From: a virus | Direction: 5' to 3' (one strand) | DNA: 64,000 nucleotides | IMG/VR virus record: IMGVR_UViG_3300050821_001373 | Location: 1 to 64,000 of that record | Shown here: positions 1 to 64,000 of the stretch, piece after piece | Numbering within the stretch: the first letter of the stretch is position 1 | How the letters are laid out: each line of letters starts with the position of its first letter | The notes under the pieces: model-generated | What the model was told of the DNA's origin: nothing | Database searches by the model: none | What the model saw: the letters and a program-made list of their open reading frames with translations, nothing else | Made by a program: the position numbers and the translations under genes

Positions 1-259
1 CATCAGAATACCACGTCGAGCCGAATCCGAGCATGATCGCGCCTTCGAGCTTCTTCTCGCCAATCACCCCAATTATCCCGCGCGGACCGGCATCAGTCGC
101 CGCGATGTTTTCCGGATCAAGCAGTCGGTCAATGTGATGATCCACCTTCCGCTCCGAGAGTGGCAGCATGCCATTTTCTGAATGCGCGAGCCGAAACATG
201 CGCCAGATTTCGCTCTTGTCGTCAGGCACTGCGGCTCGAACGGTGGAAGGCTGAGTCAT
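1..259 (-). CDS. GNAT-like N-acetyltransferase, N-terminal part (runs off left edge)
   Basis: Reading leftward from ATG 257-259 gives 86 codons with no stop before the window edge. The start MTQPSTVRAAVPDD, followed by a helix with several charged residues and then GIIGVIGEKKLEGAIMLGFG, matches the beta1-alpha1...beta4 layout of GNAT acetyltransferases. Its start overlaps the stop of the preceding virion gene (TGATG), so it ends the tail operon as far as visible. GNAT genes are common next to phage tail genes, with unknown targets. The acetyl-CoA-binding motif would lie outside the window, so the assignment rests on the N-terminal half. Confidence 0.6.
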   Translation of the reverse strand, partial: MTQPSTVRAAVPDDKSEIWRMFRLAHSENGMLPLSERKVDHHIDRLLDPENIAATDAGPRGIIGVIGEKKLEGAIMLGFGSTWYSD

Positions 260-1449
260 CAGTTTTTCTTCGGCCCCGGGAGTGATTTGAGCTTTTTCAC
301 GGTCTTGGCGCGGACATGCTTCACGACGGCATCGAGCACCTTATGGCCGGTGTCAAGGTCGCCATGCTTGGCAATGATCGCGTCGGGCGGAATCACTGCC
401 TCGCCGGAGGCCGCCACGATTGGAACGGCATCTGTCGCCACTGGAGGCGCGCCCATTGGGGCGCCGCTGATCGGGCCGCCGGCTGCCTTGCGGGGCTGAT
501 CCAGTCCGTATTCCCGCGCCAGTGCCGCCCAGCCAGCTTGCGAGTTTCCCTCGCCGAGACCGGATAGAATGTCAGCAGGGATCACATATGCGCCAGAGCC
601 CACGCTGATGTCCTTGTTGTCGGTCCGACCACCCGTGTCACCGGGGATATAGCCTTCGTGAACCGGGCCGCCATCAGCCTTATATACGCGAATTGCCGAC
701 CTGATTGCACCGCCGTGCTTGTGGCCGAAGCTGTTCGGCAATCTCGATGTCCAGTAGGACACGTCATGCGGATTGATTTCCGCGGCCGGGTCAAAGTCCG
801 GATGAGACGGCGGCGTATACTGCGCCATTGGATTGTCCATTTTGGACAGGTTCTCCCGCAACAATGCCGGATCAACCTCCTGCGGGGCCCACCGGGTGCG
901 CTCGAAATCAGACACCACCTGACCGCTGTTCGCCGCGACAGGTTTCGCCTGCGTGTTGACCGAGCGATAGGCGTTACCTGGAAGCGGTGATTCCCCGACC
1001 TTCTTGAACTGGCCCGTAAATTGATTGCGCCGGCTATCAATCGCCATGCGAAGCGCTGGGGCTGCCTCACCCGCTGTTGCCCTCTCTATCGGACCGACGC
1101 CCGGAATCATTCCGGCCATACCTTGGACAGCGCCCATCTTGTCGCCAGTAGCATTCGCATAGACCGCATCAGCGGCCGATCCGGCGATGCCCATTGGGCT
1201 CATGCCGAGAATGCCACCGACACCTTGGCGAAGATGCCGCGCGACATCAGGGCGAGCCCCGATATACTCCATGGCATCCTGAAATGCATTCCCGATCCTC
1301 TGTGTCGGAGAGGGCGCAGGGCCAGCAGATATCTCGCCAAACGGACGGTTGAATTGAACCGAATCCGGCGAATCGAGTTCGCCACCGTCAGCCTTGCGGG
1401 CCCGGCGAGCGATTCTGAGTGCGGTGGTAACTGCGCTTTTCTTCGCCAT
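259..1449 (-). CDS. Virion-associated protein of unknown function
   Basis: A 396-residue protein starting MAKKSAVTTALRIARRARKADGG, a basic leader ending in a 'KADGG' patch. A second such patch, YKADGGPVHEGYIPGDTGG, lies near residue 255. Related glycine-rich patches occur in the internal virion proteins at 59.7-64 kb. The middle (about 70-130) is small, hydrophobic and Gly/Ala-rich, as in internal or ejected virion proteins. It is the second to last gene seen in the tail operon, three bases after its upstream neighbour. No enzymatic motif is visible. Confidence 0.6.
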   Translation of the reverse strand: MAKKSAVTTALRIARRARKADGGELDSPDSVQFNRPFGEISAGPAPSPTQRIGNAFQDAMEYIGARPDVARHLRQGVGGILGMSPMGIAGSAADAVYANATGDKMGAVQGMAGMIPGVGPIERATAGEAAPALRMAIDSRRNQFTGQFKKVGESPLPGNAYRSVNTQAKPVAANSGQVVSDFERTRWAPQEVDPALLRENLSKMDNPMAQYTPPSHPDFDPAAEINPHDVSYWTSRLPNSFGHKHGGAIRSAIRVYKADGGPVHEGYIPGDTGGRTDNKDISVGSGAYVIPADILSGLGEGNSQAGWAALAREYGLDQPRKAAGGPISGAPMGAPPVATDAVPIVAASGEAVIPPDAIIAKHGDLDTGHKVLDAVVKHVRAKTVKKLKSLPGPKKN

Positions 1450-1451
1450 GA

Positions 1452-1706
1452 TCAGACCCGATAGAGGGGGATTTTGTAGGCAGTGCCATTCACGGTGATC
1501 GTCAGGAACGCAGTCGGATTCGCCGGCAGCGTCGCGGCCCCAGCAGTAGCCGTGGCGGTGATCGAGCTCGATGCCTGCGGGAACAAGGTCTGCAACACCG
1601 TCACGAGCTGTGACAGCACCTGGTTGCGCAACTGGTCCGCCGTGGCCTGCGCGCCTGCGCTGCCGCCACCGCCCAGACTGCCAATGAAGTCCTGATCGCC
1701 TGCCAT
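1452..1706 (-). CDS. Small tail-operon protein, unknown function
   Basis: 84 residues: a Gly/Ser-rich start, an amphipathic helical stretch (QLRNQVLSQLVTVLQTLF) and a beta-rich end (TAFLTITVNGTAYKIPLYRV). The ATG lies one base after the stop of the gp10-like gene. Its size and position suit a small tail-completion or accessory subunit, but I do not recognise the family. Confidence 0.55.
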   Translation of the reverse strand: MAGDQDFIGSLGGGGSAGAQATADQLRNQVLSQLVTVLQTLFPQASSSITATATAGAATLPANPTAFLTITVNGTAYKIPLYRV

Positions 1707-3728
1707 TTACCGCCTTCCCATCTCTGCAACACGGATGCGCAAGTTCCCAAGTCTCCAGAAGGACCCTAGGTCGGACGAGGTGATTGTGAGCGAAATCTGC
1801 CGCCCTCGCAGCCTTAGATTAATGTATTCGATGGCGCTTGTCATGTTGAATGGCCCGTAAGTCGTTGGAGATCCATTCGGATAGTCCACCGCGTTAATCG
1901 TTATCTGCACCGAGGCGGTCTGCGACCCGTTGAACAGGCCCCATTTCATGTCCGGCCAGAGCCAGTCTACGAACGGGATTTTCTGCCCCTCGCTAAGCAC
2001 GAAATACCCGGTCGTGAAGGTCGAAACCATCGGCTGCCCATCGGCGTCCGGCGAGGTCTCATGCTGGTAGACCAGCCCGGTCGGAGTGGTGCCGATCGAG
2101 GATCCGAGGATGGATTGGTCGATCCACGCCGAGCGCGGAAGTAGCCCGTAATCCCACTCCCCGCTCAGCACGTTGAGCTTGACATAGCTGTCGTTCTCAC
2201 CAGTGCTTGCCAGAGAGGGGTAGAACCACGAAACCTCATCATATTCGGAGTTTGCTGCGGCGACGATCCTGTTCTGAAATGCGGTGTTGAGGTTTTGAAA
2301 CACCACATCCCAGACCGAGCACGGGATTTGCTGGACGCCATTGCCGGACAGCACGAAGAACTGCCCGAGGCTCATCCAGAACACGTTGCCCTGCTGTGCC
2401 GTGAACGCGTGCGGACCGATCAGGCCACAGCCGGACGAAAGCTTGTTGAAGCCGAACACGAACGGCGGCCCGAGATACTGCATCGCGTAGATGTCGAGAT
2501 CAGTCCAGAGCAATGCCTGCTGTGGGCCTTGCGTGCCACCCACAATCAACGATCCAGTGGGGATACGGAACGAACCAGCCTGTGTCTGGTCTGTCACAGT
2601 CCAGTTGGTGAAGTCCTGACTGTCAGACCATCGGACCGTCAGCGGGTCTTGCTGTTGCCCGGTCGAGGTCGAGCCGTAGGCCACCAGGATTTGCTCCGGC
2701 ATCGCAACGAAGATGCCGTTGTTGAATGCCGGCCCGGTCGAGATGAGCTGTGCGGTCTGCTGGCCGGAGTTGGGCTGCCAGTAATATATCGCGCCGCCGA
2801 TCGGGTTGGCGAGCAGGTCCTGCCCCCAGTTGTCCAACTCCCAGTCGTCCGCCGTGATCGCGGTTCCGGTCTGAGAAGCCGGCACAACGCCCGTTCCGTA
2901 GCCGCCAAGTCCGTAACCACCCAGCCCATAGCCTACGCCAACGGCCGCAGGACCGAGCGAAATGTAATAGACGAGTTGAGCCTGGCCGCCGTTCATCGCA
3001 ACCGAGGTCCCGCTCGAGGCCGCCACATCGCCAGAGATATTGAACGTGTTCGCGCTCGGAACGGTGCTGATCGAATAAATTCCATCGATCGTGATGCCGC
3101 CGACCGTCGTCGGAATTGGAAACTGAAAGGGGTCTCCCGGCGATTGACCGTGGTTGTTCAGCGTAACCAGAACCGTCGAACTGCCTGCCGATGTGGTGAA
3201 CGACGGCACAGCACCGCCGCTCACTACCGCTGATGTCGCACTGGATGTTGCCGTGATCTGGTAGCTGTTCACGCCAGTCACTTGGACGATCGGGTACAGG
3301 CCCTGCAACAGCAACCCACCGACCGAGATCGGAGTGTTGAAAAACACCGCGTCAAACGTCGTGACGTTGCTGATGTTCGGGTCTACGATCGTAACCGTCG
3401 GGCTTCCATTCGTCGTCGAGAAGTTCGGCGAGAAATTCGAAGTCAGGGTCTGCGGCGTGATGTCCTGAAGATTTCCGTTCGTGATGACGTTGAGCTGAGA
3501 GGTGGTTCCGATCGCGAGGTGACTGATAGCATTCAGGTCCGCCCAGCTATGCAGGCACCGCGGAATGCCGGACAGCGCGAACGGATAGAACCGGCTCCAG
3601 CCTCCCAGCTTCTGCGGCAGCTTGTCCTTCCAGCGGATCAGATTGCATGACGAAATCCCCGACTGGTTCAGTGTCGGGGTGATCTCGGCCTGTACGCCGG
3701 GGACTAGCTTGAGCGATACCTCTGGCAT
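1707..3728 (-). CDS. P22 gp10-like tail hub / DNA-stabilisation protein
   Basis: 673 residues, long for the gp10 family (about 470). It opens MPEVSLKLVPGVQAEITPTLN and continues through repeated beta-strand blocks with many aromatic residues (WSDSQDFTNWTV, NVFWMSLGQFFVLSG, YDEVSWFYPS). This pattern is typical of the beta-propeller proteins that close the podovirus portal tunnel. An extra Gly/Tyr-rich low-complexity patch (GYGLGGYGLGGYGTG) and beta repeats near residues 100-260 explain the added length. It overlaps its upstream neighbour at the stop/start (ATGA-type). The assignment rests on overall layout and position next to gp4-like genes. Confidence 0.55.
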   Translation of the reverse strand: MPEVSLKLVPGVQAEITPTLNQSGISSCNLIRWKDKLPQKLGGWSRFYPFALSGIPRCLHSWADLNAISHLAIGTTSQLNVITNGNLQDITPQTLTSNFSPNFSTTNGSPTVTIVDPNISNVTTFDAVFFNTPISVGGLLLQGLYPIVQVTGVNSYQITATSSATSAVVSGGAVPSFTTSAGSSTVLVTLNNHGQSPGDPFQFPIPTTVGGITIDGIYSISTVPSANTFNISGDVAASSGTSVAMNGGQAQLVYYISLGPAAVGVGYGLGGYGLGGYGTGVVPASQTGTAITADDWELDNWGQDLLANPIGGAIYYWQPNSGQQTAQLISTGPAFNNGIFVAMPEQILVAYGSTSTGQQQDPLTVRWSDSQDFTNWTVTDQTQAGSFRIPTGSLIVGGTQGPQQALLWTDLDIYAMQYLGPPFVFGFNKLSSGCGLIGPHAFTAQQGNVFWMSLGQFFVLSGNGVQQIPCSVWDVVFQNLNTAFQNRIVAAANSEYDEVSWFYPSLASTGENDSYVKLNVLSGEWDYGLLPRSAWIDQSILGSSIGTTPTGLVYQHETSPDADGQPMVSTFTTGYFVLSEGQKIPFVDWLWPDMKWGLFNGSQTASVQITINAVDYPNGSPTTYGPFNMTSAIEYINLRLRGRQISLTITSSDLGSFWRLGNLRIRVAEMGRR

Positions 3729-4717
3729 CAGGACGCCTTGATCACCGCAATGCCGGTCACCTGCGAGGGCTGGACGTTCGGGTGTGACCCACCCCCGCCT
3801 TGCGATGCATTGTTGATGCTGACTCCAGTCACATTGTTCTGTGTCACGGACGTTCCGCTAGCGGCTAGACCGTTGCCGCCACCGCCAGATACACCGACAG
3901 TCTGCGTTGCAGCGGTTGGTGATATGACGTGCGCGTGTCCTGGGTCGTTAAGCGAGTTAGGATGCGAGTGAGAAGGTATCTGCGAAGTTGCCAACGTGAC
4001 GCCCTGATTGTCTGCCGCAGCCCCAATCGTCTGTCCGTTGAGACCGCCGATCCCTGCCGTGATGCGCGTTCCCGTGCCATCATAGGGCAGCGCCACTCGA
4101 CCTCGGTGATCAGGGACCGCGAACGTGGTGCTGCCGTTGCCGCCAAACGAACTGCCGAGCCGCGCGCCGAGATACGGATAGTCCGAGAAATTATAAACCG
4201 TGCCGTCGCACAGCAAGAACGGCGGCTTCGTGCACAACAATACCCACGCTGGCATGGCCGATAGACCAGCCCACATCTCGATATGCCCAACGCGGCCCAT
4301 GTTCACAAACCGGACGTTGGTGCCGTCGCTGTAGATGTGCTGCACGTCGCCCCGGTCGATGCATATCACCTCTCCAGAGCCCGCCGCGCGGAGGATGAGC
4401 ACTTGACCGCTAGCCGTCGTCAGGTTCTCGACGATGTAGTATCCCGGAAGTGGGAGCGTGACCTGCACGTTTGTCGTCAATGTTCCGGTGAAACGGAGTA
4501 CCGCGTTCTGCGCTTGGGTCGGGCCTCCGGATGGAGTCGGCGTGCCAGCGGGTGCAGTGAGCGTGATGTTGGAAGATGCCACCCCAATGCTCTGAACTCC
4601 ACCGAGATAGCCGTCCATGGAATTGAAATCGCCGTTTACCGGGATATTCCACGTGCCAACGTTCGAGCCGAGCAGGGGCAGCGATAGCAAGATGTTCGTT
4701 GAGGTCGGGTCAGCCAT
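3728..4717 (-). CDS. Phage tail collar domain protein
   Basis: 329 residues. Residues about 140-220 carry the collar-domain signature: GHIEMWAGLSAMPAWVLLCTK, then LLCDGTVYNFSDYPYLGARLG and TFAVPDHRGRVALPYDGTG. Collar domains form trimeric fibre tips or short tail fibres. The N-terminal 130 residues look like a virion-attachment region and the C-terminal Gly/Ser/His-rich part (QIPSHSHP, GGGGSHPNVQPS) is typical of the family's receptor-facing end. It is encoded between the adaptor and gp10-like genes. Confidence 0.85.
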   Translation of the reverse strand: MADPTSTNILLSLPLLGSNVGTWNIPVNGDFNSMDGYLGGVQSIGVASSNITLTAPAGTPTPSGGPTQAQNAVLRFTGTLTTNVQVTLPLPGYYIVENLTTASGQVLILRAAGSGEVICIDRGDVQHIYSDGTNVRFVNMGRVGHIEMWAGLSAMPAWVLLCTKPPFLLCDGTVYNFSDYPYLGARLGSSFGGNGSTTFAVPDHRGRVALPYDGTGTRITAGIGGLNGQTIGAAADNQGVTLATSQIPSHSHPNSLNDPGHAHVISPTAATQTVGVSGGGGNGLAASGTSVTQNNVTGVSINNASQGGGGSHPNVQPSQVTGIAVIKAS

Positions 4718-4723
4718 GTTTTA

Positions 4724-5437
4724 CTACCTGCTCGGTGTTGCTGCCGGGGTCGGCGACAGTGAGGCCCAAGCCCCGGCCGCGTAGCGCTTTCTGAACTCCT
4801 CCATAGAGATAGCAGATTTCAGCGCCTGATACTGCGATTCCCACGAAAGCGCCTGCTGTGGATTGTCGGATTGCGCGCCCCAGTTCTGCTGATATCCAGA
4901 CATGAAGATCATCGTCGCCGCGAACCAAAGCTGCGGCACAAACAGCGTCAGATAGGTCTGCGGGTTGAGCGCGCTCAACGGCGTTGGCCTTATGGTGCCG
5001 ATCACCTCAAGCGTATACGCCCCGTCAGGCCATGCCGGGCCGACCACGATCGTCTGATCCGTAATCATGGCGAAGTTGGCCGGCGCGCCGGTGTAGCTCG
5101 GCGAGCCTCCCACCGCGTCGAGGAAGTCTCGCGAGATCGGCAAAAGCTGCATCCGCGTCCCGACGTCGGGATTTGTGGTCCCGGCCGGAGTGATCAGGTT
5201 GATCCCGTTCGTCACCACAAACGTACCGTTGTTCTGCGGGAGCGTGAAGTTACGGTTTCCGATCGAGAGCGCAGCCGAGTCCCGCGTCACCGTCGCCAGC
5301 AGGTCGAGCTCGCTGTAGATCCGCTGCTCGGCATAGTCGATGCACGACGGCAGAATGCCAACGAAGTTCGGGTCCGTCGATTGGACCACGATCTCGTTGG
5401 CTAGGGCTTGGACCCATGAGGTGTAAGTGTAGCTCAC
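4724..5437 (-). CDS. Phage head-tail adaptor-like protein
   Basis: 237 residues from a GTG start that overlaps the previous stop. The N-terminus (SWVQALANEIVVQS, then FVGILPSCIDYAEQRIYSELDLLA) and the later Trp/Tyr-rich helical C-terminus (QLWFAATMIFMSGYQQNWG) match the adaptor family that sits under the portal. A second protein of this general kind lies at 9389-10078. It is followed within 7 bases by the collar gene. Confidence 0.65.
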   Translation of the reverse strand: MSYTYTSWVQALANEIVVQSTDPNFVGILPSCIDYAEQRIYSELDLLATVTRDSAALSIGNRNFTLPQNNGTFVVTNGINLITPAGTTNPDVGTRMQLLPISRDFLDAVGGSPSYTGAPANFAMITDQTIVVGPAWPDGAYTLEVIGTIRPTPLSALNPQTYLTLFVPQLWFAATMIFMSGYQQNWGAQSDNPQQALSWESQYQALKSAISMEEFRKRYAAGAWASLSPTPAATPSR

Positions 5438-5631
5438 CTCATATCACCACGGCAATCAGCGTGGATGGTGCGAGAAATGCGCAATCCCTGCTGGTTCGTG
5501 TCCATCTTTTCTGTGATCTTTTGCTGCCGCGCGGTCTCACACGCTTGCATCGTTGCATACTCGTGTTTTTCGGTGGTCGGTCCCACGTCCTGCTGGAGCC
5601 AGACAAACGTTAGGATGAAAAATGGTGTCAT
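5434..5631 (-). CDS. Small protein with N-terminal hydrophobic segment
   Basis: 65 residues: a hydrophobic start (MTPFFILTFVWLQQ) and a polar, Lys/Arg-rich remainder. It has a good ribosome site (GGAGGACTAA-ATG), follows the exported fibre gene directly, and its stop overlaps the adaptor start. It may be secreted or membrane-anchored; the function is unknown. Confidence 0.6.
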   Translation of the reverse strand: MTPFFILTFVWLQQDVGPTTEKHEYATMQACETARQQKITEKMDTNQQGLRISRTIHADCRGDMR

Positions 5632-5643
5632 TTAGTCCTCCGG

Positions 5644-8508
5644 TTAGCATAACGTAGTACAAACGATGCCAAAGTTTGAGTTCTGGACTACGCCGGGACC
5701 AGCAGGGGTAGTCCCGCCCGGGATAGTCGTTCCGCTGGTTAGAAGTCTTGCCCCACCAGTGGGCGTAGATGCCGCCGGTGTGTTTATTGGAGCCCCGGTA
5801 TAAGACGCATTAGTGAGAATGTATCCACCATTCCTGATCGCGTAGGCCACGCCAAGTGTGACATTAGCCGAAAATGCAATGTTACCTGATATCTGGATCC
5901 CGTTGCACATCGAACTGCAGAAGAGGATGGTTTGTGCAGTCATTGCAGCACCTGTGCCCACCACCAAAGTGGTCAGCCCAAACGTAGCTCTTCCGTTCGC
6001 ATCTGCAAAGAACAAGCAGTCGTTATTACCCTGCGGGTTCCACTGAGCAGACCCGAAGAAGTCATAGATAACGACTTGGTGTCCGTAGAATTGACAAGTG
6101 GCGGCCGTATTTGCGCTGTTGCACGCTAGCACTGGAGCGAAACCAAGATTCCAGTTGTGAATGACGATGCTACCATCACCGGCGTTCCAGCACGTTCCTG
6201 CGTTGGACCAAGTGATGGACCCGCGGTAATTGACCGTCAGGTAACATCCGACGCTGGATCCAGTTTGAGCTATGGACTCAGAGATCGTATTTGTGCCGCC
6301 AGCATAAATCCCAATCGCGCAAGCATTGTAGCCACCGCCATCCCACTGGGTGCCAATCAGATTAACCGCCGTCTGGACGTTCTTCAGACAGTCTGCCGCA
6401 GCACTGCCGAAGCCTCCGTTGCTATCACTTCCATCCTGCCGAACGCAAAGCTCGGGAGAGTTTCCCCTGCCTGGAATGAGCCAACGGATCTGATCGCTGA
6501 GCTGCCAGACGTTGTTCTGCGAATAAACACTGCGGCTCGCGCCCGGCCACATGTAAATCTCAGGAGCGATCTGCCAGTCAGTGAACGTTCCAGACCCTCC
6601 AACCGTGTCAACAGTCAGGGTAAACGTCGTGCCCGAATAGGTCGCAAGACCTGCCATCCAATTCGCAGTGTTGGCGAGCGAATAGACCCGATAGCGCTGG
6701 GCGGTGTCGATCGTCAGGCCGGCTGCCGTGGTGAACGCCTTCGAGCCCGTACCTATCGTAAAGCTGGTGGTGCTGGACGCGAACTGAGGCAAGAGCATTT
6801 TGGTCTTGCCGAGATCATCGTTCTTCACCCGGAAAGCGCAGCCGGACGTATAGCCAGACGGTGCGTTGAACGTAACAGCGTAAAAGGCCGCCCCGCTTAG
6901 AGCCAATGTCTGCTGGCAATCAGATGAGGTGCTCGTATAGGCAGCAGTCTTGGCGAGACGTGCGTTAGTCAGGACGCCAGCCACCGCCGCAACCGTACAT
7001 GTTCCGCTGCTGGAGATGTTGCAGGTGCCGGAGGTGGTGATACCAGAGCCGGGCGAAATGGTGACATTGGTCACTGACCCGGCAGAGTTCCAAGCCGGCG
7101 TAGATGCGCCCATGGTCAGCACTTGGCCGTTGGTGCCCGCCGCCAGTGCCTGCCAGCCCGTGCCGCCGGCCGCGCGGTACAGGATCGAGCCCGTGCCGGA
7201 GCCAATCACGTCAAGAACCGAACTCGGAGTGTTCGCGCTCGGTGCCGCAGAGCCGCCGGAGACGTTCGCGAGCACATTGCCGGTAGCGATCGATGCGAGG
7301 CTGACCGTTCCTGTCGTGGTGATCGGGCCGCCAGTCAGGCCAGCGCCGGTCGCGACGTTGGTCACGGTACCGGTACCGGCAACCGTAACCCATGACGGGT
7401 TCGCCGCCGCGCCGTTGGTCTGCAGCACCTGCCCAGACGTGCCGGGAGTGAGCGGGACCCAGGTCGAGGCATTGCGGTAGAGAATGCTGCCCTGCGTCGT
7501 CCCGAGCATATCGAAGACATTGGACGCGGACAACGCGGACGGAATTGCTGTGCCGCCGGAGTTATTGCCCAGCACCGAGTTATTGGAGATTGAGGGCAAT
7601 TGCGCCAGCATGACATTGCCGGCGATATCGGCGAATGTCGGCTGGCTTGCGGTGAACGCGCCAGCGGTAGAAAGCGAGCGCAACCATTGGCTTGCCGTGG
7701 CATTGATCGCGTTGACGCAGCCCAATGCAGCCAATTGGCTCGCCGGGCATTGCGTCGGAGCAATTGAGCCGCTAATGTCCGCAAATGACGGTTGCGACAA
7801 TTGGGGGATGCCGCTCGTGGAGATATTGCGGACCCAATTGCTCGCAACGGCGGTATTGGCCTGCACACCACCCAATGTCGAGGTTGATGGATTGGGAAGA
7901 TCAGCCCCCACCAGTGCCCGGAACGTCGGAGCCGACGCAGCGCCTGTGGTCGGTCCGGACCACAACGTGTTCGCGGCCTGCGTCGCCAGCGATCCGGTCA
8001 ATGTGCCGTTGGACGTAACCGGGCTTCCCGTCACGTTGAAGATGCCCGGCAGCGCGAGGCCGACCGAAGTCACCGTGCCAGTGCCGGACAGCGTCACCCA
8101 AGACAGGTGCCCTGATCCGTCCGTGGTCAGAACCTGGTTGTTCGCGCCGTTCGTTCCCGGAAGCTGGAACAGAACCGATCCGGCTGCTGATGGCACAGTG
8201 ATCGCCGCAGCGCCCGAGGTAGCGCCGTTCAGCGTGAGAGAGCCGCCCGTTCCGCCGTTGAGGCCCAGCGTCGGCGCCACGGTCGCCACCCAGCCCGAAA
8301 CGCCACGGTTGAGGATCGTGCCTTGACCCGAGCCGAACCCGCGATCAAGCAAAGTGGACTGCGAGTAGAACCCCGGCAATCCGGTCGTTGCCTGCCCGTT
8401 GCCGCACACGAACCCGGTCGTGGGCTGGCCCGAGCATCCGCTCTGCGCCTGCGCCGAGGACGCCGCCATGATCAGAGCAGCACCGAGCCAGAGAGCTTTC
8501 ATTTTCAT
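5644..8508 (-). CDS. Long tail-fibre-like protein with Sec signal peptide
   Basis: 954 residues. It begins MKMKALWLGAALIMAASS and an AQA cleavage site near residue 22, a textbook type I signal peptide. The next 450 residues are fibre-type repeats (GTGTVTSVGLALPG, LATQAANTLWSGPTTGAASAP, FRALVGADLP, repeated QVLTxGxxxPxW blocks). The last 300 are beta-helix-like and cysteine-rich. I count 20 cysteines after the predicted cleavage site, an even number, and the protein ends IVCTTLC. It sits in the tail operon between 8512-8970 and 5434-5631. A signal peptide is not expected for a tail fibre assembled in the cytoplasm. Confidence 0.75.
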   Translation of the reverse strand: MKMKALWLGAALIMAASSAQAQSGCSGQPTTGFVCGNGQATTGLPGFYSQSTLLDRGFGSGQGTILNRGVSGWVATVAPTLGLNGGTGGSLTLNGATSGAAAITVPSAAGSVLFQLPGTNGANNQVLTTDGSGHLSWVTLSGTGTVTSVGLALPGIFNVTGSPVTSNGTLTGSLATQAANTLWSGPTTGAASAPTFRALVGADLPNPSTSTLGGVQANTAVASNWVRNISTSGIPQLSQPSFADISGSIAPTQCPASQLAALGCVNAINATASQWLRSLSTAGAFTASQPTFADIAGNVMLAQLPSISNNSVLGNNSGGTAIPSALSASNVFDMLGTTQGSILYRNASTWVPLTPGTSGQVLQTNGAAANPSWVTVAGTGTVTNVATGAGLTGGPITTTGTVSLASIATGNVLANVSGGSAAPSANTPSSVLDVIGSGTGSILYRAAGGTGWQALAAGTNGQVLTMGASTPAWNSAGSVTNVTISPGSGITTSGTCNISSSGTCTVAAVAGVLTNARLAKTAAYTSTSSDCQQTLALSGAAFYAVTFNAPSGYTSGCAFRVKNDDLGKTKMLLPQFASSTTSFTIGTGSKAFTTAAGLTIDTAQRYRVYSLANTANWMAGLATYSGTTFTLTVDTVGGSGTFTDWQIAPEIYMWPGASRSVYSQNNVWQLSDQIRWLIPGRGNSPELCVRQDGSDSNGGFGSAAADCLKNVQTAVNLIGTQWDGGGYNACAIGIYAGGTNTISESIAQTGSSVGCYLTVNYRGSITWSNAGTCWNAGDGSIVIHNWNLGFAPVLACNSANTAATCQFYGHQVVIYDFFGSAQWNPQGNNDCLFFADANGRATFGLTTLVVGTGAAMTAQTILFCSSMCNGIQISGNIAFSANVTLGVAYAIRNGGYILTNASYTGAPINTPAASTPTGGARLLTSGTTIPGGTTPAGPGVVQNSNFGIVCTTLC

Positions 8509-8511
8509 TCG

Positions 8512-8970
8512 CTAACCCGCATCGCTGAGATAGAAGCCGCCACCCAGCGGGTACGGCGTGATCTGGACCCAAGCATAGTTCGTGGTGAGCACAAGCTGCG
8601 AGAGCCCGTCCACCAGTTCGCCACTCGTGAAGGTGATCGTGATGTTGTTCGTCCCGGCGTCGCCTTTGATGTCCTTGATCAGGATTGGCACGCCGCCGTA
8701 GCTAGATGCCAGATTCAACTTGATGCCGGTCGGGGCGCCGACGGCCTTGTTGACCAGCACCTTGCCGATTCCAGCGGGGACCAGATACGGCGAGCCAACC
8801 GTAGCGCCGGTCGTGATGATGACCGAGGCCCCTGTGCCGGCCGGGTTGATGAAGCTGGCGATCACGGACAGCGGCACCCGCTTGGTCGTGCCGCCCTGCA
8901 CAATGACGAACTCGTCATCACCGGTCAGGCCGAGCGCGAGAGGCAAGCTGCTGATCGGTATGTTACTCAT
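8512..8970 (-). CDS. Fibre-associated virion protein, unknown function
   Basis: 152 residues starting MSNIPISSLPLALGLTGDDEF. The sequence GDDEFVIVQGGTTKRVPLSVI is the short N-terminal module often seen at the start of phage fibre or spike proteins, followed by beta-rich sequence (NNITITFTSGELVDGLSQLVL). It has no signal peptide, unlike the fibre gene encoded three bases downstream, and could be its virion adaptor. Confidence 0.6.
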   Translation of the reverse strand: MSNIPISSLPLALGLTGDDEFVIVQGGTTKRVPLSVIASFINPAGTGASVIITTGATVGSPYLVPAGIGKVLVNKAVGAPTGIKLNLASSYGGVPILIKDIKGDAGTNNITITFTSGELVDGLSQLVLTTNYAWVQITPYPLGGGFYLSDAG

Positions 8971-9392
8971 CAGGTCGAGCTCGCCGTGTCCGGGAAATAT
9001 ATCGTTGGTTCATTGGGATCGGGCAGCATCTCTACCCCAATTTCCCAGATGATGTTATCGCCGCCCTCCGTCGTTATGTCCGAGCCAGAGAACGTGCCGG
9101 ATTCCGTAGCGACGAAACTCGGCACAGTCTCTGCATAGTTCTCCGGCCGCGGGTTGGCGATCGGGACCGGATCAGGCGGGATGACGATGGTGCGAAGCTG
9201 GGGTTGCTCGACGTCGAGGCATGTACGGCACACAAGCAGGCGCAGGTTCTGCAGCTTCACGCCGGCCCACTGCGACTGCCAGGTCAAGTCGGAATGATTG
9301 TAAGTAAAATTGCACCGGTCACAGATGGCGAGCGCACGCGGCGACCGCATCGAGACGCGGCCTCTACCCGTTGGATGCCAAGGTCCGGTCAT
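8970..9392 (-). CDS. Zinc-ribbon-like conserved phage virion-operon protein
   Basis: 140 residues. Residues about 24-70 contain two cysteine knuckles, AICDRCNFTYNH and LLVCRTCLDVEQP, separated by a Trp-rich segment (LTWQSQWAGVKLQNL). I recognise this arrangement from phage structural operons, but its role is not established. The C-terminus (about 80-140) is acidic and probably flexible. Its start overlaps the stop of the gp4-like gene (ATGA). Confidence 0.65.
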   Translation of the reverse strand: MTGPWHPTGRGRVSMRSPRALAICDRCNFTYNHSDLTWQSQWAGVKLQNLRLLVCRTCLDVEQPQLRTIVIPPDPVPIANPRPENYAETVPSFVATESGTFSGSDITTEGGDNIIWEIGVEMLPDPNEPTIYFPDTASST

Positions 9393-10078
9393 TGGCGGAA
9401 ATAGCTCCCGAGCTGCGGCGCAATGGTCATCCCTACGTCCTCAGTGTCCTCGGTTGCGGCCAGATTCCATGCCTCTTGCGCATCGGCCTTGCGCGATGCT
9501 TCAAGCTCGTTCTTCCAGATGCGGGCAAGACGATAGGCCAGTTCGGCGACCATGCAATCCAGCCAGCGGAACGGCACTTCCGGAGTTTGGCCGCCCTGCA
9601 GGTTGGAGTCCTGGATCTGACGCGTTCGGTAATAGTTCAGTGTGTACTGGCTGGTTTGATCCGGCACCAACCACAGCGTGATGTTCGGATTGATCAGCTT
9701 GTCATACCAGAACACACTCGGTGTGCCCTGCGCTCCTGGATTGGAATACGAGGCATATTCCGTGCGGCTGATCGGGAAGATAAGCCGGTTGCTGAGCGGA
9801 GACCCGTTGAACGACAGATAAGCGTCGAGCACGTTCAGCGTCGACGGGTCTACACTGTACGTCGCCACGCCCGCGATAAGCGGGACACTGACCAGTTCAA
9901 CAGTCCAGAGATTCACCGGGAGATTACTGAACTTGGAGAGCATGAGATTGCTCTCCGTCGCAGCGTCTTGCATGTGCTCGGCCAACAGCGCGGAACGACG
10001 AATGCCGATGCGAGAGTATGCCGAAACGGCAAGGCTCGCGTTCGACAGAGAGAAGTTCGTCGTTCCGCTAGTTGCCAC
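9389..10078 (-). CDS. P22 gp4-like head-tail connector
   Basis: 229 residues from GTG. An N-terminal helix pair (SLAVSAYSRIGIRRSALLAEHMQDA) leads into a beta domain (GVATYSVDPSTLNVLDAYL) and a helical C-terminus (FRWLDCMVAELAYRLARIWKN), the layout of gp4-type accessory tail proteins that bind below the portal. Position supports this, since it follows the scaffold and a 174-residue protein. Where a major capsid gene would normally sit upstream there is none. Confidence 0.65.
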   Translation of the reverse strand: MATSGTTNFSLSNASLAVSAYSRIGIRRSALLAEHMQDAATESNLMLSKFSNLPVNLWTVELVSVPLIAGVATYSVDPSTLNVLDAYLSFNGSPLSNRLIFPISRTEYASYSNPGAQGTPSVFWYDKLINPNITLWLVPDQTSQYTLNYYRTRQIQDSNLQGGQTPEVPFRWLDCMVAELAYRLARIWKNELEASRKADAQEAWNLAATEDTEDVGMTIAPQLGSYFRQ

Positions 10079-10083
10079 TCACC

Positions 10084-10608
10084 TTACTCCCGCGGAATCT
10101 CGATCGACCGATTGAACACGTTCTTGTTGACCGCAGTGTGGTGATCAGCCTCGAAGCCCGGCGCAAGGCCCTTGATGCCGCCGCCGCCCTTGATCATGTT
10201 CTCCTGCGCACGCATTGCGCCAATCCGAGCCCGGCTTTCCTCGATCTTGGCCTCCTCGGTGAGCTCCATCGGGCGCTCCATCAGGACCATTCCGCCGTAG
10301 GTGATCTCGCCCTTCTCGCCGCGCTTCATGTACATGCCATCGAGGAGGCCGCCGAACATATCCTGCGTCACAGCCTCCCAGCCGTTGATCTCGAAGTCCT
10401 GGCGCATCGCTTGCTCGGACTTGCCAAGCACCTCGTATGTCACCCACTGGAGGTCGCGGCCGTAATCGCGGTTGACAACATTGAGCACGTCGTCAGGCAG
10501 ATCGAGAATGGAGCGCTGCGATGCGTTCTTGCGGAGACGAACGCGGCCATGCGCCGGAGGAGCCTGATCCTCGTGCGGCGCGGTGTGTCGGGGTGAAATG
10601 CGGGGCAT
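10084..10608 (-). CDS. Morphogenesis-region protein, unknown function
   Basis: 174 residues with a central helical block (DDVLNVVNRDYGRDLQWVTY) and a methionine-rich stretch (MFGGLLDGMYMKRG, MVLMERPMELT). It lies between the scaffold-like protein and the connector, the slot normally held by the capsid protein, but is far too small to be one. It could be a head-completion factor. I do not recognise the family. Confidence 0.6.
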   Translation of the reverse strand: MPRISPRHTAPHEDQAPPAHGRVRLRKNASQRSILDLPDDVLNVVNRDYGRDLQWVTYEVLGKSEQAMRQDFEINGWEAVTQDMFGGLLDGMYMKRGEKGEITYGGMVLMERPMELTEEAKIEESRARIGAMRAQENMIKGGGGIKGLAPGFEADHHTAVNKNVFNRSIEIPRE

Positions 10609-10609
10609 G

Positions 10610-11557
10610 TTAGCTGGTCCTGTTGTATTTGGCCGGATCGTTCTTCATCTCGACGCCCATCCGGACCTTCTGCCGGGCGTATTCGATCTCGCTGATTCCC
10701 ATGTTCTTGCACATCTCCCGCTCGTCCGGGGTCAGCGTAACACGGTTGCTCGGCGAACTGCCGTCAACGCTGCGCTCCGATCGGGACGGTGGGGCCTGCA
10801 TCGAGATATTCCCTTCATCGCCGTTGGACTGCTTCAGCCCCGTGGCGCGTTCGATATGGTCGAAATACTCCGGGCTGCCACGAACGACGCCCTTCTGGAC
10901 CGCCCCTTGATACGCGAAATCGATCTTGCGGGCAAAGTCCGGGTCCTTGAACGACGCCTCGTTCCGCAGCATCCATTCCCGCTCAGACGACATGAGGGCC
11001 TGATTGGAACGAACGCTTTCCGCCCAGCTCTGCTGCCGCGGCTGCTCACGCGGCTCCGGCTTGGCTTCCCGCCGCTCGGCCACCTCAGCCGCGCCGGACT
11101 CAAACGCCAGAATCTTGGCTTCCGCCCGGCTGATCCGGCTCTGCGCATCGGCGATCGCTTTCCAGTCGCCCATCTCGCCGGCCTGCTGGAGCGATTGCTT
11201 TGCCGCGTCCCGCTCGCCTTGCGCTGCCGAGAGGCCGCCCGTGATGATGTCACCCTCAAGCGCCGCACTGCGCTGTCTGGCCTCCTGTGCCTCGCGTGCC
11301 GCCAGCGACGCAATCCGACGCGTCTCAGTCACCTCAATCTCGGCTCGTTCCGCACGTTCACGGTCTGCGCGTTGAGCGGCCTGCAGCGCCTCAAGCTGCT
11401 CCTGGAGCGACTTGGCGTCCGGATCTGAGGGAGCGGTCTTCTTCTCTCCCGGCTTCTCGGTCTCGATCGAAACTCCGTCCGGGAGCTCGATCATGATCTC
11501 CTGATCCAACGGAATGCCGGCGATTTCCTCGTCCGTCTTGAATGCTCTACTGGCCAT
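10610..11557 (-). CDS. Putative capsid scaffolding protein
   Basis: 315 residues beginning MASRAFKTDEEIAGIPLDQE; the ATG at 11555-11557 is preceded by GGAGG. Residues about 50-160 form a long, highly charged Ala/Glu/Arg coiled coil (LQEQLEALQAAQRADRERAE), followed by an acidic and basic helical C-terminus ending NDPAKYNRTS. Length, coiled coil and position right after the portal genes suit a scaffold of the P22 type. It overlaps the co-chaperonin gene by 11 bases. Confidence 0.6.
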   Translation of the reverse strand: MASRAFKTDEEIAGIPLDQEIMIELPDGVSIETEKPGEKKTAPSDPDAKSLQEQLEALQAAQRADRERAERAEIEVTETRRIASLAAREAQEARQRSAALEGDIITGGLSAAQGERDAAKQSLQQAGEMGDWKAIADAQSRISRAEAKILAFESGAAEVAERREAKPEPREQPRQQSWAESVRSNQALMSSEREWMLRNEASFKDPDFARKIDFAYQGAVQKGVVRGSPEYFDHIERATGLKQSNGDEGNISMQAPPSRSERSVDGSSPSNRVTLTPDEREMCKNMGISEIEYARQKVRMGVEMKNDPAKYNRTS

Positions 11558-11969
11558 CGTGGGTAACAACCTCCGGAGATTCGACGATCATGTCGATCAG
11601 CGCGTCCTCGATATATCGGCAGTCTACGCCATTGATCTGGACGCGCCGGGCATCGCCGGGACGGAACGCAACCCAATCGCCGACGTTGGCGTCTTGTCCG
11701 TAGAAATAGATATTGACGCGCGGGTCATCCTCGAAGGCGGCCGGCCCCTTCTTCAGGACAAGACCGACTGACCCCTGCCAAATATCTTCCTTCAGGGAGC
11801 CTGTCGTCCGAATGATGCCGCCCTTCGTCTTCTCGGGCGCAACATAGATGGCGACCAGCAGCCGGTTCGCCATGAGGCTGACTCCGCTTAGATCGCCAAC
11901 TTTGGCCATCAAGGCCTTCTTGGGATCAGCGGCATTTGCAAGTTCTTCCAATACGGCGACGCGCGCCAT
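11547..11969 (-). CDS. GroES-like co-chaperonin
   Basis: 140 residues. The GroES beta-barrel core is visible: LMANRLLVAIYVAPEKTKGG (barrel strand and start of the mobile loop), GSVGLVLKKGPAAFED, YGQDANVGDWVAFRPGDARR, CRYIEDALIDMIVE. The mobile loop region (KTKGGIIRTTGSLKEDIWQ) would contact host GroEL. Phage co-chaperonins (T4 gp31 is the model) retune GroEL for capsid folding. The gene has a strong ribosome site (GGAGTGAGGA-ATG) and lies between portal and scaffold, which supports a morphogenesis role. Confidence 0.85.
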   Translation of the reverse strand: MARVAVLEELANAADPKKALMAKVGDLSGVSLMANRLLVAIYVAPEKTKGGIIRTTGSLKEDIWQGSVGLVLKKGPAAFEDDPRVNIYFYGQDANVGDWVAFRPGDARRVQINGVDCRYIEDALIDMIVESPEVVTHDGQ

Positions 11970-11972
11970 TCC

Positions 11973-12173
11973 TCACTCCTTCATGATGTCTTCAAGCGTC
12001 TGTGCAAGTAAATGTTTGGCATCGGCAAGCCCCTTGCGATAGCCGGCCGAGAAACGGTATTCCGGGAAGTCGAGAAGCAACCCGCTGGCCATCGTTTCCT
12101 TGGCCCGCTCGTCTTCGTGATCCAGCGCTTCACGGAGGCGCTGGGCCAGTTTGGTCTCGATGACTGCGGTCAC
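11973..12173 (-). CDS. Small conserved-type protein between portal and GroES
   Basis: 66 residues from a GTG that overlaps the previous stop (GTGA). It is all helical and charged: TKLAQRLREALDHEDERAKE, then FSAGYRKGLADAKHLLAQTLEDIMKE. Nothing in it points to a function. It is coupled to the genes on both sides. Confidence 0.6.
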   Translation of the reverse strand: MTAVIETKLAQRLREALDHEDERAKETMASGLLLDFPEYRFSAGYRKGLADAKHLLAQTLEDIMKE

Positions 12174-12352
12174 TTGGGCTTCGCATTCTTACCGTACTTG
12201 TCGATCTTTTCTAGGCGACCACTTCCCGAGGCCGCGCCGGCATCATACGCCTTCACCCGGCCGCCGCCAGCGAAGCCCTGCTTGTTGCCCATCTGACGCC
12301 GCATCTCTGCGGTGCGCTTCTCGCTCTCGCCGTTGTGCTTGATCGTAGCCAT
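12170..12352 (-). CDS. Small basic Gly-rich protein
   Basis: 60 residues, MATIKHNGESEKRTAEMRRQ, then a GFAGGGRVKAYDAGAASGSG patch and a basic tail (NAKPK). A similar basic 'GGxVK' protein lies next to the capsid genes at 52416-52682, so the two may have related virion roles. It starts one base into the stop of its upstream neighbour (TGATG). Confidence 0.6.
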   Translation of the reverse strand: MATIKHNGESEKRTAEMRRQMGNKQGFAGGGRVKAYDAGAASGSGRLEKIDKYGKNAKPK

Positions 12353-12540
12353 CACTTCGGTCCTTTCTTCGCCGGGTAATATGCATCGGGTTTCCGCATC
12401 GTGGTGCTCATCGGCACCGAGCCGCGCGGCTCGCCCCACTTGTACTGGTCGTAATCCGTCACCGAGGGATTGGTCTTCTCGACCTTGTCCTGGTGCCGGC
12501 TGATCTCGCCGTTGTCGCCGCTAGGCTTTTTTGCTGCCAC
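12352..12540 (-). CDS. Small hydrophilic protein overlapping the portal gene
   Basis: 62 residues from GTG 12538-12540, preceded by a strong AAGGAG at 7 bases spacing inside the end of the portal gene (20-base overlap). The sequence is polar with several prolines (GDNGEISRHQDKVEKTNPSV, YKWGEPRGSVPM), ending YPAKKGPK. A small virion or packaging accessory is possible, but no family is recognised. Confidence 0.6.
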   Translation of the reverse strand: MAAKKPSGDNGEISRHQDKVEKTNPSVTDYDQYKWGEPRGSVPMSTTMRKPDAYYPAKKGPK

Positions 12541-15139
12541 CGTTGGTCTCCTTTGACTTGTGCAGTTCCTTGGCTCGCTCATGCTGCTCTGCGGCGATCT
12601 CCCGCGCCCGATCGTGGGCAACGTCGCCTTGAGCGGCCTGATGTTCCTGATCTGTGGCTTTTGTATCACGCTGATGAGCGTGCCCATAGGCCAATTTTAG
12701 ATGATCCGAGGCAAGCTTGATGTTCGCGGCCTTCTCTGCCGCCTCCATCTCCGAGGAGTGAATCGCCACGGTGCTCGCCAGCCGTAGCCGCTCGGTATTC
12801 TCGGCGTATTGAGCAAGCTGGAGCTTGTTCGCTCGGTCCGCCGCGTCGTTCTGGTGCTGCGCCTGCAGCTTCATCATGTCGAACTGGTTGTCCTGCTGCG
12901 CCTGCGCCTGATCGGCCTGCAGCTTGTTGTTCTTATGCTGAACGTCCGCCATCTTGGCCGGGTCCACCGGAGGCGCAGGGGGCTGCTGTGGCTGGCCTGC
13001 GTTCGGCAACATGGTGTCCTCGACCCCGGTAATCCCGAGCTCGTTGGTGTATTTCAGCACCGCCTTCTTCGGATCGAACATGGTCGGGGCCGACATGACA
13101 ACCTGGCGGTATGCCTCGGCCTTGGCTTGGCGATGCAGCCGCGTCGGGTTGTTCGGGTCCGACACCGGAACGAGATCGTGCGTGTCCAGTGCCTTGATGA
13201 ACAGTTCCTTTTCCCATTGCATCGCGGGCCGACGGTTGAAACGCCAGAACGCCTCCGGATCATCACGGAACCGCTCCACCAGCAACTGGAACTCTCGCTG
13301 CTGCGAATTGTGCAGCCGCTTGTTCACCGCGCCGATCGGCTTCGATGCCTGCTCGATCAGGGCCAGCGTTGTCCCGACTGGCGCGTCAGGCTTGATGTCC
13401 GCGGTGAGCGTGTTCGCGGTCCCGCCCAACCTTTGACCAAGCTCCTCGACATGCTGCACGAACGCGGTAAACGCCGCATCCGGGCTCTTGTACGGCAGCG
13501 GCATCACTGCTTGGCGGATGTCCTGCACCGATGAATCCAGCCCAATGCCCGAGCCAGGAGCAACCCGGAACTGGTTCGTCAGTTGTCGGCCGGCGCCCTT
13601 GAGATAGAGGAAGCCGGGGAAGTTGGCGAACATTCCGGCGTCGATGAACTCTCGCCAGAGGGCAGTGAGCGCCTTCGTCGTATTTCCCAGCAAATGCAGC
13701 AGGCCAATGCAATAAAAGCCAAACGCTCGCATATATGGAAAATCAACGAAGTACTCCTTCGCCAGGCATTCCTTGTCGTCTTCTTTCCAATTCCGACGCA
13801 ACTCGAGGACCTTACGCGATTCCTTCTCGATCACGATCTTATACGGAAGCGGCAGGCCCTTGCCCTTGAAATGCCGCGGCGCAAACTCATCCAGGTCGAG
13901 CTCGCAATAGCACTCGTAGACCTCGAAATCGATGTCACGGGGATCAGAACTCGGCTGCACGCCGGAGATATCGGCCTTGATCTGATCGACCTGGTTCGAC
14001 GTGTCCGACTGGATCGTCGGCTGGCCCAAGGCCACGTCACGATATGCACCAACGATCTGCATTCGCTTCATCGTCGAGCGCGGCATCTTGATGCGGTGCG
14101 TGATACGGCCGGCGTCGCTCAGGTCCGATACGTCCTTCGAGACGATGAAGTCCTCGATGTTCACCGAGCGGGACAGCGGCATCCGCTTCAGCGGGCAGTT
14201 GTAGACCTTCTTGACGCCCAAGCCCTGAAATCCAACCTTGAACAGCATCTGGTCTGTATCGGCGACATACCCCTTGTCCACAGCGGTCAGGTAGTGGTTG
14301 AAATCCTTCTCCAACGCATCCGCGATCTCGTCGCGCTTGTCATCGTCGAGCGGCGGGCCGCCGTTGTTCCCAATCAACGGATTAATGGGTGGCGGAGCGC
14401 CGACGCCGCCGGGAGGTGGCGGCAGAGGCATGCCTCCCGGGGCGCCCGCTCCTTGCGGCGGCATTGGAGCCGCTTGGGGAACCGGATGCATCGGCGGTTG
14501 TTGTGGCTGCATCCCGGGCCCGGGAGGAGGAGCACCGGGCCCGGGAGCGCCAGCGCCGGGAGACGAGGCCGGCGGAGCTGGAGGAGCAGAGAATGGGCTT
14601 GGCACAGGAGCGGGCGGAGTAATCGGGTTCGGACGATCGTCCCGAACCTTCACCGGCCCCTCAGCCGGCAGCAACTCGCCCATCGCGCTGGCTTGGAATA
14701 GCTGGCACGCCTCAAGCAAAAGCGGGTGCCGAACCGACGACATGCCATCAAGCGGAGCCGAAGATGATGTGGATGAATTATTGCTCTCGATCACCAGCCC
14801 GAGCAGCTTCATGCCCTCGGCAATCATCTCGAGATGTTCCTGTCGAGAACTGTCGTCGCGCCCGATACCCTCCAGGATTTCCGTCGCGATATTGTTCAGA
14901 TCCCTGTCGTCCATCTCCTCCGCGAGGTTCGCGTTGAACTTGTCCGATCGGGGCTTCGATGCCCCACCGCCCAGATCAATCTCGGCCGAGCCATCCGGTA
15001 GCTCCGTCAGCTTGGCACCGTCCTGAAACGAAACGGCCTCACCGGGATTGGCGAGGTCGATGTCGATCGGCGGCAGACGCGGATCATCGTCAGGCGGCTG
15101 TGCGACAGGGAGGATCGATGGCGCGAACGGTGATGCCAC
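12521..15139 (-). CDS. Portal protein (P22-like, with Pro/Gly-rich insertion)
   Basis: 872 residues from GTG, longer than P22 portal (725). Residues 130-167 (LDGMSSVRHPLLLEACQLFQ, ASAMGELLPAEGPVKV) and the region from about 270 on (LEKDFNHYLTAVDKGYVADT, DQMLFKVGFQGLGVKKVYNC, then KPDAPVGTTLALIEQASKPI) are typical of large portals in podovirus-like phages. A proline- and glycine-rich linker fills about 170-265. The last 140 residues form a Gln/Ala/Lys-rich coiled coil, as in the portal barrel. It forms the dodecameric DNA channel and packaging-motor dock. Confidence 0.8.
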   Translation of the reverse strand: MASPFAPSILPVAQPPDDDPRLPPIDIDLANPGEAVSFQDGAKLTELPDGSAEIDLGGGASKPRSDKFNANLAEEMDDRDLNNIATEILEGIGRDDSSRQEHLEMIAEGMKLLGLVIESNNSSTSSSAPLDGMSSVRHPLLLEACQLFQASAMGELLPAEGPVKVRDDRPNPITPPAPVPSPFSAPPAPPASSPGAGAPGPGAPPPGPGMQPQQPPMHPVPQAAPMPPQGAGAPGGMPLPPPPGGVGAPPPINPLIGNNGGPPLDDDKRDEIADALEKDFNHYLTAVDKGYVADTDQMLFKVGFQGLGVKKVYNCPLKRMPLSRSVNIEDFIVSKDVSDLSDAGRITHRIKMPRSTMKRMQIVGAYRDVALGQPTIQSDTSNQVDQIKADISGVQPSSDPRDIDFEVYECYCELDLDEFAPRHFKGKGLPLPYKIVIEKESRKVLELRRNWKEDDKECLAKEYFVDFPYMRAFGFYCIGLLHLLGNTTKALTALWREFIDAGMFANFPGFLYLKGAGRQLTNQFRVAPGSGIGLDSSVQDIRQAVMPLPYKSPDAAFTAFVQHVEELGQRLGGTANTLTADIKPDAPVGTTLALIEQASKPIGAVNKRLHNSQQREFQLLVERFRDDPEAFWRFNRRPAMQWEKELFIKALDTHDLVPVSDPNNPTRLHRQAKAEAYRQVVMSAPTMFDPKKAVLKYTNELGITGVEDTMLPNAGQPQQPPAPPVDPAKMADVQHKNNKLQADQAQAQQDNQFDMMKLQAQHQNDAADRANKLQLAQYAENTERLRLASTVAIHSSEMEAAEKAANIKLASDHLKLAYGHAHQRDTKATDQEHQAAQGDVAHDRAREIAAEQHERAKELHKSKETNGGSKKA

Positions 15140-15505
15140 TTACTGCATTGCCTCCGCCGGGTTGTTCCGCTTCCGCGGTCCGCGAGGCTTGCCGGCCGGC
15201 CACCCACCGCGGCGCTTGGGTTGGGCTTCAGCCCCCGGTGCTGCGGCATCACTGCTTGGCAGACGCTCACCGGAATTGTGAGACGCGGCAAAGCCGAGGG
15301 CTGAACTCTGAATTTCATTGCGCACCGGATTCCCCGCCCGGTACCAAGCCGCAGCCATCAGCCTCGCCTCGTCCAGATACGCCACCAGCCGCTGGAAATC
15401 CTCAGCCGTCAGCATCTCCCGCTCGGACATGAACTGCGCCGTGACGTTGATGTTGTCCGCAAACAGCATCCGCCAGCGTCGGGGGTCGATCGATAGGCCA
15501 GTCAC
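15140..15505 (-). CDS. Protein of the portal-terminase interval, unknown function
   Basis: 121 residues from GTG overlapping the glycosyltransferase stop. The first 60 residues are helical (MSEREMLTAEDFQRLVAYLD). The tail is basic with RGGWPAGKPRGPRKRNN, reminiscent of AT-hook or GRPxG motifs in small terminases. It stops directly before the portal start. It could be a DNA-binding packaging accessory. Confidence 0.55.
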   Translation of the reverse strand: MTGLSIDPRRWRMLFADNINVTAQFMSEREMLTAEDFQRLVAYLDEARLMAAAWYRAGNPVRNEIQSSALGFAASHNSGERLPSSDAAAPGAEAQPKRRGGWPAGKPRGPRKRNNPAEAMQ

Positions 15506-16338
15506 TGTCTAAGCATCTCCTCTGCCGCTCGTTTCAGCCTATCATACCCCGGATCGTCTGCATACTCGGCACCATAGTCCCGCTCGAATTGCGCACCATG
15601 CTCCACAAGCAAGCTATTGCGCTGCCGTAATGCCCCGCCCGTGCCATGCAACTCGCTGATCAATTGCGATCGTAGCCATTCCGGATAATCCAGGGAACAC
15701 AGCATGTCCAGCGCTTTCGCCAGCCGCTGTGGTCGCGTCGCGTCAAAGAACCGAGCCCACCACGAAACCTCTCGCATTCGCGTCGTCTTGTGGCCGCCGA
15801 CCTCGCTCGCTCCGTGCTTCTCCCATTTCACGTCAGCCCAGACAAACCGGCCGGTCATCCGCGCCAGCTCGTCAATCCATGTGTCGTGCCACCAAAACGG
15901 GAAATGCTCCGGGCAGAAATACCCGACTTTCTCGATCCACCCCCGTGTCACCGCGATGCCGTCCGGGAGACAGAACGGGCCACGTCGCTCGCCCCAGTAG
16001 ATTACGCCAACGCCGTCCTTGAACTGAGCCGCCGCATCGAGCAGCCGGCGATCCCAGCCTGGTGAGACAAGCGCTGCGTCATCAACACCGAGCACGAAGA
16101 CGGTTGTGTCTAGCGTGGTGGTGCGCACTGCACGGTTGTATTTGGCCCCGAGCGAATCCTCGCGGGGCGCGGCCTCGCTAGGCGCGGCGATACCAGCGTA
16201 GCCAGAAAGATCGTCGTCATCGTCAAGCGCGAGAGAGAACCATGTGTACGGATCCACTGCCGACGCTTGCGCCTTCGCGATCGTCGCCCTCAATTCCTCC
16301 GGCCGCCCTCGGCTCGCTATGCAGACTGCGACTGTCAT
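15502..16338 (-). CDS. Glycosyltransferase-like protein (GT-A fold)
   Basis: 278 residues. It starts TVAVCIASRGRPEELRATIA, the nucleotide-sugar-binding opening of family-2-like glycosyltransferases. It has an acidic DDDDDLSGY, a central VFVLGVDDAALVSPGWDRRL with a DD pair in the DXD position, then WWHDTWIDELARM. A soluble enzyme, it could glycosylate phage DNA, virion protein or host envelope; the context (between TerL and portal) does not decide. It overlaps neighbours at ATGA/GTGA junctions. Confidence 0.65.
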   Translation of the reverse strand: MTVAVCIASRGRPEELRATIAKAQASAVDPYTWFSLALDDDDDLSGYAGIAAPSEAAPREDSLGAKYNRAVRTTTLDTTVFVLGVDDAALVSPGWDRRLLDAAAQFKDGVGVIYWGERRGPFCLPDGIAVTRGWIEKVGYFCPEHFPFWWHDTWIDELARMTGRFVWADVKWEKHGASEVGGHKTTRMREVSWWARFFDATRPQRLAKALDMLCSLDYPEWLRSQLISELHGTGGALRQRNSLLVEHGAQFERDYGAEYADDPGYDRLKRAAEEMLRQ

Positions 16339-16574
16339 TTCTTAGTCCTCCGACGATACCACGTCCGGCGCGACATGCCCTCTGCTTCCCATGGCCGCTG
16401 CCCGGTGATTTTGGGGCGACCACGCTTGATTGGATCTGACAGCCGAGACCGCTCCTCCTGGCCTAGCTCCGAGGAGCCGGCCTTGGAACTCTTGCCTTCG
16501 GTTTCTTTCGCTCGGGATTCGTTGCGGGCGATATTAGCCGCTTTCAATGCCCGTAACTGGTCAAGCTTGCTCAT
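16335..16574 (-). CDS. AT-hook plus WYRR-motif DNA-binding-like protein
   Basis: 79 residues from ATG 16572-16574: a helical charged N-terminus, an AT-hook-like KRGRPKI, and a C-terminal PWEAEGMSRRTWYRRR motif that looks like a short helix-turn-helix. The same motif ends the 50-residue protein at 25005-25157 and lies inside the helicase. The reading frame stays open upstream and encodes another GRP-type basic patch, so a longer product from a TTG start cannot be excluded. Confidence 0.6.
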   Translation of the reverse strand: MSKLDQLRALKAANIARNESRAKETEGKSSKAGSSELGQEERSRLSDPIKRGRPKITGQRPWEAEGMSRRTWYRRRTKK

Positions 16575-16590
16575 AGCAGGAACTCGGCCC

Positions 16591-16824
16591 TTAGGCCGAC
16601 CTCGCCGCTTCGAGGATAATTTCGTGATCAACCGTTGCGGCTTTCGCCTTGGCCCAGGCAGCAGATGCCCTGGCTTCGAGCCGACCGAGCAGTGCGTCAA
16701 AATCGTCACCGCGAGCAAAGCGGTCCATCATGCACGCAAGGTGCGCACGGTTACGCTGGAAATCTACTTTGCGAGCGGCGCGGAAGGCTTCGATGTAGAG
16801 GGCGACTTGCTGGGTGCGGGTCAT
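16591..16824 (-). CDS. Small helical protein after terminase
   Basis: 77 residues from ATG 16822-16824, chosen because GGAG lies 8 bases upstream. The protein is all helical: MTRTQQVALYIEAFRAARKV, then ACMMDRFARGDDFDALLGRL and an Ala-rich end. It follows the repeat-rich gap after TerL and is the first gene read after it. Confidence 0.6.
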   Translation of the reverse strand: MTRTQQVALYIEAFRAARKVDFQRNRAHLACMMDRFARGDDFDALLGRLEARASAAWAKAKAATVDHEIILEAARSA

Positions 16825-16854
16825 TTGCTTGCTCCGTTTTGCTGACACCATTAA

Positions 16855-16917
16855 TGGCACAACAAATCAGATGGCACAACAATTATTTTCTGTGCCAACG
16901 ATTTTATTTTTGTGCCA
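16855..16917. repeat. Four-copy TGGCACA repeat array between terL and the next gene
   Basis: TGGCACAACAA occurs at 16855-16865 and 16872-16882, and its inverted core TGTGCCA at 16891-16897 and 16911-16917, in AT-rich spacer. The CCATTAATGG palindrome at 16848-16857 abuts it. It fills the only sizeable gap in the packaging region (16825-16934) and could fold into two nested stems or bind a dimeric regulator. Confidence 0.75.
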
Positions 16918-16934
16918 CATGAAGGCAAGTCCCC

Positions 16935-18575
16935 TCACACATCATAAAGCGCCTTCTGCTGAGGCCGGTGCATCATCTGCTCCTTCAGCTCTGCCGCAAC
17001 CTCGAAGTCGTGCGAGATCAGGCCTTGCCGGCGCATCCAGGTTAGCGCCTGGGTCATGCTGTCGTGAATATCATCTCGCTTGCCCTTCGGGAACATTTCG
17101 CTCTGGCTGATCGCGTTCTCGGCCCAGATCGCATCAGGTGCGTAGACCATCCCGGCCGCGAACGTCGGTTCCACCGCGTGGGTGCGAGCAACCTTGTCTC
17201 CCACCGGGCTCACGAGCTCGACCAGCCAGCCATCCTCGCGATACAGTCGCTGCATTTCCTGCGATACCGTGATGCCAGAGGCCTTGTTCTCGATCAGCAG
17301 CCGGTCAACGCGGAACCGTCGGCACGAATATGCTATCCACTCGACCACGCCCCACGCATCCATCCTCATGCAGCGCAGATCGTAGTCCTTCTTGGACTCG
17401 CCGGAGTTGCGCGGCGGCAATTTCCCGTGCAATTCCTTGTGCTTGGCCCATGCCCACATCATCATGACGCGAGGCTTGCCGTCCGCGTCCCGGAACAGGC
17501 CCCAGACCGAGAACCCGGTTGGATCGTTCTCATCCTTCTCGGTGTAGGCCGTATCAGCCGAGGCAACCACGAAGTCGAAATCTGGGTATTTCTCCTCCTC
17601 CCAGAGCTGCCAGTATTCCCGCTTGATGATCGAGCCGCCGCGGGGAACCGGGCTCTGCTGGTATTGCCCGGACCACAGCGTCGGAACCCGCTTGAACGTC
17701 TGCAGCTCCTTCGCCGCGAACCGGCCTTCCCACGCCAGTTCACCGTCTTGGCCTCGGGGATCCGACCAGCCTATGCTCGTCTCACAGTGCCGGCCCTCCT
17801 CGTATTCCATCGGGATGCACAGATGCTCGTACTCCGGCATCCCATCGAGAATGGCACCGCTCACGTCAGCTTCATGCACCCTTTGCATGATGACAACGAT
17901 CGCATCTCGCCTTAAGTCATTGAGGCGGCTCTGGATTGACTCGGTGAACCACCTCACCGTGCCCTCTCGGATAGTCTCCGATTCCGCCTCTTTCACGTTG
18001 TGCGGATCGTCCACCAGCACCCGGTTTCCACGCTCACCAGTACCGACGCCGCCGACCGAGGTCGCCAGCTTCCAGCCCGTTTTGTCGTTTGAAACAAGCT
18101 CCTCGCCGACCTTGACCAGCTCGAACCGATCGCCGTACAGGTCCTGATATCTCCCGCTTTGCAGCAAAGCCAAGAACCGACGATTGTCCCTCATCGTCAG
18201 GGATGAAGCATAGCTGAACGCGACGTAACGCAGATGCGGGCGATTGATCGGCCCCCACTCCCAAGCAGGCCAAAATACATTTGTTAACAACGACTTCATG
18301 AAACCAGGCGGCACATTTTCGAGCAGCCGCGGCGGGTCAAGTTCCCCAAACGTGATCGCCTCAAGGTGCAGGCAAATCGCCTCCAGAGCCCAGCCGTCCA
18401 CAAACGGCGTCTGCGGCTCCAGAATGTCCCAGAAATACCGGACGAACTTAATGAGGCCGCCGCGGCGTCCCTGCTCCTTCTTCGCCCTTCTTTTTGCGAC
18501 CTCGGACGCCAGGCGCCGCTCCAGCGTTGGTAAGAGCGAGGGATCGAACGGCAGCGAGGAGTTCAACAAGCTCAT
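16935..18575 (-). CDS. terL: Terminase large subunit
   Basis: 546 residues. ATPase half: a diverged Walker A, VPPGFMKSLLTN at residues 88-99, and Walker B VLVDD at 186-190. Nuclease half: first acidic residue D341 in ASADTAYTEKDENDPTG, then LLIENKASG near 430, then KRDDIHDSMTQAL near 515. It translocates DNA through the portal and cuts concatemers. It overlaps the small-subunit gene by 128 bases, so translation may really begin somewhat later; the family's conserved sequence starts around FVRYFWDILEPQTPFVDGW (44-62). Confidence 0.93.
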   Translation of the reverse strand: MSLLNSSLPFDPSLLPTLERRLASEVAKRRAKKEQGRRGGLIKFVRYFWDILEPQTPFVDGWALEAICLHLEAITFGELDPPRLLENVPPGFMKSLLTNVFWPAWEWGPINRPHLRYVAFSYASSLTMRDNRRFLALLQSGRYQDLYGDRFELVKVGEELVSNDKTGWKLATSVGGVGTGERGNRVLVDDPHNVKEAESETIREGTVRWFTESIQSRLNDLRRDAIVVIMQRVHEADVSGAILDGMPEYEHLCIPMEYEEGRHCETSIGWSDPRGQDGELAWEGRFAAKELQTFKRVPTLWSGQYQQSPVPRGGSIIKREYWQLWEEEKYPDFDFVVASADTAYTEKDENDPTGFSVWGLFRDADGKPRVMMMWAWAKHKELHGKLPPRNSGESKKDYDLRCMRMDAWGVVEWIAYSCRRFRVDRLLIENKASGITVSQEMQRLYREDGWLVELVSPVGDKVARTHAVEPTFAAGMVYAPDAIWAENAISQSEMFPKGKRDDIHDSMTQALTWMRRQGLISHDFEVAAELKEQMMHRPQQKALYDV

Positions 18576-18834
18576 TGTCGCTCATGTCGTCCAGTGTGGC
18601 ATCTTTGACATGCAGTTCCTTCGGGATGATCGCCGCGATCACCTTCAGATATTGGTCCGGCTTCTCGGTTCGAACAGTCTCAATAACCCCTTTCCCGTGC
18701 GTCGCAAAATCGTCCGACATCGCCGCGATGAAGTCCTCGGACAGCTTGTTCCGTGAGCCCTTGGGCCGTCCGAGCGGGTTTCCGGACTGTCCGGGCTTGA
18801 ATCCTGGGTTACTTGGTCCTGATTTGAAGGTCAT
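18448..18834 (-). CDS. Terminase small subunit-like protein
   Basis: 128 residues from ATG 18832-18834 with AAGGG upstream. The N-terminus, GFKPGQSGNPLGRPKGSRNK, is the hallmark of a family found directly upstream of phage large terminases, followed by a helical segment. It would recognise the packaging site and recruit TerL. The frame is open further upstream: ATG 18868-18870, or a GTG coupled to the stop of the 58-residue gene at 19053. These would add an unusual cysteine- and Trp-containing leader, so I prefer the family-like start. Confidence 0.8.
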   Translation of the reverse strand: MTFKSGPSNPGFKPGQSGNPLGRPKGSRNKLSEDFIAAMSDDFATHGKGVIETVRTEKPDQYLKVIAAIIPKELHVKDATLDDMSDNELVELLAAVRSLALTNAGAAPGVRGRKKKGEEGAGTPRRPH

Positions 18835-19052
18835 CGGCCCTTGAATACCTGTTGTATTTTCAACACACATTCTAATTATCGGAACACCAGAAAATGCCGG
18901 ATATACCGATGTCGAGAGGAGGCAGCGCACCCACCAACAGATATGGGTCTTGCGCCGCATTGTACCACGGCTGGCGCTTGGGAGGAGCTGCAGCTCGGAT
19001 GTTAGCAGTGCGTCAAACTTGCCGGCGGCCTCTGCCATTACTTGGTCAATGC

Positions 19053-19229
19053 TCACAGCACACTCCAAAGGATCAAGGCGACGATCCCAGCCCAGGCAAG
19101 ATAGCTGCACACGTTAATCGTGCTGTAAATCGATTCAACCCACCAATTTCGGCGAGCCAAGTAGGCCCGGTTATCCGCTTGGGTTCGCCAAGTTCCGTCA
19201 TCGCATTCCACCAAGTCCTCGATGCTCAT
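19053..19229 (-). CDS. Small membrane protein
   Basis: 58 residues, ATG 19227-19229 overlapping the previous stop (ATGA). A polar, Trp-rich first half is followed by one transmembrane segment (SYLAWAGIVALILWSVL). Its stop overlaps a GTG that opens the terminase-small-subunit frame. The gap 18835-19052 holds only that open leader and an imperfect inverted repeat (18841-18863). Confidence 0.6.
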   Translation of the reverse strand: MSIEDLVECDDGTWRTQADNRAYLARRNWWVESIYSTINVCSYLAWAGIVALILWSVL

Positions 19230-19534
19230 GACGTGGTTCCTTCCTTGATCTCGCGCTTGATGTCCGCCAGCTCCTTGCCCACCGCAACACAGCCGGCGAT
19301 GCGGGTGAGGTCGGCAACTTGGGCGCGGAGGCGATCGATTTCGGCAGTCAGCCGCTTTTCCATGCCAAGTTTGGCTGAAAGATGATCGCGGTCGGCCTCC
19401 TTCAGTTCGTCGTTTTCGGCGCGCAGCAGCTCGATCTCGGCAATCGCCAGCCGCAGATCCTCCTTGAGCATGTCCTGCGCGCTATCCTCGTAGACGCGGA
19501 GGCAGGTGTTCAGCCTGTCAATGATGTCGGTCAT
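19226..19534 (-). CDS. Coiled-coil protein
   Basis: 102 residues with heptad-like Leu/Glu/Arg spacing over about 25-85 (DLRLAIAEIELLRAENDELK, MEKRLTAEIDRLRAQVADLT). It has a good ribosome site (AGAGGAG). The function is unknown; many rhizobial-type phages carry such short coiled-coil genes in this interval. Confidence 0.65.
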   Translation of the reverse strand: MTDIIDRLNTCLRVYEDSAQDMLKEDLRLAIAEIELLRAENDELKEADRDHLSAKLGMEKRLTAEIDRLRAQVADLTRIAGCVAVGKELADIKREIKEGTTS

Positions 19535-19680
19535 TCCGGTTGCTCCTCTTTCACTTGGTCTGGGTCTCGTATCAGTGCCCGGTCGGCTGCCGCTCGTTCC
19601 CGTCGTCTTGCTCGGTAGGCCCGGCGCTGGGCTGTGATCTTGTTCTTGCGTCGCTTGCTGGCTGGCTTGTGGCGGCTCAC
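19531..19680 (-). CDS. Very basic small protein
   Basis: 49 residues from GTG 19678-19680, which overlaps the previous stop (GTGA); its own stop overlaps the next ATG (ATGA). The first 32 residues are Arg/Lys/Ala-rich (SRHKPASKRRKNKITAQRRA), probably nucleic-acid binding. The double coupling is the main evidence for translation. Confidence 0.55.
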   Translation of the reverse strand: MSRHKPASKRRKNKITAQRRAYRARRRERAAADRALIRDPDQVKEEQPE

Positions 19681-19937
19681 CGTCCTGCCCTATGTGCCCG
19701 GAAAAGTGATCTTACGCAGCATTTAGCCAAGTTCCAACGGAGGTCGTCGGGCAGATACGAAAACCTCACCATGTCATTTATCAGAGCATGGCGGAGTTTC
19801 TGCAATACCTTGGCTTCCCTCATCTCTTCCTCCGTGGGTATCAGCAGCGGCGATCCTGGCACCTGTGGGAAGGCTCGGGGGACGCCGAACCAGAATGCCG
19901 CTGCTGAACTGGTTAGAGCTTCCCTACTTTGCCTCAT
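19677..19937 (-). CDS. Small hypothetical protein
   Basis: 86 residues from ATG 19935-19937 (MRQSREALTSSAAAFWFGVP). An in-frame TTG at 19953-19955 has a better-spaced GGAAAG and may be the real start. A helical segment (EEEMREAKVLQKLRHALIND) is visible but no family. Confidence 0.5.
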   Translation of the reverse strand: MRQSREALTSSAAAFWFGVPRAFPQVPGSPLLIPTEEEMREAKVLQKLRHALINDMVRFSYLPDDLRWNLAKCCVRSLFRAHRAGR

Positions 19938-20073
19938 CCTCGATCGCTGAGGCAATCAGCGTCTTTCCAAGCTCTGCAAGATATGCCGCCCTCCGGGATC
20001 GCCTAGCCTCACGCTCCTCGCGCTCTCGCTTGATGTCGGCCGCGGCTGATTTCATATCGACAACTTCGCCCAT
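19924..20073 (-). CDS. Small charged helical protein
   Basis: 49 residues, MGEVVDMKSAAADIKREREE followed by more Arg/Glu helix and ASAIEDEAK. It overlaps the start of the next gene by 14 bases. No family recognised. Confidence 0.5.
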   Translation of the reverse strand: MGEVVDMKSAAADIKREREEREARRSRRAAYLAELGKTLIASAIEDEAK

Positions 20074-20080
20074 GGTTGCG

Positions 20081-20377
20081 TCAATCCTTCGCACGAAAAT
20101 AGGTTATAAACCCCCGCCATAGAGCGCGATCACCGTATGTCTTTGTGTCGCCAACTGGCGTTGCCATCGTGCTCCAGAACCCGAACGGGGAGGTCACATC
20201 CATCTCGGCTGGGAAACGGCCAGCACTGACCCAACGCGTTTGGAATGAACCATCCTCCATCGTCCCACTGTAACCGGGGAAATCACACCGCTCCATGAAC
20301 TCAGCCCGCATGATACCAAACCACCACGGTACGATGCGACAGTCTCCGGTGCGCACCCACTTCGCTTCCCTGCTCAT
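20081..20377 (-). CDS. Protein coupled to the glycosyltransferase, unknown function
   Basis: 98 residues, Trp/Phe/Arg-rich: WVRTGDCRIVPWWFGIMRAE, then MERCDFPGYSG and FGFWSTMATPVGDTKTYGDR. It has a strong ribosome site (GGAGGGGAA-ATG) and a 4-base ATGA overlap with the glycosyltransferase stop, suggesting a shared job. Its pattern resembles the C-terminal part of some glycosyltransferases. Confidence 0.6.
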   Translation of the reverse strand: MSREAKWVRTGDCRIVPWWFGIMRAEFMERCDFPGYSGTMEDGSFQTRWVSAGRFPAEMDVTSPFGFWSTMATPVGDTKTYGDRALWRGFITYFRAKD

Positions 20378-21090
20378 TTCCCCTCCTCCAGAGGCTTCAC
20401 TGACGCGCTCCTCAAATCCTCGTTCTCCGTCGAGTACCGCCCGGTGTACTGCATCAGGCCAAGGTGGCAGATCGTGTGGCCCAGCACGGCATAGACCTTA
20501 CCGCCAGACGCCCGGTAACGGTAGCAAAACGAGAGGTCTTCCGATAGCCTGCGGTTGCCGTCCTTGATCCTGTCGAACAAGTGGAGTGCGCGGGTCCCGC
20601 CATGGGGCCGGATCAGGCCACCAATCACCCCCTGCGGATCGTCGTCGATCTCGACTTGGCCGGCTTCAATGATCTGATCGACGCAGTCTTTCCGGATCAG
20701 CATCACGCCGCAACCGAGCCCTTCGAGCTCGAGCAAGTTGCCCTCTGGCTTTGCCGGCGGTGTCAGGGCCGAAGCAACCCACTCGATAGGCTGTCGCTTT
20801 TTGGGATAAATGCCGCCGATCAATGGCTTGTCTGCGGCCAGCATGTCCATCACCAGATCGGCCTCAAACTGCATGTCCGCGTCCACAAACAGGAGGTGCG
20901 TCGCGTCTAGGCAGTCATACCATACCGTCGCCATGCCATTGCGGAGATCCTCAATGCACGGGTTGGTTTGAGCTGTAAATCCGGCCGGGACGCCCCATTG
21001 GGTCAGCACCTGGGCGAGCGCGAACAGGCTCGCCGCAGTCTGCGCGTTCATCTGCATACCGAACGCCGGGCAAGCAATGAAAATCTTCAT
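20374..21090 (-). CDS. Glycosyltransferase (GT-A, DXD)
   Basis: 238 residues. MKIFIACPAFGMQMNAQTAA opens the Rossmann-like fold. THLLFVDADMQFEADLVMDM contains the DAD metal/nucleotide-sugar motif near residue 72. GVMLIRKDCVDQI and RLSEDLSFCYRYRASGGKVY (ED plus a basic loop) complete the catalytic pattern. Likely a soluble glycosyltransferase acting on modified phage DNA, virion or host surface glycans. It is coupled to 20081-20377. Confidence 0.75.
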   Translation of the reverse strand: MKIFIACPAFGMQMNAQTAASLFALAQVLTQWGVPAGFTAQTNPCIEDLRNGMATVWYDCLDATHLLFVDADMQFEADLVMDMLAADKPLIGGIYPKKRQPIEWVASALTPPAKPEGNLLELEGLGCGVMLIRKDCVDQIIEAGQVEIDDDPQGVIGGLIRPHGGTRALHLFDRIKDGNRRLSEDLSFCYRYRASGGKVYAVLGHTICHLGLMQYTGRYSTENEDLRSASVKPLEEGK

Positions 21091-21185
21091 GGAACAATCC
21101 CTGTCACTATCGAATTATAGCCGTACATCGAAAGGCAAACCACCATGATCAGTGCGCTCATCACTTTGATTATCGTTCTGCTCAT
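21087..21185 (-). CDS. Tiny membrane peptide
   Basis: 32 residues from ATG 21183-21185, mostly one hydrophobic helix (IIKVMSALIMVVCLSMYGYN); its stop overlaps the glycosyltransferase ATG. It overlaps the plus-strand membrane gene at 21145-21351 by 41 bases, so only one may be used at a time. Confidence 0.4.
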   Translation of the reverse strand: MSRTIIKVMSALIMVVCLSMYGYNSIVTGIVP

Positions 21186-21468
21186 CGCCGGGATCTTGTG
21201 GTGGGCTATTACCGCTCTCTTGCCTCTCGTTCCTCTCCCGCCGCCGATCGCGCAAGTCATCCACGTCCTTCTGGTCGTGCTGATGGCACTCATCGTGATC
21301 TTCTACGGTCTGTTGCCTCTGCTCCACATCATCCCGAGGGCCGGGTTTTAGGCAGATCGTGCAGGCCAGACAGTACATCCGGTCCTCCTGCTCTGCCATG
21401 CAGCTAAACAGCCAGCCGCAGCCGATGCAGCGCTGTGCCTGCGAGCGCCACGACCATTTCTCCACCAT
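21115..21468 (-). CDS. Possible zinc-ribbon protein antisense to the membrane gene
   Basis: 117 residues from ATG 21466-21468. The first 40 residues contain RCIGCGWLFSC and MYCLACTIC, a plausible CxxC zinc ribbon. The remaining 70 are Asp/Glu/Gln/Arg-rich and are exactly the antisense of the plus-strand membrane gene, so that part may be an artefact of overlap. Either the genes share this DNA or the ribbon protein is a remnant. Confidence 0.35.
   Translation of the reverse strand: MVEKWSWRSQAQRCIGCGWLFSCMAEQEDRMYCLACTICLKPGPRDDVEQRQQTVEDHDECHQHDQKDVDDLRDRRRERNERQESGNSPPQDPGDEQNDNQSDERTDHGGLPFDVRL
21145..21351 (+). CDS. Small membrane protein on the opposite strand
   Basis: 68 residues with two to three hydrophobic segments (ISALITLIIVLLIAGILWWA, then a Pro-rich LLPLVPLPPPIAQVI, then LLVVLMALIVIFYGLLPLL). 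The double-helix-around-a-proline pattern matches a small membrane family I know from phages and prophages. AAAGG lies 8 bases before the ATG. It is the only convincing plus-strand gene inside the 19-34 kb minus-strand block and must have its own promoter. Confidence 0.6.
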   Translation: MISALITLIIVLLIAGILWWAITALLPLVPLPPPIAQVIHVLLVVLMALIVIFYGLLPLLHIIPRAGF

Positions 21469-21555
21469 AATCACAGGCCGATATCCATATCATCCGTGCA
21501 GAAATAAAACGTAGCGGTTCGCCGGGACGACTTAGTGAGCCAAACTTAGATTGGT

Positions 21556-21576
21556 GACTGCGGGTCCGGCGCAGTC
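21556..21576. terminator. Hairpin in the 21.47-21.6 kb gap
   Basis: Perfect 7-bp stem GACTGCG (21556-21562) / CGCAGTC (21570-21576) with a 7-base loop and no T-run. It is the only structure I see in the non-coding gap 21475-21605. It may be an mRNA-stability element or weak terminator. Confidence 0.45.
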
Positions 21577-21605
21577 GTGAGGCTCAACCGCATCTCGAAA
21601 CTCAC

Positions 21606-21806
21606 TCAGGGTAGCGGCACGATCATGAAACCATTCGCCGCAAGCCGGCCGAGCAGGTAATCCGTCATTTTCGAAATCGACGAGGCCGAGGATTGTCCCA
21701 GCATCAGGTCATCGATCGCGCAGAACAGCGCCTCGCGGGCACAGGGTGATTCTGGGTCTTCCTGCACCTGGCGCTTGGTCGTAAACGGGATGATTTCTGC
21801 GGTCAT
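21606..21806 (-). CDS. Small hypothetical protein
   Basis: 66 residues, MTAEIIPFTTKRQVQEDPES with a later helical DYLLGRLAANGFMIVPLP. GGGAGA lies 6 bases before the ATG, which overlaps the previous stop. No family assigned. Confidence 0.6.
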   Translation of the reverse strand: MTAEIIPFTTKRQVQEDPESPCAREALFCAIDDLMLGQSSASSISKMTDYLLGRLAANGFMIVPLP

Positions 21807-22000
21807 GGCTGTCTCCCGATCGAAGCACGGGGCTCGCCCTGCGATGGATACGACCGGCCGCCGTTGCGATCCTGAGCCGCCCTGCCGCCCTCTCGCGAGA
21901 GCTTGGCTGGCTCACATTTCGAACAGCGCCATGGCGATTCGCCCGACGCCCGGTAAGGCTGGCCCGTCTTCAGCGAGCCGCATGCGCATTTGAAAATCAT
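21803..22000 (-). CDS. Small zinc-ribbon protein
   Basis: 65 residues from ATG 21998-22000 (GAGGGGGA upstream). FKCACGSLKTG and WRCSKCEPAK give two cysteine knuckles about 23 residues apart. The basic C-terminal half suggests nucleic-acid binding. Coupled by ATGA on both sides. Confidence 0.6.
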   Translation of the reverse strand: MIFKCACGSLKTGQPYRASGESPWRCSKCEPAKLSREGGRAAQDRNGGRSYPSQGEPRASIGRQP

Positions 22001-22233
22001 CGTATCCCCCTCAATGTCTCGTGTGCGGAATCGATTTGCCGCCGAAGCGACCGAACGCGTGAAATAAACTGGCCGGCGGAAACTGCCAGATCGGCCACCT
22101 CGCCTCGTGCGGCCGCGCCAAGGTCGAGCGGTAGCGTCCGGCGACGTGGCCTGCGGGGCCTCAGCGCCTGCCACATGCCCGCAGTGCAGATGCACCCGAA
22201 CACAAAGCCGGCGAGAAAGCCCCAGTCGATCAT
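21997..22233 (-). CDS. Small membrane-anchored protein
   Basis: 78 residues from ATG 22231-22233, chosen for GGAGG 10 bases upstream. One N-terminal membrane helix (FLAGFVFGCICTAGMWQAL), an Arg/Pro stretch (RPRRPRRRTLPLDLG), then a helical cytoplasmic part. Confidence 0.6.
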   Translation of the reverse strand: MIDWGFLAGFVFGCICTAGMWQALRPRRPRRRTLPLDLGAAARGEVADLAVSAGQFISRVRSLRRQIDSAHETLRGIR

Positions 22234-22391
22234 CGCTCGCTTATCCTCCACACGCCGGCCGAGATCAACGCCAACAAGCCATTCTGGACAATCTGCAGAT
22301 CCTTGTCGAAAATCCCCTTAAGTATCCACAGGGCTCCCATGATGGTGAGAGTGCTCGACGTCAGATCCTGCATCAGTTTCCCAAACTTCAT
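22230..22391 (-). CDS. Small membrane protein
   Basis: 53 residues; ATG 22389-22391. The segment MGALWILKGIFD and a second hydrophobic run (GLLALISAGVWRI) suggest a membrane-associated peptide. Both ends overlap neighbours (ATGA). Confidence 0.55.
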   Translation of the reverse strand: MKFGKLMQDLTSSTLTIMGALWILKGIFDKDLQIVQNGLLALISAGVWRISER

Positions 22392-22624
22392 CGCCACGGG
22401 CCGATCGGTTTCTTGACGGCTTTGCCGTCGTCGAAGTCATTGATCATTCTACGCAGAAATTCATGCATATCATCAATGCACTTGAGGTTGGTATCGGCAA
22501 CGACTCGCCCGTCTTTTCCGATTGTGATCAGGATGAACGAACGCACGGTCGGCACCGACTGGTGCGCCGCTCGAACCATATCACCCAGCTTTCGATGGTC
22601 CTTCGTGTGCTTTGGAGTGGTCAT
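22388..22624 (-). CDS. Small hypothetical protein
   Basis: 78 residues from ATG 22622-22624 (GGGA upstream). Pattern MTTPKHTKDHRKLGDMVRAA, beta-like SFILITIGKDGRVVADTNL, helical C-terminus. It resembles a small alpha/beta regulator but no family is recognised. Confidence 0.55.
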   Translation of the reverse strand: MTTPKHTKDHRKLGDMVRAAHQSVPTVRSFILITIGKDGRVVADTNLKCIDDMHEFLRRMINDFDDGKAVKKPIGPWR

Positions 22625-22651
22625 GATCGTCCCTTCATGATGTGGCTGGTC

Positions 22652-22671
22652 GCGGGGCATTCGCGCCCCGC
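22652..22671. terminator. Perfect GC hairpin
   Basis: GCGGGGC (22652-22658) and GCCCCGC (22665-22671) flank a 6-base loop, between the frameshifted gene and the next coding gene. No T-run follows on either strand, so it may act as an RNA-stability or attenuator stem. Confidence 0.45.
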
Positions 22672-22677
22672 CGTTGA

Positions 22678-22828
22678 CTATTTCGACATGTTCTGGGCTT
22701 GCACCAGATCGCACATCGCCTTCGCCGCATTAAGGGCGGCTTGCGAGTATTGCATGGCCTCAATGCCGTTTGTGGCTTCGGCCGCCTTCTTGATCAGTGC
22801 CTCGATATGAGGTTTCAGTTTGTCCATC
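22678..22828 (-). pseudogene. Frameshifted small helical gene
   Basis: From ATG 22826-22828 the frame reads MDKLKPHIEG and soon stops. Shifting one base at the CCC run 22800-22802 gives a continuous helix, ALIKKAAEATNGIEAMQYSQ then AALNAAKAMCDLVQAQ, up to TAG 22678-22680. Joined, the two frames look like one 49-residue phage protein. Either a one-base insertion disrupted it, or this is a sequencing error or a programmed shift. Upstream, 22829-22900 appears non-coding. Confidence 0.55.
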
Positions 22829-22900
22829 GGGTTCTAGCTCCGAGTGATTGGCGCTTGATCTGTGACCCAGCGGTGCGCCAGAGACCGCTGAATTGGTGTC

Positions 22901-23356
22901 TCAGTTCTCCGAGCCGTTTCCCAGCGTCTGCGCCTCGAACTTCAGATCGTCGTGAACCGCGTCAACCTGCGCCTTCACGTCCGCCACGCTCGACCGCAGC
23001 GCGGTGATGGATTCGCCCAGCGCCGGCAGCTCGCTGCGGAGCCCGCTGATCTGGTCGCGCACGCCCTGCACTAGGTTGCCAAGCCCTGCGATCTTGATCA
23101 CGCCAGTCGGCTTGGGCGGCTCGACGGGCTTCAGAACCTGGACTTCCGTATCATTGACTGGATCTTGCATCGAGTTGTCCCCGTGAATGTCTCGGCCATC
23201 GCCGATCGGTCGGAAATTGCCTACGTTGAATTCTGTATCCCCGAACTCCTGCAGGGTAATCATCGACCCCCGCAGCGAGTTTATCGTGTATATTCCGCCC
23301 TCAACAAGGCCGTCGGTTACGGTCGAGCATAGCACCTTTTGGGTCGGTCTGAGCAT
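22901..23356 (-). CDS. Hypothetical protein with C-terminal coiled coil
   Basis: 151 residues from ATG 23354-23356. The N-terminal 60 residues form a small beta domain (KVLCSTVTDGLVEGGIYTIN). The C-terminal half is a predicted coiled coil (LVQGVRDQISGLRSELPALG then RSSVADVKAQVDAVHDDLKF). Function unknown. Confidence 0.6.
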   Translation of the reverse strand: MLRPTQKVLCSTVTDGLVEGGIYTINSLRGSMITLQEFGDTEFNVGNFRPIGDGRDIHGDNSMQDPVNDTEVQVLKPVEPPKPTGVIKIAGLGNLVQGVRDQISGLRSELPALGESITALRSSVADVKAQVDAVHDDLKFEAQTLGNGSEN

Positions 23357-23358
23357 GG

Positions 23359-23562
23359 CTAGGTGAAGAAGTGGACAACGCCGGCCACGATCCCGGCACC
23401 CGAAACGAATGTGCAGGCCAACACCCACACAATGAACCCCGGGCTGTTGTCCGCAGGTCCGAGGTCGATCCCGGTGGGCCGGTATGCCACTTCGTAATCC
23501 GCGCCACAGTCACACAACTCTGGCCGTCCGCAGTCGCCGCGGCAGTTGTCGTTATTGCTCAT
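23359..23562 (-). CDS. Small Cys-rich protein with C-terminal membrane helix
   Basis: 67 residues from ATG 23560-23562. NNDNCRGDCGRPELCDCGAD has four cysteines in 13 residues. The end, GFIVWVLACTFVSGAGIVAG, is a membrane helix. Its start overlaps the previous stop. Confidence 0.55.
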   Translation of the reverse strand: MSNNDNCRGDCGRPELCDCGADYEVAYRPTGIDLGPADNSPGFIVWVLACTFVSGAGIVAGVVHFFT

Positions 23563-23864
23563 CAGACCGGCTCCTTGCTCTTGGTGGTGTCGAGCAGTTC
23601 TGCGAAAACACTGATATCGGTCTTGCGCTCGACGACGGGGCGGAAGCCCACTGTCTCGAACCACGGTTCGATCAGCCTTCCATGTTCCATGACATCGTGA
23701 TTACGAATCTCATCAAGACGCAACCACTCGCTGTCATCGTAAACCTCAAGATCGCGCACCGTGTAGATGATGCCGAACTCAGGAAGAACGATGCCCTCAG
23801 GTCGTTCGAACCAGGGAGGAATCGGACGGCTCATGGTGATCTTCTGTCCAACGTAGAAAGTCAT
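23562..23864 (-). CDS. Hypothetical SH3-like small protein
   Basis: 100 residues from ATG 23862-23864 (AAGGAG 9 bases upstream). MTFYVGQKITMSRPIPPWFE, then GIIYTVRDLEVYDD and WLRLDEIRN, look like a small beta-barrel of the type found in many phage accessory genes. No function assigned. Confidence 0.55.
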   Translation of the reverse strand: MTFYVGQKITMSRPIPPWFERPEGIVLPEFGIIYTVRDLEVYDDSEWLRLDEIRNHDVMEHGRLIEPWFETVGFRPVVERKTDISVFAELLDTTKSKEPV

Positions 23865-24037
23865 CGCATCATCTCCTTGCGTGTCACCGCGACACAATAA
23901 GATCCATCTCCCGAACTCGCCACGATCCGCTGGTTGATCCGCTCCTGCGCCTCGATCTCGGTCAGATGCGCCGCACGCCGTGGGTCCTTGCGCGTGTAGA
24001 AGTCGCGGTCCGATCGCCAGTAGGGAACGGGTTGCAT
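23861..24037 (-). CDS. Small hypothetical protein
   Basis: 58 residues: MQPVPYWRSDRDFYTRKDPR, a charged helix, then GDGSYCVAVTRKEMMR. Start and stop both overlap neighbours (TAATG upstream, ATGA downstream), which is the main support. Confidence 0.55.
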   Translation of the reverse strand: MQPVPYWRSDRDFYTRKDPRRAAHLTEIEAQERINQRIVASSGDGSYCVAVTRKEMMR

Positions 24038-24303
24038 TACTGGCCTCGCGCCTTGAGCATCACGTCAGCGGCGACATAGGCTTTGTCGGCCATATCTTCC
24101 CACTCGACCAGACGGCCGTCATGCTTGATCATCTCGGCATTGTGCCGCATCGCGTCGGCGACGATCGCCGGAAGCGCCTGCCCTGCAAAGTAGTCCCGCA
24201 GCGTCATGCCATTCCTGGTCGACGGCATTACTGTGTTTTGGCAATTCGGGTATGGGTCATGCGCCTTCGGAAACGCTGGTCCGCCGTCCTTGATCTCGCT
24301 CAT
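24037..24303 (-). CDS. Conserved phage protein (GGPAFP...GMTLRDYFAGQAL type)
   Basis: 88 residues. DGGPAFPKAHDP and RNGMTLRDYFAGQALPAIVA are the two motifs of a small protein widespread in phages and prophages of proteobacteria. Its function is not established. Coupled on both sides by overlapping stop/start. Confidence 0.75.
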   Translation of the reverse strand: MSEIKDGGPAFPKAHDPYPNCQNTVMPSTRNGMTLRDYFAGQALPAIVADAMRHNAEMIKHDGRLVEWEDMADKAYVAADVMLKARGQ

Positions 24304-24512
24304 TGTCCCCTCACGAAGGTAAAGCCATTCCGGCTGGTGATGCTGAACCGCTCAAGCCGGGACGAGCTCTTGTACCCGCCAGGAAATGCCGTCCCGTCCT
24401 CGTTCACGCGCACAAGTCGAACGAACTCGGTGCCGACGCCCGTCACGCGCACGAACCTGGCACCGCGCGGGTCGTTGTCCTTCCAGATCTCGCCGGCGGA
24501 TGGTTGCTTCAT
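24300..24512 (-). CDS. Small beta-rich protein
   Basis: 70 residues. KQPSAGEIWKDNDPRGARFV, FVRLVRVNEDGTAF and NGFTFVRGQ resemble small SH3-like phage proteins that begin with 'GxIWxDxDxR'. Function unknown; ATGA overlaps on both sides. Confidence 0.55.
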   Translation of the reverse strand: MKQPSAGEIWKDNDPRGARFVRVTGVGTEFVRLVRVNEDGTAFPGGYKSSSRLERFSITSRNGFTFVRGQ

Positions 24513-24781
24513 CGCCGGTCAACCTCGTAGCAGTTTCCATCAGATCGAGGAGGCCAAAACCACTGCGTCTTGCCGTCATCCGACCAGCACTTATCCCCCG
24601 TGAGCGCTGCTCCGTTGGGCAGGACTATCACAGAACTTCGGTCCGCGCTGAAAACAGGCGCCCGCTGTGCGGTCACGTCATTGCGGAGATGCGAAGACGC
24701 CAACCAAGCGCCGAGCATCGCTCCGACCACGACGCCGATCCCGTAACCAACTATGAACCCGCGCATCGCAGGATAGATCAT
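24509..24781 (-). CDS. Membrane-anchored small protein
   Basis: 90 residues from ATG 24779-24781, favoured over an in-frame upstream ATG by GGAGG 8 bases before it. One N-terminal helix (FIVGYGIGVVVGAMLGAWLA) precedes a soluble domain ending CYEVDRR. Confidence 0.55.
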   Translation of the reverse strand: MIYPAMRGFIVGYGIGVVVGAMLGAWLASSHLRNDVTAQRAPVFSADRSSVIVLPNGAALTGDKCWSDDGKTQWFWPPRSDGNCYEVDRR

Positions 24782-25008
24782 CGCCGATGCCTCCACCGGC
24801 AGGTCAGCCTCACCTTCGGGCTCGATTGCGTCACCGTCCGAAGCTTCAGCCGATCATATGCCACGTTCGCCTTGTAGAAATGGAGATGGCTGCGAACCAT
24901 CGTGTCGACCTCAGTCACCGCCTTGATCACGATGTCGATGCCCTTCGATAGCATCCAGATGCCGATCGCGAGGTACACAAATGGGAGGAACTGCGCCAGT
25001 TCGGTCAT
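24778..25008 (-). CDS. Small membrane protein
   Basis: 76 residues from ATG 25006-25008. Helix FLPFVYLAIGIWMLSKGIDI is followed by a basic soluble tail with three histidines. It overlaps the AT-hook/WYRR gene at its start. Confidence 0.55.
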   Translation of the reverse strand: MTELAQFLPFVYLAIGIWMLSKGIDIVIKAVTEVDTMVRSHLHFYKANVAYDRLKLRTVTQSSPKVRLTCRWRHRR

Positions 25009-25157
25009 GATTTCCGCTCCTCTGCCTTGCGGCGGTACCACGTCCTCTCCGACATCCCGAGACGGAGCCACGGCTTGTCGCGCACCTCCCCGATACGGGG
25101 CCGGCCGCGCTTGACCGGCTCGGCAGGCTTGGGCTTCGGGGATGATTTACGAGGCAT
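25005..25157 (-). CDS. AT-hook plus WYRR-motif DNA-binding-like protein
   Basis: 50 residues from ATG 25155-25157 (GGAGG 6 bases upstream). The whole protein is a basic Pro/Lys leader, an AT-hook-like KRGRPRI and a C-terminal KPWLRLGMSERTWYRRK. Architecture and order match 16335-16574. Inference: a minor-groove-binding plus helix-turn-helix regulator or DNA-bending factor. It overlaps the DUF551-like gene by 11 bases. Confidence 0.65.
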   Translation of the reverse strand: MPRKSSPKPKPAEPVKRGRPRIGEVRDKPWLRLGMSERTWYRRKAEERKS

Positions 25158-25455
25158 TGACGGCCTCCGGCGGTGCCGGAATGGGAGCCCAATGCGTCGG
25201 CTTCGCATACCCGTTCTCGCTTGTATCGACGCCTCGCGGGTAAGCCGTAAATGCCATCCAGCCAAACTGGCCTTGGAAACCAACAAGGATACGGTCATGC
25301 TGTGTTTTGCCAATCGGATCCGTCTCAATCGGCCGCCACTGACGTTCCGCCAACTTGGCTTCCAAGTGCTCGATGCGATCGAGGGCGCCTCTGTTGAGAG
25401 CGCCGCCGAATATCCGTATACTGTTTTTCAGCCGATCCTTCAGGTCGTCAATCAT
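25147..25455 (-). CDS. DUF551-like protein
   Basis: 102 residues from ATG 25453-25455 (GGGAGG upstream). WRPIETDPIGKTQHDRILVG, GWMAFTAYPRG and a C-terminal YAKPTHWAPIPAPPEA match the DUF551 pattern common in phage accessory regions. The N-terminal 40 residues are helical. No biochemical role is established. Confidence 0.75.
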   Translation of the reverse strand: MIDDLKDRLKNSIRIFGGALNRGALDRIEHLEAKLAERQWRPIETDPIGKTQHDRILVGFQGQFGWMAFTAYPRGVDTSENGYAKPTHWAPIPAPPEAVNAS

Positions 25456-25619
25456 CGCCGCGCCTCCCATTCAGCCAAGCACCGATTCGCATCACTCGTG
25501 AAGCAGCTCGCCGGCAAATGATCACCTCGTCCTGCCAGCGTGTAGCCCCCAATCCAGCACAGCGCCAGGAGCGCGATCGATGCTGTAATCCGAAGGTGAT
25601 TGCGTGTCATCTGAAGCAT
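25452..25619 (-). CDS. Small protein with signal-anchor-like start
   Basis: 55 residues from ATG 25617-25619 (GGAGGATTTAAC). Hydrophobic LRITASIALLALCWIGGYTL then a soluble part with two cysteines (ASCFTSDANRC). ATGA overlap with the next gene. The 25620-25668 gap shows nothing. Confidence 0.55.
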   Translation of the reverse strand: MLQMTRNHLRITASIALLALCWIGGYTLAGRGDHLPASCFTSDANRCLAEWEARR

Positions 25620-25668
25620 GTTAAATCCTCCCCATATGGCGCAATTCTGTCATGCTTCTGGCTGGATT

Positions 25669-25884
25669 TCAATGCCTTTCTTTCGGCCAAACACGGTAAA
25701 AAATGCTGGGAGCCCATTTGCGGCGCTCCCAGCAAGGTTCGGGTCGGCATGAAATGAGACCGCCCGGTTTGTGTTCGGTCATTTCGCGCGGAGCGTCAGC
25801 GTGCCGCCGTTTCATATGCTTATAGTCGCTGATCAAAATCCAAGTTCGACCGACCGCGACGACGAGCAGAAACGACACAAGCAT
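25669..25884 (-). CDS. Weakly supported small protein
   Basis: 71 residues. Hydrophobic start (MLVSFLLVVAVGRTWILISD) and basic remainder. No clear ribosome site; a shorter product from an internal ATG is possible. Listed because it fills the gap and has a signal-anchor-like start. Confidence 0.3.
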   Translation of the reverse strand: MLVSFLLVVAVGRTWILISDYKHMKRRHADAPREMTEHKPGGLISCRPEPCWERRKWAPSIFYRVWPKERH

Positions 25885-25928
25885 GTATTAGCAATGGCAT
25901 CAATGTCTATCCTCCGTGCAGAATGGAA

Positions 25929-26024
25929 TTAAAGCCGGCGCAGATAGCCAAGTCCGTTTAGGATGAGAACGGTAAGTCCGCAGCCAGCTATCATTCCAGC
26001 AATAAAAAACCCGAAGTTGTTCAT
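25929..26024 (-). CDS. Tiny membrane peptide
   Basis: 31 residues, almost entirely one helix (FFIAGMIAGCGLTVLILNGL) ending YLRRL. GAGGA lies 8 bases before the ATG. Confidence 0.5.
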   Translation of the reverse strand: MNNFGFFIAGMIAGCGLTVLILNGLGYLRRL

Positions 26025-26034
26025 TTTTCTTTCC

Positions 26035-26247
26035 TCAGGGTGACGGGCGGGCAGTGACCACGCCTTGCGCGATCATGTCGCCTTCTAGGGCCTTGCAGAT
26101 CTTCTCAGCTTCGGTCCATTGCTGCGCATTGCTTGTGTAGCGGTAGTCGTAAGGCAGAATCGCGCGGACGAAATCAAATTGCCTGTCCACGATTTCCAGC
26201 GTGCCGAAGATGTTGCGGCGAGGATAATGCCTGAGTTCGTCTGTCAT
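26035..26247 (-). CDS. Small hypothetical protein
   Basis: 70 residues: MTDELRHYPRRNIFGTLEIV, then DYRYTSNAQQWTEAEKICKA. No clear ribosome site; it probably relies on coupling to the gene ending four bases before it. Confidence 0.5.
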   Translation of the reverse strand: MTDELRHYPRRNIFGTLEIVDRQFDFVRAILPYDYRYTSNAQQWTEAEKICKALEGDMIAQGVVTARPSP

Positions 26248-26250
26248 GGC

Positions 26251-26460
26251 TTAGGACAGTCCGTGAGCGTCTTTATAGCGCTTCGGTGCGTCATCCGGGC
26301 TCTGCCTGGCCGCGATCTTGGCGGCTGCCATAGAGCGGAACGGGCCATATCTCGGTGTCTGATCGGCCGGGTAGAACCACCAACCATCACGCTCACGTAA
26401 GACCGCGCCACGATCGCTCGTGTACCAGCCTCGCTCCTGGAGCTCCCAGTTAATCGCCAT
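26251..26460 (-). CDS. Small Trp-rich protein
   Basis: 69 residues, WELQERGWYTSDRGAVLRER then GWWFYPADQT. The repeated 'GWY/GWWFY' suggests a short all-beta domain. GGGAGA upstream. Confidence 0.5.
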   Translation of the reverse strand: MAINWELQERGWYTSDRGAVLRERDGWWFYPADQTPRYGPFRSMAAAKIAARQSPDDAPKRYKDAHGLS

Positions 26461-26462
26461 CG

Positions 26463-26633
26463 TTATTCTCCCTGCTCAGGTGTGGCGATCTGGATTGGGT
26501 GGCAAGGGCAATCGGGCTCGATCCTGCCCTTGCGCCTATGTCCGCAAGATCCACACAGCCAGAAATAGCCCTTTCGCTTATCCTTGAAGGGCATCGCGGT
26601 CCATTCGCATTGTGGGCGATCGATGACTGTCAT
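26463..26633 (-). CDS. Small zinc-ribbon protein
   Basis: 56 residues; ATG 26631-26633. FWLCGSCGHRRKGRIEPDCP then CHP supplies four cysteines in knuckle spacing. It ends 2 bases before the next ATG. Confidence 0.55.
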   Translation of the reverse strand: MTVIDRPQCEWTAMPFKDKRKGYFWLCGSCGHRRKGRIEPDCPCHPIQIATPEQGE

Positions 26634-26650
26634 CGGTCAGCAGCGCCGCG

Positions 26651-26794
26651 CTATCGCGGCATTCGAAATAGCGTCCACCAATAGAGCCCGACCAATTTCG
26701 GGTCTGGCTCGCCATACCAAGTCGCGCCACATTCGCATTCGCGTAGGCATGGTACAAGAATCGTGTACGGGCCGACCATGGGCCATTTGCTCAT
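26651..26794 (-). CDS. Small Cys/Trp-rich protein
   Basis: 47 residues; ATG 26792-26794 with GAGAGG upstream. LVPCLRECECGATWYGEPDP has three cysteines. Its start overlaps the stop of the GTG-started gene upstream. Confidence 0.5.
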   Translation of the reverse strand: MSKWPMVGPYTILVPCLRECECGATWYGEPDPKLVGLYWWTLFRMPR

Positions 26795-26988
26795 CTATCC
26801 TCTCCCATGATAGCCCGGCAGCGATTGCTGCATCCGCAGTTGCCGGCCTGAATGCAGGCGGCGGCTCTCCAGTCGTCGATGACAGGGTAGGGGCAGAAAT
26901 AGGCGAACCAGATCGGTGCCCATAGCTTGCTGATGATATCGCCTCGCCAGCAGAGGCGGTATCCTGCGGTCCTCAACCATCGCTTCAC
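26791..26988 (-). CDS. Small Cys-rich protein, GTG start
   Basis: 65 residues from GTG 26986-26988, chosen over an out-of-frame ATG eight bases on because GGAGG lies 7 bases upstream and the frame ends in an ATGA overlap. Trp/Tyr-rich start (KRWLRTAGYRLCWRG), several cysteines (CIQAGNCGCSNRCRAIMGE). Confidence 0.5.
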   Translation of the reverse strand: MKRWLRTAGYRLCWRGDIISKLWAPIWFAYFCPYPVIDDWRAAACIQAGNCGCSNRCRAIMGEDR

Positions 26989-27010
26989 GGCAGGTCCTCC
27001 CCCTTGACTG

Positions 27011-27403
27011 TCAGCCGATCACGATCACGCCGCTGCGCGGCCCGAACGTGACGTTTTTACGCTGGCTCATGTCCGGCCAACTGGCGCCGCGGCCCCATGA
27101 GAATGTCTTGCAGGAGCCATCGGCGAATGCGTAGGTGTAGTCTGTGGTGGCACTATCGTTCCACGGCCACGGCCAGCCCTGCTCAGGCAAGGTGGCATCG
27201 TCATTGATGGCAAGCAGGGTCGCCACCGCTTCTCGAAATTCGTTTTCGGACTTCGCTGTCTTGATCTGCCAGCACGCAAGGTTGTCGCCGCCCTTGGCGT
27301 GCTTCTCTTCCATCTCGTCGATCCGGTAGCCATCGAAGGCCAAAGATCCGAGCCATTCGGCATCCGCTCCAGTCCCGACGTAGAAATCAGCTCGCGTTCC
27401 CAT
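27011..27403 (-). CDS. Conserved phage protein (GTRADFYVG type)
   Basis: 130 residues from ATG 27401-27403 (AAGGA). GTRADFYVGTGADAEWLGSL and the aromatic WPWPWNDSATTDYTYAFADG mark a family seen in several phage accessory regions. The function is unknown. Confidence 0.65.
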   Translation of the reverse strand: MGTRADFYVGTGADAEWLGSLAFDGYRIDEMEEKHAKGGDNLACWQIKTAKSENEFREAVATLLAINDDATLPEQGWPWPWNDSATTDYTYAFADGSCKTFSWGRGASWPDMSQRKNVTFGPRSGVIVIG

Positions 27404-27420
27404 GTTCTGTTCCTTTGCGT

Positions 27421-28023
27421 TCACGATGACGGTGCGCCGAGCTCGGCCTTGGCTTCGCCGTAGGCCACGTTGAGCTCAGCCATGAGGGTGTCGCTGCCGC
27501 CGGCGTCCGGGTGCCGACTGCGGGCCTTTTCCCGATACAGCGCGGTGATGTCGCCGGACCAGCCATTCTTGATCCCGAACACCTCGCGCCATGGCTTTTT
27601 CCAGCCGGGCGGCGCGATCGCGGTGAAGCCGGTAAAGGCCCGCTCCATCATCACAGCACCGCCGTGACGCTCCATCTGGCGCAGGCCCTCGATAGCCATG
27701 GTCAGCGACCGCATGTTGCCCAGCACCGTCCAGAAACGATCCTGAGCCATCACCATCGCCTTTCCTTTGCGGGTGAAGTAGACGGCCACCCCGGTATCAG
27801 AGATGTTGCGCTGCTGGGCATAGGGAAGCCCGTCATTGCGGACCGGCTGGTTCGTCGAGATCACCACGTTCTTGGCACCGATGCGGGCGAGCTCGTCCTG
27901 CAAGCCGCGCACGACGCGATCCCAACGATAGGTCGGTCCTTTGAAACGGCTGTCGCTATCCTGGGTGCCCTTGTGGCGCGGCCAGCCCTCAGGCCATTGC
28001 AGCGGGTATGCTTCTGCGCTCAT
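27421..28023 (-). CDS. J-domain (DnaJ-like) co-chaperone
   Basis: 200 residues. The C-terminal 55 residues form a J domain: KPWREVFGIKNGWSGDITAL then YREKARSRHPDAGGSD with the obligatory HPD, then NVAYGEAKAEL. The N-terminal 110 residues form an alpha/beta region (YRWDRVVRGLQDELARIGAK). J domains stimulate host DnaK; with the GroES-like gene at 11.5 kb this phage touches both host chaperone systems. Start overlaps the previous stop. Confidence 0.8.
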   Translation of the reverse strand: MSAEAYPLQWPEGWPRHKGTQDSDSRFKGPTYRWDRVVRGLQDELARIGAKNVVISTNQPVRNDGLPYAQQRNISDTGVAVYFTRKGKAMVMAQDRFWTVLGNMRSLTMAIEGLRQMERHGGAVMMERAFTGFTAIAPPGWKKPWREVFGIKNGWSGDITALYREKARSRHPDAGGSDTLMAELNVAYGEAKAELGAPSS

Positions 28024-28193
28024 CGCCCGCCCTCCATGATCTCGAGCTGCCGGGCGATCATCACCGCCGGCACGGCGTTCGCGAGCTGGGCGGCCAGCAG
28101 CTCGGCTTGCTGCTTCTCGGTGCCCTCGGGGAGGCGGCGCACGCGGCCGCGGAGGGCGGTCAGGGCAGATGCGGTGGATTCAGTGTCTGTCAT
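28020..28193 (-). CDS. Small helical protein
   Basis: 57 residues: LTALRGRVRRLPEGTEKQQA then ELLAAQLANAVPAVMIARQL. All helix; coupled to both neighbours by ATGA. Function unknown. Confidence 0.55.
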   Translation of the reverse strand: MTDTESTASALTALRGRVRRLPEGTEKQQAELLAAQLANAVPAVMIARQLEIMEGGR

Positions 28194-28504
28194 GGTTCTT
28201 TTCCTTCATGTGAAGCAAGCTGCATCAAGCGTCCAAACTTTTCTTTGACCGCCTCGGCGCGCTCAATCTTGTGTGCCCAGCCGTCCATGAACGCCCTACG
28301 CATCACCTCAGTGTCTTCAAGGTCAAGGGCATCGCGAACGGCGGTCAACTCACCCATCTCTTTTGCAAGAGCTTGAGCATTGTTTCCGTAGCCCGTGCCG
28401 TGATCGACATCGAACCCGAAGCGCAAGCACTTCGTTGCCGCCTGGATTACCTCGCCGCATTCCTCGATCAGCAGCACGAGCAATTCGTCTTTTGTCAGGC
28501 TCAT
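28190..28504 (-). CDS. MazG-like pyrophosphohydrolase-type protein
   Basis: 104 residues from ATG 28502-28504 (GAGGA upstream). LLVLLIEECGEVIQAATKCL and AKEMGELTAVRDALDLED give the EExxE...ExxEL metal-binding pattern of the MazG/all-alpha NTP pyrophosphohydrolase group. Such phage enzymes may clear (p)ppGpp or modified dNTPs. The second EL motif is shorter than usual. Confidence 0.65.
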   Translation of the reverse strand: MSLTKDELLVLLIEECGEVIQAATKCLRFGFDVDHGTGYGNNAQALAKEMGELTAVRDALDLEDTEVMRRAFMDGWAHKIERAEAVKEKFGRLMQLASHEGKEP

Positions 28505-28526
28505 TTGCTTTCCTCGTGAAGGATGG

Positions 28527-29333
28527 TCATTCAGCAGCCTCCGCAAGCCGCGGCTTGAACGTCGCTGCGATGTGCTGACTCAGCGGAAGCGGGATCTTGG
28601 CAATCATCGCGCTGGCGTATTTACGGGCTTTCGATCCCGAGCTTGTATTTCGAGTCCCTTGACCTGGGCCATATTCGTGAAACCACGTTCCGCCGCCGCC
28701 TTTGCGCCCATCTGGATTGCGTCCCTTGCCGCTCGTCGTGTTGTGCGCGACGTTGAACCATGAGCCACCGGTGTTTTTGACGGCAGCGCTCTGAAAACTG
28801 CCGCCGCTCCCGTCAAAGCGAAAGCCAGCAACCTTCGTGGCCTTGTAGACCGGCGGCATCAACGCCGGGACGTCGCCCCACAGATAGAACGACCCGAACG
28901 ACCAGCGAGCTCGCCCGACCCATGGCTGGGCGCCCTTGACGTTCTCGACCACCATCGGGATGTGGCGTCCGGCCGCCTCGCATGCCTCGCGCTGGATGCG
29001 GAAGCAGGCATCGAACAGCCGCGTCAGATCAGCGAGCGCCTGACCGGTGCCGTCGGCCCTAATCGCGGCGGCCTTTGCCTTCGCCCGGCTCCACGGCATC
29101 GCCATGTAGCTGTATTCCTGGCACGGCGGAGATGCGACGATCAGGTCGGCATTCCGAAACTGCGAGCCGTGCAGCGTCAACACGTCTTGCACCACGATCT
29201 GCGCCGGATAGCGATGCTCGCCGTAAACATGCTGCTCAATGTCGAAGCCGATCACGTCGTATCCTTCCGCGAGAAGACCTTCGGTCCAGCCGCCGAGTCC
29301 GCAAAACAGGTCAATCGCGAGTGGGCGGTTCAT
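28527..29333 (-). CDS. DNA C5-cytosine methyltransferase
   Basis: 268 residues. Motif I AIDLFCGLGGWTEGLLAEGY at about 6-25, catalytic motif IV VASPPCQEYSY near 70, motif VI VVENVKGAQPW near 127. It methylates cytosine in a specific site; with no cognate nuclease nearby it most likely protects phage DNA from host restriction. The target-recognition region is short and Gly/Ser-rich. Preceded by a 13-codon ORF. Confidence 0.85.
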   Translation of the reverse strand: MNRPLAIDLFCGLGGWTEGLLAEGYDVIGFDIEQHVYGEHRYPAQIVVQDVLTLHGSQFRNADLIVASPPCQEYSYMAMPWSRAKAKAAAIRADGTGQALADLTRLFDACFRIQREACEAAGRHIPMVVENVKGAQPWVGRARWSFGSFYLWGDVPALMPPVYKATKVAGFRFDGSGGSFQSAAVKNTGGSWFNVAHNTTSGKGRNPDGRKGGGGTWFHEYGPGQGTRNTSSGSKARKYASAMIAKIPLPLSQHIAATFKPRLAEAAE

Positions 29334-29371
29334 TCCGGCTTTGCCTCGCGATCATGCGGAGAGAGATTCAT
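29330..29371 (-). CDS. 13-codon coupling ORF between two methyltransferase genes
   Basis: ATG 29369-29371 overlaps the upstream N6-methyltransferase stop, and its stop (29330-29332) overlaps the C5-methyltransferase ATG. It encodes MNLSPHDREAKPE. It could carry ribosomes across the 35-base gap between the two genes. Confidence 0.35.
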   Translation of the reverse strand: MNLSPHDREAKPE

Positions 29372-30189
29372 TCTGCGGCCTCGGAAAACATGTCCTGTTG
29401 AACCGGAGCGCGCCGCTGTCTCGCCTCGATAAAATCGCAGGTAATGACCTCAGTTCGTATCGAGACGCCGTGCCAATCGCGGTCGTAGGTCGTCGTGTCG
29501 ATACCGCAAGACGGCTCTAGGACAATTCCTGACATAGCCAAGAGCTTTTCGTGAACGTCCGTCTTGCATTCGGCAAAGCCGCTGCCGTAGCCATTCTTGA
29601 TGGTTTCAGGCCAGCCGCCGCCAGGACAGCCGGAGTATTTAAATCCGGCGGTCATCTGCGGAACGATGAAAGCACCGAAATCAGCCAGACCGCTCGCGAT
29701 GTCAATGACGTGCAGTTCAAACTCTTTGCCGGTGTAGCGCGGCCCCCTTTTCGTCTCGTGCGGCGTTGATCCGAACGGCGGATTCCCGATCGCAAAATCG
29801 AAATGGCCGATATCTGCCGGCAGATCGAAGACGCTACCGACGATCCATCGCGCCTCCGGCACGATCTTGCGGCCGACCTCGGCATATTCCGGGTTGAGTT
29901 CGACGCATACGACATCTGACTGCTTCCACGGGCCGGAACAAAAGAACGCCAGCGCGCCGATGCCGGCGCATAGATCTATGATGCGGCTTCCTGGGTTGAC
30001 CTCGATCGCAAGATCTCGAGCTAGCCCTACGGGCGTAAAAAAGGCGCCAGCGATTGTGTTGATGTGCTTCGCGGACTCCTGCCAATTCTGCAAGACGAAC
30101 ATCTTATCGTCCTCGGTCAGAATCTCTTTCGCGAGGAGATCGCATGCTGCCTTGTGCGCCTTGGCTTGTGCCTTTGATAGTTTAGCCAT
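29368..30189 (-). CDS. DNA N6-adenine methyltransferase
   Basis: 273 residues. SAM site RIIDLCAGIGALAFFCSG near residue 68 and catalytic FDFAIGNPPFGS (NPPF) near 132. An AFFTPVGLARDLAIE segment before motif I is typical of type-I-like N6 methyltransferases. Likely anti-restriction or regulatory. It ends overlapping the tiny ORF. Confidence 0.85.
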   Translation of the reverse strand: MAKLSKAQAKAHKAACDLLAKEILTEDDKMFVLQNWQESAKHINTIAGAFFTPVGLARDLAIEVNPGSRIIDLCAGIGALAFFCSGPWKQSDVVCVELNPEYAEVGRKIVPEARWIVGSVFDLPADIGHFDFAIGNPPFGSTPHETKRGPRYTGKEFELHVIDIASGLADFGAFIVPQMTAGFKYSGCPGGGWPETIKNGYGSGFAECKTDVHEKLLAMSGIVLEPSCGIDTTTYDRDWHGVSIRTEVITCDFIEARQRRAPVQQDMFSEAAE

Positions 30190-31102
30190 CGTCGCGCACC
30201 GTCGATGTGAGCTTCGCGATGCACTCGTGCAGCATGAAGTCCTCTTCCTGGATGGCCTTCTTGGTACCGATCGAGAGGCACTCCCAGATACTGGCGAGGC
30301 GCGCTAGCTCGGCGTGCGAGGCAGCCAAGAACCGGAGCGCGTAGGTCGCGCGCAGGCATTTGGTCTTCTCTTCTTTGTCGCCGATCGCCCCGTGAGCCTT
30401 TGCTGCGCTGAAGAACTCATCGGCAAGGGCGAGCATTTCTGCTTCCGCCTCCGCGGCGATCACAGGCTGAGAGCGCCTATCAAGTTCCTGCAAGGTCAGC
30501 GCATGCTTCGCCTGCTCCTCGGCTAGCTCGCGCTGAAGGTTGCGATTGTCCTCGACCATCTTTGTCAGCGTGATTGCGGTCTGATCTTCGCTCGCTGCCG
30601 GTGACTGACGGGCAAGCGCATCAAGCCCGTCTGCGATCTGATGGAGCGTGCCGCGGTCGAATGCGTCAAGCTTCGTGCGCTCGATCATGTCGCGCAGATA
30701 TCCCGGCCAGTTGTAACTGGCGTAAGCGCCGTACCCCGGCGATCGCTCTGCAAGTGCGGCATCGAGCACCGCGCGCACTCGATCCGCCCAGATGCTGGGC
30801 TGCAGCATATTCTCCGGCAGTTTCAGATCGATATCCAGGTCGATCAAAGACTGCTCCAGATAATCCAGATACTCCGGGAGTCCACGCAGCCTGCCCGTCG
30901 CCCCTTGGGCAGGACCGCCAGCTGCGGCCGCCTCGCTCCTTGGCTTGCCGTATACGTATTCCCCCGGCGTCATGCCTTCCTCGTAAATGAAGTCGGACTC
31001 GCTGACGTCGCCGAGGTAGCCCACGAACATTTGGACACCGGCTTCCCGATCGTTCGGATAAGCTGCGAGAGCCGCATGCTTGGCATCAAATTGGCGGCTC
31101 AT
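30182..31102 (-). CDS. Hypothetical protein with coiled coil
   Basis: 306 residues, one of the larger genes of the accessory block. The N-terminal third is mixed (FDAKHAALAAYPNDREAG). Residues about 170-215 form a coiled coil (MVEDNRNLQRELAEEQAKHA) and the C-terminal 90 are helical. No family recognised. It overlaps the N6-methyltransferase by 8 bases. Confidence 0.6.
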   Translation of the reverse strand: MSRQFDAKHAALAAYPNDREAGVQMFVGYLGDVSESDFIYEEGMTPGEYVYGKPRSEAAAAGGPAQGATGRLRGLPEYLDYLEQSLIDLDIDLKLPENMLQPSIWADRVRAVLDAALAERSPGYGAYASYNWPGYLRDMIERTKLDAFDRGTLHQIADGLDALARQSPAASEDQTAITLTKMVEDNRNLQRELAEEQAKHALTLQELDRRSQPVIAAEAEAEMLALADEFFSAAKAHGAIGDKEEKTKCLRATYALRFLAASHAELARLASIWECLSIGTKKAIQEEDFMLHECIAKLTSTVRDDG

Positions 31103-31686
31103 GTCTTGCTCCTTGGCTTGGTCAGGGCGAGGATGGCGTCGGCAACTTCCAGCGCGTTGACCTGAGGCATCGGACAGTTGAGTACGTATATATTTTTGAG
31201 GATTGTCAGCGCGATCTCCTCCCGCGTCGGCTCTGGCGCTGCCTGCGGGGCGGTGAAAAGGGCATCAACGATCATAGAGTTAACAGCGATGGAAGTGCGG
31301 TAGTGATAGTCCGCTTCATGATTTTTCAATTCCAAATACGCTGCCTGCAAAGCCTTTCGCAACTCGCCCTCGCCAGATGGGCGCAGCGTCGGCTCTGGCG
31401 GGGCGGCGGCGTAGAGCGGAATCGTGGTGGCGTATCCGGCGCAGGCAACGATGCTCCCGTGGCCTTCTGCGTGAAGCTGCAACGCCTTCAGCGTGATAGG
31501 AGAAACGTATCCGATCGGCGCCACCGGCTCCGCGCTGGCGGTGGAACGTAGCGCGGCAGCAGCCGCGTCCCAACCGGCATAGAAATTGGTGATGCTGTCA
31601 ATCGGCTTAGGCCCATTGCCATAGATGCGCAGAGAATGCTTGATGTAAGCGTTTTCGCGCAGCTTTAGCCTCTCGTTCTCTGTCAT
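31099..31686 (-). CDS. Hypothetical protein
   Basis: 195 residues from ATG 31684-31686 (GGAGG upstream). The first 50 residues (RENAYIKHSLRIYGNGPKPI, then NFYAGWDAAAAALRS) resemble phage proteins with a 'GWDAA' motif. The rest is Pro/Ala-rich with two helical blocks. Function unknown. Confidence 0.55.
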   Translation of the reverse strand: MTENERLKLRENAYIKHSLRIYGNGPKPIDSITNFYAGWDAAAAALRSTASAEPVAPIGYVSPITLKALQLHAEGHGSIVACAGYATTIPLYAAAPPEPTLRPSGEGELRKALQAAYLELKNHEADYHYRTSIAVNSMIVDALFTAPQAAPEPTREEIALTILKNIYVLNCPMPQVNALEVADAILALTKPRSKT

Positions 31687-31835
31687 GACCTCACCTCCAT
31701 GCAATATGTCCTGCCGTGCAGCGAGGTCGAAAAATAGGTTTCACGACCTTTCTGACAATCCGCCATGGAGTCGTACTCATGCACTGGGCTCCATGCCGAG
31801 GCACTGATCGAAATAATAAGGATGAACCTGATCAT
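31683..31835 (-). CDS. Small exported-type protein
   Basis: 50 residues; ATG 31833-31835. The start MIRFILIISISASAWSPVHE looks like a signal peptide (ASA site near residue 14), with two cysteines in the mature part. Both ends overlap neighbours (ATGA). Confidence 0.5.
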   Translation of the reverse strand: MIRFILIISISASAWSPVHEYDSMADCQKGRETYFSTSLHGRTYCMEVRS

Positions 31836-32488
31836 GATCCTGATCCCGTTGATGGGTCCTTGGGGAGGGCGGCGGCTGCGCGGAAGAAGTCTTCTGACGA
31901 CAGCACAAGTTCGCGCCGACTATCAGCGTGGACGTAGGCAATCACTGTGAGCCCGTCGTGCTCCGCTGCGGAAGGCATCCAACCCGTTTGCGCGAACGGC
32001 TCCAGCGCCTTCCGGGCCTCCGCCAACTGCGCTTGAGCAGTCAGTGCGAGTTCGAACATATCGCACTTCTCGCGATGCAGACGCACGTTGTCCGGCTCGC
32101 TATCTGGATCGGGATGCATCAGCATGTCACGCAGCTCTTCGTTTTCGGCCTGACATGTCGACAACTGCGTTTCCAGTTTCCCAACCTGCGCGCCAAGCGT
32201 AATGATGTCTTCTGCTCGAAGGCGGTTCCAACGATCCTTCTCCGCCAACTGCGCTTCCAGCGCTTCGATGCGGGCGTCAGGAGCGCGAGTGTTCCAGCCA
32301 GATATAGCTGCGCCGTGGTTGATGCAGGAAATTCTGGCATGCCACGTGGGGCACTCGATGATTAGATCTTGCATTCCGTCATCGTTCATTTTCCCAAGCT
32401 TCTTGTGTGGATTTCGGCCGCAGAACGGGCAGGGCAGCAGCCGCTCCTTCAGGTCGTCGCTCGGCAGCGTATGCTTGGGAGCGGTCAT
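31832..32488 (-). CDS. Lar-like protein (restriction alleviation type)
   Basis: 218 residues from ATG 32486-32488. Residues about 18-65 carry LLPCPFCGRNPHKK, a short beta region and GAAISGWNTRAPD, the zinc-ribbon signature of Lar-type proteins, which in lambdoid phages modulate type I restriction-modification. A long coiled coil (about 70-120) and an alpha/beta C-terminus are additional. Confidence 0.65.
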   Translation of the reverse strand: MTAPKHTLPSDDLKERLLPCPFCGRNPHKKLGKMNDDGMQDLIIECPTWHARISCINHGAAISGWNTRAPDARIEALEAQLAEKDRWNRLRAEDIITLGAQVGKLETQLSTCQAENEELRDMLMHPDPDSEPDNVRLHREKCDMFELALTAQAQLAEARKALEPFAQTGWMPSAAEHDGLTVIAYVHADSRRELVLSSEDFFRAAAALPKDPSTGSGS

Positions 32489-32697
32489 GATGCGTTCCTC
32501 TCGCGCCACCAGGGCCATAGATCATCCGGGTTTAGACCCTCTTTGATGGCCTGAGTCCGAAGGCTCTCCATGCGAATAGGAAAGGGCACGCCGAGTGCTT
32601 CGGCAGCCGCGTCGCCAGCGTTGCTATGCCCGCCCTGACAATGCGCGGCGCACATAAATAGTGCCGTCCTCAGCTTGTTGCGTTCTTCGTCGCTCAT
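32485..32697 (-). CDS. Small hypothetical protein
   Basis: 70 residues from ATG 32695-32697. NKLRTALFMCAAHCQGGHSN then LGVPFPIRMESLRTQAIKEG. The ribosome site is AGAGG; ATGA overlap with the Lar-like gene. The 32698-32737 gap shows nothing. Confidence 0.55.
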   Translation of the reverse strand: MSDEERNKLRTALFMCAAHCQGGHSNAGDAAAEALGVPFPIRMESLRTQAIKEGLNPDDLWPWWRERNAS

Positions 32698-32737
32698 CGT
32701 CCTACCTCTTTCCTTCGCTGTACGAGCGCTTGCCGCT

Positions 32738-32953
32738 TCAGACGGAACTACGAACCTTGATATCGCAGCGCTGGCATGTGTAGCCAGATCGTCGCCACCA
32801 CCGCCAATCATGTTGGTGGAGCGGATCTGCGTCATCCATAAAGGCTGCGATCGAGGATAAACGCCGAAGGCGAGCAGATTGCAGAAATGCAGTCCCGCGC
32901 CCATCGACGACACACCAATAGGTATGGAATTTGCGTGACCAATTCGAATTCAT
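32738..32953 (-). CDS. Small Trp/Arg-rich protein
   Basis: 71 residues from ATG 32951-32953 (GAGGA). RKFHTYWCVVDGRGTAFLQS, then HQHDWRWWRRSGYTCQRCD with a CxxC near the end. Probably a small zinc-binding protein. Confidence 0.55.
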   Translation of the reverse strand: MNSNWSRKFHTYWCVVDGRGTAFLQSARLRRLSSIAAFMDDADPLHQHDWRWWRRSGYTCQRCDIKVRSSV

Positions 32954-33159
32954 GACTTTCCTCGTGCGTGGGAGCGCTTGCCGAGCGCGGTGGCGACGAC
33001 GTAGCCGCGATCCAATGCAGACTTGCTTATCAAACCCTTTTCGCTCATTGCTGAGGCGACTGGACGGCTTGTGTGCCGCAGGTTGCGATATGGAATCTTG
33101 CCGCCAGCAGTCTGCGCCATGACATTCAGCAGCCTGTATTCCGCAGCAGTGAGCCTCAC
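32950..33159 (-). CDS. Small winged-helix-like protein
   Basis: 69 residues from GTG (GGGAGA 7 bases upstream). RLTAAEYRLLNVMAQTAGGK, then RHTSRPVASAMSEKGLISKS and GYVVATALGKRSHARG read like helix, helix and wing of a MarR-type DNA-binding fold, though very short. Possibly a regulator of the accessory operon. Confidence 0.5.
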   Translation of the reverse strand: MRLTAAEYRLLNVMAQTAGGKIPYRNLRHTSRPVASAMSEKGLISKSALDRGYVVATALGKRSHARGKS

Positions 33160-33193
33160 GTGGCGTCTCCCGGTTGGTCTGCTTCAATGATCG

Positions 33194-33790
33194 TCAGGCA
33201 GCAGCTTCGGCCGGCTGCCACATGGGCCAATGCAGATCCGAGAATTTTTCCCGCTGAGAGTTGTGGACGAGCGCGCCGTTCCTGGCGGTGTAGAAATTTT
33301 CCGGATCATCCCACAGACCGCAGTACGAACATGTCTGCCGCCTGCGCGGGAAGAGCTTGCACAGGAGATCGATGCTGTGCTTCGCATCGCGCTCTACTTC
33401 AGCCCTGCCTTGCCAATAGCCGCTGTCACGATCCCAGGAATGGGCGTAGTCGCAGCCGACCTTGATATGCTCGTACTCTTTGCCGTCGCGGCCGAGGTAG
33501 GTATCCATCTCCCCGAAAGTCCATCCGCCATGCGGATCAAGATCGGGAAATTGTCCGTAGTCGAAATGCCGATACCACGAGCTGTTGAATTTCTTGTCTT
33601 CACGCGCCAAGCGAAGAGCAACCCAGTCAGCAGGGTAAAACTGCTCTTGGTTCAGGTGTAGGTAATAGCACCATGTTCCTTCCGGGCTGTAATCTGACAT
33701 GCCATGCCAGCTCAGTTCGTACCGAACTGCTTCGTGCGTCCCTGTCCACTTCGCACAGGATGAAAGGAAGTCGTCGATCATTGGTTTCAT
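33194..33790 (-). CDS. Hypothetical protein, mid-size
   Basis: 198 residues. Aromatic-rich alpha/beta sequence (WCYYLHLNQEQFYPADWVAL, GWTFGEMDTYLGRDGKEYEH), ending with a CxxC pair (TCSYCGLWDDPENFY). Its ribosome site is AAAGGA. I do not recognise the family. Confidence 0.6.
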   Translation of the reverse strand: MKPMIDDFLSSCAKWTGTHEAVRYELSWHGMSDYSPEGTWCYYLHLNQEQFYPADWVALRLAREDKKFNSSWYRHFDYGQFPDLDPHGGWTFGEMDTYLGRDGKEYEHIKVGCDYAHSWDRDSGYWQGRAEVERDAKHSIDLLCKLFPRRRQTCSYCGLWDDPENFYTARNGALVHNSQREKFSDLHWPMWQPAEAAA

Positions 33791-33830
33791 TGCTAGAGTC
33801 CTTTGTTGCGGTTGCCTCGCGAGAACGCCA

Positions 33831-34025
33831 TCAAGCCGGCGCGCGCATCGGCCGGAACCGCGTCAGCACAGCCGGCCGCTCCGGCGCCAGAGCAAATGCC
33901 TGCATGTCCTCGCGCACATCGATCGCCGAGGCCATTGGATCCGGATGGCCCAGCATCCGCGCCGCCGCCAGCTCCTTTATGAGCAGCCTGTCGCCCATCC
34001 AGCGCACGAAAAAATCGTATGTCAT
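33831..34025 (-). CDS. Small hypothetical protein
   Basis: 64 residues from ATG 34023-34025: DFFVRWMGDRLLIKELAAAR then HPDPMASAIDVREDMQAFAL. All helical, two bases after its upstream neighbour. Confidence 0.55.
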   Translation of the reverse strand: MTYDFFVRWMGDRLLIKELAAARMLGHPDPMASAIDVREDMQAFALAPERPAVLTRFRPMRAPA

Positions 34026-34027
34026 GG

Positions 34028-34222
34028 TCACCATCCCCTCAGCCACATGAACTTCGGCGTCTCCGCCTGCGCCGCGATGATCGCCACGTTGCGCGCCGTC
34101 AGCAGATCGTTGTAAACCCGCCGAAGGCCGAACTTCAGCGCCTCCGCGTAGCTGATCCGCTTGGAGGCCACGATTTCCCGGGCCTCCGCGTGCGCCGCCT
34201 TCATGATCTCGCTTTTGGTCAT
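34028..34222 (-). CDS. Small helical protein, first gene of the accessory operon
   Basis: 64 residues from ATG 34220-34222 with GGAGG 5 bases upstream. MTKSEIMKAAHAEAREIVAS then ISYAEALKFGLRRVYNDLLT match a short helical family I associate with rhizobial-type phages. It is the first gene after the promoter at 34.25 kb. Confidence 0.65.
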   Translation of the reverse strand: MTKSEIMKAAHAEAREIVASKRISYAEALKFGLRRVYNDLLTARNVAIIAAQAETPKFMWLRGW

Positions 34223-34246
34223 GTGCACCTCCGTCTCTGCAAACAA

Positions 34247-34275
34247 ACCATATGGGCACGCGCGGAGAATGTCAA
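34247..34275 (-). promoter_or_regulatory. Sigma70-type promoter for the leftward accessory operon
   Basis: On the minus strand -35 TTGACA (34270-34275) and -10 TATGGT (34247-34252) are separated by exactly 17 bases, about 25 bases before the first start codon. It probably drives the coupled genes from 34.2 kb leftward. Confidence 0.7.
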
Positions 34276-34277
34276 CG

Positions 34278-34299
34278 ATCCAATTTGACGATATTGGAT
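34278..34299. promoter_or_regulatory. Inverted repeat next to the -35 box
   Basis: ATCCAAT (34278-34284) and ATTGGAT (34293-34299) form a perfect 7-bp inverted repeat with an 8-base spacer, two bases from the -35 box and touching the stop codon of the upstream gene. Operator-like placement; the protein that binds is unknown. Confidence 0.5.
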
Positions 34300-34521
34300 T
34301 TATTTTTTCCCCGCATCATCCCCCGTAACCAGCCCTACCGTCGTCGCGTCCAGCCAGTCCAGGCCGCCCATTTCCTTGAGCCACATCACCGCGAGCTCTG
34401 GCGTGATCATGTCTGCCTTCAGTGCCACGCCGATCCGGTTCAATTCCGATTTCCACATCTCAGCTCGAAGGCTTGCCACCCGCAAGGCTCCGAGCATGAA
34501 CTCCTTGCTCGCCTCGCTCAT
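34300..34521 (-). CDS. Small helical protein coupled to the helicase
   Basis: 73 residues from ATG 34519-34521, overlapping the helicase stop. MSEASKEFMLGALRVASLRA then MITPELAVMWLKEMGGLDWL. It could be a helicase or replication partner by position. Confidence 0.55.
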   Translation of the reverse strand: MSEASKEFMLGALRVASLRAEMWKSELNRIGVALKADMITPELAVMWLKEMGGLDWLDATTVGLVTGDDAGKK

Positions 34522-36668
34522 TCGGCGGCCTGCGATGCGCGGCCTTTCGCCCATGCAATATTGCGAGAACGGATAAAATTCAGCGTCCCCGGCGACATCA
34601 CCGATGCCGGATCTATGCTGTCCATTGTCCGCTCCGGCCACGCGCCGAACTTGTCTTTGTACTTCATTGCCGCCCAGCCAGGCTTATAGCCCTTGTCCAA
34701 GGCGTACCCCTTCAGCTCGGCTAAAAATACCTTCTTCTCCTCGTAGCTCCAGTTTTTCTTGGTGCCGACCTTTTTCAATCCACCCGGGATCAACTCGTGC
34801 AATTCTCCATCCTGCTCGAACACTGTGCATTCCGGTCGCGCCGGATTTCCGCAATTCGGGCATTCCCTCGATCGCGGCGGCATGAGATACGAGCATCCTT
34901 GGCACTCTTTCGGAAGAGGTTCTTTCTTCTCTTTGTCGATCGCCGCCTTTTCACGAGGCTTCCCATCGTCGAGCTCGTCATGGTCGATGTCCGTCACGAA
35001 CCCCAATCGAGACGTGGTGTCGCTGTGGTCCAAGATCAGTGCCACCTTATCTGGATTTTCCGGATCGATCCGAAGAGCCCGGCCGATAATCTGCACGAAC
35101 AACATCTCGCTCTTGGTCGGCCGCGCTAGGATCAGGCAATCGACCTTCCAATCGACCCCGGTCGTCAACGTCTGGATGTTGCAGACCACCTGGTATTCGC
35201 CGCTGTGGAACTTGCGCTTGATGTCCCTGCGCTCGTCGCTGGTGGTCTCAGCGTCTTGGTACCCTGCCGAGATGCCAGCGGCCTCGAATCGCTCCTGCAA
35301 GTGTCGCGCATGGGCCTTATCGACCGCAAAGCACAGCGTCCGGCCCTTCCCCCATTTGGCTTGATAGGTCTTGACGATGTCTGCCGTGAGAGCGCCGTCC
35401 TGCATTGCGGTGGAAAGCTGGCCTTCGTGGTAATCTCCGGCAACCAGCTTCACTCCGCTCAGGTCCGGATGCCCTGTGGCAAAGACCCGGAAAGGGGCCA
35501 AAAACTTGCGATCGATCAGAGTCGCGGTATCCGTGACCTTGAGCAACGTGGTAAAATACTTGCCGATACCCTTCGCCCATGGTGTCGCCGAAAGACCGAT
35601 AAACGGGACATGCTGCCAATCGGGATGCGTCAGCCATTTTTTGTGAGCCTCGAACAGCCGATGGGCTTCATCGAAAATAACCGTATTCGCCTCCGGGAAC
35701 GCGCCTCGCGATTGCAAGGTCTGCACAGATGCCACCTGAACGGGTTGGCTCCAATCGGTCATTGAGTGATTCGCTTGGATCACCCCAATTCCCCTAATTC
35801 CCTCCGAATAGAAGCTCTCAACGGTCTGATCGATAAGCGAGATAGCAGGAACCACGAAAGCCACCTTGTTGCCCTTGCCTAGGCTCCTATCCACGATTTC
35901 AGCAGCTAATCTGGTCTTTCCGCTTCCGGTGGGGCTTTGCACCATGATGCGCCTAGCGCCTTGTCGGATGGTTGCCCGGATATTGTCGATCGCTTCCTGC
36001 TGGTAATCGTGTAGTGGCCTCATGGCTGGTTCCTGGTTGCTCGGAGGGAAGTGGAACGCGACTGGTTCGGTGGTCGGACTGGCACCTTCCGCAAAGCCCC
36101 TTTCGTGGTCTTGGGCAGACCCGATTGTGGCATGCGGACAGTTATCCGCCACAGGTCCTTCAAGAGAAGGGGGTGGCGGCTGGTTGTCCGCCTCGGTTTT
36201 TCGGCGCTTGTACCATGTTGTTCTGGAGATGCCCTCAGCCTCCCAAGGGCGGGTTCTGGAGAGGGATTCCGTGATGGGCCGGACGCCAGCAGCGCGCCGG
36301 GCAGCGGTGTCCCTTTCCCTCTTCCTCCGGTTCCGCTCAGCCTTCATCCGGCGCCGGCACTCGCGCCAAGGGATATCAAACGGGCGGATTGAGGTGATGC
36401 CGAGGTTTACCCGTTCCTCAAACGTCAGCTCGACATCCTCGCCTATGGACGAACTGGAGCCGCGATCGATGGTGAATGGGAGACGGAGGTAAAGTTCAAT
36501 GACCGAATCCCGGCCGCGGTGGGACAGGAGAAGCTTGAGGTCATTTACGATCCGGCGGTGCTGCATACCGATGGCTCGCGGCAGATTGATTTTCTCAATC
36601 CTGCGCTTGTAGAGCCATGCGGCCTCGGAAACTTGATTTAGAATGAGCAAGTATAGGTCCCTTTTCAC
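34518..36668 (-). CDS. DEAH-box superfamily 2 helicase with N-terminal WYRR region
   Basis: 716 residues from GTG. Helicase core from M216: Walker A SPTGSGKT (245-252), DEAH in VIFDEAHRLFEAH near 335, motif III GLSATPW near 360, C-terminal motifs TLTTGVDWKVD and VQIIGRALRI near 540, then a zinc ribbon (CQGCSYLMPPRSRECPNCGN). Residues 1-215 hold a charged helical block, a PWEAEGISRTTWYKRRK motif (141-157) and a Pro-rich linker. An ATG at residue 216 has AGGA upstream, so a short helicase may also be made. Confidence 0.85.
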   Translation of the reverse strand: MKRDLYLLILNQVSEAAWLYKRRIEKINLPRAIGMQHRRIVNDLKLLLSHRGRDSVIELYLRLPFTIDRGSSSSIGEDVELTFEERVNLGITSIRPFDIPWRECRRRMKAERNRRKRERDTAARRAAGVRPITESLSRTRPWEAEGISRTTWYKRRKTEADNQPPPPSLEGPVADNCPHATIGSAQDHERGFAEGASPTTEPVAFHFPPSNQEPAMRPLHDYQQEAIDNIRATIRQGARRIMVQSPTGSGKTRLAAEIVDRSLGKGNKVAFVVPAISLIDQTVESFYSEGIRGIGVIQANHSMTDWSQPVQVASVQTLQSRGAFPEANTVIFDEAHRLFEAHKKWLTHPDWQHVPFIGLSATPWAKGIGKYFTTLLKVTDTATLIDRKFLAPFRVFATGHPDLSGVKLVAGDYHEGQLSTAMQDGALTADIVKTYQAKWGKGRTLCFAVDKAHARHLQERFEAAGISAGYQDAETTSDERRDIKRKFHSGEYQVVCNIQTLTTGVDWKVDCLILARPTKSEMLFVQIIGRALRIDPENPDKVALILDHSDTTSRLGFVTDIDHDELDDGKPREKAAIDKEKKEPLPKECQGCSYLMPPRSRECPNCGNPARPECTVFEQDGELHELIPGGLKKVGTKKNWSYEEKKVFLAELKGYALDKGYKPGWAAMKYKDKFGAWPERTMDSIDPASVMSPGTLNFIRSRNIAWAKGRASQAAE

Positions 36669-36723
36669 CGGAACCGATATCGCTTGCTGGGATTAACGAG
36701 GACATGGAGTTGACGAAAGCACG

Positions 36724-36732
36724 TAAATTGCC
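36724..36732. promoter_or_regulatory. Operator-like TAAATTGCC in the helicase leader
   Basis: The same nine bases occur at 38856-38864 over the -10 of the rightward promoter. Here they lie between the helicase start and a TTGACA on the minus strand (36735-36740). No good -10 is visible at the right spacing. Confidence 0.4.
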
Positions 36733-36790
36733 TATGTCAATCCTTGTCCCGACCAGCCTGGCAGCGTCATCGGGGTAGCTTTAGTTCCGG

Positions 36791-36818
36791 ACGGCCCCAG
36801 CTTAATGCTTGGGGCCGT
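36791..36818. terminator. Terminator-like hairpin after the repressor-side operon
   Basis: ACGGCCCC (36791-36798) pairs with GGGGCCGT (36811-36818), extended by AGC/GCT with one bulged base. It lies 9 bases past the stop of the DnaA-like gene. The T-rich side (TTTCCGTTT) is on the plus strand, so it may work best in that direction. Confidence 0.6.
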
Positions 36819-36826
36819 TTCCGTTT

Positions 36827-37345
36827 CTAGTCTTCTCGAATTTCGATTGCAATAGATTCCCGCAGCCGCTGAATTTCTGCGGAGAACTCGGGAGAGCTCG
36901 AAATCATAGCTTGAATTTTGCGAACAGCGTTGATCGCAGTGGTGTGGTCTCTGTCCCCGAACAAACGCCCGATCTGCGGAAAGCTCAGCGCAGTCTCGGT
37001 TTTACCGAGATACATGGCGATATGGCGTGGCATGACGAGGCCGGATAGCCTGCGAGGCGAGTCCATGTCCTTGAGAGTGATTCGATATTCCTTCGCCACG
37101 ACCTTCTTGATGTGATGCAGTCGAGGCTGTCCGTTTGAATGCGAGGTCGGAAGGGCGGGCCAGACGATCGAGGGATCGAACCGCGGCAACGGCATGGGAG
37201 CGGGCTCCTGCTCCACCGGAGAACCTTTCACGCCGGCCGGTTTGGCGGCTTCCTGGGGCTTCGGAACTGCTCGAGCTGCGATAGCTGCCCGGAATGACTT
37301 CTGCCGCTCCATGGCTGCTCTCTGGCTCGGGGTGGGTGGCATCAT
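36827..37345 (-). CDS. DnaA domain IV-like DNA-binding protein
   Basis: 172 residues from ATG 37343-37345 (GGAG upstream). After a Pro/Ala-rich 80-residue leader, residues about 85-160 match the DnaA C-terminal DNA-binding domain: IKKVVAKEYRITLKDMDSPR, LVMPRHIAMYLGKTETALSF and the signature GDRDHTTAINAVRKIQ. The AAA+ ATPase part of DnaA is absent. It could bind DnaA-box-like sites at the phage origin or compete with host DnaA. Confidence 0.85.
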   Translation of the reverse strand: MMPPTPSQRAAMERQKSFRAAIAARAVPKPQEAAKPAGVKGSPVEQEPAPMPLPRFDPSIVWPALPTSHSNGQPRLHHIKKVVAKEYRITLKDMDSPRRLSGLVMPRHIAMYLGKTETALSFPQIGRLFGDRDHTTAINAVRKIQAMISSSPEFSAEIQRLRESIAIEIRED

Positions 37346-37896
37346 GTATTGATCTCCGGGGTTGAGGTTGGAGGGAATGTGGACCTGCCGTAAAATCTCG
37401 GGCCTTCGGTATAGCGGGGCTCGAAAAGATACCAGCAACAATTATCCTTGCCGACATGCAAGGATCCGGGGATCCACTTGACGCGTCCTATAGCAACGAT
37501 CTTGGAGCAGCGCTTGATTAGCTCGGCGGACTGTCGAGTATGGGGCCAGTCGGCATCGAACAGCAGCCAAGTCGGCAGCATGCTGGACAAGTGTTCAATC
37601 ATGGGATGCAGGATCTTGCGATCCCATGGCGGGTTGGTGATGATGCAGTCGGCTGCTATAGATGGAATCAGTAGTGCATCGATCGGTACGATACCGTCCT
37701 GTTTTGGTTCGATGTCGGAAGCCCAGACGCAGGCATGACCGAGTGAATCCAGTATTCGAATGAGTGCTCCGTCCCCGGCACACGGCTCAGCAAACGCTGT
37801 TGCTGGCGAAAGATGCGGCAGGAGCGGAAAAACAGCCTCGCGTGGTGTAGGGTAGAAATCACGCTCGACCCGCTCAAAATTGCTGCGCTTGCCCAT
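37342..37896 (-). CDS. N6-adenine methyltransferase-like protein
   Basis: 184 residues from ATG 37894-37896. FYPTPREAVFPLLPHL, AFAEPCAGDGALIRILDSLG (SAM site) and CIITNPPWDRKILHP (NPPW catalytic) near residue 90. The small size and 'FYPTP...EPCAGDG...NPPW' order fit small phage N6-methyltransferases. It is the third methyltransferase of the window. Confidence 0.75.
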   Translation of the reverse strand: MGKRSNFERVERDFYPTPREAVFPLLPHLSPATAFAEPCAGDGALIRILDSLGHACVWASDIEPKQDGIVPIDALLIPSIAADCIITNPPWDRKILHPMIEHLSSMLPTWLLFDADWPHTRQSAELIKRCSKIVAIGRVKWIPGSLHVGKDNCCWYLFEPRYTEGPRFYGRSTFPPTSTPEINT

Positions 37897-37997
37897 CAGT
37901 ACCGTCCCCCACGCCGCATGCGCTCCCACATCAGATATCTGTGCCACCCCCACCACCAATGATTTGCGGGAGACCAGTAGACGATCGGCAGGTTCAT
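37896..37997 (-). CDS. Tiny Trp-rich protein
   Basis: 33 residues, MNLPIVYWSPANHWWWGWHR with a basic tail. It overlaps the RusA stop (ATGA) and ends at the methyltransferase start (TGATG), so it is probably translated. Confidence 0.5.
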   Translation of the reverse strand: MNLPIVYWSPANHWWWGWHRYLMWERMRRGGRY

Positions 37998-38449
37998 TGC
38001 AGGCTCTGAATCGTCATTCGAATGCCTTCGATCGGTGCCCATCGCAACGTGATTTCCCTCACGAACCTCTGATCGTCACCCTCAATGATCCGGTGAGAGA
38101 CCAGCAAGTCAACGGCCGCCTTCTCCCGGTTCGCCACGTCCATCCGCCGCGCTGTCTTCGGCTCCCCCACCTCGATCAGAAGGGAGACCTTTCCGGGCAC
38201 TCCGCGAGGCCGCTGGATGGCTAGCAGCGTGCCGGCCTCCCGTATCCAATCCTGATATTCCGGCGTCTTGATGCGGCCTTTGCCGGCCTTACCGTTGAAG
38301 AACAAATTGTTCACAGAAGGTGGCGTAGGTAAATTGATAACCGTTGCAGCCGGTGCCACAAATGGCGGATCGCTTACGTTTGCGGTATTCGGTGCTCCCT
38401 CGATGCCAAGGCGCCTGAGGTGCGCGGATATTAACCCGGCCCTACCCAT
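37994..38449 (-). CDS. rusA: RusA-like Holliday junction resolvase
   Basis: 151 residues from ATG 38447-38449 (GAGGG upstream). After a 45-residue leader: INLPTPPSVNNLFFNGKAGK, then YQDWIREAG, RRMDVANREKAAVDLLVSHR with the catalytic Asp cluster (MDVANR...DLL), and IIEGDDQRFVREIT. RusA cuts recombination junctions, fitting RecT on the other side. It overlaps the repressor stop by 8 bases. Confidence 0.85.
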   Translation of the reverse strand: MGRAGLISAHLRRLGIEGAPNTANVSDPPFVAPAATVINLPTPPSVNNLFFNGKAGKGRIKTPEYQDWIREAGTLLAIQRPRGVPGKVSLLIEVGEPKTARRMDVANREKAAVDLLVSHRIIEGDDQRFVREITLRWAPIEGIRMTIQSLQ

Positions 38450-38789
38450 ATTTCCCTCGTAGATCGTGCATGGTGATCCGTTCAATCAGGTCCTTCGAGC
38501 GGCCCTTGCATAGTGCCGTCCAGTCTTCGGTGGTCGCCTCAAACAGCATGGTTTCGGGCCTTACCTCAATCTTCTTGAGCCCGGTGAGCTTTGCTACCCG
38601 GTCAACGTAGGATGGCAGGATGCCTGCCCTTTTTCCCCAATTAGCGAGGGTTTGCCGTGTGACACCGATTTCCGATGCGAACCATTGCATGGCGCCGAAA
38701 TCGGTACCATGCTTTTCTTTGTAGACGGATTTTGCCCGCAATATGACGCGGTCATAGGCCTGCAGGGCAGGTGTTTTTGCATTTGCCAT
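38442..38789 (-). CDS. Cro/CI-like repressor (small, HTH)
   Basis: 115 residues from ATG 38787-38789. Residues about 33-62 form a helix-turn-helix: MQWFASEIGVTRQTLANWGK. The later part (YVDRVAKLTGLKKIEVRPET) is a Cro/YdaS-like tail. No self-cleaving S24 domain, so this would be a short repressor. Divergent from the plus-strand operon, with operator-like repeats in between. The frame is open upstream, but the family-like start and intergenic layout support this ATG. Confidence 0.7.
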   Translation of the reverse strand: MANAKTPALQAYDRVILRAKSVYKEKHGTDFGAMQWFASEIGVTRQTLANWGKRAGILPSYVDRVAKLTGLKKIEVRPETMLFEATTEDWTALCKGRSKDLIERITMHDLRGKYG

Positions 38790-38870
38790 GGGCAATCGAG
38801 TAACAGAATATTTTGGCAATTGCAAATTATTATTGACACCGGACCGTTCACGAGATAAATTGCCGATTGT
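38790..38870. promoter_or_regulatory. Divergent operator region with consensus rightward promoter
   Basis: Plus-strand promoter: -35 TTGACA (38833-38838), 17-base spacer, -10 TAAATT (38856-38861). Related half-sites occur as GGCAATCG (38791), GGCAATTGCAAATT (38815, around the palindrome GCAATTGC) and inverted TAAATTGCC (38856-38864), the last on the -10. This is the layout of a Cro/CI switch controlling repressor and rightward genes. Confidence 0.75.
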
Positions 38871-38897
38871 TGGATTTGATATTTCAGGAGAACGACC

Positions 38898-39236
38898 ATG
38901 ACCCAGACCACCAACCAGATGATCGCCACCTTCGACCGCGTCATCCGCAACGGCCAATCCTGCGCCGACCAGCACCTGCGCTACCCCGCCAGCATCGCCC
39001 GCAACAAGGCGCTGATCGACAGCGTCGCCGGCATCTCCCCTGCTGAGACCAAGGGCTTCGAAGAGATCGAGAGCTTCGCGCCGTATCACGAGATGCCGGC
39101 GTTCTGCGTCGGCTTCAGTGATCGCTATCGCGATCGCGAGCATTCCGGCGCCGACTACACATTCAGCGGCGTCGATATGCAAGCCTACGACCGCGGTCTG
39201 ATGGCCGCCTCGCTCTGCCTGCGCCTCGGGCTCTGA
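38898..39236 (+). CDS. First gene of the rightward operon, unknown function
   Basis: 112 residues: MTQTTNQMIATFDRVIRNGQ, then GFEEIESFAPYHEMPAFCVG and GVDMQAYDRGLMAASLCLRL. AGGAG before the ATG. Being first in the rightward transcript it could be a regulator, but no HTH is visible. Confidence 0.65.
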   Translation: MTQTTNQMIATFDRVIRNGQSCADQHLRYPASIARNKALIDSVAGISPAETKGFEEIESFAPYHEMPAFCVGFSDRYRDREHSGADYTFSGVDMQAYDRGLMAASLCLRLGL

Positions 39237-39257
39237 TCCAACTACACACTCTATCAC

Positions 39258-39315
39258 GCCGGGCGGTCGAAAGACCTACCCGGCTCGGAGACGTAGAGGG
39301 GCGTCGCCTCTCTAC
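39258..39315 (+). ncRNA. Leader element 1: two hairpins with GACGTAGAGGG
   Basis: First hairpin: GCCGGG...CCCGGC (39258-39263/39279-39284) capped by GGTC-GAAA-GACC. Then GACGTAGAGGG (39290-39300), whose GTAGAG pairs with CTCTAC (39310-39315). It lies before a 7-codon ORF. Probably an mRNA leader element. Confidence 0.55.
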
Positions 39316-39344
39316 TGAGGTCATCCCAACTAATGGAGGCTCAC

Positions 39345-39368
39345 ATGAAGCTCGCGACCGCTCTGTAA
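39345..39368 (+). CDS. Seven-codon ORF after leader element 1
   Basis: ATG with GGAGG 8 bases upstream encodes MKLATAL. It could be a leader peptide or the remains of a longer gene; the following 39369-39420 is non-coding. Confidence 0.3.
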   Translation: MKLATAL

Positions 39369-39426
39369 TCATACCACGTCGGCGATCAAATCAGCGGCGT
39401 TTGTGGGTATCGCCTGAAAAACCCTC

Positions 39427-39477
39427 GCCCGGCTCCGAATGGATACCGGGCTTGAGGACGTAGAGGGATAGACCCTC
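39427..39477 (+). ncRNA. Leader element 2 (same family)
   Basis: GCCCGG/CCGGGC stem (39427-39432/39446-39451), then the identical GACGTAGAGGG (39457-39467), whose GAGGG pairs with CCCTC at 39473-39477. The start codon of the next gene follows 13 bases later. Confidence 0.55.
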
Positions 39478-39490
39478 GGGAGGAATTGAG

Positions 39491-39700
39491 ATGACGTATT
39501 ATTCATATGGTTTCGTACTATCGAAGATCGAGTATATGCGTCGAACTGGATTGATCACCAAGAAAGACGGCGGATACGGCCGCAATGGTGGGGCTTGCCC
39601 GGATTGGCTGGTGACTGAGCAAAAGGAGGAAGCCAAGCGCCAAGCTAATCGCGTGGTTCGTCGCATGGTAACGTCCAACATCCCGCATATTGCGGGCTGA
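39491..39700 (+). CDS. Small basic protein after leader element 2
   Basis: 69 residues with GGGAGG upstream: MTYYSYGFVLSKIEYMRRTG, then a Gly/Arg-rich middle and KQANRVVRRMVTSNIPHIAG. Its last codons contain a CCCGCA/TGCGGG hairpin. Function unknown. Confidence 0.55.
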   Translation: MTYYSYGFVLSKIEYMRRTGLITKKDGGYGRNGGACPDWLVTEQKEEAKRQANRVVRRMVTSNIPHIAG

Positions 39701-39704
39701 GCCA

Positions 39705-39744
39705 TGGCCGGGTGACAAAAGCCCGGCCACCTCACGGTGTAGAG
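39705..39744 (+). ncRNA. Leader element 3 (same family)
   Basis: TGGCCGGG (39705-39712) pairs with CCCGGCCA (39722-39729), followed by GTAGAG (39739-39744), 23 bases before the next ATG. A third copy of the hairpin-plus-GTAGAG layout. Confidence 0.5.
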
Positions 39745-39767
39745 AGACAACTAATCGGGGGAATGCA

Positions 39768-39998
39768 ATGACCTGCAGATGCTCCAAGACCAACGACATC
39801 TCCAGCCCGGTCGAGATTTTCGAAACGCTTGACCAGATGCTTCGGGACGACAACCGCCGCCCGGTCGCGGAGATGCTTCCGGTCGAGCAGCATGCGGCGA
39901 TTGCGTTCGCCATGGGTGCGCTGATCGTCGCGTTCCCTGCGGCCCTTGCTCACAAGCGAGCTGCCGAGCTGGGCCTGATCCATGAGGATGTGGCGTGA
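39768..39998 (+). CDS. Small helical protein before the HNH gene
   Basis: 76 residues: MTCRCSKTNDISSPVEIFET, then LDQMLRDDNRRPVAEMLPVE and a hydrophobic AIAFAMGALIVAFPAALAHK. Four-base overlap with the HNH GTG. Confidence 0.55.
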   Translation: MTCRCSKTNDISSPVEIFETLDQMLRDDNRRPVAEMLPVEQHAAIAFAMGALIVAFPAALAHKRAAELGLIHEDVA

Positions 39999-40384
39999 GA
40001 CCCAGGCTCCACGATGACAAGTATCTTGCCTTCCTGCGCACCAAGCCGTGCTGCGTTTGCCAGAACGGGCGGGTGGAAGGCATCGAGGCTGCCCACATCA
40101 GGATCGGGTTCGGCGCGCTCGGCAAGAAGCCGGATGACCGATTTGCAACGCCGCTGTGCAGCTACCATCACCGGCTGCAGCACAGCATGAACGAGGCGCG
40201 GTTCTGGCAGGATTACGGGCTGGATCCGTGCGAGATCGCAGATCGCCTTTACGCCGAATACGGCGGCACCGGCGGCAAGCCGCGCCAGAAGCGCAAGGCG
40301 GTGAAGCCGCGCAAGCCGAAGCATTTGAGGCAGAAGATCCGCAGCCGCGGATTTCCGAAGAAGGAGCAACTATGCAGGCAGTGA
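39995..40384 (+). CDS. HNH-family endonuclease-like protein
   Basis: 129 residues from GTG. KPCCVCQNGRVEGIEAAHIR, then DDRFATPLCSYHHRLQHS give the Cys/His metal site (CxxC...AHI...CxxHH) of the HNH/Ref-like group. A Lys/Arg-rich C-terminus (about 90-129) suggests DNA binding. Possible roles are packaging nicking or recombination next to RecT. Confidence 0.75.
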   Translation: MRPRLHDDKYLAFLRTKPCCVCQNGRVEGIEAAHIRIGFGALGKKPDDRFATPLCSYHHRLQHSMNEARFWQDYGLDPCEIADRLYAEYGGTGGKPRQKRKAVKPRKPKHLRQKIRSRGFPKKEQLCRQ

Positions 40385-40584
40385 AGCGCAGCAGCAATAT
40401 TTCCCACGTCGGCTATGAGGGGACGACGCTGACGATCCAATTTAAGAACGGATCGAAGTGGTCATATGCCGACGTTCCGGAGCACATTCATCGGGACCTG
40501 ATGGCCTCCGACTCGGTCGGCGGGTACTTCGGCTCGCACGTCAAGAACAAGTTCAAGGGGACGAAGCATGAGGAGGGAAGGTGA
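40372..40584 (+). CDS. KTSC-domain protein
   Basis: 70 residues from ATG 40372-40374. VKRSSNISHVGYEGTTLTIQ, then FKNGSKWSYADVPEHIHRDL and ASDSVGGYFGSHVKN match the KTSC domain, a small beta domain common in phages and often beside recombination genes. Function not established. It overlaps the HNH gene by 13 bases. Confidence 0.8.
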   Translation: MQAVKRSSNISHVGYEGTTLTIQFKNGSKWSYADVPEHIHRDLMASDSVGGYFGSHVKNKFKGTKHEEGR

Positions 40585-41036
40585 CCGCGAAAGACTGGCT
40601 TGATCATGTGGCTGCTGCATGGGATCGCGACGAATGCCTCGCGTTCCCCTACAGCATCGGAAGCCATGGGTATGGCCAGTTTTCGGCTAAACGCCTTTCA
40701 AAGCAGCCTTTGTTGGCTCACCGCTATATTTGCAAAAAAGCGCATGGAAGCCCGCCAGAAGGTGAGTTCATGGCTGCCGCGCATTCGTGCGGAAATAGGA
40801 TTTGCGTCAATCCGCGACATCTCCGATGGGCCACTTACGCCGAAAACGAAGATGATAAGCGCGAACACGGCAGAATGCAGATAGGCGAGCGCCACGCCAT
40901 GGCGAAGTTGTCGAGATCAGATGTGATCTCGATCAGAGGAACGACGGGCCTCAACAAGGATATTGCCACGCAATTCGGCGTGACGAAGTCAACGATCGGG
41001 GACATCAAAAGGAGACGATCATGGAAGCACATTTGA
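40581..41036 (+). CDS. HNH endonuclease with C-terminal HTH
   Basis: 151 residues from GTG. GHPEGEF-type core is replaced here by SPPEGEFMAAAHSCGNRICV and NPRHLRWATYAENEDDKREH, the HNH motif. The C-terminus (DVISIRGTTGLNKDIATQFG then VTKSTIGDIKRRRSW) is a NUMOD/HTH-type DNA-binding tail, as in homing endonucleases. It may be a selfish insertion between KTSC and RecT-region genes. Confidence 0.8.
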   Translation: MTAKDWLDHVAAAWDRDECLAFPYSIGSHGYGQFSAKRLSKQPLLAHRYICKKAHGSPPEGEFMAAAHSCGNRICVNPRHLRWATYAENEDDKREHGRMQIGERHAMAKLSRSDVISIRGTTGLNKDIATQFGVTKSTIGDIKRRRSWKHI

Positions 41037-42076
41037 CACCGAGCTATGACCGATGGCGTCAACGTCTGGCGGGAGAGAAGGTGGTCACCTACACCGAGCC
41101 CGACGCTCAAGACCTGGGCTTCTACCGCCTCCCGATCAAGGAGCGGAAGAAGAACGCGGCCGGCGAGAACAATGGCCAGTGGAAGACGATCGGGTTCAAG
41201 CCGGTGGCACTGTATATTGCGGGCGAGAATTTGGCTTGCCAGATCGGCAATCTTGGCATCGACGACGATCAACGCAACGATGCCTGGACGTCGTTCGTTC
41301 GGCACCCGATTACGGAGGAGGTCTGGCGGGCGGTCGCCGAGCGCGGCGAACCTTGGCCGGACTTCGCCGCGCCTGACGCTGCTGCTGCAAAGGCGATTGT
41401 TGAGGGGCGGTTCACAGAGATGGAGCCGCTGGGAGATTCCAAGTCTCCAGCCCCGCCGCATCTCGACATCAAGGCACGGCTGGTCGCGCTCAAGGCCAGT
41501 GTCTCGGCGTTCGCCAAGATCGAGAGCGACGAGCAGTCCTCGGCGGCGCGCGGGCTGCAGGCGCAGTTCCTAGAGCTGAAGGGCGAGGCGGCCGGACACT
41601 ACGAGCAGGCAAGCCGGCCCTTGCTCGAGCAGCAGAAGAAGCTGCGCGAGATCTGGTTCCCGCTCCGGGATGAGGCGGACGAGGCCAAGACCGCGCTCGG
41701 CACCGCCATGGGGCTGTGGGAGGATGAGAAGCGGGCAGCGGCCAAGCGCGCATCGGACGAAGCCGCCAAGAGGGCGATCGAGCACGAGGCCGCAAAAGTG
41801 GCTGCAGAGGCAGCCAACAAGCCGCCGCCGCCTCCGCCAGAGGTGGAGAGGCCGAACATGCCAATGCCGTCGTCCCAGATCAAGGCACCTGGTGCGCGAG
41901 CGGCGAAGGTGAAGCTGCAGCGGATCGTCACCGAGATCGACGTCGAGAAGGCGTTCGCCCAGTTCAAGGCGGCGCCGGAGGTCCGCGAGGTGCTGATGGC
42001 CCTGGCGCAGCGGGCGATCACCGCTGGCCTTCCGGTCGATGGGGCGACCATTCAGGAGAGGAGCAAGGTGTCGTGA
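41021..42076 (+). CDS. RecT-region coiled-coil protein
   Basis: 351 residues with AAGGAG upstream. The N-terminal 110 residues form an alpha/beta region (LPIKERKKNAAGENNGQWKT, FKPVALYIAGENLACQIGNL). About 190-270 is a long coiled coil (LLEQQKKLREIWFPLRDEAD, EKRAAAKRASDEAAKRAIEH), with a basic tail. Similar proteins accompany RecT in phages, but a partner role is only inferred. It overlaps the HNH gene by 16 bases. Confidence 0.6.
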   Translation: MEAHLTPSYDRWRQRLAGEKVVTYTEPDAQDLGFYRLPIKERKKNAAGENNGQWKTIGFKPVALYIAGENLACQIGNLGIDDDQRNDAWTSFVRHPITEEVWRAVAERGEPWPDFAAPDAAAAKAIVEGRFTEMEPLGDSKSPAPPHLDIKARLVALKASVSAFAKIESDEQSSAARGLQAQFLELKGEAAGHYEQASRPLLEQQKKLREIWFPLRDEADEAKTALGTAMGLWEDEKRAAAKRASDEAAKRAIEHEAAKVAAEAANKPPPPPPEVERPNMPMPSSQIKAPGARAAKVKLQRIVTEIDVEKAFAQFKAAPEVREVLMALAQRAITAGLPVDGATIQERSKVS

Positions 42077-42279
42077 TTACCGAAAGCGAAGCAAAAATGA
42101 AAGTTTGCCCAAAAATGACGTATTGCGTCAATGAGGCCAACGTCACGCAAGACGGTCACAGCGCGATTTATTATCAAGCTAATTGCCACGGATCTGCCTG
42201 CATGGCGTGGCGCTGGGCCAATGCACTGAGCCGTTCTAATGGCGGCTACTGCGGAGCATTTGGTGAGCCGTCAAATTGA
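42073..42279 (+). CDS. Small Cys-rich protein before RecT
   Basis: 68 residues from GTG overlapping the previous stop, with AGGAG upstream. KVCPKMTYC and YYQANCHGSACMAWRWANA give a metal-binding cysteine pattern (CxxxxxC...CxxxxC). Confidence 0.55.
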   Translation: MITESEAKMKVCPKMTYCVNEANVTQDGHSAIYYQANCHGSACMAWRWANALSRSNGGYCGAFGEPSN

Positions 42280-42340
42280 TCCGTTGACACAAGCCCCGCC
42301 GGTCGCCGATAGTGGCGGCCGGACATTGGAGGGACGACCA

Positions 42341-43462
42341 GTGAACCAGATTGTGGCCCGACCGTCGAAGGTCGAGGAATATCGTATTCAGGTGCTGCCA
42401 CCTGAGAAGGCTGCCGACCTTTGGCGGTCAATGCCGAAGCACATCACGCCGGCGCTGTTCGAGCGCAACCTGATGAACGCGTTGATGGCGAATCCGACGC
42501 TGATGGATTTCGATCCTCGGCTGGTCTACCGCGAGGTGGTGAAGGCGGCGGCCCTCGGTATGCTGCTCGACCCGCTCCTCGGTGAGGCCTATATCGTCAC
42601 GGCCTACAATTATAAGACCCGTAAGACCGAGCCGCAATTGCGAATCGGCTACAAGGGCATGAACAAGCTGGCGCGGCAGACCGGCCATGTTGCCAGCATC
42701 TACGCACACGAGGTGCATGCGCTTGATGATGTCGAGTGCGATCTCGGCTTCCCGAAGGTGTTCCACCACAAGCCGAAGCTGTTCGTCGATCGCGGACCGG
42801 TCGTTGGGTATGTAGCGCTGATCACCTTCAAGGATGGCACGTTCGATTTCGAGCCGATGTCGGTGGAACAGTGCCAATCAATCCGCGACCGATCCGACGC
42901 ATGGAAGGCCTTCAAGGAAGGCAAGATTAAGTCCACGCCATGGTCGACCGACGAGGTCGAAATGTCGAAAAAGACCGCTCTCCGCCGGCTCATGAAGCGT
43001 CAGGAGCAGTCGCCAGAACTGGCGCGCGCCAACCGGATCGAGGACGAGGCTGAAGGGTTTGAGGATCGCGTCGATCCGATGGCTGCACCGTTGCGCGTCC
43101 CGTCGCCCTCTGAGGTCGAGCAGATCGAAGATCACGGCTCCGACAAATACCGCCCGGGCGACGAGGTCCAGGTGCAGGGCACGGTGCCGTCGGCGCCGCA
43201 GGACGATCCGATCACCTCGGGGCCGATCCAGACCGCGGCCGGTCCGAAGCGCGAAGGCCCCTCGATGGAGGGCAAGGGCTACGATGACCGCTTCACCTGG
43301 GCGCTCGACAAGATCAAGCACGGCGATGACGGCGGCTGGCTGGAGACGTTCTGGAACACCCAGATCGAGCCGGACGTCAAGGAATGGATGCCGCCAGACT
43401 ATCAGGAGCTTGCCAAGGCCTACGGCGCTCGGCTGGAAGAACTCAACTCGGACGGGAGCTGA
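42341..43462 (+). CDS. recT: RecT-family single-strand annealing recombinase
   Basis: 373 residues from GTG 42341-42343, chosen for GGAGG 8 bases upstream over an earlier in-frame ATG at 42239. The conserved RecT core is clear: ALFERNLMNALMANPTLMDF, VVKAAALGMLLDPLLGEAYI, PQLRIGYKGMNKLARQTGHV, VVGYVALITFKDGTFDFEPM, STDEVEMSKKTALRRLMKRQ. The last 120 residues are an acidic, Pro-rich linker plus a helical end. It anneals single strands for phage replication and recombination. A RecE-type exonuclease partner is not visible. Confidence 0.9.
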   Translation: MNQIVARPSKVEEYRIQVLPPEKAADLWRSMPKHITPALFERNLMNALMANPTLMDFDPRLVYREVVKAAALGMLLDPLLGEAYIVTAYNYKTRKTEPQLRIGYKGMNKLARQTGHVASIYAHEVHALDDVECDLGFPKVFHHKPKLFVDRGPVVGYVALITFKDGTFDFEPMSVEQCQSIRDRSDAWKAFKEGKIKSTPWSTDEVEMSKKTALRRLMKRQEQSPELARANRIEDEAEGFEDRVDPMAAPLRVPSPSEVEQIEDHGSDKYRPGDEVQVQGTVPSAPQDDPITSGPIQTAAGPKREGPSMEGKGYDDRFTWALDKIKHGDDGGWLETFWNTQIEPDVKEWMPPDYQELAKAYGARLEELNSDGS

Positions 43463-43465
43463 ACC

Positions 43466-43525
43466 ATGCTCCGAGTTGCCTGCGTCGTGGTGGTGTCTGC
43501 GGTTCTTGCCGCAAGCATCACCTAG
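43466..43525 (+). CDS. 19-codon hydrophobic ORF ending in TAG
   Basis: MLRVACVVVVSAVLAASIT then TAG. Without the TAG the frame would continue LAAPLVVHLMEVYGG to TGA 43571-43573, making a single membrane peptide, so this may be a nonsense-interrupted gene. Confidence 0.35.
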   Translation: MLRVACVVVVSAVLAASIT

Positions 43526-43562
43526 TTGGCCGCCCCGCTCGTCGTGCATCTGATGGAGGTCT

Positions 43563-43886
43563 ATGGTGGTTGAGAGGTATAATCCCAAACGGCTTCGTTC
43601 TGAAGCGCAGCATATGATATCGTGCTTGCGCGAAAGGCAGGACGATAAGCTATGCTTGGATGCGGCAGAAGAAATGGACCGCATGCGGACCGAACTCTTC
43701 AACCTCAGCAATCGCATTCGGAATCAGCGAGCAAGCCTGCGCGAGAACTGGCAGATTATCGAGATGCGTGCGCAATATCGCCGGGCATGGTACCCCTCGC
43801 CATTGCTTACCTCGATTCTCAATAAAAGCCGACATGAGCGCAGAACGTCGTTCTGGCGACGTATCTTCGGGTCGGTCGGATGGTAG
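43563..43886 (+). CDS. Small charged helical protein
   Basis: 107 residues with GGAGG just upstream (a GTG three bases on is an alternative start). QHMISCLRERQDDKLCLDAA then MDRMRTELFNLSNRIRNQRA, and a basic RHERRTSFWRRIFGSVGW end. Function unknown. Confidence 0.55.
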   Translation: MVVERYNPKRLRSEAQHMISCLRERQDDKLCLDAAEEMDRMRTELFNLSNRIRNQRASLRENWQIIEMRAQYRRAWYPSPLLTSILNKSRHERRTSFWRRIFGSVGW

Positions 43887-44350
43887 AAATCATACTCAAA
43901 AAGCGCAAGGCGCTGGCTGGCGAGGTCGGCCTGTTCCTCGACGCGGCCGGGATTTTCGATGAGGAATGGAGCAGCCTGCCCCATGACGTGGATATCAAGG
44001 CGGAGTGCACGGTCCCAGGAAATCTCCGGTTCCTCAAGTTCTTCTGGGCTCTCGTCGGTAAAGTGGTTGAGAATACGCCGGAAAACCGTTTCCTCGACAA
44101 GGAAGACATGAAGCGCGAACTTCTATTGCGCGCGAGGCACTTCAAGATCATGGAGACTGGCGAGTTGCGTGCCATGTCGATCGCCGGGCTATCTGCCGAC
44201 ACATGGATTCGCCTGCTGCGCCGCTGTACCCACGTCGTGATCACGCATTACCTGCCGGGGATGGAAGAAGGCGTGCTCAAAGCCGAAATTTGCACTATGC
44301 TGGGGATGGACGTGTTCGCGCCGCAACCGAAATCGAAGGCAACCCAATGA
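43880..44350 (+). CDS. Conserved-type phage protein (DUF1367-like)
   Basis: 156 residues. NLRFLKFFWALVGKVVENTP, then LLRARHFKIMETGELRAMSI and LSADTWIRLLRRCTHVVITH resemble DUF1367-type phage proteins that sit among recombination genes. No enzymatic site is evident. Overlaps its neighbour by 7 bases. Confidence 0.5.
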   Translation: MVEIILKKRKALAGEVGLFLDAAGIFDEEWSSLPHDVDIKAECTVPGNLRFLKFFWALVGKVVENTPENRFLDKEDMKRELLLRARHFKIMETGELRAMSIAGLSADTWIRLLRRCTHVVITHYLPGMEEGVLKAEICTMLGMDVFAPQPKSKATQ

Positions 44351-44457
44351 CCACCGTGCTCGTGCTCCTCGCGATCTCAGCATTTTGTCTCGTGGCCTAC
44401 GTGCTTGCAGAGAGCAGGGTGGGGAGTGGCGGGGGATACAAGGGAGGGAAGAGATGA
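44347..44457 (+). CDS. Tiny membrane peptide
   Basis: 36 residues: TTVLVLLAISAFCLVAYVLA then a Gly-rich basic tail. ATGA overlaps on both sides. Confidence 0.5.
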   Translation: MTTVLVLLAISAFCLVAYVLAESRVGSGGGYKGGKR

Positions 44458-44723
44458 GCGAACAGATATTTTACGGTTGGTATGATGACGCGTCACAGCA
44501 GCTTGACAAGCCGACTTATGATCCACCGCATGATGCGCCTTGTCCGTTCTGCGGTATCAAGATCAAGCCGGGTGACGTACGCACGCACAGCCTGATGTAT
44601 GCAGAGGGATACGCTAAGCGCAGCTATTTCTATCGAACACACCGCACTTGCGCAGAAGCTGATCAGACCGGTGTCGGCATGGACGATTTCATTTTCGGAA
44701 TGATCAGGCACAACGGAGATTGA
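44454..44723 (+). CDS. Small zinc-binding protein
   Basis: 89 residues with a very strong ribosome site (GGAGGG). DAPCPFCGIKIKPGDVRTHS and a later HRTCAEAD give a CxxC...H...C metal site. Confidence 0.6.
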   Translation: MSEQIFYGWYDDASQQLDKPTYDPPHDAPCPFCGIKIKPGDVRTHSLMYAEGYAKRSYFYRTHRTCAEADQTGVGMDDFIFGMIRHNGD

Positions 44724-44726
44724 ACC

Positions 44727-44942
44727 ATGATCGACCTCCCCACCCTCATCACCAAGCTCCGCCAGCGAAGGTGCCTACATTGGTTCGATGCGCCCTACAC
44801 GACAACGTATGACATCAGCTACGGTGCGATCATTTGTTGCGAGCAAAAGCAGATGGAAGTCACAAATGAGCATCGTATTTGTTCGAAGTGTCAATATCAC
44901 GACACGCGGCGAGTGAGCAGCGTCGATAAGGGATGGTCATGA
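44727..44942 (+). CDS. Small Cys-rich protein with LITKLR start
   Basis: 71 residues: MIDLPTLITKLRQRRCLHWF, then AIICCEQKQME and HRICSKCQYHD. The first 12 residues recur in the next two genes (44939, 45348). Many phage accessory proteins begin with a related helix. Confidence 0.55.
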   Translation: MIDLPTLITKLRQRRCLHWFDAPYTTTYDISYGAIICCEQKQMEVTNEHRICSKCQYHDTRRVSSVDKGWS

Positions 44943-44986
44943 TCAACATCGCAGAACTCATCACCAAGCTCCGCACAGAGGAATAA
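44939..44986 (+). CDS. Truncated copy: 15-codon MINIAELITKLRTEE
   Basis: ATG overlaps the previous stop. It shares 18 bases (44957-44974) with the preceding gene start (44746-44763) and AAGCTCCGCACAG with the gene at 45348, then stops at TAA. It looks like the decapitated start of a third family member. Confidence 0.45.
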   Translation: MINIAELITKLRTEE

Positions 44987-44991
44987 ACGAG

Positions 44992-45351
44992 ATGAGCGAA
45001 GAAGTGACACTAGCGAATTGTCCGATCGGACTATTCCTTTCTGAGGGCGGAGAGCTCTGCCTCAAGACCGAGTACGGCAACAACGATGGCCGTATCGACG
45101 CCTATATCGTCTCGTCTGGCGAGTTTTTCTGGGGCGCTGCGCCTCAGACGATAGTAAGCCAGCGCGCGCAGATGGTCACACCGGTTGAGAATGTGGCGCT
45201 ACGGAAGCGGCCGGTCGCATTTCGGTTTCCTGATTTCGCAGATCGGTGGGTTATTCTGCAGGATGAGGAGGCCGCTCAAATAGAGGCTGACCGGCGCGGT
45301 GTTAACTATGAGGGGCTGTACGTCCGTGATTTGCCGGGAGCAGGTGCATGA
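44992..45351 (+). CDS. Hypothetical protein
   Basis: 119 residues. LANCPIGLFLSEGGELCLKT and DAYIVSSGEFFWGAAPQTIV suggest a small alpha/beta domain seen in several phage accessory genes. Function unknown. Confidence 0.6.
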   Translation: MSEEVTLANCPIGLFLSEGGELCLKTEYGNNDGRIDAYIVSSGEFFWGAAPQTIVSQRAQMVTPVENVALRKRPVAFRFPDFADRWVILQDEEAAQIEADRRGVNYEGLYVRDLPGAGA

Positions 45352-45866
45352 CCTTGGATATATCAGCACTGCTTCATAAGCTCCGCACAGCCCCACAGCG
45401 CCAAGGCACGTTCGGCCGCGGCGATCCCAAGCCTCTCGACGAATACCGGGTGGTGCTGACCGCGGAGGAGCGGGACTGGCTGGCGGGCGTTGCCGAGGAG
45501 CATTGCACGTCGGCGGCAATCCGATCCAAGGCCGACGTGGTGGTCAATCTGGGGCGATCAGTAGAGGATTATCCCGTCAGGAGACAAATCATGAGAGATA
45601 CCAAACTTCCACCGGTGCCGTGGATTCGTGGCGAAGACAATAAAGTTGAGTTCCTGATCTGCGCGAATGGCAAAGGCAATCAAGAGGCGCATGCTCGCGC
45701 TAATTCTGCAGAGGTGGCGAACTTCATCGTAGACGCCTGTAACGCCTATGACAGGCTCGTAGCAGAGCTCGAGGAGTGGAAACAGGCCGCCTCCGTAGAG
45801 GCTGGACTGCGCCGTGAAGCTCATGCCGAGATCGACCGTCTCAAGCGAACATCGGGAGAGGGATGA
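45348..45866 (+). CDS. Hypothetical protein with LxxKLR start
   Basis: 172 residues. MTLDISALLHKLRTAPQRQG is the longest intact member of the KLR-start family. The middle (RDTKLPPVPWIRGEDNKVEF, AEVANFIVDACNAYDRLVAE) resembles small phage proteins that pair with a C-terminal coiled coil, here LEEWKQAASVEAGLRREAHA. Confidence 0.6.
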   Translation: MTLDISALLHKLRTAPQRQGTFGRGDPKPLDEYRVVLTAEERDWLAGVAEEHCTSAAIRSKADVVVNLGRSVEDYPVRRQIMRDTKLPPVPWIRGEDNKVEFLICANGKGNQEAHARANSAEVANFIVDACNAYDRLVAELEEWKQAASVEAGLRREAHAEIDRLKRTSGEG

Positions 45867-46015
45867 TGATGAGGGGTCTCCGATGGTATCTCACACTGCG
45901 GCCGGCCAGCGCGATTTTTATATCGAAGCTCATGACGATGCATAGCTACGAAAAGCAATTCGGTGCTGAGGAAATGCGTAGGGCGCGGGCATGGTGCAAG
46001 GAAGTATATCGATGA
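45863..46015 (+). CDS. Small basic protein
   Basis: 50 residues from ATG 45863-45865 (GAGAGG upstream; two further ATGs follow). GLRWYLTLRPASAIFISKLM and ARAWCKEVYR. Overlaps both neighbours. Confidence 0.45.
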   Translation: MMMRGLRWYLTLRPASAIFISKLMTMHSYEKQFGAEEMRRARAWCKEVYR

Positions 46016-46428
46016 TGGACGAGATGAAAGAGAAGATCGCGCGGGCGATCACCGGGCCCACCCAGTACGATGATCTAAAGCGGATGGGAAAGCACGCCAG
46101 TTGTCTGTTATCAGCCCAAGCCGCCCTCACCGCGATAGAGGCCGCTGGCTATGTCGTGGTGCCGAAAGAGCCGACAGAAGCGATGGTTGACGCTGGGCTG
46201 TCAGAAGATGGCGGCGGCCACGATGATCCATGCAATAGGTCAATCCAAGCCTCTGCTTACAAAGCCATGATCGAAGCAGCAAAGGCCCAGCCCGTTGGCT
46301 CACGCCAGATCGAACCTCATCTTGTCGGTGGCGGCATCAACCTCGACCACTACGCCACCCTCGCCGACTCTGCCGCCTCCTTCGATCCTGAGAAGCAGTT
46401 CGAGAAGGACAGGGAGGAGGGAAAATGA
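46012..46428 (+). CDS. Hypothetical protein, last sizeable rightward gene
   Basis: 138 residues from ATG 46012-46014 with AAGGA upstream. IARAITGPTQYDDLKRMGKH and YVVVPKEPTEAMVDAGLSED form a family I have seen in phage accessory regions (a 'VVVPKEPTEAM' motif). Function unknown. Confidence 0.6.
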   Translation: MMDEMKEKIARAITGPTQYDDLKRMGKHASCLLSAQAALTAIEAAGYVVVPKEPTEAMVDAGLSEDGGGHDDPCNRSIQASAYKAMIEAAKAQPVGSRQIEPHLVGGGINLDHYATLADSAASFDPEKQFEKDREEGK

Positions 46429-46478
46429 GCGCTACCATGCCGCTTAAGGATGCGTCGGCTCCGCCGGTTGCGTCGTGA
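46425..46478 (+). CDS. 17-codon ORF at the convergent junction
   Basis: ATG with GGAGG 3 bases upstream encodes MSATMPLKDASAPPVAS, and its end overlaps the 3' end of the minus-strand adhesin gene by 35 bases. Probably the remnant start of a gene cut by the junction. Confidence 0.35.
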   Translation: MSATMPLKDASAPPVAS

Positions 46479-48504
46479 TGTAGGCCGAGAATGCATTCTG
46501 CGTCGTCGAGATCTGCATGTTGGTCTGACGCAGTATGGTGGTGCCGGGATTGGACCACGGGAAACCCTGATATAGCCCCGCCTTCAGATAGGCCCCGGTG
46601 TCGTTGTCCCAGAGAGCAGAGGGGCCTTTCGAGCAGATCAACGGCAGCGTCGAGCCGCGTGGCCCTGCGTTGATGGTGATCGTGTCGGTGGTGTGGTTCG
46701 TCGACCAGAACCCCTCGATTTCCACCGCATAGGTCGTGCCGACCGTCAGGGTAAACGGAGAGCCGCAATTGGTCGTGACCGGATTGCCCCCGCTCTCGCA
46801 ACATTGCGTCTGGAACTGAATCTGCCCATTCAGGCACGAGAACGTGACAAGGTCGGGCGTGCCCGGACTGCCGGCGCCGTCGTTGTAGTGGACCTGGCCG
46901 CCGTAGCACCAGTCTCCGTTATGTGTCTGATATTGCTCGAAATTGAACGTGTAATAGATCGAAAAATGCTGGCCGGGCGTAAACACCAGAGCATTATCGA
47001 TCTCGGACCGCTCCTGGATCGTGATATTTGCGTCGCTGTCGCCGGGCTGGACGATGAATCGCCACATCGTGGCGGTGTTATTGATGTTGGTCGCGCGCGC
47101 TATCGAGGGCCAGACATAGCCGCCTGATTGCGGGTGCCACGACTGCCCGAGCACGTCCGGGCCATAAGTGTTCTGGCCATAGGCATTGTTCGGCCCAGTG
47201 TAGGCATTCGGCACGTAGCTGCCAGCCATCGTGAAGCCGTCCGACGTGTTCGGTGCGAACGGGAACGTGTTGCCACCCTGACCCTGCAGGAAGGTCGCCA
47301 TCGCCACGCGGCTGGCCTGCGTCGACGGATAGAGCACCATCGTCTCAAAGCACGAATTGCTGGCGCTCTCCGAGCCCGAGGCGTTCGCGAACAGCGTCAT
47401 GCCCACGTTGGTCGAATAGGTGATGTTGCCACCGGTCGCGATGGTACCCAGGCTCACCGCGTCATAGTTCAACTGGGTGGTCGAGGTGTCGTAATCCCAG
47501 ACAGCCATCTGGCTGCGCATGCCGTTGTCAATCCGGAACTGTCCGAAGACCGGGGACCCGTTGCGCGCCGCGTTGAAATCGCTGGCCTGGTTCGAGCTCG
47601 CCGATGCCGCGCCGACGCCCCAATAGGCCACGCTGTCGAACTGCGCGCCGGCCGGGCCGTTCATGATCCAGACGCCGCCGCCGACCGAATTGGTGATGGT
47701 TAGGGTGTCGCCGGTCTGCGTGCCGGTCGGCCCGATATTGCCGGGCGCGAACGCCATCGTGCCCGTGGTGCCGGTCGGCAGCGTGTTCAGGTAGGACTGA
47801 CCGGTGCCCGAGGTGGCCGAGGCGTGCGGGATGAAACCAGCACTGTCATAGATGCCGGGGCTGGTGCCGAGTTGCGTCTGGTTGTTCGCCGTCGAGAGAC
47901 CGACCTGCGAGGCCATGGAGGCGATATTGGCCGAACCGTTCGTGATGTTGCCGGTCGTGACCCATGTCGGCAGGTTCGCCTGGCTCCATTTATAATCCAG
48001 CGTGTGCAGGTTCGCGACCATGAACAGGTGCTGCTGCGCGGTGTTGACGGTCGAGCTAAACGTCGTCGTCATCTTCGAACCCGGCTGCGGACAAACCGCG
48101 AGCAGGGAGTTCTCGTCGACAATCACCCGCGCCTTATGCCCAGCCGTAGAGGCATCCGATGCGTTGATGCCGTTGACCTGATCGACCCAGGTGTTCAGGT
48201 AGCAATAGGTGCTGGCACAGAACGTGTTGAAGCTGGCGACGTCGACCTTGCCGTTCGAGAGGAAGCCGATCGCCTGCGTCGCGCTGTCGCTCTGCCGCTG
48301 GACCGTCCCCCAACTGCCGGCATAACTGGAATTGAGCTTGTAGGCCGAAACGCCCCACGTCGCCCCGGTGTAGGTGTTGAGCAGCCCGGAGAATGACCCA
48401 CCACCCCCGCCTCCGCCGTTTACCGCAGCCTGAAAGAACGCGGCATTGACCGGCAAAGCAGCGATGATCGCTGTCAGGAGGCCGGCGAAAAGGATACGCT
48501 TCAT
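46444..48504 (-). CDS. Exported glycan-binding-like protein (arabinofuranosidase B-like)
   Basis: 686 residues. Signal peptide: MKRILFAGLLTAIIAALPVN, AxA-like site near 22. Then a Gly run (NGGGGGGGSFSG) and a domain with the AbfB catalytic-domain pattern (AYKLNSSYAGSWGTVQRQSD, AIGFLSNGKVDVASFNTFCA, CYLNTWVDQVNGINASDAS), then a lectin-like beta domain near 470-680 (FSIYYTFNFEQYQTHNGDW). I count 10 cysteines after the predicted cleavage site. Likely a surface or exported glycan-active protein; whether it is on the virion is unclear. Confidence 0.7.
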   Translation of the reverse strand: MKRILFAGLLTAIIAALPVNAAFFQAAVNGGGGGGGSFSGLLNTYTGATWGVSAYKLNSSYAGSWGTVQRQSDSATQAIGFLSNGKVDVASFNTFCASTYCYLNTWVDQVNGINASDASTAGHKARVIVDENSLLAVCPQPGSKMTTTFSSTVNTAQQHLFMVANLHTLDYKWSQANLPTWVTTGNITNGSANIASMASQVGLSTANNQTQLGTSPGIYDSAGFIPHASATSGTGQSYLNTLPTGTTGTMAFAPGNIGPTGTQTGDTLTITNSVGGGVWIMNGPAGAQFDSVAYWGVGAASASSNQASDFNAARNGSPVFGQFRIDNGMRSQMAVWDYDTSTTQLNYDAVSLGTIATGGNITYSTNVGMTLFANASGSESASNSCFETMVLYPSTQASRVAMATFLQGQGGNTFPFAPNTSDGFTMAGSYVPNAYTGPNNAYGQNTYGPDVLGQSWHPQSGGYVWPSIARATNINNTATMWRFIVQPGDSDANITIQERSEIDNALVFTPGQHFSIYYTFNFEQYQTHNGDWCYGGQVHYNDGAGSPGTPDLVTFSCLNGQIQFQTQCCESGGNPVTTNCGSPFTLTVGTTYAVEIEGFWSTNHTTDTITINAGPRGSTLPLICSKGPSALWDNDTGAYLKAGLYQGFPWSNPGTTILRQTNMQISTTQNAFSAYITTQPAEPTHP

Positions 48505-49616
48505 GGGAACACCGTCGGATTTACCGTATGAACGAATGCGTAGATTCGGTTGAACACGCGAAGCTGGCCAGCAGAGCCCAACGAACCGCCGACAGCCACG
48601 GCGAACACCGGTTCAAGGTATGTCGATCCGGAGCCAGCGCACTGCCAGCCTTGAGCCGTGGTGTTGTTCGGCGCTGAGGGAGTTCCGGTGGCCGAGCCAT
48701 TGGTTGCACCGTTATAATAATTGGTAAGGGTGGTGCCACTGAGATCACCCGCAAATAGGCCGGAAGCCGTGCCGGCGGTGCCGGTAGCGAAGCCAACGCC
48801 GTTAATCGCACCGCCCATGCCGCCGCCGAACGAAAACACCTGCATGTTGATATCAAACGAAGGCGCCGCCTCGCCGATCGGGCAGTTGTTATCGGCCGTT
48901 GCACCACCCAGCGTGCCGGCCATCAGCATGGCGCTCGACGTCTTGTAATTGGTCGCCGTCGAGTAATTCAGGCCGGTGTTGAGCGTGGCGTTACCGGTGG
49001 GGGTATAGCTCGTGTTGGTCGTGAACGTCGCGGTGCCGGTGATCGTGGCGCTGGTGGCCGTGATGATGTCCTTGAGCGCCGCGGCCGTGCTGTCGGTGGC
49101 GTGGATATACAGCCGGTCCAGCTTGGCGAAGTCGCCATCAGTGACCATACCGCAGATCATCGTCTGATAGGCAGTGGTGTAGGCCGTGGTAATACCAGAC
49201 AGGAACGCGGCAGACTCCGTACAACCGCTGCCACTCGCCGCGATCGTCAGCGTGAACGCCGATCCGCAGTTAGCCACTGTGGTTGTACTGTCAGTGACCT
49301 TGACTTGAATGCTGGGGAACGTTCCGGAGACGGATGGGGTGCCTGAAATGATGCCGGTCGAGGAGCTGATTGAAAGCCCGGTCGGTAGCGACCCGGTCTC
49401 CGAGAACGTGTAAGCTGGCGTTCCGCCCGAGGCGCTGGGCGTCGCGCCGGTGTAGAGAGTGCCCTGCGTTCCCGAGGTGACTGGCGTATAGGAACAGGAC
49501 AGCGCTCCGCTTGAGATCTTGGTCGGGTTGCTCCAGCCATCAAGAGAGCCGTTCCAGCCAGCGTGCGCACCGATGCAGGTGAACGATAGCAGGCCAGCGA
49601 TTAGCAGTTTTTTCAT
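48501..49616 (-). CDS. Exported Ig-like-domain protein
   Basis: 371 residues. MKKLLIAGLLSFTCIGAHAG is a signal peptide with an AHA site. Residues about 45-130 carry a putative-Ig pattern (GSLPTGLSISSSTGIISGTP then FPSIQVKVTDS). The rest is beta-rich and Gly/Ala/Thr-rich. Six cysteines in the mature part. Overlaps the next gene's start by 4 bases. Confidence 0.65.
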   Translation of the reverse strand: MKKLLIAGLLSFTCIGAHAGWNGSLDGWSNPTKISSGALSCSYTPVTSGTQGTLYTGATPSASGGTPAYTFSETGSLPTGLSISSSTGIISGTPSVSGTFPSIQVKVTDSTTTVANCGSAFTLTIAASGSGCTESAAFLSGITTAYTTAYQTMICGMVTDGDFAKLDRLYIHATDSTAAALKDIITATSATITGTATFTTNTSYTPTGNATLNTGLNYSTATNYKTSSAMLMAGTLGGATADNNCPIGEAAPSFDINMQVFSFGGGMGGAINGVGFATGTAGTASGLFAGDLSGTTLTNYYNGATNGSATGTPSAPNNTTAQGWQCAGSGSTYLEPVFAVAVGGSLGSAGQLRVFNRIYAFVHTVNPTVFP

Positions 49617-50200
49617 TGAGTCTGTACCAGCGCGGTCCCGTTCCAGAAATATTCGCTCTTTGCACCTGACAGAATAGGCAAGTTGATGCCTGTTCCAGTG
49701 ACAGTGAGTAGGATAGTGCCAAGAAGCGACGGCGGCCCGATAACCTTGAGTTGATATCCGGGGTAGAGATTCGTTGTAGACACCGACATCGTCAACGTGT
49801 TCCCGATGAGGACAGTGCCGGTTAGTTGCCAGATCGGCGCACTCACCAGCGGTGTCACGTTGATAGTGCCGGACGTGGCCGAGCTAGTGGTAGGGACACC
49901 CAACGAGAAGTGCTGCCAAGCGTTGGCGATGCACTTGGCATTATTGGCCCCGCCGCCCAGGTCGGTGACATAGGCTACCGAGCCGTAGGGAGTGGTAGTA
50001 CCGTTGCATGTCGGAAGGGTGGCAACGGTGAATGAACCGACGAAATTTCCTGGAGTAACGCTGCATGTGGTCGTGCAGCCGTTGACCGAGCTAACACCAC
50101 CCCCGCCTCCACCCCAATCGGCCTTGGCTACAATGAAGGGAGTACCAAAAACAGCGCCAGATAGAACTGCTATCAGCGGCCAGTTGTGCGGCTTTACCAC
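49613..50200 (-). CDS. Small exported protein with Gly run
   Basis: 195 residues from GTG (GGGGG upstream). Hydrophobic WPLIAVLSGAVFGTPFIVAK then ADWGGGGGGVSS: a signal peptide with likely AKA cleavage, a short Gly run, then beta-rich sequence (LTMSVSTTNLYPGYQLKVIG). Four cysteines in the mature part. Could be an adapter for the larger exported proteins. Confidence 0.6.
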   Translation of the reverse strand: MVKPHNWPLIAVLSGAVFGTPFIVAKADWGGGGGGVSSVNGCTTTCSVTPGNFVGSFTVATLPTCNGTTTPYGSVAYVTDLGGGANNAKCIANAWQHFSLGVPTTSSATSGTINVTPLVSAPIWQLTGTVLIGNTLTMSVSTTNLYPGYQLKVIGPPSLLGTILLTVTGTGINLPILSGAKSEYFWNGTALVQTQ

Positions 50201-50226
50201 GATAACCCCCGTTGTTCAGGGTGCTA

Positions 50227-52167
50227 CTAAAACCAGGTACATGACCACTTATGTCCAGTTGTAGCAGCAACCACAGATAGTGCCGTGTTCATACCAAATC
50301 CTTGAGGAGTGGTAAAGGAACCCGGTGAAGCAAAGGTTGTGGCAGTCGCAGCTTGCAGGGGATACGATGCCGCAGTGTTGGCGGCAGCGGTGGTGGTGAA
50401 CGAAATCCACAGCGGCTCCGTCGTATCAATGTTGACGATTGTAAAGCCGTGCAGCGTGGTCTGGGCGGTAAAGGCGTTCTGCGCCGTGCCGCCCGTGGTG
50501 ATCGTACCGGAGCAGTTGGTCGGGGTGACGTTGGATGGGCCCGCCTGCTGCACAACAATCTGACGTCCGGACGTGTCCGTCGAGATCGAGCGCGCGTTGG
50601 TACCATCCGAGCCGGCTGTCAGGACGGGATTCCCCGATACCGCCGAGCCGGATGCAGCGTTGCCCTTGACGGCAACAGCAGCCTGATCCGATGCGATCAC
50701 CACCGGGGATGAGTTGGCTGAGGTCGCCGAACCGTTCGCATTGGTGTTCTTGACGTTGACGAACAGAGAACCGGTGTTGTCGCACTGCAAGACGCCGGCC
50801 TTGCCAGTGGTCAGCACCGCATAGCTGCTGATGAACAGACAGCCGGTCGGCGTGATGCTGGTGGTGCCCTGGGTGAACGCGGCTTGGTCGGCAAGCGCCG
50901 TACCGCCCGATCCAGCGCCAGCTTTGATGTTCACCAACAGGTTGCCGTTGGCGTCCATCTGGAGCGGCGAGACGTTGCCCGAGGTGATCGTTGTCGGGGT
51001 CGTGTTGAATTGACCCAACGACAATTGGCCGTTGGTCGGGGTAGCGCCATTCTGGGTCGATGCGACAAGGCCCCATGCCGCAAGCGCAGACGGGACCACG
51101 GTTGCGTTGAGATTCGCCGCAGTGGCCTGTGCAGCCGTAACCGTTCCGGACACCGGCTGTGTCACGGCAGACCCGTCAGTACGGAGTGCACCGGCCGTGG
51201 TCAGGCTGAGCGAGTTGGTCTGCGCCGTGGTATAGGTCGGGGCCGCGGTCGTGACGGCACCGAGCGCGAGATTTCCGGTTTGCCCGGACGTGGTCGAGCC
51301 CAATGCCGCATTGGTTGGCTGGTTCGCCGAGGTCGCTGCGCCGGTCGGGAGCGGGAGGGCCGCAGCGGAAATCGGGAAGGTCTGGCTGGTGCCGGGGCCG
51401 ACAAACAGCGGGCTCGCCGCAGAGCCGATTTCCGTCCCGGCATTGTTGCGCAAATTGACGTGGCCTCCTCGCGCGCTCGTCATGCGCTGCATGGCCTGCG
51501 TGCCCGAGGTCAGCGTGGTAAGGCCGTCGTTGAACACACCGCCATAGGGTGCGAATACCGAGGCGCCCGCAGTGAATGCAGCCTGGTCCGTGCCGCTGGC
51601 GCCAGATCCACTGCAATTGGCGCAGTTGATGTATGCGAGGCCTCCCAAGACCTTCAGCATCGAGATCGTGCCGGCCGCCGTTCCGTCTACGGTGCCACCC
51701 ACCAGAACAGGCGGGTTTGCCGCGGCGCTTCCGACCGCAGTCGGCCCGAATACTGCACCGCCGCCACCGCCACCGCCTCCGCCACTTCCGGACCATGCAA
51801 CCGGGCCATGACCCGATGCAAACGTGATACGGAGCGTCGTGGTGCCAGTCGCAGTAATCGCAGCGAGGTAGTTGCCGGGATTGAGCTGCAACGTGGTGCA
51901 GAACCCGCCGGAGAACGACATGCCATTGGTCGTTGCCGTCACAGTTGACGGGCCGATCGCAACGAAGGCTTCCACCGTGCCGATGTTGCAAACCAGAGCC
52001 TGAAGCGCGTTGTTCGCGTTCGTCGGGGCCGAGCTCGATGACGTCGCGCTGATCGTCGCCGTAGACGTCGCGGTGATCGGTCGGAAGCCGCCCGGGGTAT
52101 CGGCATAGCTCGATACCGGGAAGAGGATGGAGATCGCCAGGGCGAGCGCGATACGGTGCTTGAGCAT
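50227..52167 (-). CDS. Large exported fibre-like protein
   Basis: 646 residues. Signal peptide MLKHRIALALAISILFPVSS with a YADT site. Residues about 25-115 form a beta domain (ALQALVCNIGTVEAFVAIGP). A Gly run (SGSGGGGGGGGGAV) near 135 precedes Ala/Thr/Gly-rich repeats typical of phage fibres (LPLPTGAATSANQPTNAALG, repeated GNLLVNIK and SLFVNVK blocks). Eight cysteines in the mature part. It follows the capsid genes, so it could be a decoration or receptor-binding component. Confidence 0.7.
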   Translation of the reverse strand: MLKHRIALALAISILFPVSSYADTPGGFRPITATSTATISATSSSSAPTNANNALQALVCNIGTVEAFVAIGPSTVTATTNGMSFSGGFCTTLQLNPGNYLAAITATGTTTLRITFASGHGPVAWSGSGGGGGGGGGAVFGPTAVGSAAANPPVLVGGTVDGTAAGTISMLKVLGGLAYINCANCSGSGASGTDQAAFTAGASVFAPYGGVFNDGLTTLTSGTQAMQRMTSARGGHVNLRNNAGTEIGSAASPLFVGPGTSQTFPISAAALPLPTGAATSANQPTNAALGSTTSGQTGNLALGAVTTAAPTYTTAQTNSLSLTTAGALRTDGSAVTQPVSGTVTAAQATAANLNATVVPSALAAWGLVASTQNGATPTNGQLSLGQFNTTPTTITSGNVSPLQMDANGNLLVNIKAGAGSGGTALADQAAFTQGTTSITPTGCLFISSYAVLTTGKAGVLQCDNTGSLFVNVKNTNANGSATSANSSPVVIASDQAAVAVKGNAASGSAVSGNPVLTAGSDGTNARSISTDTSGRQIVVQQAGPSNVTPTNCSGTITTGGTAQNAFTAQTTLHGFTIVNIDTTEPLWISFTTTAAANTAASYPLQAATATTFASPGSFTTPQGFGMNTALSVVAATTGHKWSCTWF

Positions 52168-52216
52168 GGAGCCTCTCTAAAAAGAAAGGCGCCCGGAGGC
52201 GCCAATTTCTCCGGAC

Positions 52217-52414
52217 CTAGTCTTTGCCAAGATCCGGGTATTTTTCACGGACCTTGGCCCGGACTTTGGCCTTGAGTTCCGAGGTGCCGAACTCGCTCAC
52301 TCTTCCCAGAGCGGCCTTCGCGTGAGATCGATCGTATACCGGATAAGACCTATCCGGTCCGGCGAAATCACTGTCTGGCAGATCGTTCCGGGTTTCGGCG
52401 GTCAGCTTCGCCAT
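52217..52414 (-). CDS. DUF6582-like small protein
   Basis: 65 residues: KLTAETRNDLPDSDFAGPDR, then YPVYDRSHAKAALGRVSEFG and KVRAKVREKYPDLGKD. This 'LPxxxFAxPxRxYPIxDxxHAxxA' pattern is a small protein common beside phage capsid genes. The role is unknown. Confidence 0.7.
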   Translation of the reverse strand: MAKLTAETRNDLPDSDFAGPDRSYPVYDRSHAKAALGRVSEFGTSELKAKVRAKVREKYPDLGKD

Positions 52415-52415
52415 G

Positions 52416-52682
52416 TTACGGCTTTGCGGCTTCCGTGTTCTGGCCCGGCGACGCGGCCGAGCTGAACGGGGACTTGTCCGAGCCTACACGTCCACCGCTG
52501 GCCCGGCGCGGCTTCTTGTCCATCCGAGCCTTGGGCTTGCCGCCCTCCGGCATCGCGACTTCCTTCTTGACCGAGCCGCCCCGCTTCTTTTCCATGGCCT
52601 CTTTGACCACGTTCGAACCGGCACCGGAGTAGACTTCTCCACCCTTGGCCTTGCAGGACTTCATATGGCGCGCGCGTGACAT
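52416..52682 (-). CDS. Small basic capsid-region protein
   Basis: 88 residues from ATG 52680-52682 (AAAGG upstream). Lys/Arg/Gly-rich throughout (MKSCKAKGGEVYSGAGSNVV, GGSVKKEVAMPEGGKPKARM). Similar in character to 12170-12352 and probably a DNA-binding or virion-packing accessory. Confidence 0.55.
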   Translation of the reverse strand: MSRARHMKSCKAKGGEVYSGAGSNVVKEAMEKKRGGSVKKEVAMPEGGKPKARMDKKPRRASGGRVGSDKSPFSSAASPGQNTEAAKP

Positions 52683-52698
52683 CAAATGACCTTTCAGG

Positions 52699-53415
52699 TT
52701 ACATCGCGCTGGCGGCGCGGAGCGTGGAGGCGAGGATATAATCCGTGGTCATGGCGTTGATCGCAGCCGTGCCATTGCTGACAGCCATGGTGACGTTCAA
52801 AGCTGCGGTCGGAACGTTCGTGACTGGGAGCGAACCGACCAAGCTGTTGTTGAAGTATACAGCAACTGTGCCGCCAGTGTAGTGCATGCCAGCATTGACA
52901 AAGGTCGTATTCGCCAGCGTTCCGATATTGATCGTCGAGGTAGCAGACGCTTTTGTCACCTTCGCAGTAAGCGTGGTGCTCGCCGCCGACTTCTGTATGT
53001 AGAAGCCATTCGTGATAGCACTGAACGGCGTCGCATCTGCGATCAGGCCGATTACAAACGCGGCATTCGTAGCGTTCGTAAGCTGGAAGCGAGTCTTGAT
53101 CCAGCAGTCCTGGTTCGGCGTGATAATAAACGACGTTGCCCTGAGCTGCAGAATGTTCGAGTCGTTATTTGCCGCGGTCGTGTTCTGGATTAACTGACCG
53201 CCGTCGCCACCGGCAACGAGCGCGGAGGTTCCGCCGCCCGTTCCAGTCGCAACCCAAGTGGCAGCACCAGCCGCACCAACGATGTACGAATCGAAGTCAT
53301 CGAAGAATGTGTGCATCAGCGACGGGTCAGGCGCTACATACTGCGACGTAACCGTGCCGACGCTGGCGTTGTTCACCCCATTGGGGTAGCTTGTAGCCGA
53401 GTAACCGTTGGGCAT
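52699..53415 (-). CDS. Putative capsid decoration or head protein
   Basis: 238 residues, all beta: HTFFDDFDSYIVGAAGAATW, LRATSFIITPNQDCWIKTRF, MHYTGGTVAVYFNNSLVGSL. This resembles a concanavalin-type jelly roll. No signal peptide. It starts 12 bases after the major capsid gene. Confidence 0.6.
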   Translation of the reverse strand: MPNGYSATSYPNGVNNASVGTVTSQYVAPDPSLMHTFFDDFDSYIVGAAGAATWVATGTGGGTSALVAGGDGGQLIQNTTAANNDSNILQLRATSFIITPNQDCWIKTRFQLTNATNAAFVIGLIADATPFSAITNGFYIQKSAASTTLTAKVTKASATSTINIGTLANTTFVNAGMHYTGGTVAVYFNNSLVGSLPVTNVPTAALNVTMAVSNGTAAINAMTTDYILASTLRAASAM

Positions 53416-53427
53416 GTACGGCTCCTA

Positions 53428-54342
53428 TTACGAGGTCGGGTTGGAGCCGTACAGCGCGCGGGGCTCATTATACGAGTAGCTATTACGCTCGTAGCCCTTG
53501 ACGAGAAGGTTGTCGGTCGAGAACTCGACCGAGAGGTCCGACTCATACGGTACGCGGTTCATATAGACCAGACCGTCCTGATTGGTCTGGAGGAACCACG
53601 AGAACTGCGACGTGAGATAGTTCCAGACGAGATAGCCGTCCGGGACGCCGCCCTGAGTGGACAGGATCGCGTTGACATCGTTGTTGCCGGTGCCGGGCCG
53701 CAGCTCGGTCTTGAGCAGGCGGATGGCAGTGGGCTCGAGTTGCGGCGGAATGATGAGCCGGCGCGGCTTGGCGTTCATGCGCTGGTTGGCGTTGTCGCGG
53801 AAGTTCGCGTTGATCGCCACCTGGGCATTGAGCAGCGAGGTCTCGTTCAGGGACGCCGCAGGAGATGCGAGGTTCGAGAACGTGCCGCTGTCCACCGGAT
53901 GTGCCGTGGAAAGGAGTGCCTGACCGTCGCCGCCGATCGCGTTGTTGTAGACCGTGGCGCTGTTGAACACGTCGGCCGCAAACGCCTCATTGGTACGATA
54001 GAAGGCCTCGTTGAGGCCCATCACGGCCGGGCCAAACTCGGTCTTGTAGAGGTTGTCGTCGATGGCCTTCCGTGTAATCGCGAACAGGACAGCCAGCTCG
54101 TTGTGAGTCTGGTTGTACGTGTAGCGCTGACCGGAGGCGTTGTCCGCCTGGGTAGGCGCGCCTTCCTGCTTCACATAGGCCTGCGCCAGGTAGCGCATGC
54201 TGGTCGACTGTTCGAGCGCCATGTTCGACTTGCGCTCTTTGAAGATCTGCTTGCGGACGGCCGGGAGCTGATCGTACTTTCCCGTAACGGACCAGAGGCC
54301 GGGGAGAAGCAGATTGCGGATTGAACTGAGAGCAATAGGCAT
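53428..54342 (-). CDS. Major capsid protein (HK97-like, gpT-type)
   Basis: 304 residues. The N-arm-like start (MPIALSSIRNLLLPGLWSVT) is followed by an E-loop/spine region (RYTYNQTHNELAVLFAITRK, AIDDNLYKTEFGPAVMGLNE, AFYRTNEAFAADVFNSATVY) and a P-domain end (RRLIIPPQLEPTAIRLLKTE). The pattern is closest to the Mu gpT-like major head proteins. No cysteine is present, unlike the exported neighbours. It is about 39 kb from the portal gene on this map. Confidence 0.75.
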   Translation of the reverse strand: MPIALSSIRNLLLPGLWSVTGKYDQLPAVRKQIFKERKSNMALEQSTSMRYLAQAYVKQEGAPTQADNASGQRYTYNQTHNELAVLFAITRKAIDDNLYKTEFGPAVMGLNEAFYRTNEAFAADVFNSATVYNNAIGGDGQALLSTAHPVDSGTFSNLASPAASLNETSLLNAQVAINANFRDNANQRMNAKPRRLIIPPQLEPTAIRLLKTELRPGTGNNDVNAILSTQGGVPDGYLVWNYLTSQFSWFLQTNQDGLVYMNRVPYESDLSVEFSTDNLLVKGYERNSYSYNEPRALYGSNPTS

Positions 54343-54355
54343 TGATCAAATCCCC

Positions 54356-54949
54356 TTAGACGATGCCGGTGAGGGACTTGCGATCCCAGTTGTTCGCAGT
54401 CACGATCACCCGGTTGTTCGCCGAGGTGTTGTCCGTGCCGTCGGTGCCCGGAGGCGCGAAGTCGGAGTAAAGCCCGACGATGCGGAAGGGCAACGTGTTG
54501 GTGGTGCTGATCGTGGTCTGGCTGACCGAGGAAGTGGCAAAGCCGGTCGTGGCGTTCGGCGTGCCGGCGAGGAAGTTGATGTTCGCCTGGATATCCGAGA
54601 ACACGATGGCCGAATTGTCCGACTGGACGACGAACATGCTCTGCGGGTCATCGCAGATGTACGCCTTCACCGGGCCACTGGCGCCGGAGCCGGGATAATT
54701 GGGGGCCCAGACACGGCGGCCGATCGCGGTCGACAGATATTCGCATCCGTAAAAGATGCCGTCGATCTGCGTGGTGCCGGGAGCTGAAGCAGAGACGAAG
54801 CCAGATCCCTGCGACGTGATCGGGTCGCCGTAGCCGACGGCCGCGGTGTCGGTGCTGGCGATGAGGCGGGTGGTGAGGCCTGCGGTGGGCGAACCACCTT
54901 CAAGGCGACCGAAATACTGGAAGCCGTTGGGAGATAACGTATTAGCCAC
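54356..54949 (-). CDS. Capsid-operon structural protein, first gene
   Basis: 197 residues from GTG (AAGGA 11 bases upstream). MANTLSPNGFQYFGRLEGGS, then IDGIFYGCEYLSTAIGRRVW and MFVVQSDNSAIVFSDIQANI. It belongs to a conserved family usually encoded directly before a major capsid protein, probably a head-stabilising or decoration subunit. Confidence 0.7.
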   Translation of the reverse strand: MANTLSPNGFQYFGRLEGGSPTAGLTTRLIASTDTAAVGYGDPITSQGSGFVSASAPGTTQIDGIFYGCEYLSTAIGRRVWAPNYPGSGASGPVKAYICDDPQSMFVVQSDNSAIVFSDIQANINFLAGTPNATTGFATSSVSQTTISTTNTLPFRIVGLYSDFAPPGTDGTDNTSANNRVIVTANNWDRKSLTGIV

Positions 54950-55041
54950 GCTAATAGCATCCTTTTGCGGACCCTATTCCCGCGAGCCTCGCGGTTAGGG
55001 CGAAAAGGACGGCAGCGCGCCACCCAATGAATTTAGATGAT

Positions 55042-55070
55042 CGCTATCACACGGAATATGGTATTGTCAA
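55042..55070 (-). promoter_or_regulatory. Candidate promoter for the capsid operon
   Basis: Minus-strand TTGACA (55065-55070) with a 17-base spacer to a weak ATAGCG (55042-55047), 93 bases before the capsid-operon GTG. A CCGCGAG/CTCGCGG hairpin lies in the same gap, 54.95-55.02 kb. Confidence 0.4.
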
Positions 55071-55094
55071 ATGGCTCCAAACGAGGAGGACGGA

Positions 55095-55271
55095 ATGACG
55101 AAACAACCGAAATCTGCACCGAAGCCACCCGCTGGCTGGGGCGCTGCTGCGTGCTGCCCGATGGTGGATCACAGCGGCCGCGTCACGAACGTCGAGAAGC
55201 GCCGCTATCGGATCGTCTATCAGCGGCGCATCACGCTCGACGAGGCCATTGAGCAGGGGTTGTTCCCATGA
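55095..55271 (+). CDS. Small basic protein, plus-strand cassette
   Basis: 58 residues from ATG 55095-55097 (GAGGAGG upstream). KQPKSAPKPPAGWGAAACCP then VEKRRYRIVYQRRITLDEAI. Function unknown; first of three overlapping plus-strand genes. Confidence 0.6.
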   Translation: MTKQPKSAPKPPAGWGAAACCPMVDHSGRVTNVEKRRYRIVYQRRITLDEAIEQGLFP

Positions 55272-55546
55272 CGACGCGCCGTGGCTTCATCACCGGCCTG
55301 ATCTCGTTCGTGGCCGCGCCGGCCATCGTGCGCGCGGAAAGCTTGATGAAGCTTCCACGTCCCCGCGTCGAACTGCTGGAGCCCTATGGCCGCAGTCCAG
55401 TGCTGGCCGCCTTGCAGAACTTGAGGGACGCGGAGGAAGCCCTGTACATCAGCACCGCGATCCCGATGGCGGAATGGCGGTTGATGAACCAGGCACGCCC
55501 AGAGTTTGACGGTTTCATTGATATACCATTCAGGACCATCTCATGA
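55268..55546 (+). CDS. Tat-signal-bearing small protein
   Basis: 92 residues. MTTRRGFITGLISFVAAPAI then VRAES is a twin-arginine signal (TRRGFI) with an ARA-like site near 23. The mature part has a helical and a beta segment (RVELLEPYGRSPVLAALQNL). This family recurs in rhizobial-type phages; its folded export via Tat suggests a cofactor or a folded periplasmic protein. Confidence 0.7.
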   Translation: MTTRRGFITGLISFVAAPAIVRAESLMKLPRPRVELLEPYGRSPVLAALQNLRDAEEALYISTAIPMAEWRLMNQARPEFDGFIDIPFRTIS

Positions 55547-55716
55547 CGCCGCCACTCTGTGACGATTGCGCGCCGGCGGACCTCAAATCCGCCGGCGGCC
55601 CCAAATGCTATGCGTTCTGCACGGGCTGCGGGATCAAGCGCGCGTGCTTCGGGGATGATCCGGATCCTCTGCCGGCTCGGGTGCCTCGCCCTCGCCTCAG
55701 CGCTTCGCAGGCCTGA
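55543..55716 (+). CDS. Small CxxC protein
   Basis: 57 residues; the ATG overlaps the previous stop. LCDDCAPADLKSAGG and FCTGCGIKRACFGDD give three CxxC-type knuckles. It runs 20 bases into the 3' end of the opposing XRE gene. Confidence 0.55.
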   Translation: MTPPLCDDCAPADLKSAGGPKCYAFCTGCGIKRACFGDDPDPLPARVPRPRLSASQA

Positions 55717-56008
55717 AGCCTAGCATAAGTTCTGACGGTGCCCGAACCTCATCCAGGAATGTCTTGAACCCGTAGATGGCGTCGACCGGATCTACCGCCA
55801 CCTTCGGTGCAAACTCGATCTTCAAATCGAAACCAAGCCCCTCAGCCAAGGCTCGTGCGGTTTCTATGCTCGTGTTCGCGCCGCTCTCGATCTTGACTAT
55901 GGCGGCACGACTAACGCCAGATCGATTGCACAACCCTTCTTGTGTCACCCCCTGTGCACGACGAGCGGCGAGCAGGATATCCCCAAATACCGGCTGCTTG
56001 GGCATCAT
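55697..56008 (-). CDS. XRE-family HTH regulator
   Basis: 103 residues from ATG 56006-56008. LLAARRAQGVTQEGLCNRSG then VSRAAIVKIESGANTSIETA is a clear XRE helix-turn-helix, with a short C-terminal domain. Coupled to the LuxR-type gene (ATGA). Probably a transcription factor for the lysis/capsid side or the opposing plus-strand cassette. Confidence 0.75.
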   Translation of the reverse strand: MMPKQPVFGDILLAARRAQGVTQEGLCNRSGVSRAAIVKIESGANTSIETARALAEGLGFDLKIEFAPKVAVDPVDAIYGFKTFLDEVRAPSELMLGFRPAKR

Positions 56009-56250
56009 GCGACCACCTTCTGCGAGCCAAACACGCGGAAAGTGACGTGCATCATCGTCTTGAGTCCGGTCTTGCGGTAGATCTCCATGCGGTAATCTTC
56101 GACCGTCCGATGGCTGATCCCGAGCGACATCGCGACTTCCTTGGTGCTCATGCCCTGCACCGTCAGGGCACACACCTTGCGCTCCCGCAGCGTCAGCTCA
56201 GGAAACACATCTCCCACGCTGATCGGCGCGATCTCAATAACGTCTTCCAT
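56005..56250 (-). CDS. LuxR/GerE-type HTH regulator
   Basis: 81 residues: FPELTLRERKVCALTVQGMS, TKEVAMSLGISHRTVEDYRM, EIYRKTGLKTMMHVTFRV. This is a bare LuxR C-terminal DNA-binding domain without a sensor domain, as in phage or NarL-type effectors. Coupled to the XRE gene and preceded by a membrane peptide. Confidence 0.8.
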   Translation of the reverse strand: MEDVIEIAPISVGDVFPELTLRERKVCALTVQGMSTKEVAMSLGISHRTVEDYRMEIYRKTGLKTMMHVTFRVFGSQKVVA

Positions 56251-56262
56251 TCTGGATTCCCC

Positions 56263-56406
56263 CTATGTGCGTGCGAAATTCATGAAGAGAACAATCAACA
56301 GCAAAACGCCGCTAAGAAATGCGATCAACAGTCCCACCTTGCTGCGTCGGACGTATTTTGCGCAAATCTCATCGTCCAAATGGCGAAGATCCCGGCTGAA
56401 TTGCAT
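56263..56406 (-). CDS. Small membrane protein before LuxR
   Basis: 47 residues from ATG 56404-56406: polar start (FSRDLRHLDDEICAKYVRRS) and one hydrophobic helix (VGLLIAFLSGVLLLIVLFMN). Lies between the terminator and the LuxR-type gene. Confidence 0.5.
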   Translation of the reverse strand: MQFSRDLRHLDDEICAKYVRRSKVGLLIAFLSGVLLLIVLFMNFART

Positions 56407-56422
56407 GTGACGCACCCCACAA

Positions 56423-56433
56423 ATCACAGTGAT
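56423..56433. promoter_or_regulatory. Palindrome ATCACAGTGAT
   Basis: An 11-base perfect palindrome in the leader of the regulator operon, 17 bases before the membrane-peptide ATG. Operator-like and possibly autoregulatory. Confidence 0.45.
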
Positions 56434-56459
56434 AGTACGGCGGGGTGATGCAAAAATAA

Positions 56460-56484
56460 AGGCCCTTCTGGGGGAGAAGGGCCT
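56460..56484 (-). terminator. Rho-independent terminator of the lysis operon
   Basis: Perfect 10-bp stem AGGCCCTTCT / AGAAGGGCCT with a 5-base loop, followed on the minus strand by TTATTTTTG. It ends transcription of the lysis genes about 100 bases after the last of them (56581). The rest of 56485-56580 looks non-coding. Confidence 0.85.
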
Positions 56485-56580
56485 AAAGTCAAGGGGAGGA
56501 AGTTAACACCAGAGACGCGGCGAAACGCAGAACGTCGCCACGCAGCGTCTATACCCGCAATCGAAGCCTAGCGCAACAAG

Positions 56581-56778
56581 CTATATCTTGCACTCCCGCT
56601 GGATCAGATAGATCTGGCGCAAGGTGATTCCATGCTCCATGGCCCACACGATCGAGGCGGCTCGGCCATGCTCAGCGACGAAACGCCGGATATCCTCGCA
56701 AGAATAGCCCGGAGGCAGCGACGTTGGCGCCACCAAGGCGAGCAGCACGACACCGGCCAGCATTAGGATATCGCCCAT
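56581..56778 (-). CDS. Small exported-type protein, end of lysis operon
   Basis: 65 residues from ATG 56776-56778. Hydrophobic DILMLAGVVLLALVAPTSLP then a helical mature part with two cysteines (SCEDIRRFVAEHGRAASIVW). Signal-anchor or secreted; function unknown. Confidence 0.5.
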   Translation of the reverse strand: MGDILMLAGVVLLALVAPTSLPPGYSCEDIRRFVAEHGRAASIVWAMEHGITLRQIYLIQRECKI

Positions 56779-57137
56779 ACGATATAGGCCACATCGACGC
56801 CGACAAGAGCAAGCCAAAGCCAATTGCCAAACCGGCTATACGACAGCACTGCGACGATCATAATGTGAGCGATAGCAATAACTTGCTGCCCGATCGTCTT
56901 TCCGACAACAACCGCGTTGAACAGCCAAATCACGTAGCCGATAATCAGTCCGCCCGTGTCATGCAGCCACATGCTGATCAGAAGTCCAAACACGAACCTC
57001 CGAACGTCTCCAGGAGCAATCGCGCTCGGGACTGGAAACCAGATCGCATACGCCCAATAGAAGAGGAGAACAAACCATGTAGCCTGCTGATTGATAGTGC
57101 GAACGCTGTTCGAAAGCTCGAAAATGAAGTTAGCCAT
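56763..57137 (-). CDS. Multi-pass membrane protein in the lysis operon
   Basis: 124 residues from ATG 57135-57137. Three to four hydrophobic segments: WFVLLFYWAYAIWFPVPSAI, MWLHDTGGLIIGYVIWLFNA, VIAIAHIMIVAVLSYSRFGN, LWLALVGVDVAYIVWAIS. A holin or antiholin relative is possible but unproven; start/stop overlaps (TGATG) tie it to the genes around it. Confidence 0.55.
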   Translation of the reverse strand: MANFIFELSNSVRTINQQATWFVLLFYWAYAIWFPVPSAIAPGDVRRFVFGLLISMWLHDTGGLIIGYVIWLFNAVVVGKTIGQQVIAIAHIMIVAVLSYSRFGNWLWLALVGVDVAYIVWAIS

Positions 57138-57376
57138 CAATCACCATCCATCGCTCGGTAATTATTAAACAATTCGAAAAATGCCGTGATCGGGTCCGGC
57201 GCGGATGTGTAGGGTTTCAGCACTCGATGAAGGTCGTCAGTGCTGCGGCTGACCTTGTCGGCCGTACCGCTCAGGCGGCGCGTTGCCTGCTCGAGACGAA
57301 GATTGGCTTGACGCACCTGGTGCATCGCTATCGCAGCGTTCATATCCCGAGCCTTTCGCCAGAGATACCGGAGCAT
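57137..57376 (-). CDS. Small helical protein of the lysis operon
   Basis: 79 residues: LRYLWRKARDMNAAIAMHQV then RLEQATRRLSGTADKVSRST, an amphipathic coiled coil without a membrane segment. It could partner the membrane proteins beside it; the assignment is open. Confidence 0.5.
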   Translation of the reverse strand: MLRYLWRKARDMNAAIAMHQVRQANLRLEQATRRLSGTADKVSRSTDDLHRVLKPYTSAPDPITAFFELFNNYRAMDGD

Positions 57377-57379
57377 TGG

Positions 57380-57673
57380 TCACTTCCGGGATGCGTGCGA
57401 CGCGAACACGCTTTGGATCGCAACAACGAGGGCTTCAACTCTGCTGATCGACTTGTCGATCGCCACCACTGCATTCGTGACGTTGGCAAGGCCGCCGACC
57501 GATTCGCGTGTAAGGTCGACGATGGTTTTGTACTGAGCCTCAATTATTCGGTCCTTTTCCTTGCCATCCTGACGTTGGAAAAACCACATCAGCAAGGCAA
57601 GAGCGGCTATACCTAGCGGGCTGCCCGTCAAGATAACATTGACGAGCTTATCGATCGGGAACCCATCCACCAT
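57380..57673 (-). CDS. Membrane-anchored coiled coil (i-spanin-like candidate)
   Basis: 97 residues. One N-terminal helix (VILTGSPLGIAALALLMWFF) and a periplasm-facing coiled coil (EKDRIIEAQYKTIVDLTRES). This is the topology of an inner-membrane spanin. With the lipoprotein at 58002-58409 it could span the envelope, though the spacing and sequence are not diagnostic. The 57674-57713 gap shows nothing. Confidence 0.5.
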   Translation of the reverse strand: MVDGFPIDKLVNVILTGSPLGIAALALLMWFFQRQDGKEKDRIIEAQYKTIVDLTRESVGGLANVTNAVVAIDKSISRVEALVVAIQSVFASHASRK

Positions 57674-57713
57674 CGTCTATTGTTCCCGTCAAGTCCACTG
57701 CTTCACATTTGGA

Positions 57714-58001
57714 TTACGACGCAGCGTCCTGTGCCTTCGCCGCCGCCAGCGCTGCCGTGAACTCGGCATCGTATTGGGCCGACATGGCGTCGAGAGCGTC
57801 CCATTGAGAATCTGTGATGTCGTCACTTTCCTGCAAGGCGCTGATGATGTTTTGAACGATTGGCAAAAGGTCACGATATTCAGCAATCAGGACAGGCACG
57901 AGTGCCGTCAGGATCGAGATGACCTGACCGATGATCTGCGTCGTGGCACCCGGCGCAAGCTGCTGCAGCAGCGCGAGAAGCGGAGTGATGATGGCCTGCA
58001 T
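57714..58001 (-). CDS. Small helical protein of the lysis operon
   Basis: 95 residues: amphipathic or hydrophobic first half (ITPLLALLQQLAPGATTQII, GQVISILTALVPVLIAEYRD) and an acidic helical end. It may associate with the membrane as a lysis accessory. Confidence 0.5.
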   Translation of the reverse strand: MQAIITPLLALLQQLAPGATTQIIGQVISILTALVPVLIAEYRDLLPIVQNIISALQESDDITDSQWDALDAMSAQYDAEFTAALAAAKAQDAAS

Positions 58002-58409
58002 TTACTTGCTCCCGATTCCATAGATGTTCATGATGTTCTGCAGCGATTCCGTTGCGGCGACGAGGGTGTTGTAGAGCCCGGCATCGGCGAGCGTGCCCGG
58101 ATTCGCCTTCATGAAGCCTCGGAGATCGTTACGAGCCTTGATGCCGGCATTGAACGGTGCATCCAGAGCCTCGGCTGCGCCCTTGACGCGGCAGAGATTG
58201 CCGACTCCAGTGCACATCGGCAGCTTGAGATAGTTCGTTGCAGACCGCTCCGCGGCATTGAACACGTTGATGGCGATATAGGCCGTCTTGCTCTTGACCT
58301 TGACGTCGCCAGCGACCTCGATCGCCTGACCGATTTTCTGGAAGGTGGTGCACGCTGGCAGCGAGGCAAGACTGGCCGCGAGCGCGATAGAAAGGATGAT
58401 TTTCCGCAC
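58002..58409 (-). CDS. Putative lipoprotein (o-spanin-like candidate)
   Basis: 135 residues from GTG. MRKIILSIALAASLASLPAC is a lipoprotein signal with lipobox LPAC; Cys20 would be lipidated. The mature 115 residues are helical with two further cysteines (CTGVGNLC). Position after endolysin and holin candidates suits an outer-membrane spanin partner. Confidence 0.65.
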   Translation of the reverse strand: MRKIILSIALAASLASLPACTTFQKIGQAIEVAGDVKVKSKTAYIAINVFNAAERSATNYLKLPMCTGVGNLCRVKGAAEALDAPFNAGIKARNDLRGFMKANPGTLADAGLYNTLVAATESLQNIMNIYGIGSK

Positions 58410-58420
58410 GAACTTGCTCC

Positions 58421-58780
58421 TTATGATGCCGTTTTCTGAGCTTCAAGTGCCGCCTGCGCCATGGCGGGATCGTTGATGGTGACAGTCGCCCTGCCCCCGG
58501 AAATGGCGTTCACGGTGGTTGACGGGCTCGCGCCGATCGCCGCAGCCTGGCTCGTCTTGCTAGACGACATGATGCCGCGGATAGCGAGATAGAGCGGAGC
58601 AGCAGCGCCGACCAGAATCGAGATGTCGTTGATGACAGTGCCGCAAGCCGCGATCACAGCCTTGACCTGATCGAGGGAGATGCCTTTGGCCTGAAGACCA
58701 AAGATAGAAATCGCGGTGCCGGCAATCGCGCCAGCATATCGGCCGGCGGTATTGATTTCGGCTTGGGTCGGAAGGCGCAT
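58421..58780 (-). CDS. Holin candidate
   Basis: 119 residues from ATG 58778-58780. Two hydrophobic segments (GRYAGAIAGTAISIFGLQAK; INDISILVGAAAPLYLAIRG) and an Ala/Ser-rich soluble tail. It lies two genes downstream of the endolysin. Size and topology are holin-like. Confidence 0.6.
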   Translation of the reverse strand: MRLPTQAEINTAGRYAGAIAGTAISIFGLQAKGISLDQVKAVIAACGTVINDISILVGAAAPLYLAIRGIMSSSKTSQAAAIGASPSTTVNAISGGRATVTINDPAMAQAALEAQKTAS

Positions 58781-58791
58781 TGACTTTGTTC

Positions 58792-58953
58792 CTATCGGTG
58801 AGCTTTGGATACCCGGATTATAGTCGATTTGATCATACCGGCGACGATGAGCACACACGCAACAGCAAGAGCCAACACCGACGTCCAGAACATGCAGATG
58901 AGAAGGGCCATGCAGGCTAGACAGGCGCCTGCCGCTATGCCGACGCCGATCAT
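58792..58953 (-). CDS. Second holin-like membrane protein
   Basis: 53 residues from ATG 58951-58953: MIGVGIAAGACLACMALLIC, MFWTSVLALAVACVLIVAGM, then a basic tail. Two membrane helices; the start overlaps the endolysin stop (ATGA). Either of the two genes could be the pore former. Confidence 0.6.
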   Translation of the reverse strand: MIGVGIAAGACLACMALLICMFWTSVLALAVACVLIVAGMIKSTIIRVSKAHR

Positions 58954-59588
58954 GACGCCACCGGTACGGCCACATTAGCCGCCTTCCAGCGCTTGAGCCA
59001 TTCCTTGCGCTCGGGCAAACCGGTCAATCCACCATTGAGGGCCCTCGTAACCCCGCTGATGTCATCCTTCCTCGCATAAGGTAGACACCCACAGTTGACG
59101 AAATCGGACACTGCGCAGAGCAGGAAGGTTTCGGGGCGAATCAGGATGTCTGGATCCTTGATGACGTCGAGGCCGGTCTGTTTGGCAACGCGCTCATACC
59201 CCTCCCTGCCCGTCGTCTGCGAGCCGCCGCGGCCCCGGAAATTCCATCCGTCGTCCGAGCCCGTCTTGTTACCCATGCGGCCGTTGTAGACCTTGTTCGC
59301 CAGCGCCTTGGGATTGTTGACGAAAGGCTGTGCACTGGCGACCGTCGGGAAGCGGCTCGGCCATACTGCGCGCAATCTTGCGTTCGAGTAATTCAAGTTC
59401 TCAATCATGTCATGGCCGGCTCCGCATTCGTGGCTGATCTGCGCCATGACGTGCGCGAGCACTAGCGGGCTGTCGATACCGTATTTTGCGAACACCGACG
59501 GCGCGCTGGCGGCGATACCGTCGCGGAGCCCCGGAACGCGTTCATCGCCGTTCGGCCAGAGATTATAAAGCGTGTTGATGAATGCCAT
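58950..59588 (-). CDS. Endolysin, GH19 chitinase/lysozyme-like
   Basis: 212 residues, no signal peptide. VMAQISHECGAGHDMIENLN contains the catalytic glutamate (HE, residue 54) of the GH19 lysozyme-type fold, followed by LANKVYNGRMGNKTGSDDGW and NFRGRGGSQTTGREGYERVA. It would cut peptidoglycan after holin release. The GH19 assignment fits the whole length. The upstream gap 59589-59728 contains no convincing gene. Confidence 0.85.
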   Translation of the reverse strand: MAFINTLYNLWPNGDERVPGLRDGIAASAPSVFAKYGIDSPLVLAHVMAQISHECGAGHDMIENLNYSNARLRAVWPSRFPTVASAQPFVNNPKALANKVYNGRMGNKTGSDDGWNFRGRGGSQTTGREGYERVAKQTGLDVIKDPDILIRPETFLLCAVSDFVNCGCLPYARKDDISGVTRALNGGLTGLPERKEWLKRWKAANVAVPVAS

Positions 59589-59728
59589 TCCTCGTCGTCC
59601 CTCGATGAATTGTGGCGAACCTACTTTTATTTGCCATCCGCGTCAAATTCTCGTGCTATACGAACTAGATGGCTAGATTTATGACCCTGCTGTATCTGGT
59701 TTCCGTCTGGCTTCTGGTTCCGTTTCCA

Positions 59729-62041
59729 CTAGGGTTTTGGCTTTTCGTCTTGGGCGCCTGCTGCCATCGGACCCTGCGGAACATTGATCATAAGCCGGCC
59801 GGTATTCGCCCCGCTTGGGGCGCTCCCGGACAGCGAGAGCGTATTAGCGATTCGTCGCAGCCCTTCCGAGATCTTCTCGTTCTTGGTCGCCATACGTAGG
59901 CCCTGCGCCAAATCACCGGGATTGTTTGACGTCAGTAATCTGGCAACGTTACGAGCCGTCGTGGCATCGACCTTACCCACCAGTTTTTTGGCACCTGCAG
60001 AGACCTCCGACGCCAAGAACTTGCCTGCGCCGAATCTGGCCGTAGCTGCTGCTCCAGCGCCCTCCAATGCTTTTACCGGGTCCCAGCCGCTGGCATACCC
60101 GCTCAACGCACCACCCGCGAGTCCCGCTTCGATCAATTGCCGGGCCGTGGTTGACCCGCCCATGGCTTGTCTGGCACGATCCATAATCGTCTCAAGCGTC
60201 ATCCGGGCCTGGATCTTGGCCATTCCCGCCGGTCCGAAAACGGCTTCTGCTCTGGCTCGCTCGTTTGGCGAGTTGAACATGGCCTTGGTAATGTCGCGGG
60301 TATCACGGATATTGCTGATCACGCGATCGGCCCAGTCGGAGGCATATCCTTCCCTGAACAGGTTTTGTTCGTCAGGCTTCATCTTTCCGATGGCCTGCTT
60401 GATGACTTGGGGATCAGCGTTCTTGCCGGCCAGCGTTCGCCCCGCCTGCAACGCGTCCTTTTCGCCAAAGAAGTTGGCTGCGAAGCCCCTGGCATCAGCG
60501 TAAGACGGAACCTGCTTGTCGAGCTCGTCCCGCAGGGTTTTGGCAAGCTTTCCCGCAACAGATGTGGTGTCACCCTGACGCTGGGCCACGCTGGCCATGC
60601 CGTCGAGCTCTTTCTTGACCGCATCCCAATATTGCAGGTTCGGATACTGAGGAACTCCGTTCGGCTTCGTCTTGGAGAACTTGATCAGACCATTTTCGAC
60701 CGTGACGCCGGGGTTAAATGCTCCGTACCCTTCCGAGATCGCACGGTCCTTTCCCGAGGTGACCGCATTTTTCATCGCCTGCTCAAAAACAGGCGCTCCC
60801 ATCAGCCTCTCCATTTCCGGGGAGATGATTTCCTTGTCGCCTTCCGTGTAAGATCGCTTATAGAGCGGGCCCCGCCCCTTGTTGTACGCTTCGACCAATT
60901 CATCCGCAGTCTTTCCGGCATTGGCGCCGCCAGCCACCAGGTTGCGGACATCTCCCGCGACACGCTCGCTCTGGTTCAAAAACCGGTCCTCAATTACCTT
61001 TTCAAGGAGCGCGCGCCCTTCGGGAGAGGTGTTGGCCGCAGACCGAAGCAGAGACTGCGTGTTACCAGCTCCGAGGTCAGCCAGGGTCACAGGCTCACCA
61101 GCCTGACGAGCAGCAATCCAGTCTTGCGGCGACATGCCCTTTGCGGTGCCGGCATCGATCATCTTCTGGTCTGCACGGAGAGCAGTAGCCACGCGCCGGC
61201 CTGCTTCGGCCTCCGGATCAATCCAGCCCCTTACCGTCTGAACGATCGGCTTGGCGAATCGATTGGCTGCTGCACCGAGCGCAGAACCGGCCGCAGCGCC
61301 TAATGCGCCGCCTGCCCCGCCCCCGATCGCGCCAGTACCGGCACCTTCCAGCCGGCTGGATGCATCCGTTCCTTGGCCGAGCCCGGATAGCCCGCCATAG
61401 CCTGCGCCCGCCGCGGCACCGCTTCCGACCAGCCGAGATAGATTGGTTAGCGTGCCGGCACCCTCAATCGGTCCCATCACCTCCGGAGCCGCCAACATGG
61501 GAGCAATTGCCCCTGCAGCCTCGCTGGCTCCGTATGCAAGCGGATGATGCTCCTGCGCTGATTTTTGCGCTGCACGCTCAGCGTCTCGGGCCTCTTCGTA
61601 CTGCTTGGTGGCCCCAACGTCACTGCCTGTCAGGTATTCATACCCGAGCTTGGCCGCACCAGCCACCGGACGCGCCGCAGCCCCAACCAAAGGCACCTTA
61701 TCGACCCATGAAGGACCGGCAGCGTTGAGCCCGCTCAGCTCATCGCTGAAGCCGGCCGTCACACCGGAAAACGCGCCATGACCGATGGCGTGTAGCGTCC
61801 CGTTGTCTGGGGTGGCAGGAGCGGCATCAAACGGTTTCGACGGGTCAAACGCCGGCTTTTGATCCGAAGCCTCGAACGGCTTGGATGGATCGAACGCGGG
61901 CTTATCCACGTCGCCGCCCTCGGCCTTCTTGACCTTGCCGCGATCCCACGGCCCGCGCTTGTGCGTATCCAGCGAGCCGCGCTTTGCCTTATCGTTGTCC
62001 TTGATCTTAGCGACGATGAGCGCCTTTTTGATCTGGCTCAT
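59729..62041 (-). CDS. Large internal virion / ejection-type protein
   Basis: 770 residues, no signal peptide. The start (MSQIKKALIVAKIKDNDKAK) leads into a basic KKAEGGDVDK patch and two copies of KPAFDPSKPF. It continues with Ala/Gly-rich hydrophobic stretches (GPIEGAGTLTNLSRLVGSGA, AAGAGYGGLSGLGQG) and long helical blocks near 300-650. This composition is typical of proteins packed in podovirus heads and ejected with the DNA. No enzymatic motif is recognised. Confidence 0.65.
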   Translation of the reverse strand: MSQIKKALIVAKIKDNDKAKRGSLDTHKRGPWDRGKVKKAEGGDVDKPAFDPSKPFEASDQKPAFDPSKPFDAAPATPDNGTLHAIGHGAFSGVTAGFSDELSGLNAAGPSWVDKVPLVGAAARPVAGAAKLGYEYLTGSDVGATKQYEEARDAERAAQKSAQEHHPLAYGASEAAGAIAPMLAAPEVMGPIEGAGTLTNLSRLVGSGAAAGAGYGGLSGLGQGTDASSRLEGAGTGAIGGGAGGALGAAAGSALGAAANRFAKPIVQTVRGWIDPEAEAGRRVATALRADQKMIDAGTAKGMSPQDWIAARQAGEPVTLADLGAGNTQSLLRSAANTSPEGRALLEKVIEDRFLNQSERVAGDVRNLVAGGANAGKTADELVEAYNKGRGPLYKRSYTEGDKEIISPEMERLMGAPVFEQAMKNAVTSGKDRAISEGYGAFNPGVTVENGLIKFSKTKPNGVPQYPNLQYWDAVKKELDGMASVAQRQGDTTSVAGKLAKTLRDELDKQVPSYADARGFAANFFGEKDALQAGRTLAGKNADPQVIKQAIGKMKPDEQNLFREGYASDWADRVISNIRDTRDITKAMFNSPNERARAEAVFGPAGMAKIQARMTLETIMDRARQAMGGSTTARQLIEAGLAGGALSGYASGWDPVKALEGAGAAATARFGAGKFLASEVSAGAKKLVGKVDATTARNVARLLTSNNPGDLAQGLRMATKNEKISEGLRRIANTLSLSGSAPSGANTGRLMINVPQGPMAAGAQDEKPKP

Positions 62042-64000
62042 TTGTAGCTACCGTCAGGCTGCAGCGTGTAGGTGTGGCCGTTCTGGATCACAGTGGCTGG
62101 TTTGCTGGCGGCCGGCGCAGGAGCGGAATGCCCGGCGGCCGCTGTTGCGTCATTACCCTTGCGCAATTCATCCTTCACGGCGCCAGGTGCGGACAGGGCG
62201 GCTTTCATCTCCTGTTGCATGGTCGAGACCACGGCCTTATACGCGTCGGGACCCTGAGCCGAGTTAAGCATGTCGTACGCGTGCTGACGCATCGAATCGG
62301 TCGGGACGCCAGATGGCGACACCGCGCGGACGTAGGCATTGACGAGAGAGTTCGTCGCCGCCACGAAGCTGGCGAGCTCCGGACTGCTGCGACCCTTCTG
62401 CACACGCTGGACCAACTCGTTCCATGGCATCCAGTCGCCTCGTGCGACCTTATCCGATGCAGCCAGTGCGATCGGGATCATGTTGTTTGCTTCGTTCGCC
62501 GCAAGCGAGATGTTCGCTGCACGGACGCCGACGGCACGTTGACCGGCAATCGCGCCAGCCTGTTCGTTGAATGCGTTGACGATGCCCTTCGGGTCGAGCC
62601 CAGCCTCGCGCGCCTGCTTGGCGATTGCCTGACGCAGCTTGACGATGTTCTCCGAGCCCTGAGCGCCGCGGCCGAGGTTTTGCATCACCGTTCGATCGCC
62701 GGCAAGATACTGGTCCGCCATGTCGTGGATTGTGTCGTCATCCAGAACAGAGGCGGCAACTCGCTTGGCCTCGGCTTGAGCCTTGACAATAGCAGGATCG
62801 GTCGGGCCGCCGGGAATGGGCTCAAGTCCGCCGCTCGCGCTCAGGCGATATCCGTTCGGCGGCTCTCCTTTTGCTTTGGTAACGCGCGCCAATACATTCG
62901 GGTCTGCTGGGCCACCTGGGATAGCCTCATAGCCGTTTTTCGTTTCGCGATATCCGGTGGGAATATCCAGATCCTTGAGCGCTTTCTTGGAGTCAACGTA
63001 AGCAGGGTTGACCATCATTCCGCCTTTCCCGTCAGGGATTAGCGGACTACTGGCTAACTCTCGCTTCTGATTCTCGATGTTCGAAGCGATCTGCTTTGCC
63101 TGCAGGTCGATCCGCTGCTGCTCTTGCCCGCGCGTCGCGGCCTTGTCCGCAGCCTCCTGCTCTGCCTGGGTCGAGGCGGAATACTGCTTCATGCCAGACA
63201 GGCCGCCTTCACCGATCGCAGAGAGCGCAAACGGTGACCGACTCGCCGCCACGCCGAGCGCGCCCGTGATGATGGCCTCACGAGCCTTGTCGGACAGGCC
63301 AAACGGGTTGAAGCCACCCCATCGGCTTTCCGGCGCCGCGGGTTCGGTCGGTCGTGCCGTCATCGGAGATGCACCGCTATACGCCAGCGCCGTGGTCGGT
63401 TCGGTCGGCGTGTCGTCCGGGTTGGTGATTTGCTTGGGAAGCGGCGCACGCATCGGGCTTGCTGCCGGGACAGCGGCCGGATTGACCTCAGGTGCAGGGC
63501 TCGTTTTATCCACGCCCTGTCGCCATGCATCAACGGCTGGCTGATCAGGCATCCGGATTGGATCGCCGGGGTTCACCACGTCGTCGTCTTTTGCAAGGAT
63601 CGGAGGCGGCGGAACGTCACGCTGCGGGAACGCCGCGCCGAACCTATCATCCATGGCCCATCCGCCATCGGCATAGGACTGGAACGGGGTATTTCCAACC
63701 GCACCGCCGCTGGCTCGCTTTACCGCTCGATGGATTTGATGGATCGCGTCAACGAAACCGCCCGAGCTGTATCCCGGGCCATAGTCCGAGGCATCCAGTC
63801 CGGGAAGGGGATTGCTAGAGCTCCCACCGTATTCCCCGGTGAGAGCGTTGCCGCCACCATAAGCCGGATCAGAAAACAGGCCGCTCTTGCCGGCCGTACC
63901 GATGAACTTTCCGAGCGACGCATCCATGCCACCGCCGCTGTCCTGAGGCTTCGCGAACGAGAGCGATGGAGCATGCAGTTGAGCGTTCGACGCTCCGCCG
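62038..64000 (-). CDS. Large virion protein, 5' end beyond right edge
   Basis: Frame open to the edge of the window; the first internal ATG is at 63925-63927, and the upstream codons (ASNAQLHAPSLSFAKPQDSG) are equally gene-like, so the true start lies outside. Visible features are a basic patch (AIHQIHRAVKRASGGAVGNT), Pro-rich linkers, a helical block (EQEAADKAATRGQEQQRIDL) and a conserved middle (ADQYLAGDRTVMQNLGRGAQ). Probably an internal or ejection protein coupled to 59729-62041. Confidence 0.65.
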   Translation of the reverse strand, partial: GGASNAQLHAPSLSFAKPQDSGGGMDASLGKFIGTAGKSGLFSDPAYGGGNALTGEYGGSSSNPLPGLDASDYGPGYSSGGFVDAIHQIHRAVKRASGGAVGNTPFQSYADGGWAMDDRFGAAFPQRDVPPPPILAKDDDVVNPGDPIRMPDQPAVDAWRQGVDKTSPAPEVNPAAVPAASPMRAPLPKQITNPDDTPTEPTTALAYSGASPMTARPTEPAAPESRWGGFNPFGLSDKAREAIITGALGVAASRSPFALSAIGEGGLSGMKQYSASTQAEQEAADKAATRGQEQQRIDLQAKQIASNIENQKRELASSPLIPDGKGGMMVNPAYVDSKKALKDLDIPTGYRETKNGYEAIPGGPADPNVLARVTKAKGEPPNGYRLSASGGLEPIPGGPTDPAIVKAQAEAKRVAASVLDDDTIHDMADQYLAGDRTVMQNLGRGAQGSENIVKLRQAIAKQAREAGLDPKGIVNAFNEQAGAIAGQRAVGVRAANISLAANEANNMIPIALAASDKVARGDWMPWNELVQRVQKGRSSPELASFVAATNSLVNAYVRAVSPSGVPTDSMRQHAYDMLNSAQGPDAYKAVVSTMQQEMKAALSAPGAVKDELRKGNDATAAAGHSAPAPAASKPATVIQNGHTYTLQPDGSYK

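Follow-up and report, generated by a model that had tools for sequence, protein, structure and literature searches.

Many tailed phages of soil bacteria appear to send fibre and adhesin proteins through the host secretion channel

To judge from sequence comparison, many tailed phages of soil bacteria appear to send fibre or adhesin proteins through the secretion channel of their host. The window analysed here, a stretch of 64,000 nucleotides that makes up most of a 65,471-base IMG/VR virus record, encodes five proteins with a predicted n/h/c-type signal peptide and an AxA-type cleavage site, one of which (p3) is marginal, and in all five the number of cysteines in the mature protein is even, which is a criterion for Dsb substrates (PMC7678975). 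Comparison gives good support, short of direct proof, to the export of such fibre and adhesin proteins and, as an inference from the same signal peptides and cysteine parity, to disulfide pairing in the exported fibres. The chances seem to us evenly balanced that this reflects a two-compartment assembly in several unrelated lineages of podoviruses, siphoviruses and probably myoviruses, in which the virion with a short anchor is built in the cytoplasm, and the receptor-binding fibres pass by export into the periplasm, acquire disulfide bonds there and join the particle at lysis. Such a pathway would have gone unnoticed so far because the genes are annotated as hypothetical or as plain tail fibres.

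Results

The major capsid protein (53428-54342, minus strand; PF25209), our reference point in the window, is of the Pam1/HTVC023P-like podovirus type, and its relatives are podoviruses annotated with Pam1 adaptor proteins together with the HTVC023P group. The nearest isolate relatives of the window phage occur in Bradyrhizobium, and a relative with a 94% identical capsid and the gene order of the window sits as a prophage in a Bradyrhizobium chromosome; the window phage group is therefore probably temperate.

An initial annotation had pointed to four consecutive genes after the capsid module, each beginning with a Sec signal peptide and each with an even number of cysteines behind the cleavage site. 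The four open reading frames were found again at the same positions, all on the minus strand: p1 (46444-48504, 686 aa), p2 (48501-49616, 371 aa), p3 (49613-50200, 195 aa, GTG start) and p4 (50227-52167, 646 aa), with 4-bp overlaps joining p3, p2 and p1 (ends 50200, 49616 and 48504). Signal peptides were scored with a home-made, rule-based n/h/c-region scorer calibrated on seven exported E. coli proteins, whose known signal peptides range from 5.6 to 9.6, and the scorer finds a Sec-type signal at the start of all four, marginally so in p3. Predicted signal peptides are MKRILFAGLLTAIIAALPVNA before AFF in p1 (score 8.0), MKKLLIAGLLSFTCIGAHA before GWN in p2 (8.7), MVKPHNWPLIAVLSGAVFGTPFIVAKA before DWG in p3 (6.6, the weakest) and MLKHRIALALAISILFPVSSYA before DTP in p4 (7.6); when residues 2-40 were shuffled, the real score was equalled in 20, 0, 21 and 10 of 2000 shuffles, respectively. 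Our recount of mature cysteines agrees with the earlier figures of 10, 6, 4 and 8 for p1 to p4 and of none in the capsid protein, and p2 holds a seventh cysteine within its signal peptide. What had been overlooked is a fifth signal-bearing protein, W954 (5644-8508, minus strand), which lies inside the tail module and has a signal peptide score of 8.2 and 20 mature cysteines.

Of the 62 genes in the window that encode 120 aa or more, a threshold of 6.5 calls p1, p2, p4 and W954, a penalty of 0.5 on non-ATG starts removing p3 from the calls. The GTG start and low score of p3 would be in keeping with a gene-calling artefact or a chance hydrophobic N-terminus, and p3 alone is uncertain in this respect, but for the set as a whole such an explanation is hardly credible and already refuted: at a score of at least 7, the scorer calls none of the 130 genes of five related phage records (L028, L030-L033) from which the trait is absent, and many loci show the trait in the same position.

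W954 (954 aa) is composed of the signal peptide, an N-domain with cysteine loops (CSGQPTTGFVCGN), tail-fibre shaft repeats and a divergent C-terminal domain. Its neighbour W152 (8512-8970, minus strand) is a fibre anchor protein of 152 aa (MSNIPIS...GGTTKR) with neither signal peptide nor cysteine, a candidate dock for W954, and is recognised by an anchor HMM (E 1.4e-18) for the domain with which long fused fibres of relatives begin. In the Bradyrhizobium prophage, the same slot is occupied by one ORF of 701 aa, in which the anchor (again MSNIPIS...GGTTKR) is fused to the shaft and which has no signal peptide and 0 cysteines; W152 matches its N-terminus, and W954 is 41% identical to it over 666 aa. 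The window therefore appears to hold the same fibre cut in two: an anchor free of signal and cysteine, and a shaft and tip that bear the signal and all 20 cysteines. By its homology to an anchored fibre and its place in the tail module beside the anchor gene, W954 is classed as a tail fibre.

The anchor HMM reveals the same split in nine other phages (L114, L115, L117, L118, L119, L122, L123, L128 and L132), and fused, signal-less fibres in L014, L019, L020, L080 and the Bradyrhizobium prophage. A signal is found on the shaft gene in 10/10 cases in which this gene is separate from, and behind, the anchor, but in 0/4 in which the shaft is fused to it (L014/L121, L129/L080, L143 and the prophage). 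Against a reading by export and docking stand four relatives that have a short anchor without an adjoining signal-bearing gene. The N-domain of W954 is common to eight further phages, and identity among the nine signal-bearing fibres of this CSGQ..CGN type is about 60% up to alignment column 480 and about 20% thereafter, a pattern that suggests, as in receptor-binding proteins, a fixed dock and a variable tip. Structure models of the key proteins were poor, and an AlphaFold model of the W954 C-terminus, computed without relatives, was unusable (pLDDT 32.6).

An even number of cysteines is generally taken to indicate an oxidised exported protein (PMC7678975). Our parity set was drawn from the window phage and related phage loci and comprises 112 signal-bearing proteins with a length of 200 aa or more, of which 109 contain cysteine; the mature count is even in 106 of these 109, compared with 244 of 538 signal-less proteins (Fisher p=5e-28), and when one protein per cluster is taken, in 43/45 compared with 154/326. 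With such a difference in parity, the predicted export is not a prediction artefact. Within one cluster the mature cysteines run from 2 to 20 and are always even, so that the number shifts while parity holds. A tail-fibre shaft-repeat profile, picked independently of signal peptides, was found at 80 loci and yielded 38 distinct fibres with signal and 33 complete fibres without. The signal-bearing ones are even in 37 of 38 cases, the odd one being cut at its 3' end (35/35 among the complete ones), and are richer in cysteine than the signal-less ones (p=7e-6).

The signal peptides are predictions only, and the hydrophobic stretch could be thought of as an uncleaved segment for membrane binding or virion attachment on proteins that stay in the cytoplasm. 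This we regard as very improbable, because AxA sites, twin-arginine variants and the even-cysteine rule are all unexpected for cytoplasmic proteins. Two relatives, L004 and L063, carry Tat-type signals in place of Sec; this speaks for selection on export itself.

The proteins of the capsid-side cassette differ in composition. Behind its signal peptide, p1 has a putative GH54/Con A-like domain in the N half, followed by a C half. The N half is similar to L058, from the AbfB-like family (E 9e-6), and the top five PDB fold matches of its AlphaFold model, a weak one (pLDDT 47.6), are GH54 arabinofuranosidases; by sequence p1 has no GH54 match. Sequence searches of Pfam and the PDB with p1 and W954 gave no matches, p1 as query found no relatives among viral contigs, and the cassette DNA had no match in named phages. 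The only domain matches within p1-p4 are an Ig domain in p2 (He_PIG, PF05345; 35.9 bits at a cut-off of 24) and, at the C-terminus of p4, a phage domain that carries no function label (phrog_22789; PHROG E 6e-5). In p3 the signal is followed by a Gly-rich linker and a small fibre-like domain, in p4 by a Gly-rich linker and repeats. Relatives of p4 in L044, L004, L002 and L034 all have a signal peptide; a profile of the p4 repeats was found at only four loci, two of them already known and two signal-less. The anchor HMM finds no anchor adjoining the capsid-side cassette, and in at least one relative, L007, the cassette is an extra, for this phage retains an ordinary anchored fibre (L129, 814 aa, 2 cysteines).

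Similar genes recur downstream of the capsid, where L005, L007, L012 and L022 have one to four consecutive signal-bearing genes. A profile of the GH54-like (AbfB-like) domain was found at 27 loci, and signal peptides are concentrated within two genes of this domain (30/58 neighbours compared with 19/152 elsewhere, p=1e-8). Across all Bradyrhizobium the AbfB-like profile was found at only three loci, where the two complete matched genes and the neighbour of the fragment bear signals. One candidate, the signal peptide of a protein in L008 (12118-12777), was rejected as an artefact of an upstream start: the protein starts with MQPKYLTK, and its relatives in L005 and L022 are without signal peptide.

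Discussion

The initial annotation had offered two options for p1-p4: an adhesin system that is secreted or displayed on the surface, or fibres that mature in the periplasm and are joined to the virion at lysis or later. The second fits W954 best, because W954 fills the slot of a virion-anchored fibre in sister phages, and it is in line with the phage tail domains of other signal-bearing fibres. The four proteins for which the options were proposed are compatible with either: their export would be as for W954, and their final site may be on the virion or free.

In the textbook account, tailed phages are assembled in the cytoplasm and fibres are attached before lysis as the last step. We lean slightly towards a different route, in which distal fibres leave the cytoplasm by export, acquire their disulfide bonds in the periplasm and dock on virions at lysis. 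Its basis in our comparison is fourfold: the signal peptides, the even-cysteine rule, the split versus fused fibre at one locus, and the conserved N-half with a divergent C-half. The fibre or adhesin proteins would be made late in infection and exported unfolded by the host Sec system (Tat in a few relatives), upon which the signal peptide would be lost; folding would take place in the periplasm, with all cysteines paired as disulfides. Virions would meanwhile be assembled in the cytoplasm and would there acquire no more than a short anchor protein, which in the tail slot is W152. Endolysin and spanins would then open the cell and let virions mix with the periplasmic fibres, so that the conserved N-terminal domain of the fibre could dock on the anchor and the particle be completed outside the cytoplasm. 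Docking on the virion and its timing at lysis are inferred; an exported fibre could not reach the particle until the cell bursts. P22 tailspikes and T4 fibres can be added to particles in vitro, and late docking is therefore chemically possible. Against the route it must be said that no tailed phage is known to us to add a Sec-exported fibre. These phages may also have other receptor-binding proteins besides the exported ones, because the window retains a putative tail protein without signal (3728-4717; phrog_8763) and L007 its anchored fibre.

Two further explanations accept export and part from this route on where the proteins end up. On the one hand, they may not be virion parts at all, but be released and act as adhesins or as enzymes that degrade polysaccharides; in this role they might clear exopolysaccharide, mask receptors on debris or keep superinfecting phages out. 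We hold this to be possible though rather unlikely: the capsid-side cassette contains GH54-like, Ig, pectate-lyase-like, SGNH-like and lectin-like parts, it accompanies an ordinary anchored fibre in L007, and a LamG/SGNH-like protein of one relative bears a Tat signal; yet in the tail slot the signal-bearing gene replaces a fused virion fibre with the anchor kept as neighbouring gene, Collar, S74 and Phage_depo_C are tail domains, and conservation of the N-half points to a constant partner in the phage. On the other hand, a prophage could display the adhesins on its living host cell, a form of lysogen surface conversion for which the close relative in the Bradyrhizobium chromosome and the adhesin-like domains might be quoted. 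The position of the genes in a late structural operon, with 4-bp overlaps and adjoining the capsid, makes such conversion improbable, and no outer-membrane anchor is seen.

If export and docking at lysis hold true, part of tailed-phage assembly occurs outside the cytoplasm, host DsbA would be needed for phage fitness, virions could share fibres when the cell lyses, and fibres would owe to their disulfides a stability beyond the reach of cytoplasmic folding. A signal peptide together with an even number of mature cysteines is moreover a simple and strong rule for annotation, applicable to a large number of phage genes that are at present labelled hypothetical.

Several known systems resemble the window proteins in some respects and differ in others. 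With the fibres and tailspikes of tailed phages (Collar, Peptidase_S74 and pectate-lyase spikes, with anchored N-terminus and variable tip) the window fibre shares shaft repeats, a conserved N-half, a divergent tip, the position in the tail module and homology to an anchored fibre; those proteins, however, fold in the cytoplasm without signal peptide, whereas here we find a Sec signal, a separate anchor and many cysteines in even counts. The pIII adhesin of inoviruses (PMC4823517) is likewise a phage adhesin with signal peptide that is exported by Sec, but inoviruses assemble at the membrane and are extruded, in contrast to a lytic tailed phage with cytoplasmic capsid assembly. Signal-peptide endolysins (fOg44 Lys44) and SAR endolysins (PMC6116005) are tailed-phage proteins that use host Sec before lysis, but as lysis enzymes and not as fibres. 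Disulfide-bonded tail parts are known from Agrobacterium phage Milano, a phage of a related alphaproteobacterium, where the disulfides lie in sheath and baseplate and the words 'signal peptide', 'periplasm' and 'cytoplasm' are absent from the text (PMC10811340). The detachable tailspike TspA of RcGTA, also alphaproteobacterial, degrades EPS and leaves the particle, but is delivered on it, with no mention of signal peptide or disulfide (PMC13420450). Our search of the open-access literature, which does not take in most subscription journals, gave no account of tailed phages whose tail fibres are exported by Sec; we rate the fibres as of known type and their maturation route as undescribed in the literature searched.

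The wider set of signal-bearing fibres includes proteins with Collar, Peptidase_S74, Phage_depo_C and pectate-lyase domains as well as matches to tail-fibre PHROGs. Annotated tail fibres of Rhizobium phages Paso and RHph_TM3_3_3 and of Achromobacter phage Motura were matched by their repeats and have no signal peptide. The temperate siphophage ppBdUSDA122-1 of Bradyrhizobium (OP596612) has two consecutive signal-bearing proteins after a tail protein, one of 482 aa with 6 cysteines and an annotated tail fibre (WAX24263.1) of 865 aa with 18; its host strain USDA 122 sheds siphophages that have been seen by electron microscopy (PMC10127595). Further cases are gp45 and gp46 of Pelagibacter phage HTVC023P, with 4 and 2 mature cysteines, and two Manatee Spring genomes.

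In MW202554.1, a complete podovirus of a lineage other than that of the window, four signal-bearing genes (14767-20267) follow one another immediately after the portal gene, with annotations that include a concanavalin A-like lectin and an endopolygalacturonase (one gene each). In the related phage locus L063, a GH54-like homologue (7857-8828) and the gene behind it (8828-10069) both carry a predicted twin-arginine (Tat) signal. The mature part of this homologue contains no cysteines (an upstream start would add one), which, together with the Tat signal, fits folding in the cytoplasm followed by Tat export.

Two further loci, L042 and L050, belong to one record (IMGVR_UViG_3300001167_000001, 58225 bases) with one and the same cluster of signal-bearing genes at each end, probably a terminal duplication or an assembly overlap.

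In several relatives (L011, L020 and L021), capsid, fibre cassette and tail adaptor lie side by side, whereas in the window the adaptor genes are distant from the other two.

The window also encodes a small protein with a predicted Tat-type signal (55268-55546, plus strand; N-terminus MTTRRGFITGLISFVAAPAIVRA), opposite in strand to the late genes. A likely lipoprotein (58002-58409, minus strand; MRKIILSIALAASLASLPAC), possibly an outer-membrane spanin, is encoded near the endolysin gene (58950-59588).
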